In this document: positions 1-64,000 of the stretch, piece by piece
Layout of the letters: each line of letters starts with the position of its first letter
Numbering within the stretch: position 1 is the first letter of the stretch
Source of the DNA: Straminergon stramineum
Lineage: Eukaryota; Streptophyta; Bryopsida; Hypnales; Calliergonaceae
Assembly (NCBI GenBank): GCA_963920665.1
Contig: OY987265.1
Span: 35,779,001-35,843,000 of the forward strand
Direction: 5' to 3'
DNA length: 64,000 nt
The notes under the pieces: generated by a model
What the model was told of the DNA's origin: nothing
The model's input: the letters and a program-made list of their open reading frames with translations, nothing else
The model's database searches: none
Position numbers and translations under genes: made by a program

Positions 1-3000
1 GCAGGACTTCACCTGTGGAGGCACAAGTGGATTCCACTGTCATCAGTGCATTTGCAACTCGAAGGAAAGGTCGGTCCAAGGGTAGTCTGAGTCTTTGGTG
101 GAATGACTTCCTGCTATTCACTGCCACATGATCAACTGCTCTCATTGGTGAAAATCTCGAATATAGGCCAGGTAGCTCGAATCAGCACAAACGAAATAGT
201 CCTTCATAATTTTTACGGGTTCACAACTCTCTCCTATCACTTTCATTGCCTTGGGGAAAAGAGGAGGGTCTAGAGTCATGAACCCCATTCTCCACCACAA
301 TCTCAGAGAGCCGTAGATCTCCAAGATCTGACGGCCTAGAATGTTTAGGCAGGAAGAAAGAGTTATGTTTGATAACCGTCTCAGGCCTCTGGCCCTCAAC
401 CAGTTATCTAACACAACAATGCACTGATTATTGAACCATCTGAATAACGCCTGTGCATGAATGAACAGCCAAAATCCAAACGGTCTACTCTTAATTACGG
501 AGTACTGTACAACCTATTGACCTAATCCCCCGTTTAATAAGCCATATCAACAGCCGATAATATTCAGGAGCATAAAACTGAGGTTTTTAACAGCAATCCG
601 ACGATACAGATAGGCTTGTTTCAATACCCTCGACGAACTGAAACATTACTACTAATTCCTCCAACAAAATCATACTGTTCAGTTCAACAGAATCTGCTAG
701 TGAACTGAAAAGAATTAAGGGTGACGTGAAGACCCTAGCAGGAGCAATCTCAGTTTCCCCATAGCTAAGATCATAAATTGCTGTTATGGGATAGCTGGAG
801 GGACAAAAGTGAAAGGCTGAGATCTGCACATTGCAGGTGCAAGTTCAATACATGGTATTCTCATCGTACGATATTTGTGGATATACCAAAAATAGATCAA
901 TTTCATTGAATTCCACTTTCAATGGAATTCCACGTTCTACACCTACTCTGAGAACCAACCTTAAGACAATTATAACACACGCGGGTGCTTATATAAACCA
1001 CCAAAATAGAATAGACTGTACCTTGGGGTTTTGAGATGCATGCTTCTTCACCATCTTGGACATTGACATCAATTGATCACAAAGACCAGGTATAACTAGA
1101 GATTTGACAGCCTCCACTAACGACATAGGACTGGGTGCCACACAAAGCACATCCACATTCAGCTTTAAAAGTTGGACTGCCACTGGCGTGCTTGCTGCAA
1201 AGGCATACACACAGGAGGAACAAATCAGCTGAAAATGTTTGCACATAATGTATGCTCAACATGTCCGAATAAAACCAGTGGAAAAAATTTAATATAGTTT
1301 AGAGAAATCCTCTGTAATGTAAGATGAGCTAATCATACATGCCCCCATGAACAAGTAGAAACTGTACCAGGGAGGTTCTGCATGAGCAGAGATGTATTAT
1401 TCTCCATTGAAGAGCAGGACATGGCACATAGCTTGACTGGTGCCGGAGCTATGTCAAAATCCACATGAGGCCAACGTCATAACGGTAAACTCACAGCCAC
1501 CCTTCTCAGCTTATCATAGAAAATTCTAAGCAGAATTCCTTTTTTAAGTGCCCAAATCGTCAAAAGTGGCCGCTACCATATCTATAGGAATGAATCATTT
1601 TAGGACGCTTCAAGATAGAAAAATGTACCACTAGAAAGAGGAAATCATACCCTACACTCTTCGACAATAAAAGTAAGTTTTGAAAGTTCCTATAATCGAT
1701 TATTCCCTTTCAAAGTGAGTGCTCTATTTGTATCTTGAAAATTTTCGGATTATACAGAAGAATGGATCTTAGAAGACAGCTACATCGGTAACCTGCTGTC
1801 CTCCTGGAGTTGAAAGCGGCTGAGCTGAACGAAGACTGCAACAAAGTGACGACACGGAGTCAGGATTCGCAGATCTTGAGAGGGACAACAATATCGTTCC
1901 CTCTGGACCTTCAGCCAAAATCCGCACCTTGCTGCTTTTCAAATCCTCAACAATGTTCCTAATGGCTCGAGCAGCTTGCTCCTCGTACTCCGCATAACAG
2001 ATGTTGAAATATCAATCAACCGAGCATTATACTCTCTGATCTTTCGACGAGTTAATTTAGAACCATCCACAGAATATATGTCAAAATATACCTTACTAGA
2101 TTGAAAAAATTCCTCACGGTACGTTGATGTTAATATATAACGACATTAGATCAATATTACAATAATGTTAGATTAATGTCAATTAAAGACTTGTTAACTT
2201 AATAGGAGACAATGCACTATCACGTTAACGGTAACTATACCAACATCACACCAACATCAACTCTTAGAGCTCTTTCTGAATAATTGATATTAGTTTGGCT
2301 TTCAAATGCTCAAACCTTGTGTTGCTTCAAAGAATAGTTATGAGTCAAGAGGAGGTAACATCTGTACAGTTACAATCTCAATTTGGCGACAGATGTGTGC
2401 AAAATCAAATATGAAGAAGTTTTCTCAAACAAAATTTAGACCTCAATTTCTAAAAATCGTATAAAACCGGTTTCATCAATACCGGTAATCAGATTAGTTT
2501 CTTTCCAAAATCTCAAATTTTCAAATGACTCAAAAAACATTACAAGCAAATGTACTATACTAGGTGTGATATTCTACTATACATTTATGCTAAAATTCTT
2601 TTATGGCCCTGAATTTTGCAGATCCCAGATAGTTTGATGCATTAAATTACTACTCGACATGAGGACTGTATGAATCTCATGCCTACTGCCTTAACATTAA
2701 GAATTCTGTTAATCTAGTGGAGGTGGCTCTTGGAGGTGGGGATCTTTTAAAGGCCACTTGCCCCTTTTCTAAACAGTGACATGCATAGTGCAGAGCTGCA
2801 AAATTGTTTCTCAATTTAAGATTACACTATTCCTTAGTTCCTCACGAAGAATTGCGGTGAAGTTACGCATCTCAAACCCTACATCTTGCAGTAAGTTTTC
2901 GCAAATAGTGAAACCAAATGCGCGTACACTCAAATCTCTCTAATCTTAACATCTGGGGTCCAAACTTTTTCACAACAGACATTGTTTGAATGAGAGAAAA

Positions 3001-4176
3001 GTGTGCTACAGCCAATGACAGCGTGGCAAATGTGCAGGATAATCTAGAATGATCACAATAAAGAGGTTCGAGTGTGCAAACCTGAGGGAGTTGCGTTCTG
3101 TGGTAAATAGTGGAGCAAACTCAAATGCAATTGGCAACGAAGTAAAGTGCTCTCATCCCAAGAACTGCCCTCAAACTCCTGCACATCAAAGGTCTATAAG
3201 CTGAATTGATTTCCAGCCTCGTACCAGCTATACTCCAACTTCAAACTGGAGCTAGACGCAGCCACAACGCATCCATTGACTGACAACTGAAGCTCTTTCC
3301 GCAGCTTCAGTGCTATTTGTCCGGCTCTCAACGCACCTGCTTCAAAATCTACTGCCCCAACACTTCCAGGCCCCTGGGCAACACTACGCGCAGCTCCTTT
3401 GCCTCCACAAACACCCAATTTTTCAAATTACCACACATGTGCAAACAGAGACCCTAAGATTAAGACATAGCAGAATACTGGTGGGTTTCATACACCGCCT
3501 ATCAGGCTATCTTCAGCTAATTATCTGAAGTCTTGTCTTCAATTGCTCATAATCAGGTGGATGCTCTTAAATCCACAATTCAACCCGGTAATCGAACCTC
3601 TAAATCAGGACTCTTTAGTAAGCTTTTCAAGCAACAGTTTCTCCCTTCCACCCTTATAGAATTTCATACCCCGCTCCTCAGCACTCAAACGAATAATTGA
3701 TCCACAGAATTTGAGACGATAAGCAATTCATCTCAACCATAAACACTCAATTACCATTCACGTGCAAAAAAAGCTAAAACTTTCAATTGCACTCTCGTGC
3801 ACATGAACCCTAAACCCTAAACCCTATCTCACTCACAAAGTGCACAAGCGACCACTTCCGATCGATCAATCCTTCAATTACTGATCGCCTCACCATGATC
3901 AAGATCCAAAAGAAGTGAAAAAGTAAGTGAACTCCCCAGCAATCCATGGCGTTGGGCTTACCGGCTTTCCGCGACGAGGTCAGGCTCGGCAACATAGTTG
4001 CTGTTTCTGTTTTTCCAGTGCGAACAGCGAAGCGAGGAGAGAAGGGTGGTGTGCGAATCCTGCTGCGACGACAAACCCAGGAGCCAGGCTATGCTCCCTC
4101 CGCTGCTGCCCTGCAAGGCGATGTCTGTACTCCGCAGAAGGCGCAGCACCTTGGCTGCGTCCCCCTCTCGGCCCAT
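1..4176 (-). CDS. UFSP2: Ufm1-specific protease 2 homologue, 5' part (truncated by window start)
   Basis: UFSP2 is a cysteine protease (peptidase C78) that matures the ubiquitin-like modifier UFM1 and removes it from targets. Only the N-terminal non-catalytic half is here; the catalytic domain lies beyond base 1. Exons I can read: 3962-4176 (start MGREGDAAKVL, then SIAWLLGL and LLSSLRCSHW), about 3226-3410 (ELRVVLPRGLEVLG then AVDFEAGALRAGQIALKL), 1793-1987 (EEQAARAIRNIVEDLKSSK; donor GTTACC), 1022-1194 (LLKLNVDVLCVAPSP; donor GTACAG), an exon with 5' end at 823 (AFHFCPSSYPITAIYD) and one ending at 155 (SFHQRLRLPLDRPFLRVANA). The LPRG..VLGA segment, the HFCP..YPIT segment and the LPLDRPxLRxANAL segment are what I recall of plant UFSP2. 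Oddities: the second exon needs a one-base shift at a G run near 3355-3360, and exon 1 to exon 2 phase does not resolve. This is either a sequence error or early decay. Confidence 0.7.
1988..3225 (-). other. Long UFSP2 intron, no gene seen
   Basis: AT-rich sequence between two readable UFSP2 exons. I see no exon, repeat family or RNA gene in it. Confidence 0.4.
3806..3826. repeat. Telomere-like repeat (telo-box)
   Basis: Three consecutive CCCTAAA-type units inside the first UFSP2 intron. Plant telo-boxes are common near transcription starts of housekeeping genes; here it lies about 350 bp downstream of the start codon. It is too short to be a true interstitial telomere. Confidence 0.7.
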
Positions 4177-4297
4177 GGCCAATCGAAATTTGCAGAGGCT
4201 CAGGGAGAGAGATCTCCTTCGATACACATGCACAGACACACTAAATTAGTGGCGCCCATTTCCTTGGAGCGCCCTCACGGAGGGCTTTGAGCCCACA

Positions 4298-5294
4298 TTA
4301 ACCCTTAAAGGACGGACTTGTGACCGTGGAAATCATGCGTTTTGGAACCGTGTGACATCATCTACTTTAAGAAAATAAAAAATTCACATTGGAGGTCAAA
4401 TTACTGTAGAAGATCTTCCCTTTCCGCACAAAATTTCAAGGATGAATAGGTGCAGTTCTGTCCTAGATAGAGAGAATCTTTGTCATCCATCAAAAACTAA
4501 ACGTCCATGTCGACATTTATGGGTTAAGGAAATGAGCATGCTTGTTACTAGAGTTGTGAGCGTATCACTCTTTTACTAGTACCTATATTGAAGAAGAGGG
4601 GAAAATTTCAAATAAGGAAACTGGTATTGGCTAATTTTTGTAATTTTAAATATATGCTATATATTAACTTCTAAACATCCAAATTCATCTCTAAAATTGA
4701 CAATTTGAGAAAAATCATTGTAAAGTGCTATTTGGAAGCATATTTTGGAATTGAAATGCAAATAAAAGTTGTAGATTTTGATTTTTAGATTCCATTTGTA
4801 CGTTTAAATTCACAAATGCTATCACCAATCTTTTTTTATATATTTTGAAAGAGAAATTCCAAAATTCCTTCAAAATTCGATTGCAAGTAAAATATTATCA
4901 TTTTTTGAGTATAATTTTTTGGAATGGATTTGAAATGAGTTTCTCTTCACATGGTAATTTTTTGAAATTTTTTTGTTCTTCCTATCTATGACCTCAAAAA
5001 AGCACCACCATTTGGGTCATTTTTTCATAGAAAAGTGAGCTTGTGAAGTGCAACTGCCCTGTTTTTTGTAGGGCAAAAAAATGATTTCAGTGAATTTAAA
5101 TGCTTATATCTTGCAATCTACATGGTGGAAATTTCTGAATGTTTTACCACATGCTCCCAAGTCAACATACTACAAGATCCTATAGTTACATGTGTCAAAA
5201 AAAATACTTTTTTCAAAAATTTGGTACTTGTACTAAAAATGGCAGTTTTAGTGCATTTTAGGTGAAAACATAGTCATGGAACTCTAGGGGTTAA
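4298..5294. mobile_element. Non-autonomous TTAA-bounded element, copy A
   Basis: The segment starts TTAACCCTTAAAGGACGG and ends CTCTAGGGGTTAA, so the ends form an inverted repeat of type TTAACCCCTA(A/G)AG with TTAA on both outsides. It has no coding capacity. Its 3' part (from about 5000) is alignable by eye with copy B at 24205-25055: both share GCACCACCATTTGG, then ATCTTGCAAT, GGTGGAAATT, TACAAGATC, GGTTACATGTGT or AGTTACATGTGT, AATTTGGTACTTGT, and a closing TAGGGGTTAA. TTAA duplication plus CCC-type ends is the hallmark of piggyBac-like elements, but I cannot assign the superfamily without a transposase. Confidence 0.6.
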
Positions 5295-7811
5295 TAATGC
5301 ATTATTTTATCAAGGTACATAGATTCAATCTAAGTATTTATTCAGGTATCACATGGATAGTTACTCAAATTGATACCAATAGGATATTACTTGGGTAGTT
5401 GCCTAAACTATTACCAAGAAGGTAGGGTATTTGCTATCTATACCATAATTGATATTGATTCTAGTGCCCAAACTTAAATAACTACACAACTTTGCCTTTG
5501 TCCAAGTTAATTTTCTACTATGAGTACTATAGAGAAGTTTTTTGGTAGCTCATATATTTTTCAAAAATTGAGAAGGTGGGTGGAAATCATTAGTAAGTAG
5601 AATCAAGCTATGTCCTCAAGAAATGAATTTTTATGATTTTTCAGAGTTAGTTGGGATGGAAATGATAAAGTGTAGGGAGGTTCAATCTAAACCATTGAGA
5701 GCCATGTTCCTTCAAAAATTGCACTGTCTTGAGAGTGTCTACATTTGGCATGCCATTTCAGTAGAAGAGAACATGATGGTGTGAAGGAATGGAAAGAGGG
5801 AGGGCTACTCAAGAAACAAGTTTGGGAGGATTGATCTAACAAAATCCACCTAAATACTAACCTAGGAGCCTAATTTACAATAGTGATTGACCAAAAGAAC
5901 GACACTACTTATTGATCTCCAATTGAGTGTAGAATCATAATGTGCATTTCCCATGTTCCTTGCTTTTTCCAAGCTAGGTGGTAGCTCATGGTATCTACTT
6001 GGAGCCATGAGCTACCAACTTCAAGGGACTAGACCAATGGCTCATGTGTGGTTTTATCACTAGTAGAAAACAACGTTGCAATCTAATGAAGATTTTGCAT
6101 TTTGGGGTAGAAAACTACAAAATGCGTCACCTGGATTTTGTTGAAGGCAACGCTATTTCCTACTAGTGTATTCTTTGGCTCAAGTCCTTGCAAAACATTG
6201 AGGCCCTTTGAAAGCTAAGATGCATTTCTACTAAGGATTGTTGAAGGTTTGGTAATGACAAGAGCTCATAGGTGGCACCATTGGATGGCACCATGAAGAC
6301 CTAATTACCTTAGTGAAGGCTATTCTTGAGGTAATCACCACTTGGGCACATTGATGAACTTATTGGTATTCTCTTTTGTTATCTTATATGAAGATTATAT
6401 GAAAGTCATGTAAATTAGCAATGCATGAAATTTGCATTTAGTTTAATATGAAGCTGATGAAGGGAGAATTTGGTATTGAACAGAGTATGATAGGAAGAGG
6501 TATGGTATTCTCTTTTGTTATCAAACTTTTGAAGTTTCTTTTTCTTACCACCTTTTGAAGCAAGATAGACTTTGGCTTGACAAAAATTCAATCAAAAAAT
6601 CTTTATTTTTGAAGTTTCTTTTCTTCTCATGTTAGCATGAAGTGATTCAAAAACTTGCATAGAAGTCATGAAGTATCTAGTGACCAAACTAATCATATCA
6701 CTAAAGATTGAACAAAAATGACTTAGAAACGACTTAGAAATCTTGCATGGAAATCATGAAGTATCAAATAACTAAGCTAACCTTATTAGTTAAGATAAGC
6801 TCTAAAATTACTTTGAAATCATGAAGTACCAAGTGACTCAAGTTCATCATATTGTTGAAGACTAGGTAAAATAGTCAAATTGAATGTACTTCATCCATTG
6901 CATATAGCTCCACACATAAATCATTTTTTTAGCATACTTGAAGGCACTTCATCCACGGTATATAGGTCTCATAATGCCTAAGTTTATACTCCTTTAATAC
7001 TTTATCTTATTAGTTCTTGTGACACTAATTTACCGAAGTCAAACTATTTAAAATTAGTGCAAGATGAAACATTATTGTAAAAGTACTAATTTCCACAATT
7101 CTTCTTGAAGAGTGCACTCCTAATAGAAGATCAAACTAGTGTAATACAAATCTGTATGGAGTATGAATGGGAACATATGTTAGTTTTAATACAATTTGCA
7201 TTACTTGTAATATGCAAACATTGGAGACCTTAGGTAGTTCTCTTCTATGAAATTTGGAAAATTTGGAAAACTTATGCAGCTTTAGTGGCAAACACTGATG
7301 TTGCTCTGTAGTCAAATTAGATGAAGTTCAAAATTTTCTCCATGGCTCTTCCTTACATGAAAGGCCAGACACCCTGCTAACAATGCTGAATAAGGTTACG
7401 TACATCCTCAAATTTGGAGAATTTCATCGGAGACAAAAGAATTACGCTTCCTTCTAGTGTCCAATCGAAGCCATCACACAACTTAATGCCAAGAGCTCCA
7501 CCTTCCGTGATCAATTCTCAGATTGTTCAATCCATTTCAACTTCGTCTTCGGGGAAGGACAACAAGTACTAATTTTCTGTTGCCTTACCAATTCAGCTGC
7601 CTCAAAATCTAGACTAAGAACTGCAGTAAACAATCATTAGAACCTACGAGAAAATTGGCTCTCGACTTAAAATCTGACTAGATCTCCTCTTGTATATTTG
7701 AAACGTCATCCCATTTTAGGAGGGGTGACCAGACTCTAAATGCTTGACAACTAACACTACGATTTTAAATGTCTGAATTTCAGATAGGACCATCAGTATT
7801 TTCCTTCTACA
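5295..7811. other. AT-rich intergenic region without a gene
   Basis: Only short ORFs. Loose direct repeats of GAAATCATGAAGTA occur near 6661, 6745 and 6815, and TGGTATTCTCTTTTGTTATC occurs near 6365 and again near 6500. Apart from the CACTA MITE at 6058-6168 I see nothing further. Confidence 0.5.
6058..6168. mobile_element. Miniature CACTA-type element
   Basis: A 111-bp element with termini CACTAGTAGAAA and its near-complement TTTCCTACTAGTG, and with inner arms CAACGTTGCA and GGCAACGC. The flanking trinucleotide TAT is present on both sides, matching the 3-bp target duplication of CACTA (EnSpm) elements. No coding capacity. Confidence 0.75.
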
Positions 7812-10800
7812 CTATGAGGCTGTGTACTCCCTCTTCATCTTAACCACATTTTGAAGATCTTCCACGTCAACTACTAAATGTCTAAGAGCGCCTTCGACTC
7901 TACCAAGCATGCGCTCACTTTCTTGTTGTACCCACTCTTGACCATCCCTTGTTCGCATTAAAGATAGGAACGAACTGGGATCAATGCAAGAGGACGGCTG
8001 TGCTTGCCAAATTTGCCCTTCAATATTAACCTCGTTGAGTCTGTTGCAAACCGAGGTAGGAAATTAATTACCAAAAGCATTACTTCACCATGTAAACAGA
8101 ACCAGAAATGAGATGCAACACTGAGACTAGCAACTCTTCATATCTCTCAAACCCTAAAGGTGACAGGTTTCTAAGGACCTAGGATTCATGGTTTGAAAAT
8201 GACCAATTCGATTGACCAGACTGTCAAACATATAATTCAGATAAGGCCGAATTTGAAACCACCTAAATCAATGAAGAATACTGCATGCATCGGTCAATAA
8301 ATAAGTAAAATTGGACAAAAGAAAATCCCTTTCTGACATACTTAAAAACAGCTATAAAATACAAGACGCCGAATTTAGGCTTTCGGTCCTTCCAGGGTTA
8401 AGTGCAGGTAACGCTCACCTGTTCATAATTCTGGGCATATTCTCCAACTCTGTTGAATGAAAATAAACGTCGACTATACCATCACATCGTGTGACAACTT
8501 TGTCAACCCGACCAATCTGCTCGCACGATGCTTGAATCTGTTCGGCATTCAATTCAGCACCTACGTTGCTCACCCGAACCACTGAAGTCTTTACAGGATC
8601 TACTCTCAAGATTGCGTACTGCATTCCACTCAGTTGTACCGTCTTTGCAGATAAAGCTCTCTTACGCGCATCGTCTCCCTGGAAAGCAAAAGCATCAGTG
8701 TAAGTGGTGAAGAAAGATTGTGAACCTCAAAGACAACACTGCATCTCTTCCTACGTGAAATTCTATGAAAACCTCAAGAGGTGTTACCTTGAACTCCACA
8801 TGGGCAGTATAGTCTCCTTGTCCCACCCGTTTCCTACTCGATAACGCGATTTCGCCATACTTTGATAAAGCTCTCTTAACTACTGTTAGAGGGATGTGTA
8901 AAGGCACGCCCTCTACAGCAATTGAATAGCCTGTACCTTTTCCTTTGGCTTTAGCTGGACCAAGGAAACTACCCACATTATCCTCTGTACCAACCCGTGG
9001 GGATGAATAATCTACTGTCAAAGGGTTGGAATTCCCATTTCTATCCGGAGTCTTCGGAGTACTAGAGCTCGGCTCTTTGCGTATGCGTACTCCTTTAATA
9101 TAGACCTTATCTTTTTCCAGTGCCTTCTGAAGAGCCTCCGAAGTCTGTGAAACAAAAAAACAAACCCAAAACAGGAAAACAGCTGTCAGCATGCAATATA
9201 CCGCCTACAACCAGACCTCCTCACTATGATCTTCTCCAAAATGACATTCTGGGATATCCTGCACACTTGCGATACTATCATTTACTGTAGCACACTTGTC
9301 ACCTATTCATAGTCATATTTCGGAATCCCAGGCAATCCGATTAAGGAGGTCAAGGCGTAGTAAATGAGTAAATTGCGACTGCATCTTCTGAACTATGATA
9401 TGTGCTACATATTGATAGGATGACAGTACTACAATTCAGGAGGCTCTAGAGATAGAAGGACCAGATATAGGGAGTGTACTGGATCAATTTTCACGTATTT
9501 AGTAAATGGGCGCATACCTTGAAGTCAACAAAACCATATGTAAATTTCTGATGCACTCTTGGCTTGATAGCTTGAGCCCTCATAATTTCACCACAATCAC
9601 CGAATGCTTCCTTCAAATCAGCGGGAGTGGCCTGGGGCGATAAGTACCGAATGAAGAGACCATGCCTTCCTTCCAGTTTCGGGTCCAGAAGCTCTTGTCC
9701 ATTTGAGCCTCCGTTCTGAGGCTTCTTTTTGATGTCAAGATCTACTACATCACTAAAGCTAAGCGCGACAGATTCTGTTGTAACATCTTGGCTTGTCTGC
9801 TCTCCATTGCTAGAAGCATCAGATGATGCTTTCTGAGAGCGCCGCTCCTGTTTCGACCCAAGCTTTCGGAGCCGGGACCACAGTCCACTATGAGTCTCTA
9901 TCTCTCCTTGGCTTGAACCAATCATTTGCCCATTGGTAAACGTGACATTCTTCCTCTCAGTTTCTGAAATCCCTCCCAACTCATCTACAATTTCTTCGCT
10001 GCTAACGCCTTCCGTATCAAACTCATCCTCTTCACTGTCTTCACTAGATGTTCCTGATGAGGTTTCATGGAGCGCACCTGCAGGGCCAATAAGATTCTCC
10101 TCCGAGGATGTCTGTTTACTAGTCTGTAATCGACTTTCTACCTCGCTAAGAATGTCTTTAACAGCATTCCTACCGCCCCCCGTTTCCTTAAGTACAGCAT
10201 TCACGCTTGGAAACGCTCCTCCATGAGCCTCCATATGCCTGAGAATCACAAACAAAGGACAGCAATTAGTTACAATCAAAGATCTTGATCCAAACCCGCA
10301 AAACTAAAAAAGGTAGGGCCGCTCAAAATTGAAAGCATCACTTGATCGAACGTTCAGCTGGTGTACATCTCCAAAATCCATATATGTGCAATATTAGGAC
10401 ATATACCAATAAAACATCGACACTTCGGAACTTTTTCATGTAGTATCCAAATAATACATTCTTTGGAGCAATCGACCCCTCTAACATTCGGCACCAAGAA
10501 CATATGCAAATTTGAACACTCCAATACAGCAAAAGTGGCCCTACCTAAACCTCGAAAATATAAAAATACACTTAACAAACTAAAAGAATTCTAGACATAC
10601 TCTGTAAGCAAAATCTTGAATGCAAGCAACATTGTAATTCAAACTCTAAAATACCAAATTAAATTTTACGCACTTCAGAACATAAGATTCGACCACAGCA
10701 GTCCTTTCCTGTCGCGACAACCTCTCCTTCTTCCCATCTGATGTCCGACTGAGTTTCTCCAAGGCTGCTGCCGCATGTCCATCTTCTGCAGCAGAACCAT

Positions 10801-11098
10801 ATGCCTTCGCCGTGGCTGTAAACAAGACACAAGACATCACGATCGTGATCGCATTCAATAGATCTCCAGCCAAGCCAAACGCTCATCACATTTGGAAAAC
10901 TAGTAGAATAGCGGACCTCAGTGTATTTATAAAAATCAAAGGTCAATGTGATCATCTCCTAGGGACTTTTCCTAAGTTTTTCGATTCAACCCTCAGTGGA
11001 ATGCAGAGATACTTACAGAGGTTGTTACAAAGAATCTGGCAGCCAGGAACCAACTGTGATAATCCGTTGGCGTGCCTGCTCCACAAGCGCAACGCCAT
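7812..11098 (-). CDS. Organelle-leader protein with RRM-type domains, six exons, about 596 aa
   Basis: Exons: 11017-11098, 10674-10815, 9518-10238, 8788-9144, 8419-8678, 7812-8040. All junction phases agree and no stop interrupts the 597 codons. The N-terminus MALRLWSRHANGLSQLV is Arg/Leu-rich without acids, like a mitochondrial (or plastid) presequence. A small helical domain follows (AVVESYVLK joined to HMEAHGGAFPSVNAVLKE and VKDILSEVE), of a type I know from plant nucleolin-like RRM proteins. After an acidic Ser-rich linker come RRM-like units: GLFIRYLSPQATPADLKEAF with YGFVDFK; GYSIAVEGVPLHIPL with YTAHVEFK; and SVVRVSNVGAELNAEQI with IVDVYFHS. The last exon (stop at 7812-7814) is joined through donor GTGAGC and gives a helical tail ending KREYTAS; using the local TGA at 8415 instead would remove it. 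Probable RNA-binding role in an organelle; substrate unknown. Confidence 0.85.
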
Positions 11099-11310
11099 TT
11101 TGCCTCCCTAGTATGCAAAATCTATAGACCTAAAGCCTTACACAATGAAGCTCAGATAAAATTCGGCCATCAGTGTCTCAATGTGATTCCTAGTGTAGAC
11201 GCAAACGCAACCAAAAAAAACTGAAGCAAACAACGAAACGTCGGACGCTTCGTCTTCGGGAAGAGGAGGGAAGCGATTTCGGTAAAGAGAGTGGACGACA
11301 AGGAGCTAAA

Positions 11311-11322
11311 ACCCTAAACCCT
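11311..11322. promoter_or_regulatory. Telo-box upstream of the RRM-protein gene
   Basis: ACCCTAAACCCT lies about 210 bp upstream of the start codon at 11098, in the expected promoter/5' leader of the minus-strand gene. Telo-boxes mark promoters of many plant translation and RNA-metabolism genes. A related AACCCTGGTCCTTTGAG is duplicated just beyond it. Confidence 0.5.
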
Positions 11323-11814
11323 GGTCCTTTGAGAACCCTGGTCCTTTGAGCCGTAGGGTTGGGTTTTGCCAGGCATTCTTTTTTTGTTAATATTTTTTTT
11401 TAATTTCCTTTTTTCAGTTTTAGGGGTTATTGTTTAGTTTTGGGGGTTATTTTTTTGTTTTCAATTCATGGAAAAAAAATTCTTTCTTTTCATAGGGATT
11501 TGCCAAATCACACTTGCCAACTTTCATAAATTATTTGGCATAGGATGCCAATTGTAACCACAAAATATAGTAGCTTGGTGCTAATACCATATATGTCTTG
11601 GGTATCATAGAACTATTCATTGGTGTCCAAAGACCACCTTTTCTTTTAATTTACATAAAATCAGGATTTTTATTTCTAATAATATTTATTTAGAAAAAAA
11701 TATTTATGAATCTTTAGTACATGTAGACTTAATATTAGGATTTACATGCATCATATTTTAAGTCTTAATATTTATTAATTTGAAAAATAATTTTTTAATA
11801 CCATGCATTGCTTA
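11323..11814. other. AT-rich intergenic, no gene seen
   Basis: T-runs and low-complexity sequence; no ORF or repeat I can name. Confidence 0.4.
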
Positions 11815-12168
11815 GAGCATCCCTACCCATCTTGCAATAGGCATGACTTGTCCAAGACGGCTTGCAAAAGTGCCCCACCCGTCTTGCAAAACGAATGAAC
11901 GTGTTTAGAGGCCGGGCCTAAAGCCTTGGATGGCTTGCAAAAGGGGGGTGGGGGGGGGTGGGGGGTTGCAAGCCAAAGCATGGCTTGCAAACCACATGAG
12001 ACAAGAGCACCAACACTTTCTCCCATAGCATGGACCTCTAGTGCTATAGCCCATTGGATGGACCTTACAAAGCGGTCCAAATTTGGGAACTTATAGCATG
12101 CTATGGGTGGGATGGTTTGGCTTGCAAATTAGATGGCCCCACATTTTGCAAGACAGGTGGTCATGCTC
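11815..12168. mobile_element. MITE with GAGCATC-type terminal inverted repeats
   Basis: The ends GAGCATCCCTACCCATCTTGCAA and TTGCAAGACAGGTGGTCATGCTC are imperfect inverted repeats of about 23 bp. Flanks are TTA on the left and TTG on the right, so a 3-bp target duplication with one mismatch is possible, as for PIF/Harbinger-type MITEs. The internal sequence repeats TGGCTTGCAA several times and has a G-rich run at about 11943-11966. No coding capacity. Confidence 0.6.
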
Positions 12169-14751
12169 TTGAGATACTTCTTATTTAAAAAATGATACCC
12201 AAATGACAATATGTGATATTCTAAATGTTTGTTTGGGGGTTGTATAAATTAGATATAAAGTTAGTTTTTCAATTGAAATAAGTATTGAATTAGAAGTGTT
12301 GAAAGTTAAAAACACATTTGATGAAAATATATTTAACTTTATTTAAAAGATAGGTTTGCTTGACATAATTACATGTTCAACTAAACACTACAACCAAGAG
12401 TCAACTTTATTGGGTAATTGAGCCTTAATTTCCAAATTGTCTTTATTTAAGGTAGATTAAATATGTACTCATTAAGAAGTTGATTACACTTAAATTTCAT
12501 CATATCATTTTGTTGAAATTTGAAGCTAATCAATATTAATTCTAAATTTGTTATTATTGAATTTTTATTGAAAATATCAGTATTTTGATATCTAATTTGT
12601 ACACTTGAAATACTCATTTTAAAAAGAGGATCTAATAATTGCCTTTTAGATATTTTCAAAAATTTCTTAAACATTTATGAACATTAATAATACCTTATAA
12701 TTAGAAGCCATTTTTCCTAGCATGACTATATATTCATTAATTTAATTAAACCCTAAATGATTTAGAGATGTTTTGAAATTTGACTATTTGGATAAATCAA
12801 ATATTTATAGTTTTGCCTTTTCTCCACAACCATTCTACTTTTGTGAGTTTAACAAACTACCTTGGCTAATTTTAAGTGCATATAGGGGCTCATATGGGAC
12901 TTGCACGTGGACTTTGAGTTTTTACTTTAAAGTCTTAATTTATTGAGTTTTTTGCTCATTTATTGAAATTTCTAAATATTTTGTCATTCTTTTCATTTTC
13001 TTTCATTCTTTTTGGAAAATTCTAATATGATTTAGGGCATCATATGCTAGAATTTTTTTGAATTATTTTTTATACAAAGTTGCCCTATACCTACAATAGT
13101 AATTACAAAGTAATGTGGGCAATTTTATTAGTCTTTTTAATCTCAACATGAGTGAGTTAGGCAACTAGAAAAAATTTCTTCATATGAATTTTTTATTGAA
13201 ATTTTTTTCATGGAATTTCAACTAACTTTTAAAGCAACTCATCAACTTGCACAAGTTGAGACATAAGCATTTCTTTAGAAAAGTTTTGAAAGATGAATTG
13301 TGCAAGTATAAAATCATGACAAAATTAAGAATAACCCCCAAGTTTCAAGGTGAGCATCTTACAATTAGTGAGGTCTACTACTTTGAATTTTTACCATGGT
13401 ATACTTCAATGCCTTAGCTATATGATGTCTTGGTTGGAAATTTTTAAAAATCAAATTATAATATTATTTTGGTGCTTTTATCAAGACATAATTAAATACA
13501 AATTTCACCTCATAATTATACAAGTGCTCAATTGAGAGTTGGACACAAAATAGTGTGCTAAAAAGTTGGTTACATGACATGCTTTCCTTTAAAAATAATT
13601 TTTTTTTACTTTCCAATGACCTCTCAGAAAAAATGGAGAAGCCCCAAATGGAGTTCTAATCCTTTAGAGGTGAAAAACATCAACTCATTAGACCACATCA
13701 ACAAAATTCTAAAATATCTTATAAGGAATAAATCAATAATCATCAATAATTACATTTTCATACAAAAAGAACATGACCATGTGGCTTGGAGAAATTTGGT
13801 ATCTAAATTTATGATAATATTGTTTAGAAATTTCCGAATTTTTGTGACAATTCTTCTTTTAATAATTTATAACAAACTTAGAAGGTCTCACCTACGATAA
13901 GTTTGTCCAAAATTTTGTATAAACAACATATATATAAATTTTTTAATTGATGACATTTTGTATTCTTAATGTACCAAATGTCAAATTAAAGATACTATAA
14001 TTTTCAAAATCAATTCTTACAACAATAATGGTAATATGAGGGAACTAACCCTTCAAAAATACTAGACATAACTTTTCAAAAAAGCTAGCCCAAGGTCAAA
14101 ATATTAAAATTTTAAAAATCACCAACCAAAAATGCCAAACATGTCCCATACAAATACATGGATACATGGATGCACCTATATGTATATATGTGGATACATA
14201 TATACAAATATGAATACATCAAATATTAGCATTGTCCCATATCATTTGAAACTCCCAAACATGGTATAAATCAATACTTGAAGCATGCTCCAAAAAAAAG
14301 TTAAGCATTTCAGAAAATGCTTATATGTATATCAGGGATCCACCGATTATTCATCCTCGTACTCATATTCTCTATCATTTTCATTGTTCCTGTTAAAAGT
14401 CTTTTGGACCTGGTTGAACAAAAACAGCTCAAAATGTGTTCAGAATATCATACGACAATTTTTGCTGCTTCAACTCTAATTTATTCATTAATCAGTCTCA
14501 AGTGTCTTGGAGTGTCTTGTTTCACTTTGAAAAATATCAAAAATCATAAATGTCTCATAATATTTGCAAGTTTGCAATCATATATGTATCTAACTTATGG
14601 GTTTGGAAAAAATTCAAAATTTATAAATGAAAAAGAAAGAGTGATAGAGAGCTGACACATGGCACATACTGCACATGGTATTAATTAATTAGTTAACATA
14701 CGGAGATGAGTGCTTTGTGAACCAGAGAATACTATCCTATTCAGCTTGTGA
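12169..14751. other. AT-rich intergenic, no convincing gene
   Basis: Several short ORFs occur but none shows a domain, splice context or codon bias. A short TGTATATATG/ATACATATAT simple-repeat patch lies near 14150-14215. The final coding exon of the BI-1 gene may hide in here but I could not identify it. Confidence 0.4.
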
Positions 14752-17700
14752 TCACCACTTTACATCTTGGAACACCACAAACAGGAGGAAGTAAGTCTTA
14801 AGTTTGATGAGCAAGTCCATACTAACCAGAATGATAACGATCCGCACAAAAATGGCAACGAAATCGATAAAGAGGTCCAAAGCATGTTTGATGTAATCGT
14901 AATCACCAAGAGATGCTCTCTCAATGATCATTTGAGTATCAAACAACACGTAGCCCACAAACACAGCCAACCCAAGGTACAGCTGCACCAGATTCAACTC
15001 AAAATTTTCTTAGTCGACACAGCATGGCACGTAACATGGTATCTTACATTACAGTAGTAAGCAAGTCACAACATTCTCCGCGGTAAATGTCTAGCGAAGA
15101 ATATTCGAAAGTTTAACACTCTCTTAACCTTCAGCAAATAGAGACCACGTGAGAAGCTTGTGGTTCATACAAATTCAACACGGCCCGTTTCATAATCGGA
15201 ACGTTTGAAACCCAACAACGGGCATCTGACAGAATTCATATGTACAGTACAGTAAACTATGGTTCTCTCCAACTTTTTGAAGTTTCCACCAAAAGAAAAC
15301 ATGATACGGTAGGCATAATGATTGAAAATCAATCCTATGATTAAACTTCCAAAAGAAGTTATAAATCTTCATGAAATCAATTTCAAAACTTAGAAACTTC
15401 ATCAAAATATAATAGGTATTTATGGAAAGCAAATCTCATATAATAAAATGTTAGGTAGAAGATTGGGAAATCATTGATAATGCAAATATCATTAGTTCCC
15501 CTAAGAGTAATGTCTGAACACTAGAAACTTGTTGGACACATTATGCTCTATCCCACATAATTTTTTGGACTGTAGGAATCTTAATTTGGAATACCAATAC
15601 AAACATAACCCGATCAAGTATGCGGAAAAAGCTAATTAATCCGCTGAGAAGCACTGATGAGAATCACAAAATGGTCTCGTGGTCACTAAGGAGTTAATGA
15701 GGTTTTACGCATAAAGAATGAAATCGTATCCAAACCAAACAAAAGATGCCAAGTCTATCAAGTGTACCTCAAGATGGAACAGGAACCTTCCGCCACCCCA
15801 AAATATGGAGCCAAACTGCATCAACAGCATCATGCTGACGGCTGAAGACAAAATGCCTCCCCAAAACAGGTACTCTCGACGCTTGGCAAGCAAGGCGGCA
15901 CCAGTGAAGCAAGAAAATATTGCTGTAGAGCCGAGGAAAGCGACCGTAACAATACTGCCACAAACCACAAGCTATGAGCGAAAGGACGTCCTGTCTTTAG
16001 CATACAACATGGTGACATGGTCGAATAATATTGTTCACCAATTCTGGTGGAGTGTCTGTCTCCCACAAAAATAAGAACTTTGCTAGTGAGGTGCTAGTGA
16101 CAATAGTGACCACTTAAAATTTAAATCCCATGGAAATCATGAGGAGATATTCCATTATCTGGTGAGTTGTCACAAAATGCGGAAGGGAGGAAATCTTTGG
16201 GTCATACATTTAGAACTCTTTATGTCCCAGCCTGCAATCCAAAATAACCCATATACCACATGTGTTCAAAGTGTGACATATGAAAGTTTTCCGATATTAT
16301 ATATGTGCAAAAACACGACATATTCTAAGAGAATACCAGAATGTCATATTAGAGAGTGTGTTAATAAGGAGATTTGGGTGTAAAATGTTATAGTTCATAC
16401 CTGGAGTTGAATTTAAGGACCTGCCCTACAAGGGTCCCCACTGATGCTCCCTCGCAAAGGGCCGCAGCACTCAACAGCTGAAGTCTCTTAGACTGTACAC
16501 AACCATGACAGTTCAGAAATCCAAATATTTACCTCACCAGCAAAGATTTGAACAGAGAATCCGATAAAGGTTTCTTAAGATTAGAGAACCTTCACAATCC
16601 ATATTGAAATGCTGCTTGATATCTCGGTGCAAAAATTATTCCACGAAAATAACCCTATGTTTTGACTCGTGTTTTGACACATTAGAATAACACTAATTGC
16701 TCGAAACATACTGGAGGGTTATTTAGCTTTCATAACAATTCTACAGCCCATCTGACAGACGTCTTCAAAAAGTTGAACCAATTCTGATCCTATTCTGGTT
16801 CTTTCCAGTATCCTCTTACCGCAAACTTATCACCCCAGGAATACAAGCTGGCTCTCATTCAAAACTTCACGGCTTAAGCTAAAGAATGTTGACAGGCTGG
16901 GAAATCAAAAGTGGTGGAAATATTATTGCCACAAACCAGCATACCTCATTCTCGACCGTTACAGGCATGACTGCCAGCCATGTACTAGCCCCGAAAAACA
17001 AAAGTGAAGTAATGATGCCTCCAATGTTCCATACAGTGTGAATGTATACCCCCACGGCTGACAGGAGCGCAGTAGCAGTCAAAGTCGAGTATACCTGTCA
17101 CAAAAAACAGGGGGGAAATTGAGTGGCATTATATAGCAATTCCTTTTGATAGCACATATGGACACAAATCCGAGTTGCATAAACAAGAATCAAAACCACA
17201 TTAAATAAACCGCGACCTTAGAGTGGAAAAGAGAAAGAAACGGATTGAAATTCTTCAACCTCCAGGTAATATGGTAACCTAACCCATTTAAAGGCATCAT
17301 GAACTGGCAGCAATGATCAATTATATAACATCTATTTAAGACCCCACACACACAAGTAAACAAGGAGCACAGACGGCATAACATTGTTGAGCCGCATCGA
17401 AGACCATGGGAAGAAAACATGTGGAGGCTTATGTGGAGCCATAAGAATTATAGAGAGGATGGTGGAACAATCAACTGGTTAGAGAATGAAGGAGAACTTG
17501 TAGGAAGCCGAAAAACATCTCCTTTTACAAAATAAGTATATTTGAGCACAAAATCGATTCCTTCAGAGGATAGGTCATTCAAAAATGTTTTAGAAAAATT
17601 TATCTTCCCCACCGCAGTTGCAGACAAAAACTTTAAAATTGTGGAATTTTTGGGGTCAATTGCTGTGAAGGAGGTAGCGATTCCGAGTCCTGTTGCTCCA

Positions 17701-17883
17701 ATTCGGTCTACAGAGTAAGAAAACACAAACACCGGTACAGAAATCATCCGCATTGTAACCAACAAAAACCCTCACCTTACACAAATGATGCTGCACTGGC
17801 GTGGTAATGGCATCAAAATTCTTCAGCAAATTGTAATTCCAATGCGCCCCACGCCCCTCGAAGAACGACGCTGCATAATCCAT
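14752..17883 (-). CDS. BI-1: BAX inhibitor-1 (BI-1, TMBIM family)
   Basis: BI-1 is a multi-pass ER-membrane cell-death suppressor and calcium-leak modulator. Exons: 17776-17883 ([23 protein letters not shown]), 16945-17094 ([18 protein letters not shown]), 16401-16492 ([18 protein letters not shown]), 15768-15954 ([34 protein letters not shown]) and 14827-14982 ([35 protein letters not shown]). All junctions are GT-AG with matching phases. The order SLKNF..., HxxWNIGG, EGASVG, ARRREYL and DTQxIIE is diagnostic of plant BI-1. These exons give 231 residues against about 247 in Arabidopsis. The last exon either reads on through donor-like GTTAGT to a TGA at 14752 (tail LLIKLKTYF...) or is spliced to a short Lys-rich exon I did not find. 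Confidence 0.93.
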
Positions 17884-18573
17884 CGCTCGCCCCTGCCAAC
17901 GCTCTTCACCAACAATCCAGCAATGCAAACCACAATTATTTCCCTTCAAAATTTCGCCTGGACTCCCCCCAAAACCACACATGCCGCTTCAAATGGGTCC
18001 AAACAAGGGCGTTCTCATCCGGGTTCCCTGTCCCTTCCGAGGTTCCCATCTAAATCCACAACAAAATAACTTACATGAAGCACCAAATCAGCGAAATTAT
18101 TGTGATTGTGATCACATAGATTCTCAACATCCAATGACTGCAGGGAATCTCAACGTCTTGCATGGGTTTGCAGACCAAAAGAAGCTTTCATAGCAACAGT
18201 TAATAAAGCACTCCAGAGAGTAAATACTGTAAACTCTTCCAAATCGTTCGCCTCCAATTCGTGTCGAATACATATTCTCAAATTCACAATAGACAGAAAT
18301 TGAAACGTGAGAGGTGCACCCACAACACAACACAATCTCAAGAAGACCCGTGAAGCCTCCACAGTTCTACCCAATTTGCAAATACATTCAAGGAAAATTC
18401 CCAGAGGGTCAAAGACTAATTTGGTAATTGGAAAATATGAATTCCTAGCAACAGTTTTACTTCTTGTCTGGTTTTGGCCCATTGTACAGTACATCCATGC
18501 TCAATGTAGGAACATCAATCACTAAATGTTGGCCCACAATTCTGGACCACAGCAGAATCTACGATGGGTCATA

Positions 18574-19947
18574 CTAGCTTACATAGCTCGGTTCCTTCTC
18601 TTGCATGAGCTTTTCATGCTGGAACCTGGCATAGAACACCTCATCGGTAGGCTTCAACAAATCAGACAAAGCCAAAGAAAGGTTACGCTTCTGGAGGAAC
18701 AGGTACCTGGGTCTGATTCTATACTCAAGACTATACCCGAAGAATTGAGGAAAAGCTCGAAGGTCAGCTAACCCACGGCCCATGTCTTCCACCAAGTACC
18801 TGAACTTCGGTTGCAAATTCTTCTCAATGCTGTAATTGAAAATAGCTGGAAATCGGATGAGCGCTTGCACCGCTTCCTCCTTGGAAAGACCCAACCCTAC
18901 AAGAAACTCCATCTTTGGAATCAACCTGTTCTCTACGCTGGAAGCCAACAGAGTTGCATTGTTGGATACCACAACTGACATGTGCTTAAACCCCAGGGCT
19001 TGCAAGAACCGCAGGGTAGGCCGCAGCTGATTCTCTACACTTGCAGTCAACATGCGTGCACACCTGTTGATCACTTTCCCTATGTCTTTTTCCTGCAACC
19101 CCACTTCTGTGAGCAGAAACGTCACCACCGGCAGAAAATTGGCCTCCACGCTGTGTCCCAACAAGAAAGGGTTGTTGTTCAAAATCTTCACCACGTCTCT
19201 CCTGCGCAGCTTGTTGAACTCCAGAAACTTCACCACCGCGCGGATATTCTCCACAGGGCAGGTGCCGAGCGAAGGGTACTTGGCCATCATCTTACTGGAA
19301 TCCAAACCCAAGCTCTCCAGAAACAGAATGACGTCCTGGAGATGTTGAGAAGCTCGAAAATTTCGATTGGGATCATGCTCCTCGTCAATAGGGTTTCGTA
19401 CACCTTCCACAACTAATCGCCACCTGATCATATCAGGCCTGGAGTAAAAACTACGCTGCTTGTTCTGACCATGCCTGGGGGATCTCGAAGTTGTACAAGC
19501 CTCCTCATCACTATCCCCAAGGAAACTCCCTTCTGAAGTTGACGACCTTTCCACATTGTCTTGCACATTCTCTCGAAATGTTCTACTATGAACCTCTTTT
19601 GAAGGTTCTTCTACTGAGGGTGGAGAACTTTTTGCTGTCACATTTTCCCATCCAGGAAGCTCCTCAGTCACCAGAAAAGATGGATCCACTCGCCAGCAGG
19701 AAGCCTCGACGACAGGCTCAGCGTCGATGACACCGGATTGACTTCGAGGATTGCAGCCTGTGCGCACAGTTGTTGAATTGCTTGTGCTAGAAGAGGCCGA
19801 ACTGCGAACACGCACCTGTTTTATGGGAGGCAGGATCGACTGACTACCTGTGGGCTCGACCGTGCATGCTCCGGGCACTGTCGCTACTTGATTCAGATAC
19901 AAACCTGAATGAGGCATAGTGCTGAGATGCGTCCACACCGTCACCAT
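18574..19947 (-). CDS. mTERF-family protein, probably plastid-targeted
   Basis: An intronless ORF of 457 residues. Mitochondrial transcription termination factor (mTERF) proteins bind organellar nucleic acid through stacked helical repeats. The first 200 residues or so are Ser/Thr-rich and low in complexity, fitting an organelle leader. From about residue 205 there is a run of mTERF repeats with the usual L/F..LG...K......P.LL signature: FLESLGLDSSKMM, FLEFNKLRRRDVVKIL, FLLTEVGLQEKDIGKVI, FLQALGFKHMSVVVSN, FLVGLGLSKEEAVQAL, ending PQFFGYSLEYRIRPRYLFL and LSDLLKPTDEVFYARF. That C-terminus is characteristic of the plastid-type land-plant subfamily. The ATG at 19947 has an in-frame TGA 9 bases upstream, so the start is well bounded. 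Confidence 0.9.
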   Translation of the reverse strand: MVTVWTHLSTMPHSGLYLNQVATVPGACTVEPTGSQSILPPIKQVRVRSSASSSTSNSTTVRTGCNPRSQSGVIDAEPVVEASCWRVDPSFLVTEELPGWENVTAKSSPPSVEEPSKEVHSRTFRENVQDNVERSSTSEGSFLGDSDEEACTTSRSPRHGQNKQRSFYSRPDMIRWRLVVEGVRNPIDEEHDPNRNFRASQHLQDVILFLESLGLDSSKMMAKYPSLGTCPVENIRAVVKFLEFNKLRRRDVVKILNNNPFLLGHSVEANFLPVVTFLLTEVGLQEKDIGKVINRCARMLTASVENQLRPTLRFLQALGFKHMSVVVSNNATLLASSVENRLIPKMEFLVGLGLSKEEAVQALIRFPAIFNYSIEKNLQPKFRYLVEDMGRGLADLRAFPQFFGYSLEYRIRPRYLFLQKRNLSLALSDLLKPTDEVFYARFQHEKLMQEKEPSYVS

Positions 19948-20756
19948 GGACCGTCATGCCACTGTCCCGGGCATAACCCTAAACCGCCTCCTTAAAATCA
20001 ACCCCTCTGGCAGTCCGACTTTACAAAACCTTCGCAGTGGTTTACGGCCAACAACGAGTAAATTCTGTTGGAAATTGTGAAATGAAGGAAAAACTAGTCT
20101 CACGAGGTAAAGACAAGTTCTTGAGCGGTCATCAATCCTGTTCCAAGATCAGAAATCACATCAGTTTCAAGCATGCTGCATACTCAAGCCTTCACAAAAG
20201 AGCACACCCCGAAGTCTGGATTAAATGACAGTCGAAGATAAGGTCACCGGCATACGCAACCCTAAAACCCAGAGCATGGAATTTCATGAACCGGGGAACA
20301 TCGAATCTCACAATTAAAAAAAAACTTGTAACCACTGCCAACTCCAGATTCCCCCTTCTAACCCAAAAACTCTTATATCTATGATTTCATCGCAAAAATA
20401 ATTTAAAAATCTTCTCAAATCCCCTCCCAAAGCACATCATAGCATAGCATAAAACAGAAAACAATATCTATTCACATAATCCAGTACCAGCACAAGCACA
20501 TGTGATACCGAAAACGAAACCTTGAAAAAAAAATTCAAAATTTCAGTGAAAATTCAATCAAAAACGAGCACTAATCAAATTAGATATCTAAATTCACTAT
20601 TAGCAACATTCACCTCAGTAAACTTCGACTCTCTTAAAAAAGACCCATAACAACACGACGACAAACCTTCAGAGCTCCCACCTCGGAAAACCCGTAAGCA
20701 TCAACTAGTCCCTGAATCCCCAAACCCCGGGAGAGGTTAGAGGAACCGAGACATAC
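19948..20756. other. Intergenic/5' region upstream of mTERF
   Basis: No ORF or exon I can support. ACCCTAAACCG at 19977 and CAACCCTAAAACCC near 20260 are telo-box-like. This stretch may be an intron if the transit-peptide exon at 20757-21023 belongs to the mTERF transcript. Confidence 0.35.
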
Positions 20757-21023
20757 CCACGAGCTCCAGAAACGCAATTTGTGAATCCAGCAGTAGTCCA
20801 AATACTGTTTCGAAATGATAATTCAAAATGGTGTTGGGGAAAGAGAAGGGGCTACCAGAAGAGATGGAGCTGGAAGTCTGTGAAAATTGGGTTTGGCGAA
20901 TGGAGGAGTGCCAAAAGAGTTGCTGAAAGCTGTGATTGTTGTGAGGGGATTGTGAGAAGGGGGTACAGGAGGTGCTAGAGAGTTTGCAATTGGGATTACT
21001 GTGGAGTGAGAAAGCGTCGCCAT
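20757..21023 (-). CDS. Candidate first exon encoding a plastid transit peptide
   Basis: ATG at 21021-21023 opens MATLSHSTVIPIANSLAPP, a Ser/Thr/Pro-rich, acid-free stretch typical of a chloroplast transit peptide. It continues SNSFGTPPFAKPNFHR and APSLSPTPF, then meets TGA after a TTTT run. One T fewer would keep the frame open through ELSFRNSIWTTAG and TNCVSGARG up to donor GTATGT at 20756. I could not find the next exon. It may be a separate gene or an upstream exon of the mTERF transcript, which lies in the right direction. The apparent frameshift at a homopolymer may be a sequencing error. Confidence 0.45.
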
Positions 21024-21833
21024 GGCCGACCCTCGGCACTAAGTCCCGACGTTTTCTTGAAAACGCCGGGAACCCACAAGCTGCCCGCCACCCAAACCCT
21101 CCCACCCGGCCTTCAGACCCGCCCCCCAGTCCGGTTCTCAAACCAGGCGGCTCCTCCGAGGCCTCCTCTCATCGCCCCGTCGCCGTCGCCCTTCGTCCTG
21201 TCTTCATAAGTTAGTAATCCGAGGCCTTCTGCAGCGCACTTCCCATCATTCAGTGCGCTTCTCCTCATTCAGGTAATGCAATTGATTTTTTTTCAAATGA
21301 GGTCACAGCTCATGCTATTTATTTCTTGTAATTGGATTAGTGATTGCGAAGTTGGTAATTTTCAATAAACTGCTTAGTCTGCTTGCTATTTGGGTTTAGG
21401 GTTTTAGTCAGGGAATAAAACTGAATTTTTGATGAAGGATTAAGAACTAAACAAGCTCATCCTCCAAACAAGCAATTAATAGAGGTGAATTCGAGTGTTC
21501 TTAGCTTTTGGCAAAGGAATGAATGTATAAATTGTTTCAAATTGGAGGATTTATGTCATTTAGGGCTTAAATCCTAAATCTTGAAGTTGCATTCATGATT
21601 TTGGTTGTTCTATTGGTGTGAACTTAATCTTTAGGCATCGTGTAAGTTGTGGTTCTCTAATTCTTTGGGCTTGATGTATTGTTGTTTGAAAAGTTCAATC
21701 TTTATTAGTTTATGAAACTTTAGGTGTAGGGTTTTTCAAAGTATTGTGTTCTTTGTAGCATTTGGAATATTATCTATTAGTTTTCATAATACATGTGACA
21801 TTTCTATGATCTTCAAGGTTCATTCAAGGAATT
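21024..21833. other. Divergent intergenic region
   Basis: GC-rich at 21040-21260, AT-rich afterwards, with CATTCAG/GTAATG at about 21270 that could be a 5' UTR splice donor on the plus strand. No coding exon recognised. Confidence 0.35.
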
Positions 21834-22818
21834 ATGGCCCCAAAGAGGAAGGGGGTTTGGAAATAGGATGAAAGTGCCAAAGAAGCAAGAAGGGCTAGAA
21901 AAGAAAGTGAAAATGAGAAAAATGCGGAAGCAAATGCTAAGACAAGAACAGAAGACAATGTTCAATCCAAATGAGAGAGAGAGAGAGGGCATCCATTTCT
22001 CCCCCCATTGCCATGAGTAAGGAAGTGGAATCCTCTCCTCTAGTGAAGGCCATGGAGAATGGATTCTTTGATGACTTGAGAATGTTTTGTGTGAAAGATC
22101 ACAAATTCCTAGTTCCAACTCTATTGAATTCCTCCAATGTGTTTGTTTCATACATCATACATGCCTTGCAAGGATATTTCAATTCCATTAGGAATGATGC
22201 ATTGGCAAAAGCAAGAGTGGAAAGAGTACTCACCTACTTTGAAGGTAATTGTGCGTATCTTTATATTTTTCCTTCTTTAATGCATTATGTTTTAGGATTT
22301 GTTTAATGCAATGCCTATTGTTTTACATGTTCATATTCTATGGTTTGGTTTCTTGTTTTTGGCATACTTCTATTGTGAATTACTTTCATTTCATTCTCTA
22401 AGATTTTCTTTTCTTTTCAACATGAAATGTTGTAGATGATGATTGGGAGAAGTTTGAGTTTCAATGGGCAATCCATCTCATGCACCTACTTGAAGCTAAT
22501 GACTTCTACAATGGAAAAACTTTATGGGAGAATGAAAACACATGGAAAGAGGCTTAGAAGACTAAGCGCATGGGGAAGTGGAAACTTTTACATCCTCTTA
22601 AGACTAAAGAAATGCAAGATCAAATGCAAAAGAGAGCTATAGAGAACATGATTATTGAAGAAGAAGAAGAACCTCTAATAACAAAATAAGGAGGTACAAC
22701 TTCATCCACAAATCCAAGCACCAAGAAGGGCAAATCGAAGACAACACCCAAATCTCCAGACAAAGGAAAAAACAAAGGCAAAGGCAAGGGGAAGAGCAAA
22801 GGCAAGGGCAAGAAATAG
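21834..22818 (+). pseudogene. Decayed two-exon gene with Lys/Gly-rich tail, unknown family
   Basis: From ATG at 21834 the frame reads MAPKRKGVWK, TAG (21864), DESAKEARRARKESENEKN, TGA (21972). A frameshift leads to KEVESSPLVKAMENGFFDD and HALQGYFNSIRNDALAKARV ending at donor GAAG/GTAATTG near 22243. Exon 2 starts after TTGTAG at 22434 (DDDWEKFEFQWAIHLMHLLE), and meets TAG at 22555 and TAA at 22687. It then runs through a PSTKKGKSK / KGKGKGKSKGKGKK tail to its natural stop at 22816. Every internal stop is explained by C-to-T change in a CAG, CGA or CAA codon. I recognise no domain. The Lys/Gly tail resembles the KGKGKGKKK segment of the neighbouring ParB-methyltransferase gene, which may indicate shared ancestry or convergent low complexity. 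Confidence 0.6.
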
Positions 22819-24204
22819 GTGGTTCACATTTAAAAGAATATGTTTTCACTACTATAAAGTTTTTTCCTTGATGATGCATTCTAATTGTATCATTCATGCA
22901 TGTAGGAAGTTTCTTTGTTTCTATGTAGTTGCATAATATAAGTGAGGTGCTCCAATTAATATACAATTTTTTGGATGTATACATAGGAATTAGTATATTT
23001 TTTTTCCATTATGCATTCAATATTCAAGGAAGCATATAGTATATGTAATGTAAACATCAAAAACATTATAAGTGTATGTATAAGTTTGATATACGTGTGC
23101 AATGTTTTATTTACTTGTATACTATATGATGGTAGAGAATATATTCATAGAGGCAATGATTGTTCACTTAATTTAATAATTCTATTCCATTTGATACTAG
23201 CAATACTTGACACATTCATAATCCAATGTTTGTTGTTCAAGATTTAGAATTGATCTTCTCTTTCTATTATCATGTATACACCAACTTTGGAAGTACTTTC
23301 CAAAGGATACCACAACAAAACAATGTACTCAATTAATTGATGCATTAGGCTCTAGTCTCTACACTTCTATAACCATAATTCACCAAGAAAAATATCATGC
23401 AAATGGTCATCTCTAACTTTGCAATGAAATGGAAATTAAACCATTGATCATCAAAAATTTTAATATAACTTTGGAATTTCATTCTTTATTCATAATATAT
23501 AAGGTTTTTAAAAGAGCATACGAGAAGAAGCCTATGAAGTAGAAGAGTAACTCCTAAAATATAGATTAATTCTTTTCTGGTATTTTCAAGAACTACAATT
23601 TAAGACTTTTACATCAATATAATTTTATTGAAGGTAATAAACTATGTTAAGGTAAATCACACTTGAAAACTTGAAAAGAAACTTAAGCATAAAATACTTT
23701 TGGATTAGTGATGTGAAACTTATGGAGCATCTTGTTTTATAGGCAAATATAGAAACATTTTGGAAAAAACAACATATTGGATTATTTTTTTAACTCAATT
23801 TTTACTATTCTTTGAAACAAAAAACTCTAGTGGGGATAATTTGCTTCCTAGATCAACTTCACTATTGAGAGTAGCATGCTTCAATTCTATCTTAGAACTA
23901 TTAATGTTTTAGTTTTTCTATCCATCCTAATTGAGTGTTTTCTTTAATCTTGATTTAGTTTTTCCTTCAATTTTTAACTTGCTTCTCCTACAGGGTTGCT
24001 AGTAGGTGAGCCTATGAGCATGAGCCTGTGAGCCTGTGAGCTTGTGAGCAGGAAAAAAATAATTGAAAAAATTTGTGTATGGACCTATGACCGTGGTTTT
24101 TGTGCCATGTGCCATGTGGTTGATATAAGGTCAATTTAAGGGATTGGAGGCATGTATTTCGTCTTTTTGGTCTTTCTTTTTGGCAAAGACTAAATATTGT
24201 CAAT
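22819..24204. other. AT-rich region with fragments of the TTAA-element family
   Basis: No gene. A 9-bp-type degenerate repeat built from GAGCCTGTG lies at about 24004-24048. The stretch 23680-23900 resembles 24480-24720 (both contain TTTAACTCAATTTTTA and TTTTGAAA), suggesting an older, overlapping copy of the same repeat family. Confidence 0.4.
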
Positions 24205-25055
24205 TTAACCCCTACAAGACCAGCCTTGTATTCTTGGCAACATAACTTTTTTGGGTAGGTAGATGTAAGTAGTGATTTGACTTATTTAGGTTGAAATTTT
24301 TTTACAAGGTGTGGACAAGGAATATCTTCCATGCTTGCAAAATTTCATTTCATTTGAGTATACAAGTGAAAAGTTATGATGCAAAATGTTGCTTGTTTCT
24401 CAAGTTGGGCAGCTCGGGCAGATCTGAAAAAAATCAAATTTTTCCAAAAAAAAAATTTGAAATTGGTTTTCTAGATTCATATTTATAGGGAAAGCTTTGA
24501 ATTAGTCCATTTTGATTAATGAGATGAAAGTTATGAGGAATTTTATTTTGAGGGAAGTTATGGAATCTCTACTCTAAAATAAACTTTGAAGTCCTTTATT
24601 TAACTCAATTTTTAATACTTTTTGAAAAAATGAAAATTATAGGATAGTGATTGTTTATTACAACATTCCAACCATTGGGATTGTTGATTGGCATTTTTGA
24701 ATTCAATAATTAAATTTGTGACAATTTAGTATTTTGAATTATTCTCTACTTCTTTCTACTTACCATTTTTTGCCTATATGTTGTACAAGTCCAAATGATT
24801 CCAAAATTTTTAAGAACATTGCCAACTTGCCTTGAAGAATTAATCCAAAGATGCACCACCATTTGGTCACTTCAAATGCTAATATCTTGCAATTCACACG
24901 GTGGAAATTGATAAAAATTTTCAAAACAACTTAATACAAGATCGTATGGTTACATGTGTTCAAAAATGTTTATTGCGTAAATTTGGTACTTGTGCTAAAA
25001 TGGAAGTTTGGGGTTGTGGTTGGTGAAAACGGAGTCAAAGACCTTTAGGGGTTAA
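24205..25055. mobile_element. Non-autonomous TTAA-bounded element, copy B
   Basis: Starts TTAACCCCTACAAGACC and ends GGTCTTTAGGGGTTAA-type sequence (ACCTTTAGGGGTTAA), with TTAA at both outer edges. Same orientation and internally similar to copy A. It ends 135 bp from the stop codon of the ParB-methyltransferase gene. A further diverged fragment with CCTTGCAATCTACA lies near 43775, next to the second Mutator gene. Confidence 0.55.
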
Positions 25056-25189
25056 AACAAATGAAGTAATTAAAAAACATCCATGGAAATTAAACACATC
25101 CAAGAAGTAGCCATAAAACACACAAATTTAATAAAAATAAAAATCAATACACAATAGTTTGACTCAAGAAATTTGTCTATCTCATGAAT

Positions 25190-28100
25190 CTAAGTTACTA
25201 TGGACTCGGTAGTAGAATCGGAACCTGTAGATGACTGTGAGGACTCTGTACCCTCGGATGCAGATACATCTACATATTGCAAGACATTTAGAGCATAAGT
25301 GTCTTTACGACGTTTTGGTTTGGAACAACCAAACTCCGCAAAGGCTCTTGCCATCTGCTCGGCATAGACTGGAAGCTCAAAAGGCTTCTCCGGACTAATG
25401 AAAAGACTTTGTTTTGGCATGATGGCATCTTTGGGCATCAATCCGCAATCCCTACAAAAAAATTAGACATGTGGTCAAGCTTTTAGAATGCGAAAGTCAC
25501 CATGCAAACAAAGATGTTAAAAATTGCCAACTTACTTACTAAATTTCCCCTTGCGAATGAACTGACGAGGCACCACGGGCATGTCTTCTGGATCTTGTGA
25601 AACCTCAACCACCGGCGTTTGCGTTGGTGTCGCCACCATGGCTATCGGTGACTTCCTCATTGGCTTCAGTATGGCATTGTAAATGTCTTTATTTCCCTCC
25701 AAAGCCACAATGTGGCGGCCAGTACCACGGCAAGCTGTAATGCATGCACTTGGAGGCAATAAAATAAAAATTGATTAGTTCCATGATTGAATTAGTAAGA
25801 TACAATTGGAGTGTAGAATATATGAATTGAACACTTACCTGTGGATGTGGTGCAATCCAAAATCAAATCTCCTTCGACGCTTGTTGCTTCGAGGAGGATA
25901 GTGAAGAACCTTGGATCTTTTTCGCGCCCACCCCGCCATGGCTTCTCCCCATTCATGGCCATGTCATTTGCATGGGTGTAGTTCATCAACATGTCATCGT
26001 TTGCAACATCAACACTAGCTTTCATCATGGTGTTAGTCCGTTTGAAAGAGAATTGGGATTTCCCTTTGGAGCCAAGGTCCTTTACAAGGAGGGTCACTCC
26101 AAACTTCTGTATCTGCAACATCCATGCCAAATTTACATTAGAACATATTGATTGTAGTGCATTATGAATTGTTGATGGAAGCCAAAAGTTTTGAATGGAA
26201 TTTACCGTCTTGGTATTGTCTATAGCTGAGGTGAGGTGCATGCGGTTCATTCCCATCCAATCCTTTTTCTTCACCAAATCATATATCTGACACACTCCAG
26301 TAATGTCTTGCCTCGACTTGATGCTATAGGAGTGAAACACAATGATGCATCCATTGTCCTGTAGATGCTCTGCGGCAAAGCTGCACGCCAATTGCAGAGC
26401 CTCATCTTCTGGATCAGCGTTCCATTTTGGCACCTCGTTTGGTGGAAAAGAGAGCCCTGGTATGGGCAAGTTTTCTGGGCAATCAATAAAAATGACATCC
26501 ACCACCGGCCGAGCGTTTGGTACACCTTCGAACATGGAAGGCTTTTCGGCAGACATCTGCAAACATGTAGTACATTAAAAAGTGAATTATGACCACAAAC
26601 AATATTCATGTCACTCAAAATAAATAAATGAATTTTGACTAGGAAGATAAAGATGGTTACCTTCTTCAAAAAGCACAACACCTCGTTGTACCAAGTCAGC
26701 TCTTCCTCTAGCATGTCCTTTGCTAAGACTTCAATGGAGATGTTGAGGATTAAATCCTCGGTCTTCACCACATTATCTTCTGTGAGGACCAGCGCTTGCG
26801 TCACATGAGTGATGACTTCTTCAGTGAGTTGCGAGAGAGTAGCCTTCCTTGTCATTCCGCTTTGCATTTGCGAACCTTCATCCATGGTGGAAGATGATAT
26901 GACTTGGCCTCCCGCTTCATCCTTTTTCTTGCCCTTGCCCTTGCCCTTGTCTTCTTTCTCCTTCTCTGCCTTCTTGGCCACTCGCTCTGCCGCCTTCTTT
27001 TCCTTGGTTTCTAGTTGAACTTGGGCTCGAGCCTCTTTCTTTTTGTCATTTGCATCCCTCCTCATAATGGCCCTCTTTCTTGCATTCTCATCGAGGCCAA
27101 CAAATTCATCAATCTCCAAGTCCACGACCCCTTTGCCATCCAAAGATCTCCTCAAAGCAATCTCAGAAAGAGGAGTAAATTCAAGGGTACAATCTAAGTA
27201 CCATCCTCCCCCACTAAGATGAGCTGTGGTGTAGGTGCGGAGCTGGTGCGCGGTGAACATACAAGCCGTTGAGCTGCGATCAAGATATGATGATAGGAAC
27301 GGAGGAAGGTCTAAGCGTGCAATGGCCCCTTTGCCTTCGAGTTCGAATTTGAAATACCTAAAACCCAACCATAGTCATTCAATATAAAATATTTTCATGA
27401 TGAAAATGGAAGTGTAAGAATATACTACTATGCAAAATCCCTGATAGTTAGGTCACAGCTCTTTACAAGAATAAAAGCAATGACAAATTCAAGAAGGAGA
27501 AGAAATGCTACAGAAGAAGTATAATACAATTCATCTCTAATTAGAAATAGGGTTTCAATTCGAAATCTCGGAAATGTTACTTTCATCTAATTGAAGGTGT
27601 AGAGAAGTCTCCACCCCTACTTTGTCTCCCACAATTTATCGAGATCCGAACGTGATTAGTTGAACATACCCAATTTTAGAAGTTGTAATTCTAACTCATT
27701 AGAGACATACTATTGGATAAAGACCTAAATTTCATGGAAAGAAGTTGATGGAACATACCGGAAGAGAACTCTATGCACAGCAGCGCCTGAACCTTCGTGA
27801 GCGAGAAAGGACTCCCCCTTCTTGAAATAATTCTACCCCTTGAAGTAATTCATGAACCCATGATCCCAGATTGTGCGCCTCCATCCTTCAATGTACTCTG
27901 GCAAGTATTGTGGCTGCTCTGGGATCTTGTAATTGATGGTGATGTTGTCTTCCCTCACTACCGAATCAAAGTATTCCACAGCTGCATCTTCGAGCTAAAA
28001 AACATGCCACACTATGAAAATCCATAAATTATGATGTGAAAAGGTTAGTTCCAAACTCGCGAATGAAAATTTCAATACCAACCATCGCCAACTAGATTTA

Positions 28101-29719
28101 TATGAATATAAAAAATTGTTTACTTACCCCCGCATACCAGACACATTTGGCAAGAAATTGGGGAAGGAGATTTTCGGAAACGGGCTTTGGCGGGAACTTC
28201 CTTGCTTCGCGTGTTGGAATAGAGGAGTTCCACCACTTCAAGATCTTGATCTTGTGTGCAGTTGTCATGCTACATGTGGCCACCAACTACAACTTCTCTA
28301 ATGTCATTTCGGGCACTTCGTTCATGCTCCAATGCCTCTCCACCTACACCAATAGTACATTTAACTTTAGTTGAACTACAAAAAAAAAGATAAAAACTGT
28401 AGTAATACAAAAACAAAAATGAACTCACCTCTTCTAAGAAACCAGGCCCATTAGATGGTTGAGCCACCACCAACAATTTGCCCATTTTCACCATCAAAGT
28501 TTTAGTTCTCTCCTTTGCTCCAGCCCTCAAGGCATGAGTGGCCTCTTCTGGCTTCCTCTCACTTTCATGTGTGGCATCGTTATACTTTCTCACTGCAGCA
28601 TCTGCAGCTTGAGAAATCTCTTGCTGCACAATTACCCCATTTTTGTGGTTAGTCATTAAAGTACTTGAAAAAGCATGCCATGCCAAAGGATTTGAATTAT
28701 TATAGAAGAATGTATCTTACCCGAAAAATAAATGATGTGAAAACCTCTACGGGTATGTTGTACCATTTCCTAGAGACCTTGTTTTGAAGACACCTTTTCT
28801 TCTCTGCAGGCCTCAATAGATCAGCAAATCGCTGAAATGGCAAAAGTCTGTACTTCTGCACTTGGTACAAAGTGTGTACCAAGTTCGTTTTGACGTGTGA
28901 GTCTTCAACTGATCTACAAGTGAAGCAATGTGCATGTTATCATTATGTTCCTAAATGTCATAGAAATATAGAAAATCAATATGCTAGAAACAAAAAAACA
29001 AGAGAAAATTAAAGTGAAAAAACTCACTTGTTGATGTCATGCATCACTTGCATGACAAGCTTGGTCCGGCCTTTGGTATCTAGTACAATGCAGTCGACAA
29101 CGTAGTGCCACTTTTCTCGCAATGTATAACATCTATCAATTAGATTCATCCATGCAATTCGGCGATGATTGCCATCGTAAATGAAGAACTTTAAGTTCAT
29201 CAGGAACTTGAGTTTAGGTCTAGACTCAAGATACCGGTTAAACACCTCATTTTTCTCCCTCCATAGCACATCCCACTTACTCATCTTAGCCTCCGTGAAC
29301 TTCGAGCTTTGTCCTTCTTCATTTGTAGTGGACACATAAAATACCGATGCTCCATCACGATATCCGCCGGCAAATTCCTGCTCCAACTTTGTTATGTCAC
29401 AAGAGAGTGTAGGCCTTACCATGGGCATGGCTACAAGTCTACAGAGCAGAATGTGTAGCCGGAAAAGCTCTTCGGGCTTCATGCGTAGACTAAAGAGAAT
29501 ATCCAGTGAATCCCCTTTTTGAATACGCCGAAGTTCGTCCTCCATCATCCCTTTCTCTTCCTCATCTTCAACATCTATCTGCATGGACTCTTCTTCTCTT
29601 TCATCTTCTTCTTCTTCTTCTTCTCCTTCTCCAATATGGGGCTGCTTTGTATCATTCGTGCTTGGCATCTCTAAAACAATATCCTCTTGAGTTTCCTTAA
29701 CAGGAGAGACATCCATCTG
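25190..29719 (-). pseudogene. ParB/sulfiredoxin-like domain fused to degenerate N4/N6-type DNA methyltransferase fold (gene 1)
   Basis: Ten exons with fully consistent phases: 29028-29719, 28721-28913, 28429-28623, 28128-28343, 27759-27994, 26661-27357, 26206-26556, 25839-26112, 25536-25734, 25190-25451 (about 1,104 codons). After an acidic N-terminus (EGEEEEEEDEREEE), exon 1 carries a ParB/Srx-like domain: FAGGYRDGASVFYVS and, near its end, FFIYDGNHRRIAWMNLI, where DGNHR is the domain's signature loop. A middle region includes a KGKGKGKKKDE basic stretch. The C-terminal third looks like a beta-class DNA methyltransferase: DVIFIDCPE at the DPPY position, then DNGCIIVFHS, then DPRFFTILLEAT, GDLILDCTTSTG and CRGTGRHIVALEGN at the FxGxG region. 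Motif IV lacks PPY/PPW and motif I lacks the G-rich loop, so catalysis is doubtful. Two in-frame TAG codons (28287-28289 and 27833-27835) interrupt it. The 93-nt intron 26113-26205 is open and in phase, so it could be coding. Confidence 0.75.
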
Positions 29720-29939
29720 CATGTACAATTTCAAGTATATTCAATTTGTCATTCAAAACAAAAAAGAAGTGACATTGTTGCAACGAAGTTGTCATTGTAG
29801 TTGCAATTGAAAATACTTTATTTTTGAAAGAGAGATTATACTTGCATAATAGTAGTGAAGTGAATATATGAAAGAAAATGAGCCTCCAAGAGGCTTCCAA
29901 GTAATATGCCGCAAATGATATATTCCTAGAGAAATTATC

Positions 29940-30551
29940 CTACTCTAGGATATCAATGTCATCATCCTCATTAGAGTCCGAGCTAAGGATGATGACTTAC
30001 TTTAGATAAATCCTACCACTACACATGCACTCGCACACCTCCTCAAATGGAGGACTAGAGCTTGCATTTGAGAGCTCTATTGCTGAGGAATACTCTGTCT
30101 CAGAGCTCTCAGGAGAAAACCATGGCCCACGCCCACGTCTCTGACCAAGCCTATTTCCCTCAAAGTCATTTCCCGCCCGCTCTGCAGCATCCATAATATC
30201 GGCAAAACTCACCAAAGTCCTCTCGTCATCGCTAGAGTCACTTGAGGGATCCACGCTAGGTTGAGGCCACTTCTTCGGCTCAGATGGTCTCCCAATCTCT
30301 AGCGCTGGGAATGTATGGTCTATCGGAGTTTGCTTCTCAGTAGAGGCGATCTTGGGGCGCTTGCCTCTGCATTGACCACTCTGAATAATAAAAGAAGTTT
30401 AAATTATAAATGATGATCTAGATAATGGTACTAATATATGAGCACAAAAATGTGAGGATGTGAACTTGTAGACTGAAAAACATTTGAGTTCATCATTTTC
30501 CAAGCCAAACACAAGAAAATTCACACCTACCTTTCCTGTCATCTTTATCAT
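29940..30551 (-). CDS. Small acidic ORF upstream of ParB gene 1, two exons, possibly its 5' part
   Basis: ATG at 30551 opens MIKMTGK, spliced (donor GTAGGT at 30530, acceptor CAG at 30381) to SGQCRGKRPKIASTEKQ. The frame continues through FPALEIGRPSEPKKWPQ, SDSSDDERTLVSFADIM and FEEVCECMCSGRIYLK to TAA at 29997. Past that TAA the same frame gives VIILSSDSNEDDDIDILE and a TAG at 29940, so the TAA may be a mutated CAA. Alternatively GTAAGT at 30000 is a donor joining to ParB gene 1, but its phase does not match the exon at 29719. No known domain; acidic Ser-rich sequence suggests a nuclear protein. Confidence 0.45.
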
Positions 30552-30741
30552 AGAAAGAAAGACATAATAGTGTCATCCAACTACCATTACCTCTTGAGAG
30601 TTGGAGTGTGCGCCATCCAACGTTCTCGGAGCCACATGGAAGACCTAAGAATTTCAGAAAGGGAAGTCGGTGTCAATTGAATCACTAATTGAAATTTAGG
30701 TCAATACTTGAATTTGGAGTAGCAACAACAATCCTAGATAT

Positions 30742-30761
30742 GGCCATCGAATCCGACGGCC
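30742..30761. repeat. Palindrome family 1, copy 1 (diverged)
   Basis: GGCCATCGAATCCGACGGCC, an imperfect 20-bp palindrome sharing ATCCGACGG with the other copies. A sequence similar to the right arm of other copies (GGTACT-type) follows at about 30765-30790. Confidence 0.5.
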
Positions 30762-31159
30762 ATTGGTGGGTACTCAAATTTAGGTACTGTTAAGACTCCT
30801 AGGCAATACATGCCTATATATTCTAGATTTCTGGTATTCAAAATACCAATGTTAAATGCCTGAAGATGCCTGGAGATGCTTCATTATGTGGGAAGAGATA
30901 CCTAACCTACTTCAATGCAATAAAATGATTCAATATGTCTAATACTTGAAATCCAAAAGTCAACTACAAATAGCTTACATTTCGTCAATTGGGCATTTAG
31001 TCATGATACAACTAAAGGATATCAACAATAGAAATACAACAATAACGTAGGAAAAATGATCAACAATATAGGAAAAATATAACAACAATGAAGATCAAAT
31101 GAGCAATAACAGAAAAATTTAGAGACAATTGATACATGTTATAAGTTTTGGATCCAATT

Positions 31160-31240
31160 TGGGGGGTACTAGAGGATACCACTAAAAACACCGTCGGATC
31201 CGACGGTGCTTTGGGGAGCGCCTTCCAGTACTCCCAAAAT
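31160..31240. repeat. Palindrome family 1, copy 2
   Basis: Core CACCGTCGGATCCGACGGTG at 31189-31208 is a perfect 20-bp palindrome. Flanking arms (TTTGGGGGGTACTAGAGG on the left; AGTACTCCCAAAAT on the right) extend the inverted repeat imperfectly to about 80 bp. Confidence 0.7.
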
Positions 31241-31567
31241 AGGTTACATGAAAAAGTGGAAGATCAAGTGCTATCCAAAAATGAGATTAAATCAATTACT
31301 CGAAAATTCTAGGGATGTATCCAAAGAACTTGGATGTCAAATTCATGATTTCAAATATTGAACTAAAAGTAGAATTAGTGAAGGAACCTCCTATAGAATG
31401 GGCTAGACGTCCAATTCTAACAATTTGATTACACGTTTTGGAGTCCTCTTGTTTGAATTTGTGGCATCCATAGCCCACTCTTAACCTAGCATGCAAATAG
31501 AAAATATTGTAGCACTCAGGCAGGGTAGCGTTTTAACAAAAAAATTAGTAATTTATATGTTCTTTGA

Positions 31568-31660
31568 TAGTTTTGAGGAGTACCACAAAGTAGCCTTGGA
31601 ACTACCGTCGGATCCGACGGTGGTTTGAGGGCTTCCTCGCGCTACCCTAGAAAATTGATG
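31568..31660. repeat. Palindrome family 1, copy 3
   Basis: Core ACCGTCGGATCCGACGGT at 31604-31621. Outer arms (GGAGTACCACAAAGTAGCC left, GCTACCCTAGAAAA right) are diverged inverted repeats. Confidence 0.65.
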
Positions 31661-32007
31661 TGGAGCTTTAACATCTTAAAAAATGAACCACAATTCCATG
31701 ACTTTTGCATAATGAGGGCCGAGATGTGTAGATGACTCGGAGGTCACGAGATAAATCTTGAAAAAAATAATGAAACAAGAAATGAAAGACAAATCGGACT
31801 TGAATTTGCTAAAAACTTCCATTCAATTGGCAAGGGCAACTTACTACAAATCACAAAATAGCAAATTCTTGGATAAAAATTGAGCTTACTGAAATGAGAG
31901 GGTAGTCTACGATGAACTACCTCTGTCTATACCATACCCTCTCATATACCTCTGGCTCTTCTACGGTTCTTCTACGGTGAAACTTCACATTTAATTTTTC
32001 TAATCTC

Positions 32008-32160
32008 ATAGGAGAGTGAGCTTATCTACGCTGATTCAGATTCTGTATATTTCCGCTGATTTGAATCTGACAAGCGAGTGAGCTTATTAACGCTGGTTCA
32101 AATTCTGAACATTTCCGCTAATTCCAATCTCACCTGCGAGTGAGCTTATCTACGAGTGAA
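32008..32160. repeat. Tandem repeat, about 63-bp unit, 2.5 copies
   Basis: GAGTGAGCTTATCTACGCTG recurs as GAGTGAGCTTATTAACGCTG and GAGTGAGCTTATCTACGAG, with TTTCCGCTGATTTGAATCT / TTTCCGCTAATTCCAATCT between. Non-coding. Confidence 0.65.
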
Positions 32161-32270
32161 ACTTCAGATTCTGTTGTGAGACTTGTTCAACACATTGAGC
32201 TCACCTCTACTCTATTCAATGATAGTCTAATTAAATCGTCAAAAACAAACTTCATAGACGAGACTAGGAG

Positions 32271-32437
32271 AAATCGGTGATCAAAGCTAAATCGGCAATC
32301 AGAGATAAATCAGTGATCAAAGCTAAATCGGTGGTCAGAGCTAAATCGCTAAATCGGTGATCAGAGCTTAATTGGTGGTCAGAGCTAAATCACTAAATCA
32401 GTGATCTGAGGGAAATCGCTAAATCGGTGATCAGAGC
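32271..32437. repeat. 18-bp tandem repeat array
   Basis: About nine degenerate units of AAATCGGTGATCAGAGCT, with some short 8-bp half-units (AAATCGCT). Non-coding satellite-like patch. Confidence 0.8.
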
Positions 32438-32629
32438 TACTACTCTACAGTGAACTTCGAATTCGGATTCCAAACCCTTACAGCCTAAACCGGTGATTTC
32501 AACAGTCTAAATCGGTGATTTCAGTTTTTCAATCTTTGCGTTGGAGATGAACAGATGGCCCAAGCGGCCCAGGTGAGATTTAGGAAGCACAACATTCACA
32601 ATTTCAAGTGAAAAGTTGCATTGTGGAAT

Positions 32630-32737
32630 GTACACTTCCCATTTTCAAGGGTAGTAGAAGGTACCACCAAAACCACCGTCGGATCCGACGGTGGTTTTGG
32701 TGGTACCTTCTACTACCCTTGAAAATGGGAAGTGTAC
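32630..32737. repeat. Palindrome family 1, copy 4: perfect 108-bp palindrome
   Basis: Two arms of 54 bp match base for base as reverse complements with no spacer, centred between 32683 and 32684 on GGA/TCC. The left arm starts GTACACTTCCCATTTTCAAG and the right arm ends CTTGAAAATGGGAAGTGTAC. The centre contains the family core ACCGTCGGATCCGACGGT and a flanking GGTACCACCAAAACC. Absence of any mismatch implies recent formation or gene conversion. The transcript would fold as a perfect hairpin. Confidence 0.95.
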
Positions 32738-32811
32738 CTTCCGCAAACCTTGCTGGCAGGATGACTTATTCCAAGTGCACGAGATCAGTAATATAGATTC
32801 TAATTGCGTAG

Positions 32812-33140
32812 ACAAGCTCAGGCTCATCACAAGCTCATTGCAGGCTCACCCAAGCTGATCGTGGATTCACACAAGCTGATCATGGATTCACGCAGGCTCA
32901 TCGCAGGGTCACCCAGGTACATTGCAAGCTCACACAAGTTGATCGTGGATTCACGTAGGCTCACCGAGATTCATCGCAGGCTCACCCACGTTCATCACAG
33001 GATCACCCAGGCTCATCGCGAGTTGACGCAGGCTCATCGCGGACTCTTCCGGATTGATGCAAGCCCATCAAAAAATCATTGCAGAGTCACGCCGACTCAT
33101 GCGGGCCCATGCGGGCCCATTACAAACTCATCAGACTCGT
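32812..33140. repeat. 21-bp tandem repeat array
   Basis: Degenerate units such as AGGCTCATCGCAGGCTCACCC and AGCTGATCGTGGATTCACGC follow each other for more than 300 bp. One plus-strand frame (32804-33256) stays open and reads seven-residue units (KLIVDSH, RLIAGSP), but the openness follows from the repeat period and is not evidence of a gene. Confidence 0.8.
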
Positions 33141-33319
33141 TCCATACACGCAGGGTTCCATACACAAGACTCACAGGACGTGGAATCTCTCAAAAAATGG
33201 AACGTGGAATCTCACAAATGTGGAAACGGCAGAGCTCTAGTAACTCACTGGCTTGATTTGTGTAGGTGCTTCCGGCTCCTGCTCCCCAAGCACTTCAAGA
33301 TCGCCTGGTACCTTTGAGC

Positions 33320-35100
33320 GCGCCCGACTCCTTGTCTGCCTGGTCATGTTTGTGATGTGATCTCGCCCTTGTATCAAACCAGGAATTCGTTATTGCAAAG
33401 CTGGAGTAGGAGAATGGAACAAGTGAATTCGTCATCTAAGTCTTCTCATCAGAGATGGACGTGGACGAAACATGATCACAATCTTTTTTGATTAGTCTTC
33501 TAGATCCACAAATTCCGGCACTTAGCTGCCGCCACCCTATTTTTTGGCTTCCTATTTTTGGCACGTATGCTTCTCGAAGTAGCACACTGCCATGTCCATG
33601 CAAGTCACTTTATTTGAGGCCGCATCTTGGAAGGACTTTCCTCTACCCGAAAATTAATGCATTTTAATTTAGAGAAGATTTAAAGCTCGTCAACCTTGTT
33701 TTTTGCTTTTGTGGTGACTAACTGGTCATTCGTGCTCTTGTTTAAAATTTGGTAATTGCCCGTGTGGAGAGGATCTTAGATATTGAGTTGATAATATTTT
33801 TTTTCCAATTCATTATCTTACAATATTTTACAACGTCTACTCAACACATATGGCATACACTTGTTTAAAAAAAATGTTTAAATCATATCGTCAAATAGTT
33901 TGGGATAGTTGTTACAATGTTTCTTTGATGTTTGCTATTCTCTAGTAATTCACTGCTAGATTCCAAGTTCTTTCATTGATACAGTTGTAGCTTCCAAAAA
34001 TAGTTATGCACTTAAGGTTATCATTCTATTTTGGAATACAATTTCTGTAGGGAATTTGAATTTGAAGTTCTACTAAGAAGTTTTGATGTTTGGTATATAA
34101 ATCCCTTTCTCTAGCAAGAAAAAATGATCACAAGAAAATATTTAATATTTAACATATCACAATGCTTAATTGAAATAATTTCCTTTCAATTTTCATTGCA
34201 ACATGCCCATAACTAGTCTCCTTTGTAACTAATATCTTAGTGAATCCAATATCTAATAAATGTCTAGGAGAATTATTTTGAAATTCAATGCAAGACAGAT
34301 ATATATTATAGTATTCAACATCTGATTATTTCTCTTGGATTGGTCTCAAGTAACGTTCTATGTTAGGGTTAAAGCATTTTTTTACACTATATAACATTGA
34401 GTTAATTTTTGCTAAGTTTCTCATTTAAGAACTAAAATCACGTATCACATATGGAGCTAATGGGTTGTCATAATTGTACTTCTAGGAGCACATTGCATTT
34501 AATTAGCTTTAAAGACACCATTCTCTAGCTTTTTGGTTTCGATAATTCTAGAGTGAGCCAAAGAAGTCTAGGAAGAACACTATAATGTTCGTCACTATCA
34601 TTATGATATTGTTTTAAATAATCTAAGTAAGAGCTGTAGATAATTTATTTCTATGATGTTTAATTAGAATATTGTATTTCCTACACTCTAACAACATTTA
34701 TTGTTATGCTGTCAATCCTTGACAATGGAGGTTAAGCTTCCATGGGAAATGCATGAGGAGCTAAGAAATGTTTAATTGATTTCCATCTGTTTTTCCCTAA
34801 GTGAAAAGAAGAGAGTTCTACCAAAATTGCCTATGGAAGATCATGTCAGAGTAAAATAAAATTACAAACCATCAGCTACCAATCTAACATTAGGAAGATG
34901 ATCTAGTTTCTGTACATTCTCGAAATCTTTACTACAACATGCAATAACCTTTGCTATTCTATGTGTTCAACTCTTGAGATTTTTAGAGAAGAGAGAAGGA
35001 AATTGATAGCACAAGGCATACAAGCATATTAGTGTTTCAATGAAACTAAAAGACAAGCTAAAGCTGAATGGAATGCAAACATGTTGACGGTTAGGAGTAC
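33320..35100. other. AT-rich region without a gene
   Basis: No ORF, exon or structured repeat that I can support. Confidence 0.4.
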
Positions 35101-35283
35101 CTCTTGTCTTGCAACATTCTGTATGCTACTGGTGTCCTCCATCATTCCTTGTGATGTATCCAAGTTCGGCACTTCAATATCTTCCTCCACAGCACTACCT
35201 CCTGCTCCGAAGGATAGAACTTTCCTAAGGTTCCCAGGTGTTGATTGACCTGTCTTTGACACAATTCTCTTGTTTCGAGTCAT
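35101..35283 (-). CDS. Possible small exon, unknown protein
   Basis: ATG at 35283 gives MTRNKRIVSKTGQST, PGNLRKVLSFGAGGS and EEDIEVPNLDTSQGMM up to a donor-like GAG/GTACTC at 35100. Composition is protein-like and not low-complexity, but no partner exon or domain was found. It may be a 5' exon fragment of one of the mobile genes (TRNKR also occurs at the start of an exon of ParB gene 2 near 58700). Confidence 0.3.
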
Positions 35284-35339
35284 CATAGATTTTCTAAGTG
35301 ACTTGTAAGATGAAAAATACAAAGAAATGCTTCTCTAAT

Positions 35340-36235
35340 GCTTCTTTTGTCACACTATGACCTAGAGATGGAGGGTTACGATCATGTACAAGCAATAGCG
35401 GAGATCATCCTTCTTCCAAACTAATACTGAGAAGTAGAAAAGCTACACAAGTCACGTAGCAGCAAAAGAGACTTTGGTTTGGAGAAATGACCACTACTTA
35501 TATGGTTGAAATGCCCTTGCCTCATAGCCTACAATGGGACATTCTAGAGTAGGGTTGGCGATAGAAGCCGCCATTACCAATTAATAGCAATTGCACCTTA
35601 CAGCTCATTGTCGTTGTTCAATGCGCCGTCAATTTTCAAAATATTGTACAAGTAAACTTAAATAGCACTCTGTCCGTTCCTTTTTTTTTACTGTTACACT
35701 CCAATTAATTATTCCTTTCTAATTAATTTTAGCGCACCATTCTTTCAAATGTATGTACTTTAAGTCATTCAACTGAATCAAGTGAGGCTGACACAACCGC
35801 CATACACTATGAAGGTTTTGTGGAAGGGTGGTGTTAATATAATGTTCTAGAGAGGGTTGTAAAAGCTATTTTCATAATTAGTACTACACATTCATCCACT
35901 TCCTTCCATCGTATTATCCCCTTACTGAATTGATGGAGAAGGTACCACTGCCATTGAAGTACTTAACAAAGATGAATTGTCCTTCACCCAGCACCAAGGA
36001 TCACCTTTAGTCTTCTTCATTTTTCTCTCCTCATGTAGTTTGTATCATGGCTTCCATTCGTGTAGATGATCATGAGGTTCCTGTAGAATACCGATTATTT
36101 TTTTTTTGTTGTTATAAAATTTTGGGTGTTTTTATTGTGTTTTTTTATTGTTTTTGTTTGATTGTTTCTGAATTATTTGTCTATTTGGTGTGTTATTGAA
36201 TGATGGGTGAATGAATTATGTGTGAATGTATGTGC
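35340..36235. other. Gene-free region
   Basis: No coding signal; ordinary AT-rich sequence. Confidence 0.4.
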
Positions 36236-38090
36236 TGATTTGGATGAATGATTTCCTAATTGGAATAGTCCGGCTGTCCATCCAGTTTCCAAGTTTTAAT
36301 CGGTAATCCAATTAGGTGATAGTTTAGTCCAAGTCAGATTGTATGCGAATGTCCAGTCAAGTTGGTTGGTTATGTGTTAATTTCCAATTTGGAAATTTGT
36401 TTTGTGTTGTTGAGGCAGTTATCTGTGCAGTTCCAACTTGGTGGTTAAATTGGTAGTTGTATGTCAGTTCCAATTTGGTAACCGCCCGGTTTTGTGAGTC
36501 CTATTTGGGTTGTGTTTTTGGTCATTGTCTTTACCGTCTGAGAGAGAGTCCAGCCGCGTCCCAGCCAGGTTGTGCTGTGTATTTTCGTTTATTTGTGTGT
36601 GATTTATCAAGTGGGAAATGCTTGGTGGTTTATGAGTGTGTTCAAGCAGGTGCTTGAGTTTATGTGTGGATGTGAATCTGTGAGTCTTTGAAGTTTTAAT
36701 GTGATGGAGAAATGGTGAATGCCTAATTGTGGGATTTTTAGATTCCAAGTGGGTGTGAAGTTATGAGAAAAGGAGGACTGGCGTAATCTAGTTTATGAAC
36801 TTAGTCCTAATTGGGAGACAGATGGTGAGATTATAATTGGATGTTGAGATCCAAATTGGATGTTGAGTGAATCAGAGTTAGCTAGAAGAAGTAGCTAGCA
36901 AGTACTGAAGTAGAAAATGTAAAAAAATATAAAAAAAAAATAAAAATAAAAATAAAAATATATATATATATATATCTAGAAATATATAAATAGTTGAGTG
37001 AAGAAGTTATGTTTAGTCCAAATGGAGGACTGGAAGGAGAATTAAAGTTGAGAGATTAATGTAATTTGGAGCCTGTGATTCCATATTAGAGACTGTAGTG
37101 AAAAATTGGAGATGTGAAGTTTATTTAGTGATGTTGTGAGTTCTGGTGGAATACTTGGAGAAAAACATTAAAAGTTGTAAATGGTGATTTATTCGCCAAT
37201 TCAGTATTATGAGAATTTTGTTTAAGCCAAATTAGTTTCTGTGTGTATGGTCTGTCTGTATGTTTGAATATAAATTCCAATTTGGTAATCAGGTCTGAGT
37301 TGTGATGTGATCCAATTTGGAAGGTGTAACTGTTTGGAAGTTGTGATAAATTATTCCAAGTCGGTCGCTGTTTGTGTTTGACTAGGAGTTTTAAAGTCCA
37401 AATTGGTAATCGTGAATGCTTAATAGCTTGTATGAGATTTATTGGGAATTATTTTTATTGGAGTTATTTGATGTTTGGAAAATGATCCAAGTCGGGAAGT
37501 ACTGTCATAATTGGTTATATTAATTGAGTCCGAATTGGAAGTGTGCTTGCTGTGTGTGTTTATTTCCAATTAGGTGCTGGTTTTTTTGAGAGTTATTATT
37601 TTCCAAGTTGGAAGTATAATCTGAGGAGTGGAAAAAGGTTGAGTAGAATATTTTGCTAGTTGTATGCATTAAGTATTTTTATCCTAATTGGTATGAGTAT
37701 GAGTGATCCAGTTAATTAAAATCAATTTGGAAAGTCCAGTGAGTGGAGTGCGGAGTGAAATTAATTCCAATTAGGATCTGCAAGGAGTGGTATAGTGTTA
37801 TAAATTATCAATTTCAAGTTGGTGGAAAAAGATTCTCTAGTGGTTGAGAAGATCAACAAGACCCATTTGGTACCTGAAAGCTGAAAAGGCCAATTTGGAA
37901 GGCAAGGCTTTGGCAGAGCTGTGATGTTGGCATGTCTAATTTGGGAAAAGACTTAAAGATTCAAGACTAAAGATGCAAAGATAATTGGGAATTAATTCTT
38001 AACCCTTGTGGCCATTAAGAGGGGAGTGGAAAGAATCTAGCAATTAGATTTTAATGGTGAGGTTTTTTTTTTAATTATTCCTAGTTGGAA
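36236..38090. repeat. Dispersed CCAA-n-TTGG motif array upstream of Mutator gene 1
   Basis: The pseudo-palindrome TCCAA(T/A/G)TTGG(T/A)A or its halves recurs several tens of times at irregular spacing of roughly 30-80 bp. Examples are TTCCAATTTGGTAACC (36470), CCAAATTGGATG (36850), TTCCAATTTGGTAATC (37277), TCCAATTTGGAAGG (37310), CCAAATTGGTAATCG (37396), TCCGAATTGGAAG (37530) and TTCCAAGTTGGAAG (37600). Such subterminal arrays are known as transposase-binding regions in CACTA and some Mutator-like elements. Here they end just before the transposase reading frame begins. Confidence 0.65.
36920..36976. repeat. A-rich and TA simple repeat
   Basis: AAAATAAAAATAAAAA followed by about ten TA dinucleotides. 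Confidence 0.9.
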
Positions 38091-38179
38091 GTTTTCTTCT
38101 TCTTTTGTGGTTGTGATTTGACCGTTGGCTATTGTTGAAAGTTAGAAACATCCCTATTTAAAAATTGCCTCCGTAGGAA

Positions 38180-41100
38180 CAAACTATACTATTAGCTTAT
38201 TAATTTCCGAATAGGATAAAAGCTTATCTACAGTTCCCCTCGTATTTCCAGTAGATGAGGGAGGACATGCAAGAGTATTGAGCCATCTACTTCATGTCCG
38301 CTTCAAATTTGTAGAGTCATCTATATATGTTGAAGAAGAGAAGAGGTCAGAATCAGGAGAATTGTTGCAGTCTATTCCCATAGTAAAATCGATACAAAAG
38401 CATGGAAATTGTTGGTACCTTGCTTGTGGAAACTATAGAGCTTACGGATTGCCTTTTTCTATTCTAGCTGCATCAATTGAGATTCAAAGTCGCCAATCTA
38501 ACAATTCATCAGTGGATATGCCTTACATTGCCCATGCGATATCACCTATCCCGCCTTCTGAAGTTCTACCCATTGATCCAAACAATGTCCTCCGAGTAGT
38601 GAAGGTTGAAAAACTAGATCCAATCATAGAGTTGTCTAGTGAATCAGAAGCAGAGTCCTCAGACTTAGTGCTTCACAAGCAACCGTGCTCTGTTCAAGCT
38701 ATAGTGCAAGAGAAGGTTGAAGTTAACTCATTGTCTGGCACACCGTCAAATAGTCATGCACAATCTCAATTGTCCCGTCCTCCATTGCATCCAAATGCAG
38801 TTGATCGAGAGAGCATAGTAGATTGTTTGAAGAGATTAGCTACTATGCATCGTTGTAGAAACGAATTGTCAATAGTGGACTTCAATGGTATGGAACAACA
38901 TCGTGTGTAGTTTCTTCCACCTGTTTTCAATGGCAACATTATCTTTGAACTACCACCATGTCGGTCATCGTCGTCTTCCTCAGCAACCAAGAACTTGGAA
39001 GGGATGGACAAGCGTTACGATGGACACCCATGGTGCAAGTTGGTGACTACAAACATCCAAAACTCCGACAATCTCAAGTTTCGTAAGTCATACTGCTCTG
39101 GTCATCTTGCTTGTAATAATCTAGAGTGTGATTACTTGATGAGGGCTTCTAAACGCAACGAAACAGAATGGACCGGTTACACAACCTTCCCTTTTGTAGT
39201 AGGGGATAGTCCTCCCAAGGATTGTACTCTAGTTTGCAAAGTCTGTAGAAAGTCTCCTACTTGTTTAAACACATGCGATGCTAGGATTTACTACTCGTAC
39301 AGTGATAATCCAAAAATGAGTAGGGCCGCCATTCACCTTGGACGACATGATCACCCTACGGCAAAGGGCATGTATAGAGACTCTACAGAAAAGATTTGTG
39401 AACTCATTGGGGAGCAAGTAGCAAAGACACCGACGGCCACCAACTCTGCTATTGCTCTATTCGCTAGCAAAGACTTCCTTACAACCTATCTATTTTATAA
39501 TGGAGAGGGAAAGAAGGAGATGTTGAAGGGGGAAGAAATGGAAGAGGTCATGGATCGTTGCCAATTTTTGAGCAGTCCAAACATACGGAATGTCATATCT
39601 TCATTTCGCTCAAACAATCAAGGAGGTGTCATCGACAACATCATGACCATGAAGAAAGAGTCTAGGTTCGAATACATTCACGACAGTGTCTTCCTTGGCC
39701 AAGGAAAGGAGAAGGTATACATTTTCAAGATGCTCACAGAAGGTCCTGGAAGTGGAGTGGACCTGGTGAGGCGAATGCAACTTGGAGGGAATCTACAGAA
39801 TGCATGGATGATGTTTGACCACGTCAAGCGCGTAAAGGAGTGGACCACAATGGCTTGCCATGTGTATGATCCAGAGTACAAGAAGGTAATGACCATTTCA
39901 ACATGCGATATGCAATCTGAAGATACCGAGATCCAAATACAATTTTGGAGGTGCCTAAACACTGTTATGTCACGACATGGAGTGGATCATCCAAATTTCA
40001 AGGGATTCATGGCAGACAGTGCTATGGCCAATTGGAATGCGGTTCATATTGTCTACGGAACTGGGTTTGCGAATGACAAAATGGATAATCGAGAGAGGAC
40101 ATGTTTGTTGCATTGGAGTACTTCCCTTCATAAACACACCCAAAAGTACATTAAAGAAGCATTCCAACAACAACACAATTCACTATGCAAGCAATACAAA
40201 GATGCAAAGACTGTGGAGGAGGCAGAGACATGATACCTTGCAATTCGATCTTGGTGGTTATCATCTGGAGCAACCACTGAAGATGTGCTTCATCATTTGG
40301 ACCATTGGCTTGCATTTTGGCATTTTAGGTACCGCCAATGGGGAGGCTTCATGCAAATGGTAAGTGTACATTGAATCCAAATTTGCACATATCATTGATC
40401 TTGATACATTCTAGTGTATGATAGTTTGTTCATTTGTAGTTGGAGGTATGCAGGACTGAATTTGAAGTAATGAGTCATGAGTACCCAACCCTTACTTATT
40501 TTTCCCATCCAAATTTTTTCCTCGTAGTTTGGCTGGAAAAAGTAGTACCACTAGGCAACCCTTAAACACCCGTTGGATTTGACGGGTGATTTTGGAATGT
40601 CTAACAGTGTTACTGTTTCCAATCAAAGTGTGAGACCCCAGAAATTAGAGGATGCTAGGATGGTAGTGGTAAACTAGGAATTGCTGCCTTCTTGTTCTTA
40701 GTGTAAATATAGGTCATTCTCAAAGGGGTTCCTTCGCAAAGGAGTAAACTTAAAAAAATGTTTGTAATGGAATGTACTTCATTTTATTCCAATTATATAT
40801 GGATTTAGTTGTTATAGGACTCAATTTTTGTGAGTTCTGAAGTATAAACTTCAGTTTGGGAAGTCCTCATATTTTGGAATGGCTTTGTAGGATTTGAGTT
40901 TGGAAGAGTTGGCGGACATGCCTTCATGCAACCTATCAGAAATAGTTCATAACAAGTGGCTTCAAATGTCTGGAAACCGAGGCAACAATTTGTTTGATGC
41001 CACTTGTGACGACAGTATCCGTGCATGGATGCAAATGACAAACTACCGTGCTTTCTTGAGAGGACATTCTTGTGGATCTGGTCCATCAAAGGGAGAGTTG

Positions 41101-42279
41101 AAGTTGAGAGCTGCTAGACGAAGTGGAGACCCCAAGAAAATGGCAGAGGCGCTAAATACATTACCTGAAGCAATAGGTGTTGGAACTCGCATTCCGCATT
41201 TGGAAGGAGAAGAAATCTTTGGAAGCATGAAGAGGAAGTTGGATGTTCCCATTGGAGATGCAGGAGACTCACATCGACCAGACAAAGTCAATTTTTCTCA
41301 ACCTCGTGTTCGAACAAGGTCTACTACAGCTTTAACTGAGTCTTTGGAGGGCAAAGAAAAACAGCCTGAGGTGACCCATTCACGATATGTTACAGTTGCA
41401 TTTGAAAGTGATTGCGACACGTCAAAGTGGCACATTGCAAGAATCAGCCACAAATCCAATGCTAAATGTCAAGCTCAACAACAAGGGTCAAATATCAAAT
41501 GCATAGGCAAAATTGCAAAGGGACGAAAGGAAACCCTAGCTCCCACCTATCATGGGAGAAAGGAAGATTACGGAAGTAAACGCGAAGTGGTGGCAGACTT
41601 TTGGTTCTGTTGGGATGACATTGAACGATGTGTGAAAGGAACTAAACGCAAGTGGGTTATAGATTGGCCTCAAGTACCAGAGACTTGGCCTGTTTTGACT
41701 GGCACCAACCTCAATTGGGAAGAGATATTGCTATTGCAACATGCAAGCTTCCGTCTTCAAGAACGCCCTACACTATCACCACGTCGACTTTTCAACATGT
41801 CAAATATATTCAAGACTGCGTTGTATACTAATCCGCCACCACAAAATGCAGATGTTTATCCAACGGTTAGGAACAACCGAACCATACGTCGAATTGCAAA
41901 TTCACCAACTACAGAACAATGGAACAAGTGGGAGAGTGCTGGCAATGTTAAAGGACAAATAGTGGGAGTGACATTGCTTCCTTTTCCAGGCCTAGGAGCA
42001 ATTGTGTCATTGGAGACCGGAACAGATCCTAACATACATGTGTATCAAATCACAATGGGTATGTTCCCCACGTGCACATGCCCAGACTTTGTGAATATGG
42101 TTGTTTCCGCTATTGGAGGTCGTCAGCAATACGTAAATTGTAAGCACTTATATTATTTGTATCGGTACTTTTGCAAGATGGACATCCATGATGACAAATT
42201 CATTCATGCACCGAGTTATAGCTTCAATGAATTGAAGCTACTTCTAGTTCGAGCAGGAATCATCATAATTCCAGAATAG
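38180..42279 (+). pseudogene. Mutator-like transposase with zinc-binding and SWIM domains (MULE 1)
   Basis: Exon 1 runs from about 38180 to 40359 and exon 2 from 40891 to 42279 (donor ATG/GTAAGT, acceptor TTTGTAG, phase 0 on both sides). The 5' part (VPLVFPVDEGGHARVLSHLL, GNCWYLACGNYRAYGL) is unfamiliar. It is followed by a zinc-binding block (SYCSGHLACNNLECDYL; CKVCRKSPTCLNTC; AIHLGRHDHP) like WRKY-GCM1/FLYWCH fingers. A transposase core comes next: TISTCDMQSEDTE, then GFMADSAMANWNAV and ERTCLLHW, the D and CxxH features of MULE transposases. Near the end CTCPDF and CKHLYYLY form a SWIM zinc finger. In-frame stops at 38212 (TAG), 38908 (TAG) and 40231 (TGA) break an otherwise clean frame. 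It probably catalysed its own transposition and is now dead or read only in pieces. Confidence 0.8.
40530..40620. repeat. Palindrome family 1, copy 5, in the MULE 1 intron
   Basis: CACCCGTTGGATTTGACGGGTG at 40568-40589 is a diverged core. Arms GGAAAAAGTAGTACCACTAG and AACAGTGTTACTGTTTCC extend the inverted repeat. It lies inside the 531-nt intron of the transposase gene. Confidence 0.55.
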
Positions 42280-42529
42280 GCATAGCCACATTTTTTTGTG
42301 TACTTCATCCGTATTGTATATGTTCACATATATTACGATTGGAATGATTTGAAGCTTATGGAATTGAAAATGTTAATCCATTCATGGAATATGTCCCGAA
42401 TATGTCTCATTAGTCAATTGTCTTCAAGTAAGTTCATATTAACGATGAAGATGTACAATTGTAAACCCTATTCAGTAAGGTGTATATGAATATAAAAAGA
42501 ATTTTTTTTTTCACAGATTTGTCCCATTA

Positions 42530-42910
42530 GTAAATTTTGACATTGTCTTTTGAATTCCATTGTTTTCTTCTTAATTTTCCCATTTGCTTCTAGATTTTCT
42601 TCATTCCCCTTTCTTTCTTGTTATTCTTTCCCATGTTTTTCCTATCCCCATTTTTTTTGATCTCCTTCGTTTTTCTCTTTTCATTTTTTTTTCATTCTCC
42701 ATTTTTTTTTCTTTTCCCATTTTTTTTTCATTACCCATTTTTTTTCTTAACCCATGTTGTTTTCTTTCTCTATTTTCTTACCATCCCTATTTTGTTTTCT
42801 TTCCCATTTTTTTTCTTTGCCCTTTAATTGTCTTTCCACATTTTTCTTTCTTCCCTATTTTTTATCTTTCTCCTATATTTTACTTTTTTCCATTTTATTG
42901 CTTTCCCCCC
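42530..42910. repeat. Pyrimidine-rich tract
   Basis: Degenerate reiteration of TTTCCCATTTTTTTTC for about 350 bp on the plus strand, just downstream of the transposase stop codon. The open frame across it (FFSLPIFFL-type) is a composition artefact. Confidence 0.8.
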
Positions 42911-43970
42911 TTAGTTGGTGATGTTTTAGTATTTGTTTCATGATGTCAACATTTGGCAATACTTAGAATTAAGAAGAAAAATCAATTTTAGATTTGAAAA
43001 TGATATATAGTAAAATACCTCAAAATTAGGATGACAAGTGTACCAAAAATCCACAATAGCTTGTGGTCATCATCTCATACTATACATGTGACCTTCTACT
43101 AGTTTTGTTGGAAATCCCAATCGTAAAGGGATATTCAGAAGTCTTTGTTCTATGTATTCAATCTAGCTAGTGAGAACACCGCAATAGAGTTACTCCCAAA
43201 TGACATCTACCTAGCATACTCAAAATGCCTACCATATTTTCTATTGTAGTCATTTCACCAAGTGCTCAAACTTTTCAACCAAGTGCTCAAACTTTGTAGC
43301 AAAGTTTGAAGGTCTTTTCTCGTAGTAATTAACAATTTTAAGACAATGGAAAATGACTCATATCACAATCCACGGTTATAGGGCACACGGTTATAGGGCA
43401 CAAAATTTACTATAAATAGTAAAAAATTCTACTTCTGGACTTTTTTTAAGTAATAAAAATTTAGGGGAATGTTTTTTCTGTAAAATAATGTTTTCCAGGC
43501 TCCACGCTCGCAAACTCCATGCTCCAAGCTCACAAGCTCGCCGCTCCAAGCTCGCATGCTAGCGTCGTTGGCTTCTCCTAAGCTTTTTTTTAATGAATGG
43601 AAATCAAGTTTTTCTTAATTTTATTTAATTTATTATATTCTCAACTAAATTCTTTAACATAGAAAATTTGAAAGTTTGTAGTACAAAAATTTAAAGCTAA
43701 GAAGATTCAAAGTCTTATAAATCTAGTCATATGAGTTAAAAAACAACTAATTTTTTGCACTTCCAACACAAATACCTTGCAATCTACATTGTCAAAGTTT
43801 CTTAAATTTCTTTCACACATTCACAAGCTAGTCTAAACACAAATATTTGGATACATACATAAGAATTTGTAAGTTCTAATTCCAATATTCATTGATATTC
43901 ATGGGAACATATACATATGAATATGAAAAACATCAAACACATTGTCTTCTATGAAGTACATCATCTTTTT
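42911..43970. other. Gene-free region between the two Mutator genes
   Basis: Contains CACGGTTATAGGGCA twice in a row near 43371-43400, a GCTCGCAAGCTC-type degenerate repeat at 43497-43562 that mirrors the one at 24004-24048, and a fragment of the TTAA-element family near 43700-43840. Confidence 0.45.
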
Positions 43971-46900
43971 TCAATTACATTTCAAATGCCTATGACAATT
44001 ACAACAAGACACTATTGTGTCTTCCTTCTCTATCATACTTCTTGTAAAGCATTTGTCACAAACAACCTTTGGAATTCGGGGAAAAATAGTTCTCTTTCTT
44101 TTTGAAGTTGATACCAATTTGTGAGGTGGAGGTGTGATTGTAGGTCGAACTTGTCCTACAAGTGAGTTGTTCTCTTCTTCTATTTTGTCCTTCTGTTTTG
44201 GAGTCTTATCATGTCCCATTCTAGTACACTACACATTATCTTGAATAGATACTATAGATCCCTTGCTCGGAAGTACTATACGGGAGGGTCTTTTAAATTT
44301 GAAAGGCTCCATGATGGAAATCAATGCATACATTCCTTGATGGCACCAATTTTGTACTTCATCTCTTCTTCCCTATATTTTCCAATGCTTTACTTTACTT
44401 CTAAAAGTACTAATTCCAAGTCATGGATAACTTGCAATAAATTTTGGCCATTACTAGTTTTTGATGTCCAATCATTTATAAAGTTCTCATTGTTGACCTC
44501 TTCTCCTAAAGGCTCAATAGTAAGTTCTACATTTGCACTAGAAGATGGAAGAGTATCATCATTCAAAAAATGGTAATACTCCTTCACTATCAATTGTAGT
44601 GCAAGAATGCGCTTGCATATTGATGTTGTAGAGGCACAGTCACAAATATGAGTATTTAGGGATACAGTGTACGTAGTACTAGGAGAAGTCTCACTTGTAA
44701 TATGAAATATCATTTGATTGACATCCACTTCCTCCAAAACATCTTTAGGAACACTTTGATACTTCTAAAACAGTCTTTGTGCGCTTGCTAGACGTCGGTG
44801 ATGTGGTTTATCATTTGCTCTTCTTGAAAACCTCCTTGAAGCACCTATAGTTCAAGAAAGTAAAAGTAAAATGTCAACTACAATACAATTATAAGTTGTG
44901 ATGCATTTCATGAACAAAAAATTAAACATCAATGAGGATAAAATGACTTACTTATAGCTTGAACTTGTTTGAAGTGGTCTATTAGGGTAGGACCTCTAGT
45001 GCAACTTCTATCTACTATACTTCCAATGATGGCAACAATCAAATCTTGAATTGATTGATTTACCTTTCCTTACACTAGAGTGTACTTTATCCACTCCCAA
45101 TGTCTGTCTATGTAATTTGTTATATCCACGCCACCATATTCAAATAGTCTTCCAAATTTTGGCCACATCGTTCTCCAAGGTACATTACTATTTGCCCATC
45201 CAAATCTGAAATACTCTTCCACCCCAAGAATTTGCTCGAAGTCAACATAAAATTTTCTCAAGTTCTCCTCAAAATGATCTTCTGGTGGACAATTCAAGAG
45301 AACATGAAGGCTTTGCCAAACCTTATCTTTCTCTGATACAAGTACACATGTGAAAAGATTCTCACTCCATGCCTTCATAACATGCAACCAACATAAGAAA
45401 ACACGCCCTGCAACTTGTTCTTCTCTAAGTCTTTCATATTTTCAACAATGAATGTCAATATTGACAACATGTTGTATAGCATTCAATGATGTCTAGTGTT
45501 TATCTATAATGAATGCCCATGGTCTAACATCTCCTATATTGGAGAAAACATGTGTCAATGCAAGTTCAATTGCTATTCCTTCATGACCTCCATCTTTATT
45601 TGTAGTACACAACATGTAGAAAATGGGCATGGCTTTCCGTCTTGGTTTGGAACAATCATGGCATATATCAGTAAGTCATATTGATTAGTTATGAAAGTAG
45701 AATCAAATGCCTATGAATTACCCCTTGAAAATCGCTTGGCATTTGTCCTCATGAAGTCATCTTGTATGACAACAACAAAAGATCATTGCCAAGGATCTTC
45801 ATGCTCGGGAGAGTACTTTTGGTAGAAAATGACCTTCCCTTGACTTCAAAGCCTAATGACTTCTATGTTTACAACATCCCAATCGTCTATTTTCAATGCA
45901 TCTACAAAAAACCCATATAAAATGAAATTCCCAAAAAAAAATAGGTATAGAAATATGCACTTAAAGAAAAAGGAGGTAGGTAAGTACCATTCAATTTGAT
46001 GAAGTATGATAGTTGCTCAACCTCATTTGGAATAAGGAAAAATCGATATATTGTATGCTCTACATCTGGAACCATGGCTTGCATTTTCAATTCTTCTTGA
46101 ACAGAAACCAACGCAACGATAGATGTAGAAATCATATGCTTCAAATTCTCCATTGCAAAGGAAAGAATCAATGGATGTATTGGTAGGAACATTTTGTTAG
46201 CTTCTATACTAGGATGATGTCCATTGTGGTTCGAATGCACAAAAATATGCGCTTGTGTGGAGATGTCCAATTTGATTGAGCATTTCTTGTTTCCAAGAGG
46301 CACCACAATTTTAATTTGTAATTCACATTGGCATTTTATAGACTTCCTCTTTCTTCTACATGTAGACATGCAAATAGGTTCTTTCTTTTTCCTCTTTTTT
46401 GATCTTTTTTTTCCACCTCTATGGTATTGGTAGTAGGTGACCCTATGATGCTTTGTAAGTTTTGATTGATAAACACACCTCACTACAATATGAGTCTTGC
46501 ATATCTCATCTAATTTGTCATCAACAAGTTCACAAGGGATATTGTGAACCTCATTCCAAAGTTGCATTTCTTGGCAATGTTGACAAGATTTAACACAACT
46601 CCCTATATATGATGGAGGAATGCCTCCAATCCTTTGATTTATAACCCACTTCTTCCATACGGCGGAAATTGTGGCATGTAGTGGTGAATGCTTACCACTA
46701 GGATCAACATGTGAGATAGACACTATAGATGACCACATTCCAAAATGAAGGATTTGCCTTTCTTTTGTGTCACTTGAACTTGAAAGAGCAACTCCATCAA
46801 TGGTTTCTATTAACTTCAAATTGTTTTGAAGTTTCACCCATCGTACTTGAGTGTATAGAGGATCATCAATATCTATAGATCTTCCATGGCTTCTAAGAAA

Positions 46901-47332
46901 TGGACGGAAATTTTTGTCCGCTTCACGAATTTCCTAGAAGATAGGAAATTTTTGCCTTTGTAAACAAAAAATCATAAGATCTTTACTTGGAAGAATAAAT
47001 TGAATGAACTTTGTAGAAGACTCTATAGGAACATGATCAAAGAGAGGTTTTGAGGGCTCATCTATGAAATTCAGTAAGTCGGTAGTTGAGAAGTTTGATT
47101 CCCATACATCATCTTCTTTCTACTTATGCTCCATATCTTCATCAAAACTTGAACTTGATTCAAAATCAGAGAAATGGAAGTAGATATCTTCCATTGTTGC
47201 AGAAGAAGTAGGTGGATGACCTCTTGAAGATCTATGAAGTATATCTTCTACTCCAAGTATGTACTCCACATCGTCTTCAAAATCAGTTGGATAACAAGAA
47301 TCATCTTCATTGAGGTCAATGTTTTCTTCCAT
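43971..47332 (-). pseudogene. Second Mutator-like transposase gene, heavily decayed (MULE 2)
   Basis: From 47332 the frame reads an acidic start (MEENIDLNEDDSCYP) and continues open to about 45990 apart from TAGs at 47120 and 46934. It passes WVINQRIGGIPPSYIGSC, a basic stretch KKRSKKRKKKEP and a Cys/His cluster (CMSTCRRK, HSNHNGHHP) like a FAR1/WRKY-GCM1 finger. The transposase core follows with a frameshift: AFDSTFITNQYDLLIYAMIV, then DGGHEGIAIELALTHVF, WAFIIDKH, TAG (45493), TGA (45442), RVFLCWLHVMKAWSENLF. The end holds a degenerate SWIM finger (HICDCASTTSICKRIL, 44390-44737). It is not a close copy of MULE 1. The FAR1-like architecture is common to plant MULEs. Confidence 0.75.
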
Positions 47333-47365
47333 GATGAAATTGTGAAGTAGATCTTGAAAGCTTAA

Positions 47366-47910
47366 AATTCAAATGCTCAATACCCTAAACTTGGAGAAGA
47401 GAAAAGAAGAACAAGTTTTCTATAAGTGTTTAGAAGAGCATTTTCTCAACAACCTTGAATTCCTAATGCAACCCTAAATCTCTAATAAAACAAGCAAAAG
47501 TATTCAAAAGAATGAAGTGCCTATGAAGATTATGAAAATGAAATGCTCAATACCCTAAGCCCAAAGAAGAGAAGATTATAACAAGTATACTACAAGTGTT
47601 TAGAAGAACACTCTCTCTATAACCCTAAATCTCTCAGCCAACAAGAATAAGTGTTGAAAAAAACACTCTCTCTACAACCCTAAATCTCTAAGCCAACTAC
47701 AGTAAGTGTTGAAAAGAAAAGAAAGTCCCTACTATGATTTTGAAAACAAAATGTTCTTGAGTACTCAAACAAAATATATAGCTTTAGATATCATGACAAG
47801 CCCCCTACATGTGTTTACAAGAACCTTCTCTCTACAAGTGTAAGCCTCTAAAGGAACAAGTTCAAGTGTTCAAACAAAAATGAAGAGCCTACTAGGGTTT
47901 TCTCACCCTT
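47366..47910. repeat. Long degenerate tandem repeat at the 5' side of MULE 2
   Basis: Units of about 170-205 bp start with AATGCTCAATACCCTAA (47368, 47541) or AATGTTCTTGAGTACTC (47750) and share AAGTGTTTAGAAGA, CTCTCTCTACAACCCTAAAT and AAGTGTT-AAAAGAA. Likely the terminal or promoter repeat of the element. Confidence 0.55.
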
Positions 47911-49869
47911 TTTCTTTCTTTTCTAAAGTAGAAAAGTGAAAGGGTATAAATAGAAAAGTTCATTATTAAGAAAGTTTCTAAAATCCATTTACTAAAGAGA
48001 GTTTTTTTTTTTTTAATGAAGTGCTTGTTTTTTCCAAAGGCTTGTTTCAATTGCGTATATGACATTCACATGAGTAGAGAATATATAGGTAAGTGAAATT
48101 AATAAATCCGTTGTGGACCGAATTTTTTGAAAAAATGCCAAAAATGTATATATATGTATGACAAAGTACAATTGAAACAACAACTAAAATTTTCCTTGAC
48201 TCCTAGAAGCAATCTATATGAATGAACCTACCAATGACCTCACAACATTATTTAGTAATTAATCTTTGGAAAGAAAAACATCATAAATTTTCATTAAACT
48301 AATTTTCAATGGACTACTTTTCATTTTTACAACATTTTTTGGGGCACATTGAAGAATCTATTTTTGTGCTCAATGTTTGCCTTGTGAAATTATTGTAATA
48401 TAACATGTTCAAAGATGACACATTTAAAGTGTTAGAAGTAAAAACTCTAATTTAAAACTACTCTCTCATATACTATGAGTGGTGGCCATACACTATTGCT
48501 CACAATGCATGGCCAGGGCAGTGATTGCCATACTCTATGAACAACAATATATGGCCACTCAATCTAAAGCCATACACTGCTACTCATAGTGTATGGCTAC
48601 ATAGCAAGGCTTCTTTTTTTCGTAAAACCTAGCCAAATTGCACCCAAAAATAACTCTTGGCAAAGTGCAAGTGTTTAAAAAATGGTCCATAAATTAGGGC
48701 ATCGCCATAACACTTTTGCTATGTAGAGTTAGGGTGCTAGAAGTGCCTCTAGATTACCTCGGGGTGGGTGTCGTCTCACCAGCTCATTCATTAAAGACTA
48801 GTGTCAGAGGACTCTTGTTCTTCTTCATTTTTCTAGGAATGGTAGGGTTTTCGCCAAGAGCGATAAAGGTTTCACTGGAGTTGTAGAGGGCTATCACTAG
48901 TAGTCATGTGTACTTTCCATGCCCAAACAAGTTGTCTTCATATGTATGTAATTTTACAATCAATACACAACATAGACGAATCCATTATAGAGTTGTGCTT
49001 GACACCATCAATTTCTCAGTAGTGTCATTTGAAGAAGTAAAGTAGTTACCATGTCATGTCCTTCAAATATATGTTCATATAATGTCGTTTTGCATTAGTA
49101 TTTGACTTCAACCATCTCTCTATCGAAAGCCATGAAAGTCAATAGTAAAAAAACCCTTGAGGATTTGGTTTATTTGTCTACTATATTCTTTAGAATATTT
49201 TCAATTTAATTTATAGTCCATAAAAAAGTAGCATTTTGAAGTTTACAGATGACCAGAGGCACTTGTTTAAGCATAGGTGATATTGCAAGTCTTTTTGAAT
49301 TATTGCTTTACAAAGTTCTTAAATCATCTTCTCTATCCATGGGTTCAACTTTTCAAATGAGAGTGTATATTAGTGAGTCACTATATTTGTTTAAGCTCTA
49401 TAATGTCTTGGCTAGACTATGTCTTTTCCATTTATTTTTTAATTTTTTGGGATGTTTGGGCATTGAAATGGTGGATTTTGTTATGAGGTTTGCCCTTATA
49501 TAATAATAACAACATATGAAAGTTATTTGTGTTGATGTAGCTGCAGCCATGTTCTAACAGTGCAACCTCCTCTTTTGACTTCAACATCATATTCATTAAA
49601 ATCAGAGTTTTCCATTGAAATAAGAGTTTTAAAAGTACTATTTACTATAAATGTGAGAAGAATCCATGGTCCCTAAATACTAAAAAGCAAAACAATCACA
49701 GACAAAACCTTTGAAGAAATACATAATTTCAAAACATCATGCAATAAATGCGAATTGTAACCCAATAAATGAAACATAATAATCAAATAACCATGTATTA
49801 GATATTTTTATTATCCACAGATGTTTGTACAAGCATGGCCTACTATTACATTCCCAGCAACTAAGTTCT
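47911..49869. other. Gene-free region
   Basis: AT-rich. A patch at 48465-48605 repeats GGCCATACACTATTGCTCA, GCCATACTCTATGAACAAC and GCCATACACTGCTACTCATA in direct and inverted forms. No coding exon recognised. Confidence 0.4.
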
Positions 49870-50215
49870 TCATCTCCATCAAACGTGTTGGACACTGCAA
49901 GTAGATTGCTTTAGAAGACAAGGGCATGGTGATTTTAGAATGAAGTGCATGATGAGCTTTGGCAAGATCTAGGCAAGGAAGTTGTAGAAAAACAAATATT
50001 GAGACGCCATTGAGCATTCTCATAAATCGCAATCCTCATGCTCTTATTTGGATTGTTGTTTATGAAAATGCTTACAGCGACGCCTCAATATTTCTAATTC
50101 TACAACATCCTTGCCTAGATCCAGTCAAAGATCAGCATCCACTTCATTCTTCAATTACCATGCCCTCATATTCACCAGTAATCTACTTGCAAGTCTGCTA
50201 CAACCAACGAAGATG
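49870..50215. repeat. Imperfect inverted repeat, arms about 170 bp
   Basis: The left arm read as reverse complement (TATGAGAATGCTCAATGGCG, CTCAATATTTGTTTTTCTAC, CCTTGCCTAGATCTTGCCAA) matches the right arm (TATGAAAATGCTTACAGCGA, CTCAATATTTCTAATTCTAC, CCTTGCCTAGATCCAGTCAA) with about 80 percent identity by eye, centred near 50042. ORFs on opposite strands here read similar peptides because of this symmetry. Foldback-type duplication. Confidence 0.7.
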
Positions 50216-50462
50216 ACGTACTTTGAATACCTGGTTTGTAATAGATCAAGGACTGCATTCAATGGTGCAGATGCCTTCAACATAGTCTCTAACATCATGT
50301 CCTTGGGTATGAGGATTGCAACAATTTACAATGTTGTTTCCTAGGTTTAGGATATACATTTCCTTGAAGGAAGCCATCCTCGTATCCTTCATAGGGTTCT
50401 TTGTAGTATCTATCATTGCTATCATTTATTTACATAAACAAAATTTGTCATATAGACAATTG

Positions 50463-51062
50463 TCATATGTGCGATTTGCTCTTGATTTCCTGAACTGCCT
50501 TCAAAATCTCTAGTCCTCGACTATACTTAGTTTCCACCTTATACTTACGCCAATAGTCCCACCATTGTGCTTCTAACGACTTTCGCTCCCATGCATCCCA
50601 AATTGGAGTCGAGTAGCAATTGCAAGATACTCCATCGTGTAACTGCTTCATTCGCCCCCCTTCAGACAATTCGTGGTGGCGTGGAAGCAAGGGTGCAATA
50701 CTAGGAAGTGCCTCTTGTGTCCCAGATGGAACCTCAAACTTCAACACTACTGAAGCTACTTGACATCCAAGGTCCTCATAAAGCTTCCTTTGAGGGATTT
50801 TGTCGAAGGGCATCGCCAAGGTAGGATGGCCTATAGATTGCAATGGAGATGGGGAGCACGAGAGTGGATGCCATTTCCTTCCACTTGGAGGGCTATCAAC
50901 CACACCATCCTCAACAGGCTTTGCTGAGAAGTCCATCGTGGAATTCACAGTAGCTGCTGATCCAAGAAGTTTCCAATACTGAGGATTAAGTACTACTCGT
51001 AGTTCCAGATGGAGTCCGTAGAAGTTGCGCAAGCAAGTCCACTTTCTAGGACATGGGGCATC
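50463..51062 (-). CDS. Unrecognised ORF, about 195 residues
   Basis: Open from about 51062 (LSNIPHFDAPCPRKWTC) through LHLELRVVLNPQYWKLLG, PSGRKWHPLSCSP, CNCYSTPIWDAWERKSLE and QWWDYWRKYKVETKY to a stop at 50463. It is Trp-rich near the C-terminus and looks like real protein. No domain recognised. It sits just downstream of the FCP1-like relic on the same strand and may be part of the same mobile unit. Confidence 0.45.
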   Translation of the reverse strand, partial: DAPCPRKWTCLRNFYGLHLELRVVLNPQYWKLLGSAATVNSTMDFSAKPVEDGVVDSPPSGRKWHPLSCSPSPLQSIGHPTLAMPFDKIPQRKLYEDLGCQVASVVLKFEVPSGTQEALPSIAPLLPRHHELSEGGRMKQLHDGVSCNCYSTPIWDAWERKSLEAQWWDYWRKYKVETKYSRGLEILKAVQEIKSKSHI

Positions 51063-51315
51063 AAAGTGCGGAATGTTTGATAAGAATTGAAGTTAACAAC
51101 AGGGGTCTATCCAAATGCACCAAAACAAAGACCATATATCACAAGCAATAAAGTCAAACCAGTGTAAATGTAGGAGTACAACTGAATCCGTGAAACAAAG
51201 AAAACAATTTCATTCAAAACTATGTTAACAAATATGTACAATTCAGGTCGTGCCAAGCTGAAATGAAAGTCTAATGAGACCGCGTCAATTTGAATTGAGC
51301 TCTATAGGAGCTGAC

Positions 51316-52490
51316 CTAATTTACACTAGAAGATGCACAAACTATGTCCATTAGCTTGTTGTATTCTTTTCGATTCCTTTCATCACATGGCATTTGCCGC
51401 CTAATTCTTCCTGGACCATTTTCCTTGAATGACTTCAACTCTTGATCATGAGCGACATGTAGACGCTTAAACCAAGGAAGCAGTACTTCAAGTAGAAACG
51501 TATCTTGCGGACCATTTTCCCTATAACTCCAAGAGTTTGGTAGAATGACATTATCAGACTTGTTCATTACATGTTTTATTGGGTTGTCGTCCACAATGAT
51601 AGTATTGTCGGCCACGAAGCTCCCTCTTGAGCCATTGAATAACTTGTCCAGATTTTTCAGGAACAAGTCTTTATTTGTCCCTAGTTCCTTCAAGGAAGAC
51701 AACCTTCCGGCTCTATCTTTGCTCTTAATAGTTTGACAAGAGTCTTGCCCAAGAATAAGGAAGGGTCCCACTACACCTTGAAAAAGATATTTGCAAATCA
51801 TCTCAATGGTGGACTTTTTCATAGAACTCCACATTGATATCATTGCAATTTTTCCTATCTCTGAGAGGAAACTAGAGCAAGTGGGTCTCACCCACACAAC
51901 TTTTGGTCCTACTAAAGGGGGTTCTATGGCTGAGTGCGGTCTCAAGGCATCTCTGAAATGTTTTATGAGACAATCCTTTGCACTTCCAATCTTCGCATAC
52001 ATATAGAATGCCATTTAGGTCTAGGATAACATTGATCTACTTTTCTACCACCCTGGACCTGAATGGTCGATTGACTCCCTCTGAAGTTCTTCCACAACTA
52101 GACGAAGGACTAGATTCTTGCTATCAAACGGGCGAGTGCATAGGTAGTTATGATCATATACTATCTCAGTCCAAATGTACAGAGAATTCAAATAGAAATT
52201 CGCACTCACCAAGAAGTACAAATAGTAGAGTACAACGACAATACACATGAGGACCAATCGAAGTATATACAAATAGAGACTGATGCATACTTGTTTTTCA
52301 GAGGATCCGCAAGGTGCTGTCAAGGTCTCTTGTATCGCCACTTTCCGTTTCTGAATGATAGCCTCATTCTACACTTCAACTTTGGGGGCCGCGCTCCAAG
52401 GGACTTCATCTTCAGTCACGAAGAGAGGAAATGATAGAGGATGTAATTGTACAATGGGTGTACACGGTGCTGCGGAGACAGTTGGCAAAT
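51316..52490 (-). pseudogene. FCP1-like (NIF/SCP) HAD phosphatase relic
   Basis: The largest frame (51316-52014) carries VVWVRPTCSSFLSEIG, AMISMWSSM, FLILGQDSC and TIIVDDNPIKHVMNKSDNVI, the later motifs of the FCP1/SCP CTD-phosphatase fold. The first motif, VILDLNGILY (the DxDGT position, here DLNG, at 52010-52021), is in another frame, so a frameshift lies between about 51900 and 52000. Upstream, SCGRTSEGVNRPFRSRVVEK precedes a TAG at 52037; the exon starts after TTGATAG at 52120. A further exon, 52291 to about 52490 (FVTEDEVPWSAAPKVEV, TAG at 52369, NEAIIQKRKVAIQETL), precedes it. HAD phosphatases of this group dephosphorylate protein Ser/Thr; this copy cannot be functional as it stands. 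Confidence 0.65.
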
Positions 52491-53097
52491 TCACTAGCCC
52501 TACGATTCAAGATTTACGAAATGATACTCTGTGAGAGTGCTACATATTACTGGCTCAGGAATTGAGTTTGAATATATACAATTAAAATTTAAACTCTGAA
52601 ACTCCATAGTTCATTGGTATACATATTTCTGCACTGCCAAAAATCCTGAACCTATACTATATCTACATGTAACACTCTATGATACAAATCCGCTCGAGTT
52701 GAGCTAAAACAAATGACATTGAGTAATTATTGAACTGAACCTGCTAGTGAACCTTTGTCAGGAACTGTGAGCGCCAAATTACCCACCCTTGGTAATTCGC
52801 GAACACAACTAGGTTCTAGGTTTCGGCTAAGTGACTCCTACTTTTGGGTGTCCTAGAGTGGTCCATTGTGCCTTCCAAGAAATGGATCTTTTTACTAAGT
52901 GCCTAAGTGACCCCCAATTGCAAGATTCGCTTAAACTACTTCCAATGTTTCCAGCCGATGTGATGGAAGGCTTGCTAGATGATTTGGATGGGACCCACAC
53001 CAGGGCAGAACTATCCAAGGAACCCTCTATTTCATCTCGTGCCATTTCTAAAAATATAAGACTCGACTTTATCCAACCTTGCTAGCCAAAGTTATGG

Positions 53098-53142
53098 ATG
53101 GATGAAGTTTGACCACTACTCGGTTCTTCAAACTTCATCCAT
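53098..53142. repeat. Short hairpin
   Basis: ATGGATGAAGTTTGA and TCAAACTTCATCCAT are perfect 15-bp inverted arms separated by 15 bases. GAAGTTTGA-like words recur nearby (AACTTCATCCA), so it may be part of a diffuse repeat. Confidence 0.8.
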
Positions 53143-54214
53143 CTAATACACCTAGTTCCCCAATTCAGAAAGATCCAAAATTTTGGGGTATGGTTCAACA
53201 AGGATTGCCCCTACCCAAATCTGGAGTTGGACCCTAATCGGAGATTTCTATTGAATTTTCATCCAAGCCTTATCCAAACTTCATCCATTAATTTCTCCTA
53301 ACCTATAACTCAGAATTGACTTTTCTCATCAGCCCTGGACCCTAATTGAGAGCCTCCTCCTAATGTATCTAATTCTTTGTCATCCTCGGAGTTTAGCTAT
53401 TCTTCATCCACTGTGACCCTAAACTTCATTCAACTATAACTTTCTCAATTTCCACCCGATTTGGGCCTACCTTAGGGTTTTGGAAAGCCACGGCTTTCCT
53501 CTTTATGCTTATGTCTTTGGAAATAACCTGACGTACGGTCCTACGGGTCTGACCTAGGGGCAGGCCTCGGCCCAAGTTACTAAATTCTAGTTAGAGCCTA
53601 AAAAAGGTTTGGAGAGGTTTAACTCATACCTTGGAACTTGAGTCACTATTCATGCCCACCGGAAGCTCTACCTCCTCTGCCATGAACTCCCATGTCATGA
53701 GACAACGAACCATCGTTCTAATCATAAAATAAACTGGTACAAGGATTTAATTGTTAATCTTCCTCTCCTATTGCTTTCCACCTCCTCTCTTTTCTTTCCC
53801 CCCATACTTTGAGGTGGCCCACCTAACCCCCCATTCTTCCTACTAAGCTAATCTTAAGTACGTGTCATCCCCTCTTCTAAGTTGAACTACTTCTTACGTC
53901 CTACCTCCTACATCCTACACTTACGTCTCACACTTTGTCTTGGGGTGTTTACCTACTTCTAATCTAAGGGCCTAAGTAAGTCTTGTGGATTTCCCTTCTT
54001 GTCTTATCCACTTCTATTCTTCACCTTCAAATGGTCCTCCCCCTTGTTGTTTCTCCTCATTCTTCCAGCCTTCCACCATCCTTACTCCCTCCTTCTTTGT
54101 TTATTTTTTACTATTGTGGTGAGGTTTATGGAAAACGGGGAGTTGGATTCCCCACCCCAAGGCTATGTTAGAGTGGTAGGGACCTTGAGTGGTGTCTCTT
54201 CTCTCTTTTCCTGG

Positions 54215-54420
54215 ATTTGATTACAAACCCCTCCCCTTCCTTGAACTTGATTTGGAACCCTTCCCCTCCCTGGCTTGATTACGGACCCACCCCTCCATTG
54301 GACTTGATTACAGACCTCCCCTCCCTTCATTTGATTTTGGAACCCCTCCCCTCCCTGGACTTGATTTTGAACCCACCCCTCCCTTGGACTTAATTATGGA
54401 CCCCCCCTCCCACTACTGAT
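54215..54420. repeat. Tandem repeat, about 29-bp unit
   Basis: About seven units of the form CTTGATTACGGACCCACCCCTCCCTGGA, C-rich on the plus strand. Confidence 0.8.
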
Positions 54421-54767
54421 TGTGCCTGTGTGAGCGCCTTGGTGTCCGGCTTGGCTGCCCTCGCCCGGGTATCGGGTTGGGGGTGCTAAGGGGCTGTTGG
54501 AGGTTGCTCTGGGGTGCTAGGGGTGTTCTTTTCCCTCTCCTATGTCAATTTCTAAAAGGGGGGTTGTTAAAGGGTTGTGATATTACTAGTGGGTGATGGG
54601 CTAGACTTACTTAGGCAAAGGCTTCACTAATTATCTCCAATGCTAACTTTGATTTCTAGTTCCTATTTTTGGGACCTAAACCTTGATTTATTCTCAAGAC
54701 ATTTTGGGAACTAAACCTTGTGGGAAAAGGGACCATGAGGCCTCACAATTCTCTCATGAGGTGGTTT

Positions 54768-55010
54768 TAACGCACTGCTAAAACTTTTTACCCCAAGGGG
54801 GTTCAAAGCTTCACCGTCGTTTCCCTTTTTAACGTACCACTAAGCCTTTTTACCCCACGGCAGTACAAAGCTTTGCCGTCGTTTCCCTTTTTAATGTACC
54901 GCTAAGCCTTTTTACCCTATGGGGGTTTAAAGCTTCACCATCGTTTCCCTTTTTAATGCACCACTGAGACTTTTCTATCCTATAGGGTTCAAAGCTTCAC
55001 CGTATGGGTG
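54768..55010. repeat. 63-bp tandem repeat, 3.8 copies
   Basis: Three full units of exactly 63 bp (starts 54768, 54831, 54894) plus a diverged fourth. Each begins TAAYGYACCRCTAAGCC and contains TTTTTACCCC, AAAGCTTCACCGTCG and TTTCCCTTTTT. Confidence 0.9.
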
Positions 55011-57814
55011 GGATCCATTACCCTCACACCCTTGTGCCTCTCAACTAAGGAATAATACATCATTGTTACAGACAAGGACAAAAGACAAAGAAAAGGACTT
55101 GGACACTCAAGCCTAGCGACACGGGTTAGTAACATTAATAACTTGAATTAAAGGCCCTCCTAAGCAACATTGCTAATCATATGGGGGATTGCTCTAAAGT
55201 TAGTGCATGACAAAACAAAGTGAGTGACCAAAAAGGGTCTCTCAAAGGTAAACACCTACAACCTCTAGCAACCTAGGGAATTAGTAAAAGCTTCCAAGCT
55301 CAAGCTTGGAAGAGTTAGTACTACGCGTAATAAAAAAAAAAGGCAAAGGACCCACAAAAGACCTTGCAAGCTCCAAAAACAACAACAACAACAACAGCCA
55401 AAAGTGCCCCAAAAACACTAGTGCAAGGCTTGTGGCTAAATGCTACAATGTCCAATATAAATTGGACCCAACGGACCCAATTACACAAAAAGGAGGTGGT
55501 GAAAGAGGAGAAGGGGTGCCCTTTTATACTCCTTCCCAAGCACCCACCTCTCCTCGTTCATCTAAGTTAAGCTTATCTTCAGGGACTTTCATCTAAACTC
55601 AAGGTTTTCATCGTATGCTAGCCCGCTAAGCTAACTTTTGGAGATTAACTCCAAATCGCAAACAGATTGCACCATTGGCTTCAGAAGTCCATTTTTAGCG
55701 TGAGGGAATCCCCTCTTTCTTTTCTATCTTCAAAATCGCAACAAAACTCAGCACCAACTTAACGCCCAAATTGGGAAAAATCTCAACTTTGGGGGTTTGA
55801 CTTTTCTAGCAAAAGTAACTAGCCAGGCTCTTAAGTAGGTACGGGGAAGTGAGAAAAGACCTATCTTGCGCTCCATTCGACTTTCATATGCTCCCGCTCC
55901 GCCGGTCAAAATTGCCGTGGACTTAAATTTTGTTAATTGTTCGGGAATTTGGCAGGTGCGGGTACTTCTAACTATCGGAATGTCATGAAACTTGTCAGCG
56001 AAGCTTATTAATATAAATAAAGCTATGCTAATTTTTAGTGGGAATTTACCACTTCTTGGAGAATTTCTAGGAATTTCCCATCATAGGTTTGGGTAGTTGA
56101 CTGTCCGAAAAGATATCTTCTAATTATCAGAAAATTCTGAAACTTTTCATGGAACCTCCCATAGGACCTCACGACACATTTGTATGCTCATATTTGTACT
56201 CTACACATCGACCCAGGGGGGACAAAATCCACCCCCTCGTTTAATAATCGGTGGCCGGGGGAATCTTCCACACCGAGGGGAATCTTAGCGAACCGACTTC
56301 GCCGTTGGTTCCCGGGCATGGTTTTAATTCCAAGTCACCCTCCTTGGACTTGAGATTCTTCCATGGTCCTATCTTAGTATTTTTCACATCTACAAGCCAA
56401 TAATTGGGGTTCCACCATTTCATTGGTGGAATGGGGAAACTAGAACCTATCTCCGAGAATTGACCTATGTGCCTCACCAAGATTCCCTCAACCAATTCTA
56501 GTCTAGAGATGTACTCTCTATAAGGGTTTTTGGCTTGATATACCCATCACTCGCAATTTGACCAATTTGCCACAATTAATTGGGTTCTAACCTATTTACA
56601 ACTCGTGGTTGGGCCATTCTAGCTATAACATTCTAAAACTAGACCAAATACTATATTGGAATGTGACATTTCTATTTTGGTTCTACACTCTTTTTAGGGC
56701 TTTTTGTATATAAAAGTGCAATTAAATTGACAAAATACAAAAAAAAAAAAGAGTGAGCTCCGGGTGACGGATTGGAGGCTCATAGAAATCGTAGCAAGTT
56801 TGAGTACTACATTGGCTGGTTCCATGAGCAGGTTCTGCTTAGTGTCGGCATCCTTCATATCTCTCGCTGTAATTTCGGCGTCCTCATGCACAACAACCTT
56901 TGAATCAGTGGTTTTCGTCTACTTTGACGGGAGAGATGGACCTGCATCAATTTCATTGGTAAGAGGAGGATGAGATTCTTGGGCAGCAATAGGAAGTGGT
57001 GTAGGCAATATTGCAGCCCCTAACGGAACAAAGACTGCGATGTCGTTTGATCTAGTGGCTTGATTTTGAATCAGACATTGCTGCAAAGTAGAGGCAAGCT
57101 ACAGGGATGCTATCAACATGGCTTCATTCTTGTTCAGATATTATTGTCACATTTCTCAATTTTTTTTTGTTCCATAATCATGCTTTCCGTTAAGGAAGCA
57201 AACCTTCAATTCATCTCCTCTTGGAGCCTTCTATTCTCCGCCCTATCTTCCACTTGGTCCAAACACATACTCTCATGTTGACTCATAAGAAAAGCTAACT
57301 TCTCCACAATAGACTTCTTGGAGTCCACCTTCCTCTTCTTTGTCAAGCGCTTATTTGATGAAGGAGTCACTAGAGTAGCACACACACACCCTAAAGCGAG
57401 CAGTCCTGAAGAAGTAGACGACTGTGGTGGATCCTAAAAGGTGGATCAACCTAGTGTCGGCATATCATTGAAACCTCCATCATCATGAAAGTCTTCCTCC
57501 TCATCGTTGTCTTTGTCATCATACACTGGGGCACGTCTCTTCTCTACCCAATTACTCGGGGACCCTATTGTCGACCTAGTCCTCATCCTAGTTGAAGAAG
57601 GTGTGGACTGCGACCCCATCATTGCCAAAAATTGTATGGCATCAACAGGGTAGCTAGTGTCCAAGAAATCATCTTTGTCGAGCTTCAATACTAGAATAGC
57701 AATGTCACTCCACAAGTCAAATTCGATATCTGGGACTACTACTTATACATTTACCAAATTCATCTGCAATGTTTTTCTAACAATGTCTAGTTAACCATTA
57801 TGTGGTTCATGCAT

Positions 57815-57836
57815 TTCAGGTCGATCTGACCTAAAT
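57815..57836. repeat. Palindrome family 2, intronic copy 1
   Basis: TTCAGGTCGATCTGACCTAAA, core AGGTCG/CTGACCT, in an intron of ParB gene 2. Confidence 0.6.
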
Positions 57837-57914
57837 AATCAAGAAGTATAATGCATGACAAAATATTATAGAATTCAAATACAAGAAAAACTGTATGTAA
57901 TATGATCAGATATA

Positions 57915-57942
57915 CAGATCAGGTCGAACTGATCTGAAATGC
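57915..57942. repeat. Palindrome family 2, intronic copy 2
   Basis: CAGATCAGGTCGAACTGATC followed by TGAAATGC: an imperfect palindrome around GGTCGAACTGATC, 80 bp from the previous copy and just downstream of the exon ending at 57952. Confidence 0.6.
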
Positions 57943-59435
57943 ATTCTGTTACTTACCAATGCAGTACATGTCAATTTTCCACCAGTAAAGACAGAGAAAA
58001 CACTAGAACCTAGATTACAAAATTTCTTCACAACCCATAGGTAGAATTCCATTCTTAGCTCCATATTGTACATTCTAAAAGGCAACTCATTGTATCTTCG
58101 TGCTTCCTTGTACATTGGTGTATCTGGAGCTATAAACTCCGGATATATTCTCGCTTGATACACATTATCCGGGCTCTGGAGAAAAATGAGCAGTACTTTC
58201 TTTAGCACCTTAGCGTTGTTCACTGGCAAATCCATAAGACACTTGTTCTTTGTCGGATAATAATTGGCGCAGAGCATGTGAAAGGTCTTCAGAACCTCAT
58301 TCTTCTCTACATATGCAAGAACTTGTGCCTGGTCTTTCTCATCGGTGCAAAATCCTACAAATAAACAACCATGACTTCACTTCTTCTAAAAGACGTTGAT
58401 TTATTTTTCCATGGAGGTCAAGACTTCGTAGAAGAATGGCTTGTCCATAGTGGAATTTTCTTTTTGTAATACTCCTAGGATAGTCCTAAAGTCTATGACC
58501 CCCAACTTCACTTTGCTAGCCATTGTGTTGGTCCACGCCATGCACGGCCACAACAAATGTTTATTCTCCACAATTCGATAGGGTTGGAGATAAGCGACCC
58601 CACTTGGGGCTATAAAACGACTTCGTCTCTTGAGGAAGACTCTAAAAAAATCTACTGCCAATGGTGATATCTGTGCAGCTCTTTTGTTTCTTGTCTTCAC
58701 TTGTGCAAAAAAAGCTAACCTTCACTAGGCCTCTCCAATAACATGTTCATAAATGCACTTGTAATACTACAGGTTTTCTTGAATTCCCTCCAGTTGGCAA
58801 CATGAATTTCATTGTTGGCATTGAAAAGTCCAAGATCGGGATCAATTTGGTAAAGCTCTCTCTTCACCAATTGCTTCTGTTTACACCGCTCAATCTACTC
58901 TTTAGTGTTGTAGCAGCTATCGAGAACCAATGATATCGCTTTGATAATTACTTTCAGATATTGAGAGTGCGCTTTGCTTCTGACTGATTCAAAATGTGCT
59001 TCGTGAACTTCTCCAAGTCATCGTAGCTGAGATTTCCCAATGGCTTGAAATAATCTCGACTTCGAGCACAACTCTTCTATTTCTAGTTCTCTTTCTCATT
59101 GAACTTCATGAGCATGTTTGGATTGAAGAGCTCTCCATGCGTAGAGTTCGTGATGACTTCACTCCACAAATTATATACATGGGCAGGTATAGTAATAATC
59201 TTCACCTTGTTTATAAGTCTCATTTTATCTTCCGCCCCCTTCTTCTTTGATAGCATGTGATTCTTGTTCACTTCTATCATAGCAAAGCACTAATGCATCG
59301 CTTTCTCAAACTCTTGCATATTATTTAGCAACAACATGTCAGTCCTCATATAAATTTCGGTAGTTTTCAAAAAATCAATAATTTTATGATTTGGTAAGTA
59401 CTTGCGCATTCAAAAAATCACTACCACTAGTGCAC

Positions 59436-59456
59436 TTTAGGTCAACCCGATCTAAA
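59436..59456. repeat. Palindrome family 2, intronic copy 3
   Basis: TTTAGGTCAACCCGATCTAAA, with arms TTTAGGTC / GATCTAAA, inside ParB gene 2. Confidence 0.6.
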
Positions 59457-61020
59457 TTACTCACCCTAAATTTTGTTGTCTACTTCAATGACTCTCTAGT
59501 CCTTCAAGCCATTTGAATTGTTCCTATAGCAATTGTATCCTTTGGATTCTTTGGACTACCCATGTTAACCCACATGGTTCTTGCTCCAAGAATGTTAGTG
59601 GCCCAAGACGGTTGTATTGCTTGTAAGTGGTTGACGCGATTATAATAGGCCGAGATTGACCACAACTTCTCTGCATCATTTGACCACACGATAAAATAGT
59701 TCCACTTCTCAAACTCTTTTAGGATCTTCTCATCAATCCCGCTATCTTCCTCCATCATCAACTTGTTGGCGGCAATGCTATGTTGACCGTTGATGATGTA
59801 GAATAATCCATACTAAATATCTTCCCACTTTGTTGGCTTCTTCATGGGACCAACTAGCTTCACATAGAGGGTTTGTGTGGTGCTCTTCTTTGGGATGTTG
59901 ACAAGCCAGTTCATCATGGACTCCACCAAATGGTTTTCTAAGACTCGAATGTTGAATTCAATGGGTGCTTCAATCAACTGTTTGAGGGGAAGCACTTTCT
60001 TCAATCTCATCCACCTCTAAAATATATGTGTCCATGCATGTCTCCCAAAACTTTCTATAGACCGCGTTGACAATTTTGTAGTCTAGTCTGCAGTCAGTTT
60101 ACAACGCTTGGGGCACCATTGCCATCAGATTTGCATAACTCAATTCTCCTAGACTCGACTACTCAGATGTCTTCTCCCCTGTTTTTTTGGCAGAGGTTGA
60201 TTCCAATGGATTGATTCGTATTATGGATGTTGGTGTTGGAGGTGGCTTCTTATTCCTCTTCCTCCGGCCTTGCAATCCTTGCATTTGTGTCCCTATGGAT
60301 GGTTGTCCTTCACCTTGACTACCAATTTCGACAGAGACCGTTCGAGGAGCCATAAATGATTGTTGCATTACATGCTTCTCTTTGAGCACTTTGAAGGAAT
60401 TAAAGAAATATCGTAATTTCGTACAGTGCCTCTTCCCTATCAACGGTGAACTGTCTGCATTGTTGTAATAGTTCTCGTCTACCTTCTCCAGGTGCTTGAT
60501 CTCGCCACTATAAGGTGTTGACTCAAGACTCTGAAGGAATGGCACCATTGTAAACGGGATCTTCTCCGAGTTTAAACAAATCATGAAGTGGTATTGCTTG
60601 TCGCTTGCCAATTCACTCTTGGTTGTCACGCAGCACACTTTGATCTCTGGGTAAACATCATTGATAACGTCTTTCACCTTCTCATCATAAGAAACTAAGA
60701 AAGGAATATAAAGACTTCTGAGTTTTTGTATTTCATGTTAAAGACCATGTTGTTTGTATGGGGCACCATGGTTAGACTCTAGACTTCAACTTGTTTAGGA
60801 TCAATGAACTCCCAATAGTCTCCTTTGATCATCATCTCGTCATTATCATACTTGTCTTCTGGTCTTGTAGTAGTCATACGAATAAAATAGGCGTTAAGAT
60901 TTTGAATTTGGTCTTCCATTCTGTATAAACATTGGATCCATGAATCCATACATTTTTTCAAAGAACGCGTTCAAATCAAAAATATTTTCCACCAATGGAT
61001 TCCAATTCCTATAAGCATTC

Positions 61021-61846
61021 GTAGTTCAAGTCAGCCCGACCTAAACATTGAAACATGACATCTGACATTCTAGTGTAATCTTTTATATTTATCTAAATTT
61101 TTTTTGTGAAGGTTAATTTGGTTTGAAATATTGGATGTTGGAAATTGATGGTTGTTATAATTCATGTTTTGGCAAATATCTGTTATAATTTATGTATTCA
61201 TTGAAGATATTGATTGTTATAACTACACTTTGTTAATGTTTTCTACAATTGCAGTTCAGGTTGGGCCGACTTGAATTGCGCATTAATTTTTTGCCAAAGA
61301 AATTCTCAATGGTTTTCATTTGTTCATTGTTTATAGAAATAATACTTATTCAATGAGTTTATGGATTGTGTATAGTACATTTTTTTGTTTCTTGAATATT
61401 CTTCTTCATTTTTGTTGTATTGTGATTTATTTGTGTAGTCATGTTGTATAATTCATCTTTTTTTTAATTTATCATTATAATATGAGATTGTGTATTTCAA
61501 ATCGACTTGACTTGATTTTAGCTGATAGTGATGGCATGGAAGGGGATTCTCTTTGATTTTTATGCTTTTTAGTTCGAATTGACCTAAATAGCAGTTAAAT
61601 AAATATTTAACTAATTGTGCATGAGCTGAATTTCTTTTACTTCTATGTAATTCAGGTTAGGACGACCTAAATTTCACTTATATGAAAGATGCTTTACGGG
61701 TGACACGGAATGGCTTTTTTTGTAATTTTGTGCAATTCAAGTCGGAATGACCTGAATTGCACTTATGTGAATGGTGATTTAAGGGTGGCACGACTTGGAT
61801 TTCTTTTTAGTTTTGTGCAATTTAGATCGCCCCAACCTAAACTGCA
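61021..61846. repeat. Palindrome family 2 array upstream of ParB gene 2
   Basis: Seven copies: 61021 (TTCAAGTCAGCCCGACCTAA), 61249 (CAGTTCAGGTTGGGCCGACT), 61498, 61571, 61649 (TTCAGGTTAGGACGACCTAA), 61731 (CAATTCAAGTCGGAATGACC then TGAATTGCA, the best palindrome) and 61817 (ATTTAGATCGCCCCAACCTA). The last four are spaced 78, 82 and 86 bp, so they form a tandem array of about 82 bp whose units share GTGAATGGTGATTTAAGGGTGGCACG-like sequence. Confidence 0.75.
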
Positions 61847-61867
61847 TTTTAGTGGTGAATAATATTT

Positions 61868-61962
61868 TTCGTATTTATGTTCTATGATACTCATAGGATA
61901 CTCGTAGGATACCCGTGTGATACTCGTTTGATACCTAGTGATACTCAGTGATATCCTAAGTA
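61868..61962. repeat. 12-13-bp tandem repeat
   Basis: GATACTCATAGGATACTCGT continues as six to seven units of GATACTCGTAG(G/T) with small length changes. Confidence 0.8.
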
Positions 61963-64000
61963 AACCCTATGTGAGCCCTACGTGAATAATAAGCAAACTT
62001 TGATCAACCCTTAAACAGATCCTAAACAGACCCTAAGTGAACCCTAAGCAAACTATACACCAAACATGATTCAAAAAACCCTCAGAATCACAACAAACCC
62101 TAAACTTGAAACCATGATAAGAAAAGGTGTAAACCACTAACCATGAGAAGCGAACATGCTAACCAAGGAACTAAAAAGAAAGAATGTGATTCAAAATAAA
62201 ATCCATACAACAGCAAACCGTGAAACAAAAAACCCAGGAAGAAGTGCCAAGTACTAAAACCGTAGACTACAATTTGAGGTCTTCTGCAGAAACAAGAAAT
62301 TCAATCATGAGACAACAAACCATAACCCTAGAACGAAACAACTGCAAATGAATTAGAAGGTGAAGTGTAACAAACCCAAAAACTGTGACAAAACCCAAAA
62401 ACCCAAGTCTTTCCAGAAGGAGAACGAGGAACCACAACTACAGACGTTGAGCTCCAGAAAAAAAGAAGACAACGTGTAGTTGCCAACGAAAAAAAAGTAT
62501 GTAGAATAATAAGCAAATAGAGGGAAGTGTAAGTGACATTACCTTTCTAACACAGAGCTCTACAAAAGTGAAAAAATGAGAAGCACTCCACGTCAATGAA
62601 GCTCGTGCCTACAGCAACAACCCTGAACATGTTCTTAGTGGAATAAGCGCTTTGGAAGACAACCAAAATTGATAAAATTTTAGAAAAAGAAGGCGGTTTA
62701 GCATAACCCTAAATAAGGCACAATAAAGAAACAATAACATCACGGAAGGAAAGAGAAGAAAACCCTAGTGTAGCAAAGAAACACAAAAACCTATGCAAGG
62801 AAGGAGACTTACCCTCAACCTAGGTCACAACGAAGAAACCTCTCCAACAAAGAGCACAATGCCCTAAACAATAAAGAGAGGACTTTGTTGGAAAAGCACA
62901 ACAAAGAAACCATGTTGGAAGAGGAAAAAATAGTGCTCCGCGACTGCCAGAGATGGAAGAGCACAGTGAAGACAAGACGAAACCCTACAAGAAACAAAGA
63001 ATCAAAATTGCAAGACATGGCATCTGTAAGTGCAAGGTGAAACGAAACCACCACAAGCGAAGTTGGCCTAAACGTTAAAACTATAACTGAAGCATAGTCA
63101 GAAGACAAGCCTAAACCCAAAACCCTAAGTGAAGCGCACAAAAGACGAGGATGTTGAGCGTGGAGTGAAAACAAAAGCTGAATCTCCATGTCGCGGGAGA
63201 GAGACGATCCCTTCACCGTCACTTGTGACCCCCAATCCCGCGGAAGAAGACCCAAGGCCGTGGGATTTTAAAATTTTAGAGTACTTTAGGGTCCATAGAC
63301 AATTTTATACTACAATAGGTCTGTAATTATTTTATACTGCTTGTATACATGAACCCTCAATCCTTGAAAGGCTCTTGGGTCCCTCTGTACAACTGGTAGG
63401 TAGCTTTATAAGTCTTTAATTGTGGTTTAATAGATGAGTTACAATACATTTTTTTCACTAATACAATCATGATAATTAATTTACTTAATGAAGAAAAGTA
63501 TTTGGTCAATGTTTTCTTCATCAAATACCACCAAATACATAATATATTATAAGGACATAAAGGGCTTTCAGGCCCTTCTAGGGTTAAACACCATGGATGA
63601 CGTTTTTTGTCCAAAAGAAATACATTTATGTATGACAAAGGTGCAATTGTTAATTCTTGGATTTTTGTGCATGAAAACAAACATGAGTTGAAAGAATAAA
63701 CATATATTGCTACAATGACCCTAAACCTTGAAATATACTCCATGTTTAATAAATAGCAATTTCTAATGAATTGATTTAGTGAAGATTGTAGTTTTAGGTT
63801 TTAATTTGAAAAAATTTATGATTCACTTCAAGCTCTAAAACTCATTGTTCATGTCCAAATAGTTGAATGATTTTCACCTATTGGTTCAGGGGTCTAACCC
63901 TAATAGATAATTTCATGGGTCAAAATCTTTACCCTCTTCATTTTTAAAATTCTATTCACAAAGCTTTCTCACACAGCCTGAAACCTTTATAAAATTTTAT
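61963..64000. other. Gene-free right end
   Basis: Purine-rich on the plus strand. CCCTAAGTGAACCCTAAGCAAAC-like words near 61960-62100 are degenerate telomere-like repeats. Short ORFs only (for example 62815-63255, -), none with a domain or splice context. Confidence 0.4.

What the first reader, a model, noticed from the sequence alone, without database searches (positions are those of the whole stretch)
25190..29719. Plant gene joining a ParB/Srx-like domain to a bacterial-type DNA methyltransferase fold
Ten exons join in phase into about 1,104 codons. The N-terminal part has FFIYDGNHRRIAW, the ParB/sulfiredoxin signature. The C-terminal part has, in beta-class order, FIDCPE (motif IV position), GCIIVFHS and GDLILDCTTSTG joined to CRGTGRHIVALEGN (motif I region). 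ParB-domain plus N4/N6-methyltransferase fusions are established in phages and bacterial mobile elements. A spliced, eukaryotic version among transposons suggests an ancient capture that spread as a plant gene family. I know of no described function for such a plant family.
Basis: partly seen in the sequence, partly recalled or inferred. Interest (0 to 1): 0.9.

Follow-up and report, generated by a model that had tools for sequence, protein, structure and literature searches.

The report
Transposon gene with ParB-methyltransferase domains
A large, abundant jumping gene in a eukaryotic genome carries, next to its probable transposase, a spliced gene that joins two bacterial-type domains (a ParB DNA clamp and a DNA-methyltransferase fold); the same pairing was recently noted in algal transposons, but here the methyltransferase's usual active-site motif is replaced and the element carries palindromes that might be its landing sites.

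The parts
23991..43570 (.). whole transposon, 19,580 bp; left end CAGGGTTGCTAG, right end CTAGCGTCGTTG (imperfect inverted ends CA.....GCTAG)
   Evidence: left boundary shared by the 5 other copies whose left end was read; right boundary from the one other copy whose right end was read, C11
23981..23990 (+). left target-site duplication GCTTCTCCTA
43571..43580 (+). right target-site duplication GCTTCTCCTA, identical 10 of 10
29028..29716 (-). exon 1: acidic N-terminus, then ParB/Srx fold with DGNHRRIA
28721..28913 (-). exon 2
28429..28623 (-). exon 3
28128..28343 (-). exon 4 (in-frame TAG, codon 378, in this copy)
27759..27994 (-). exon 5 (in-frame TAG, codon 485, in this copy)
26661..27357 (-). 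exon 6, with a Lys/Glu-rich low-complexity linker (seen by eye)
26206..26556 (-). exon 7: methyltransferase-like domain, motif IV position FIDCPEN and GCIIVFHS
25839..26112 (-). exon 8, ends in motif I (GDLILDCTTST)
25536..25734 (-). exon 9 as joinable in this copy (the family's acceptor lies upstream and is lost here); CRGTGRHIVALE
25190..25451 (-). exon 10 and stop
38215..42279 (+). probable transposase gene, divergent; in-frame stop at 38908-38910 in this copy. Zinc-cluster, MADS..NW and SWIM-like CxC...CxH motifs read by eye
   Evidence: 96 scored matches, open frames up to 782 aa; no convincing Pfam or PDB match
31191..31206 (.). palindrome CCGTCGGATCCGACGG, core of a longer inverted repeat
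31605..31620 (.). palindrome CCGTCGGATCCGACGG
32630..32737 (.). perfect 108-bp palindrome centred on CCGTCGGATCCGACGG (32676-32691)
30744..30759 (.). degenerate palindrome unit (2 mismatches)
40570..40585 (.). degenerate palindrome unit (3 mismatches), inside the transposase region
31998..33057 (.). tandem-repeat arrays (units about 62, 18-26 and 21 bp) between the two genes

Best explanation
It is the accessory gene of a large terminal-inverted-repeat DNA transposon. Shown: the two domains, the ends and target-site duplication of the window element (left end in five more copies), high copy number, linkage to a probable transposase, constraint between subfamilies, a conserved non-canonical motif IV, and family-linked palindromes. 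Inferred: the ParB-like domain binds a nucleotide and loads on the element's own DNA, possibly at the palindromes between the two genes, and the methyltransferase-like domain (SAM-site residues kept, catalytic tetrapeptide changed) acts there as a divergent modifying enzyme or as a SAM/DNA-binding platform, so that the element escapes host silencing or is marked for transposition.
Confidence: 0.6

Rival explanations
1. An active N6A or N4C DNA methyltransferase that marks the element's own DNA, with ParB as targeting domain, as proposed for the algal proteins.
For: Profile matches are to DNA amino-methyltransferases; the motif-I Asp is kept in 27 and the Glu of the ALE stretch in 30 of 30 copies; PMC12477816 suggests self-modification (passage).
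Against: Motif IV is DCPEN in 21 of 30 copies and never (D/N/S)PP(Y/F/W) in the 30. In the rotifer N4CMT, replacing Ser and Tyr of SPPY by Ala abolished activity (PMC8885841, passage).
Confidence: 0.2
2. The ParB-like domain is an NTP-regulated nickase that helps excision or replication of the element; the methyltransferase fold is a DNA-recognition remnant.
For: A Bacillus cereus ParB-methylase fusion has non-specific nicking activity (PMC5512222, passage). The ParB fold here is supported.
Against: No nuclease residues were tested; constraint on exons 7-9 between subfamilies argues against a mere remnant.
Confidence: 0.12
3. A host gene family domesticated or captured from bacteria, only sitting among transposons.
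For: It is spliced and constrained between subfamilies.
Against: Same left end in six copies counting the window, target-site duplication, at least 150 dispersed matches, many with stops, fixed orientation to a repeated transposase-like gene. Between the window copy and its nearest chosen relative dN/dS is 1.84, 0.40 and 0 in exons 7-9 and 1.34 in exon 1, from very few changes, so the evidence for relaxed constraint in young copies is weak.
Confidence: 0.05

Closest known systems
Sola1-1_Ec32 accessory protein of Ectocarpus (PMC12477816) and the green and red algal relatives cited there
   Same: A protein of 1,104 aa with a ParB-like and an N4/N6-type methyltransferase domain, encoded on the strand opposite the transposase in a giant (21.5 kb) DNA transposon.
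   Different: Here the element has a 10-bp target-site duplication (Sola duplications are 4 bp, recalled), the probable transposase fits no Pfam family, motif IV is mostly DCPEN, and there are family-linked palindromes. Homology to the algal proteins could not be tested; the two papers cited for the green and red algal cases are not held.
Phage and bacterial ParB-methyltransferase fusions (PMC12704722, PMC5512222; Bacillus cereus Bce_0392)
   Same: ParB-CTPase fold joined to an N6_N4-type methyltransferase, often on mobile elements (passages).
   Different: The one here is eukaryotic, spliced, has a long linker, and its exon 1 has no relative in the viral or GTDB contigs searched. The PMC12704722 survey covers eukaryotes but its text holds no word beginning with 'plant', 'moss' or 'transpos'.
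VANC anti-silencing proteins of Arabidopsis VANDAL elements (PMC5735166)
   Same: Accessory protein of a plant DNA transposon; short target motifs, often in tandem repeats, inside the element (passages).
   Different: VANC has DUF1985/DUF287, not ParB or methyltransferase; anti-silencing is shown for VANC and only a hypothesis here.
TET/JBP genes of KDZ transposons (title cited in PMC12477816; details recalled)
   Same: A DNA-modifying enzyme carried as transposon cargo.
   Different: Different enzyme and different transposase.

Membership tests
ParB/sulfiredoxin (ParB-CTPase) superfamily | ParB/Srx fold | tested here: met
ParB/sulfiredoxin (ParB-CTPase) superfamily | G-x-[H/R]-R phosphate-binding signature (recalled) | tested here: met
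   D181 G182 N183 H184 R185 are at least 90% conserved among 83 rows.
ParB/sulfiredoxin (ParB-CTPase) superfamily | nucleotide binding or hydrolysis | not testable with these tools
   needs protein
Beta-class N6/N4 amino-methyltransferase (PF01555) | profile match above the curated cut-off | tested here: not met
   8 of 10 members match, best E 4.6e-4, but the one score shown (member 1, 18.4 bits) is under 26.7
Beta-class N6/N4 amino-methyltransferase (PF01555) | motif order IV then I, both aligned to a known enzyme | tested here: met
   DpnA 5hfj and 5hek aligned at both places, with weak scores of 2.5-2.6 and 9.6 bits
Beta-class N6/N4 amino-methyltransferase (PF01555) | catalytic (D/N/S)PP(Y/F/W) | tested here: not met
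   0 of 30 copies; 21 of 30 read DCPEN. Hence filed as methyltransferase-like, not as an N6/N4 enzyme.
[quoted passage not shown]
   subject to the transposase being only probable
Transposon accessory ParB-methyltransferase proteins (algal kind) | common descent with the algal proteins | not tested
   algal sequences not held
Mutator-like element (MULE) | 8-11 bp target-site duplication (recalled) | tested here: met
   10 of 10 identical in the window copy; 7 of 10 in the C11 copy, three transitions
Mutator-like element (MULE) | MULE transposase domain | tested here: inconclusive
   no convincing Pfam or PDB match for the window ORFs or a 739-aa open relative; motifs seen by eye only; a genome search for PF10551 did not complete

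The most novel reading that the evidence does not exclude
A transposon-borne, parABS-like self-recognition system in a eukaryote: a ParB-type NTP clamp loads on a cluster of family-specific palindromes in the element and spreads, carrying a methyltransferase fold whose active-site motif has been rebuilt (DCPEN) for a new chemistry or for SAM-dependent binding, to keep the element from being silenced.
Probability: 0.22. Interest if true: 0.88.

Novelty: new variant of a known kind. Interest (0 to 1): 0.6.

Why it matters
It shows that the ParB-methyltransferase pairing, known from phages and other mobile elements and recently noted in algal transposons, also sits in a large transposon family of this genome. 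It offers concrete tests of whether transposons mark or shield their own DNA: a candidate site (a 16-bp palindrome found 32 times in 326 Mb), a protein with a modelled ParB fold, and a conserved odd active-site motif. If site binding holds, a eukaryotic transposon would be using a bacterial partition-type clamp.

Tried and rejected
Pfam scan of the joined window protein gave nothing useful; the methyltransferase match appeared only with copies that have intact splice sites. A database search with the joined protein scored 7,984 candidates and found no relative; searching by exon gave 638 relatives of exon 1 at E up to 0.1 and 10 of exons 7-9 at E up to 0.01, I think because the database holds exon-sized ORFs of eukaryotic contigs. 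Sequence profiles of the ParB part found no ParB family in PDB or Pfam; the top PDB row and the KMP11 matches are taken as chance. A single-sequence fold was useless (pLDDT 41). Right ends of three further copies were sought at predicted places and were not there. A viral origin was considered: no relative of exon 1 in viral contigs or GTDB genomes. The transposase class was not settled.

The notebook gives the element's right end 10 bases too low; the coordinates here are corrected.

Literature: ten searches. Of PMC8885841, PMC5512222, PMC5735166 and PMC12704722 I saw passages only; of PMC12477816 passages and the first of two parts of one section. I saw no ParB-methyltransferase transposon protein of a land plant in these listings, which show at most the top 15 papers each; most subscription papers are not held.

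Full report
What is in the sequence. The gene is on the minus strand. Ten exons (29716-29028, 28913-28721, 28623-28429, 28343-28128, 27994-27759, 27357-26661, 26556-26206, 26112-25839, 25734-25536, 25451-25190) join in phase into 1,103 codons and a stop. So this copy is decayed. Blocks of other copies match the same exons, at identities from over 90% down to about 50-80% by exon, which supports the splice model without RNA data.

It is a transposon. Blastn of other copies against the window gave one sharp left edge at 23991 in the four copies first read to that point and in a fifth. The right edge comes from a C11 copy, which lacks window 29840-40583 and ends at window 43570. The ends read CAGGGTTGCTAG and, reversed, CAACGACGCTAG, and the window element is flanked by a perfect 10-bp repeat GCTTCTCCTA; the C11 copy has flanks that agree at 7 of 10, with three transitions. 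Right ends of three more copies were not found where expected.

Copies and partner gene. Exon 7 has 150 scored matches from 730 candidates, exon 1 150 from 833; both are lower bounds. On the plus strand of the element, 38215-42279, lies a broken ORF series; its middle part has 96 scored matches from 1,115 candidates, with open frames up to 782 aa in relatives. Of those 96, 56 have a listed exon-1 match 2-25 kb away in divergent orientation on the expected side, 55 of them at 4.8-11.7 kb; random placement gave a mean of 0.59 and at most 3 in 200 trials, with some contig lengths estimated. The other 40 have no listed partner there; only the best 150 exon-1 matches were available, so some are probably missed. 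I call the plus-strand gene a probable transposase because it is repeated with the element and shows zinc-cluster and SWIM-like motifs by eye; Pfam and PDB gave no convincing match to the window ORFs or to a 739-aa open relative.

Methyltransferase-like domain. Ten copies without stops in exons 7-9 (10 of the 16 that passed, of 30) were aligned. Pfam N6_N4_Mtase is the commonest match, 8 of 10 members, best E 4.6e-4; the one score shown is below the curated cut-off. One member matches six PHROG methyltransferase families, best 2.7e-5. The top two of six PDB rows are DpnA adenine methyltransferases, aligned at the motif IV and motif I places, with weak E-values of 0.18-0.19. With the family acceptor, motif I reads mostly LDC[S/T]ASTGA[C/S]I[T/V]AC...HIVALE, as long as the DPFxGSGTT...IE stretch of known enzymes (recalled). 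The 30 copies are those most like the window among the 150. In them motif IV reads DCPEN in 21, its first D is kept in 30, and none reads (D/N/S)PP(Y/F/W); the motif-I Asp is kept in 27. Five of the five fetched database relatives that cover motif IV read D-C-[P/Q]-[E/K]-N (8 of the 10 hits were fetched). In a rotifer N4C enzyme the Ser and Tyr of SPPY are needed (PMC8885841, passage). So this is a conserved but atypical methyltransferase fold.

Selection. For six loci chosen per exon, dN/dS between subfamilies is 0.05-0.26 where it can be computed; dS is often near or past saturation, and the exon-1 pairs between the window group and the other loci give no value. Between the window copy and its nearest chosen relative it is 1.84 (exon 7), 0.40 (exon 8), 0 (exon 9) and 1.34 (exon 1), from very few changes; pairs within the third subfamily (L015, L028, L030) lie between 0.08 and 0.49. 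Long-term constraint is clear; relaxation in young copies is suggested by the stops more than by these ratios. Among stops, TAG is the commonest, TAG and TGA.

Palindromes. Between the two genes lie four units centred on CCGTCGGATCCGACGG (three exact, one with two mismatches), one of them a perfect 108-bp palindrome, and a degenerate fifth lies at 40570; five matches stand against a chance mean of 0.01. Among the eight half-units of the four central units the first eight positions agree in 7-8 of 8, the outer ones in 3-8, mostly 4-7; since one unit was found by its core, this leans towards the core. Genome-wide the exact 16-mer occurs at 32 places, against none for the reversed control; 24 of 32 lie within 15 kb of a listed transposase (about 0.9% of the genome), at 12 transposases, 20 of the 24 being 5.2-8.9 kb to the upstream side. 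A further one (C3:33882865) lies about 2 kb from an exon-1 match; the other seven lie near no listed transposase. Units from elements with other sequence are again long palindromes, but they were picked by the core, so their core identity is no evidence. That these are ParB landing sites, like parS, is an inference; hairpins with another use are not excluded.

What is known. [quoted passage not shown] PMC12704722 (passages) reports that ParB-fold fusions to methyltransferases are frequent in phages and that the fold binds CTP, ATP or GTP. PMC5735166 (passages) shows transposon anti-silencing proteins that recognise short repeated motifs. The present element therefore belongs to a known kind. 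The variant points are the different element (10-bp duplication), the replaced motif IV and the palindromes; whether the algal proteins share the last two was not tested.

Noticed in passing
window 57300-60900, minus strand: A second, heavily decayed gene with a ParB-like IINGQHSIAA stretch (59504-59812) and a possible methyltransferase motif-I-like stretch (GSSVFSVFTGGKLTCTAL, near 57960-58010), read by eye; Pfam finds nothing useful in the four pieces scanned. It may be another ParB-methyltransferase family.
   Followed up: partly
window 51316-52011, minus strand: NLI-interacting-factor-like phosphatase ORF (Pfam NIF, E 2.2e-11).
   Followed up: no
window 4663-5309: Fragments of a repeat shared with flanks of other copies, and about 72% like window 24871-25055 near the element's left end.
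   Followed up: no
window 29997-30395, minus strand: Open acidic ORF just upstream of exon 1, whose first ATG directly follows a splice acceptor; possibly an upstream exon of the same gene.
   Followed up: no
window 44390-46933, minus strand: Further ORFs outside the element, one with a cysteine-rich SWIM-like stretch by eye; perhaps another transposon's transposase.
   Followed up: no
G000 C8:1057507-1080176 (L038, L045): A copy of the gene with about 22 kb between exon 1 and exon 7, so apparently split by a nested insertion.
   Followed up: no
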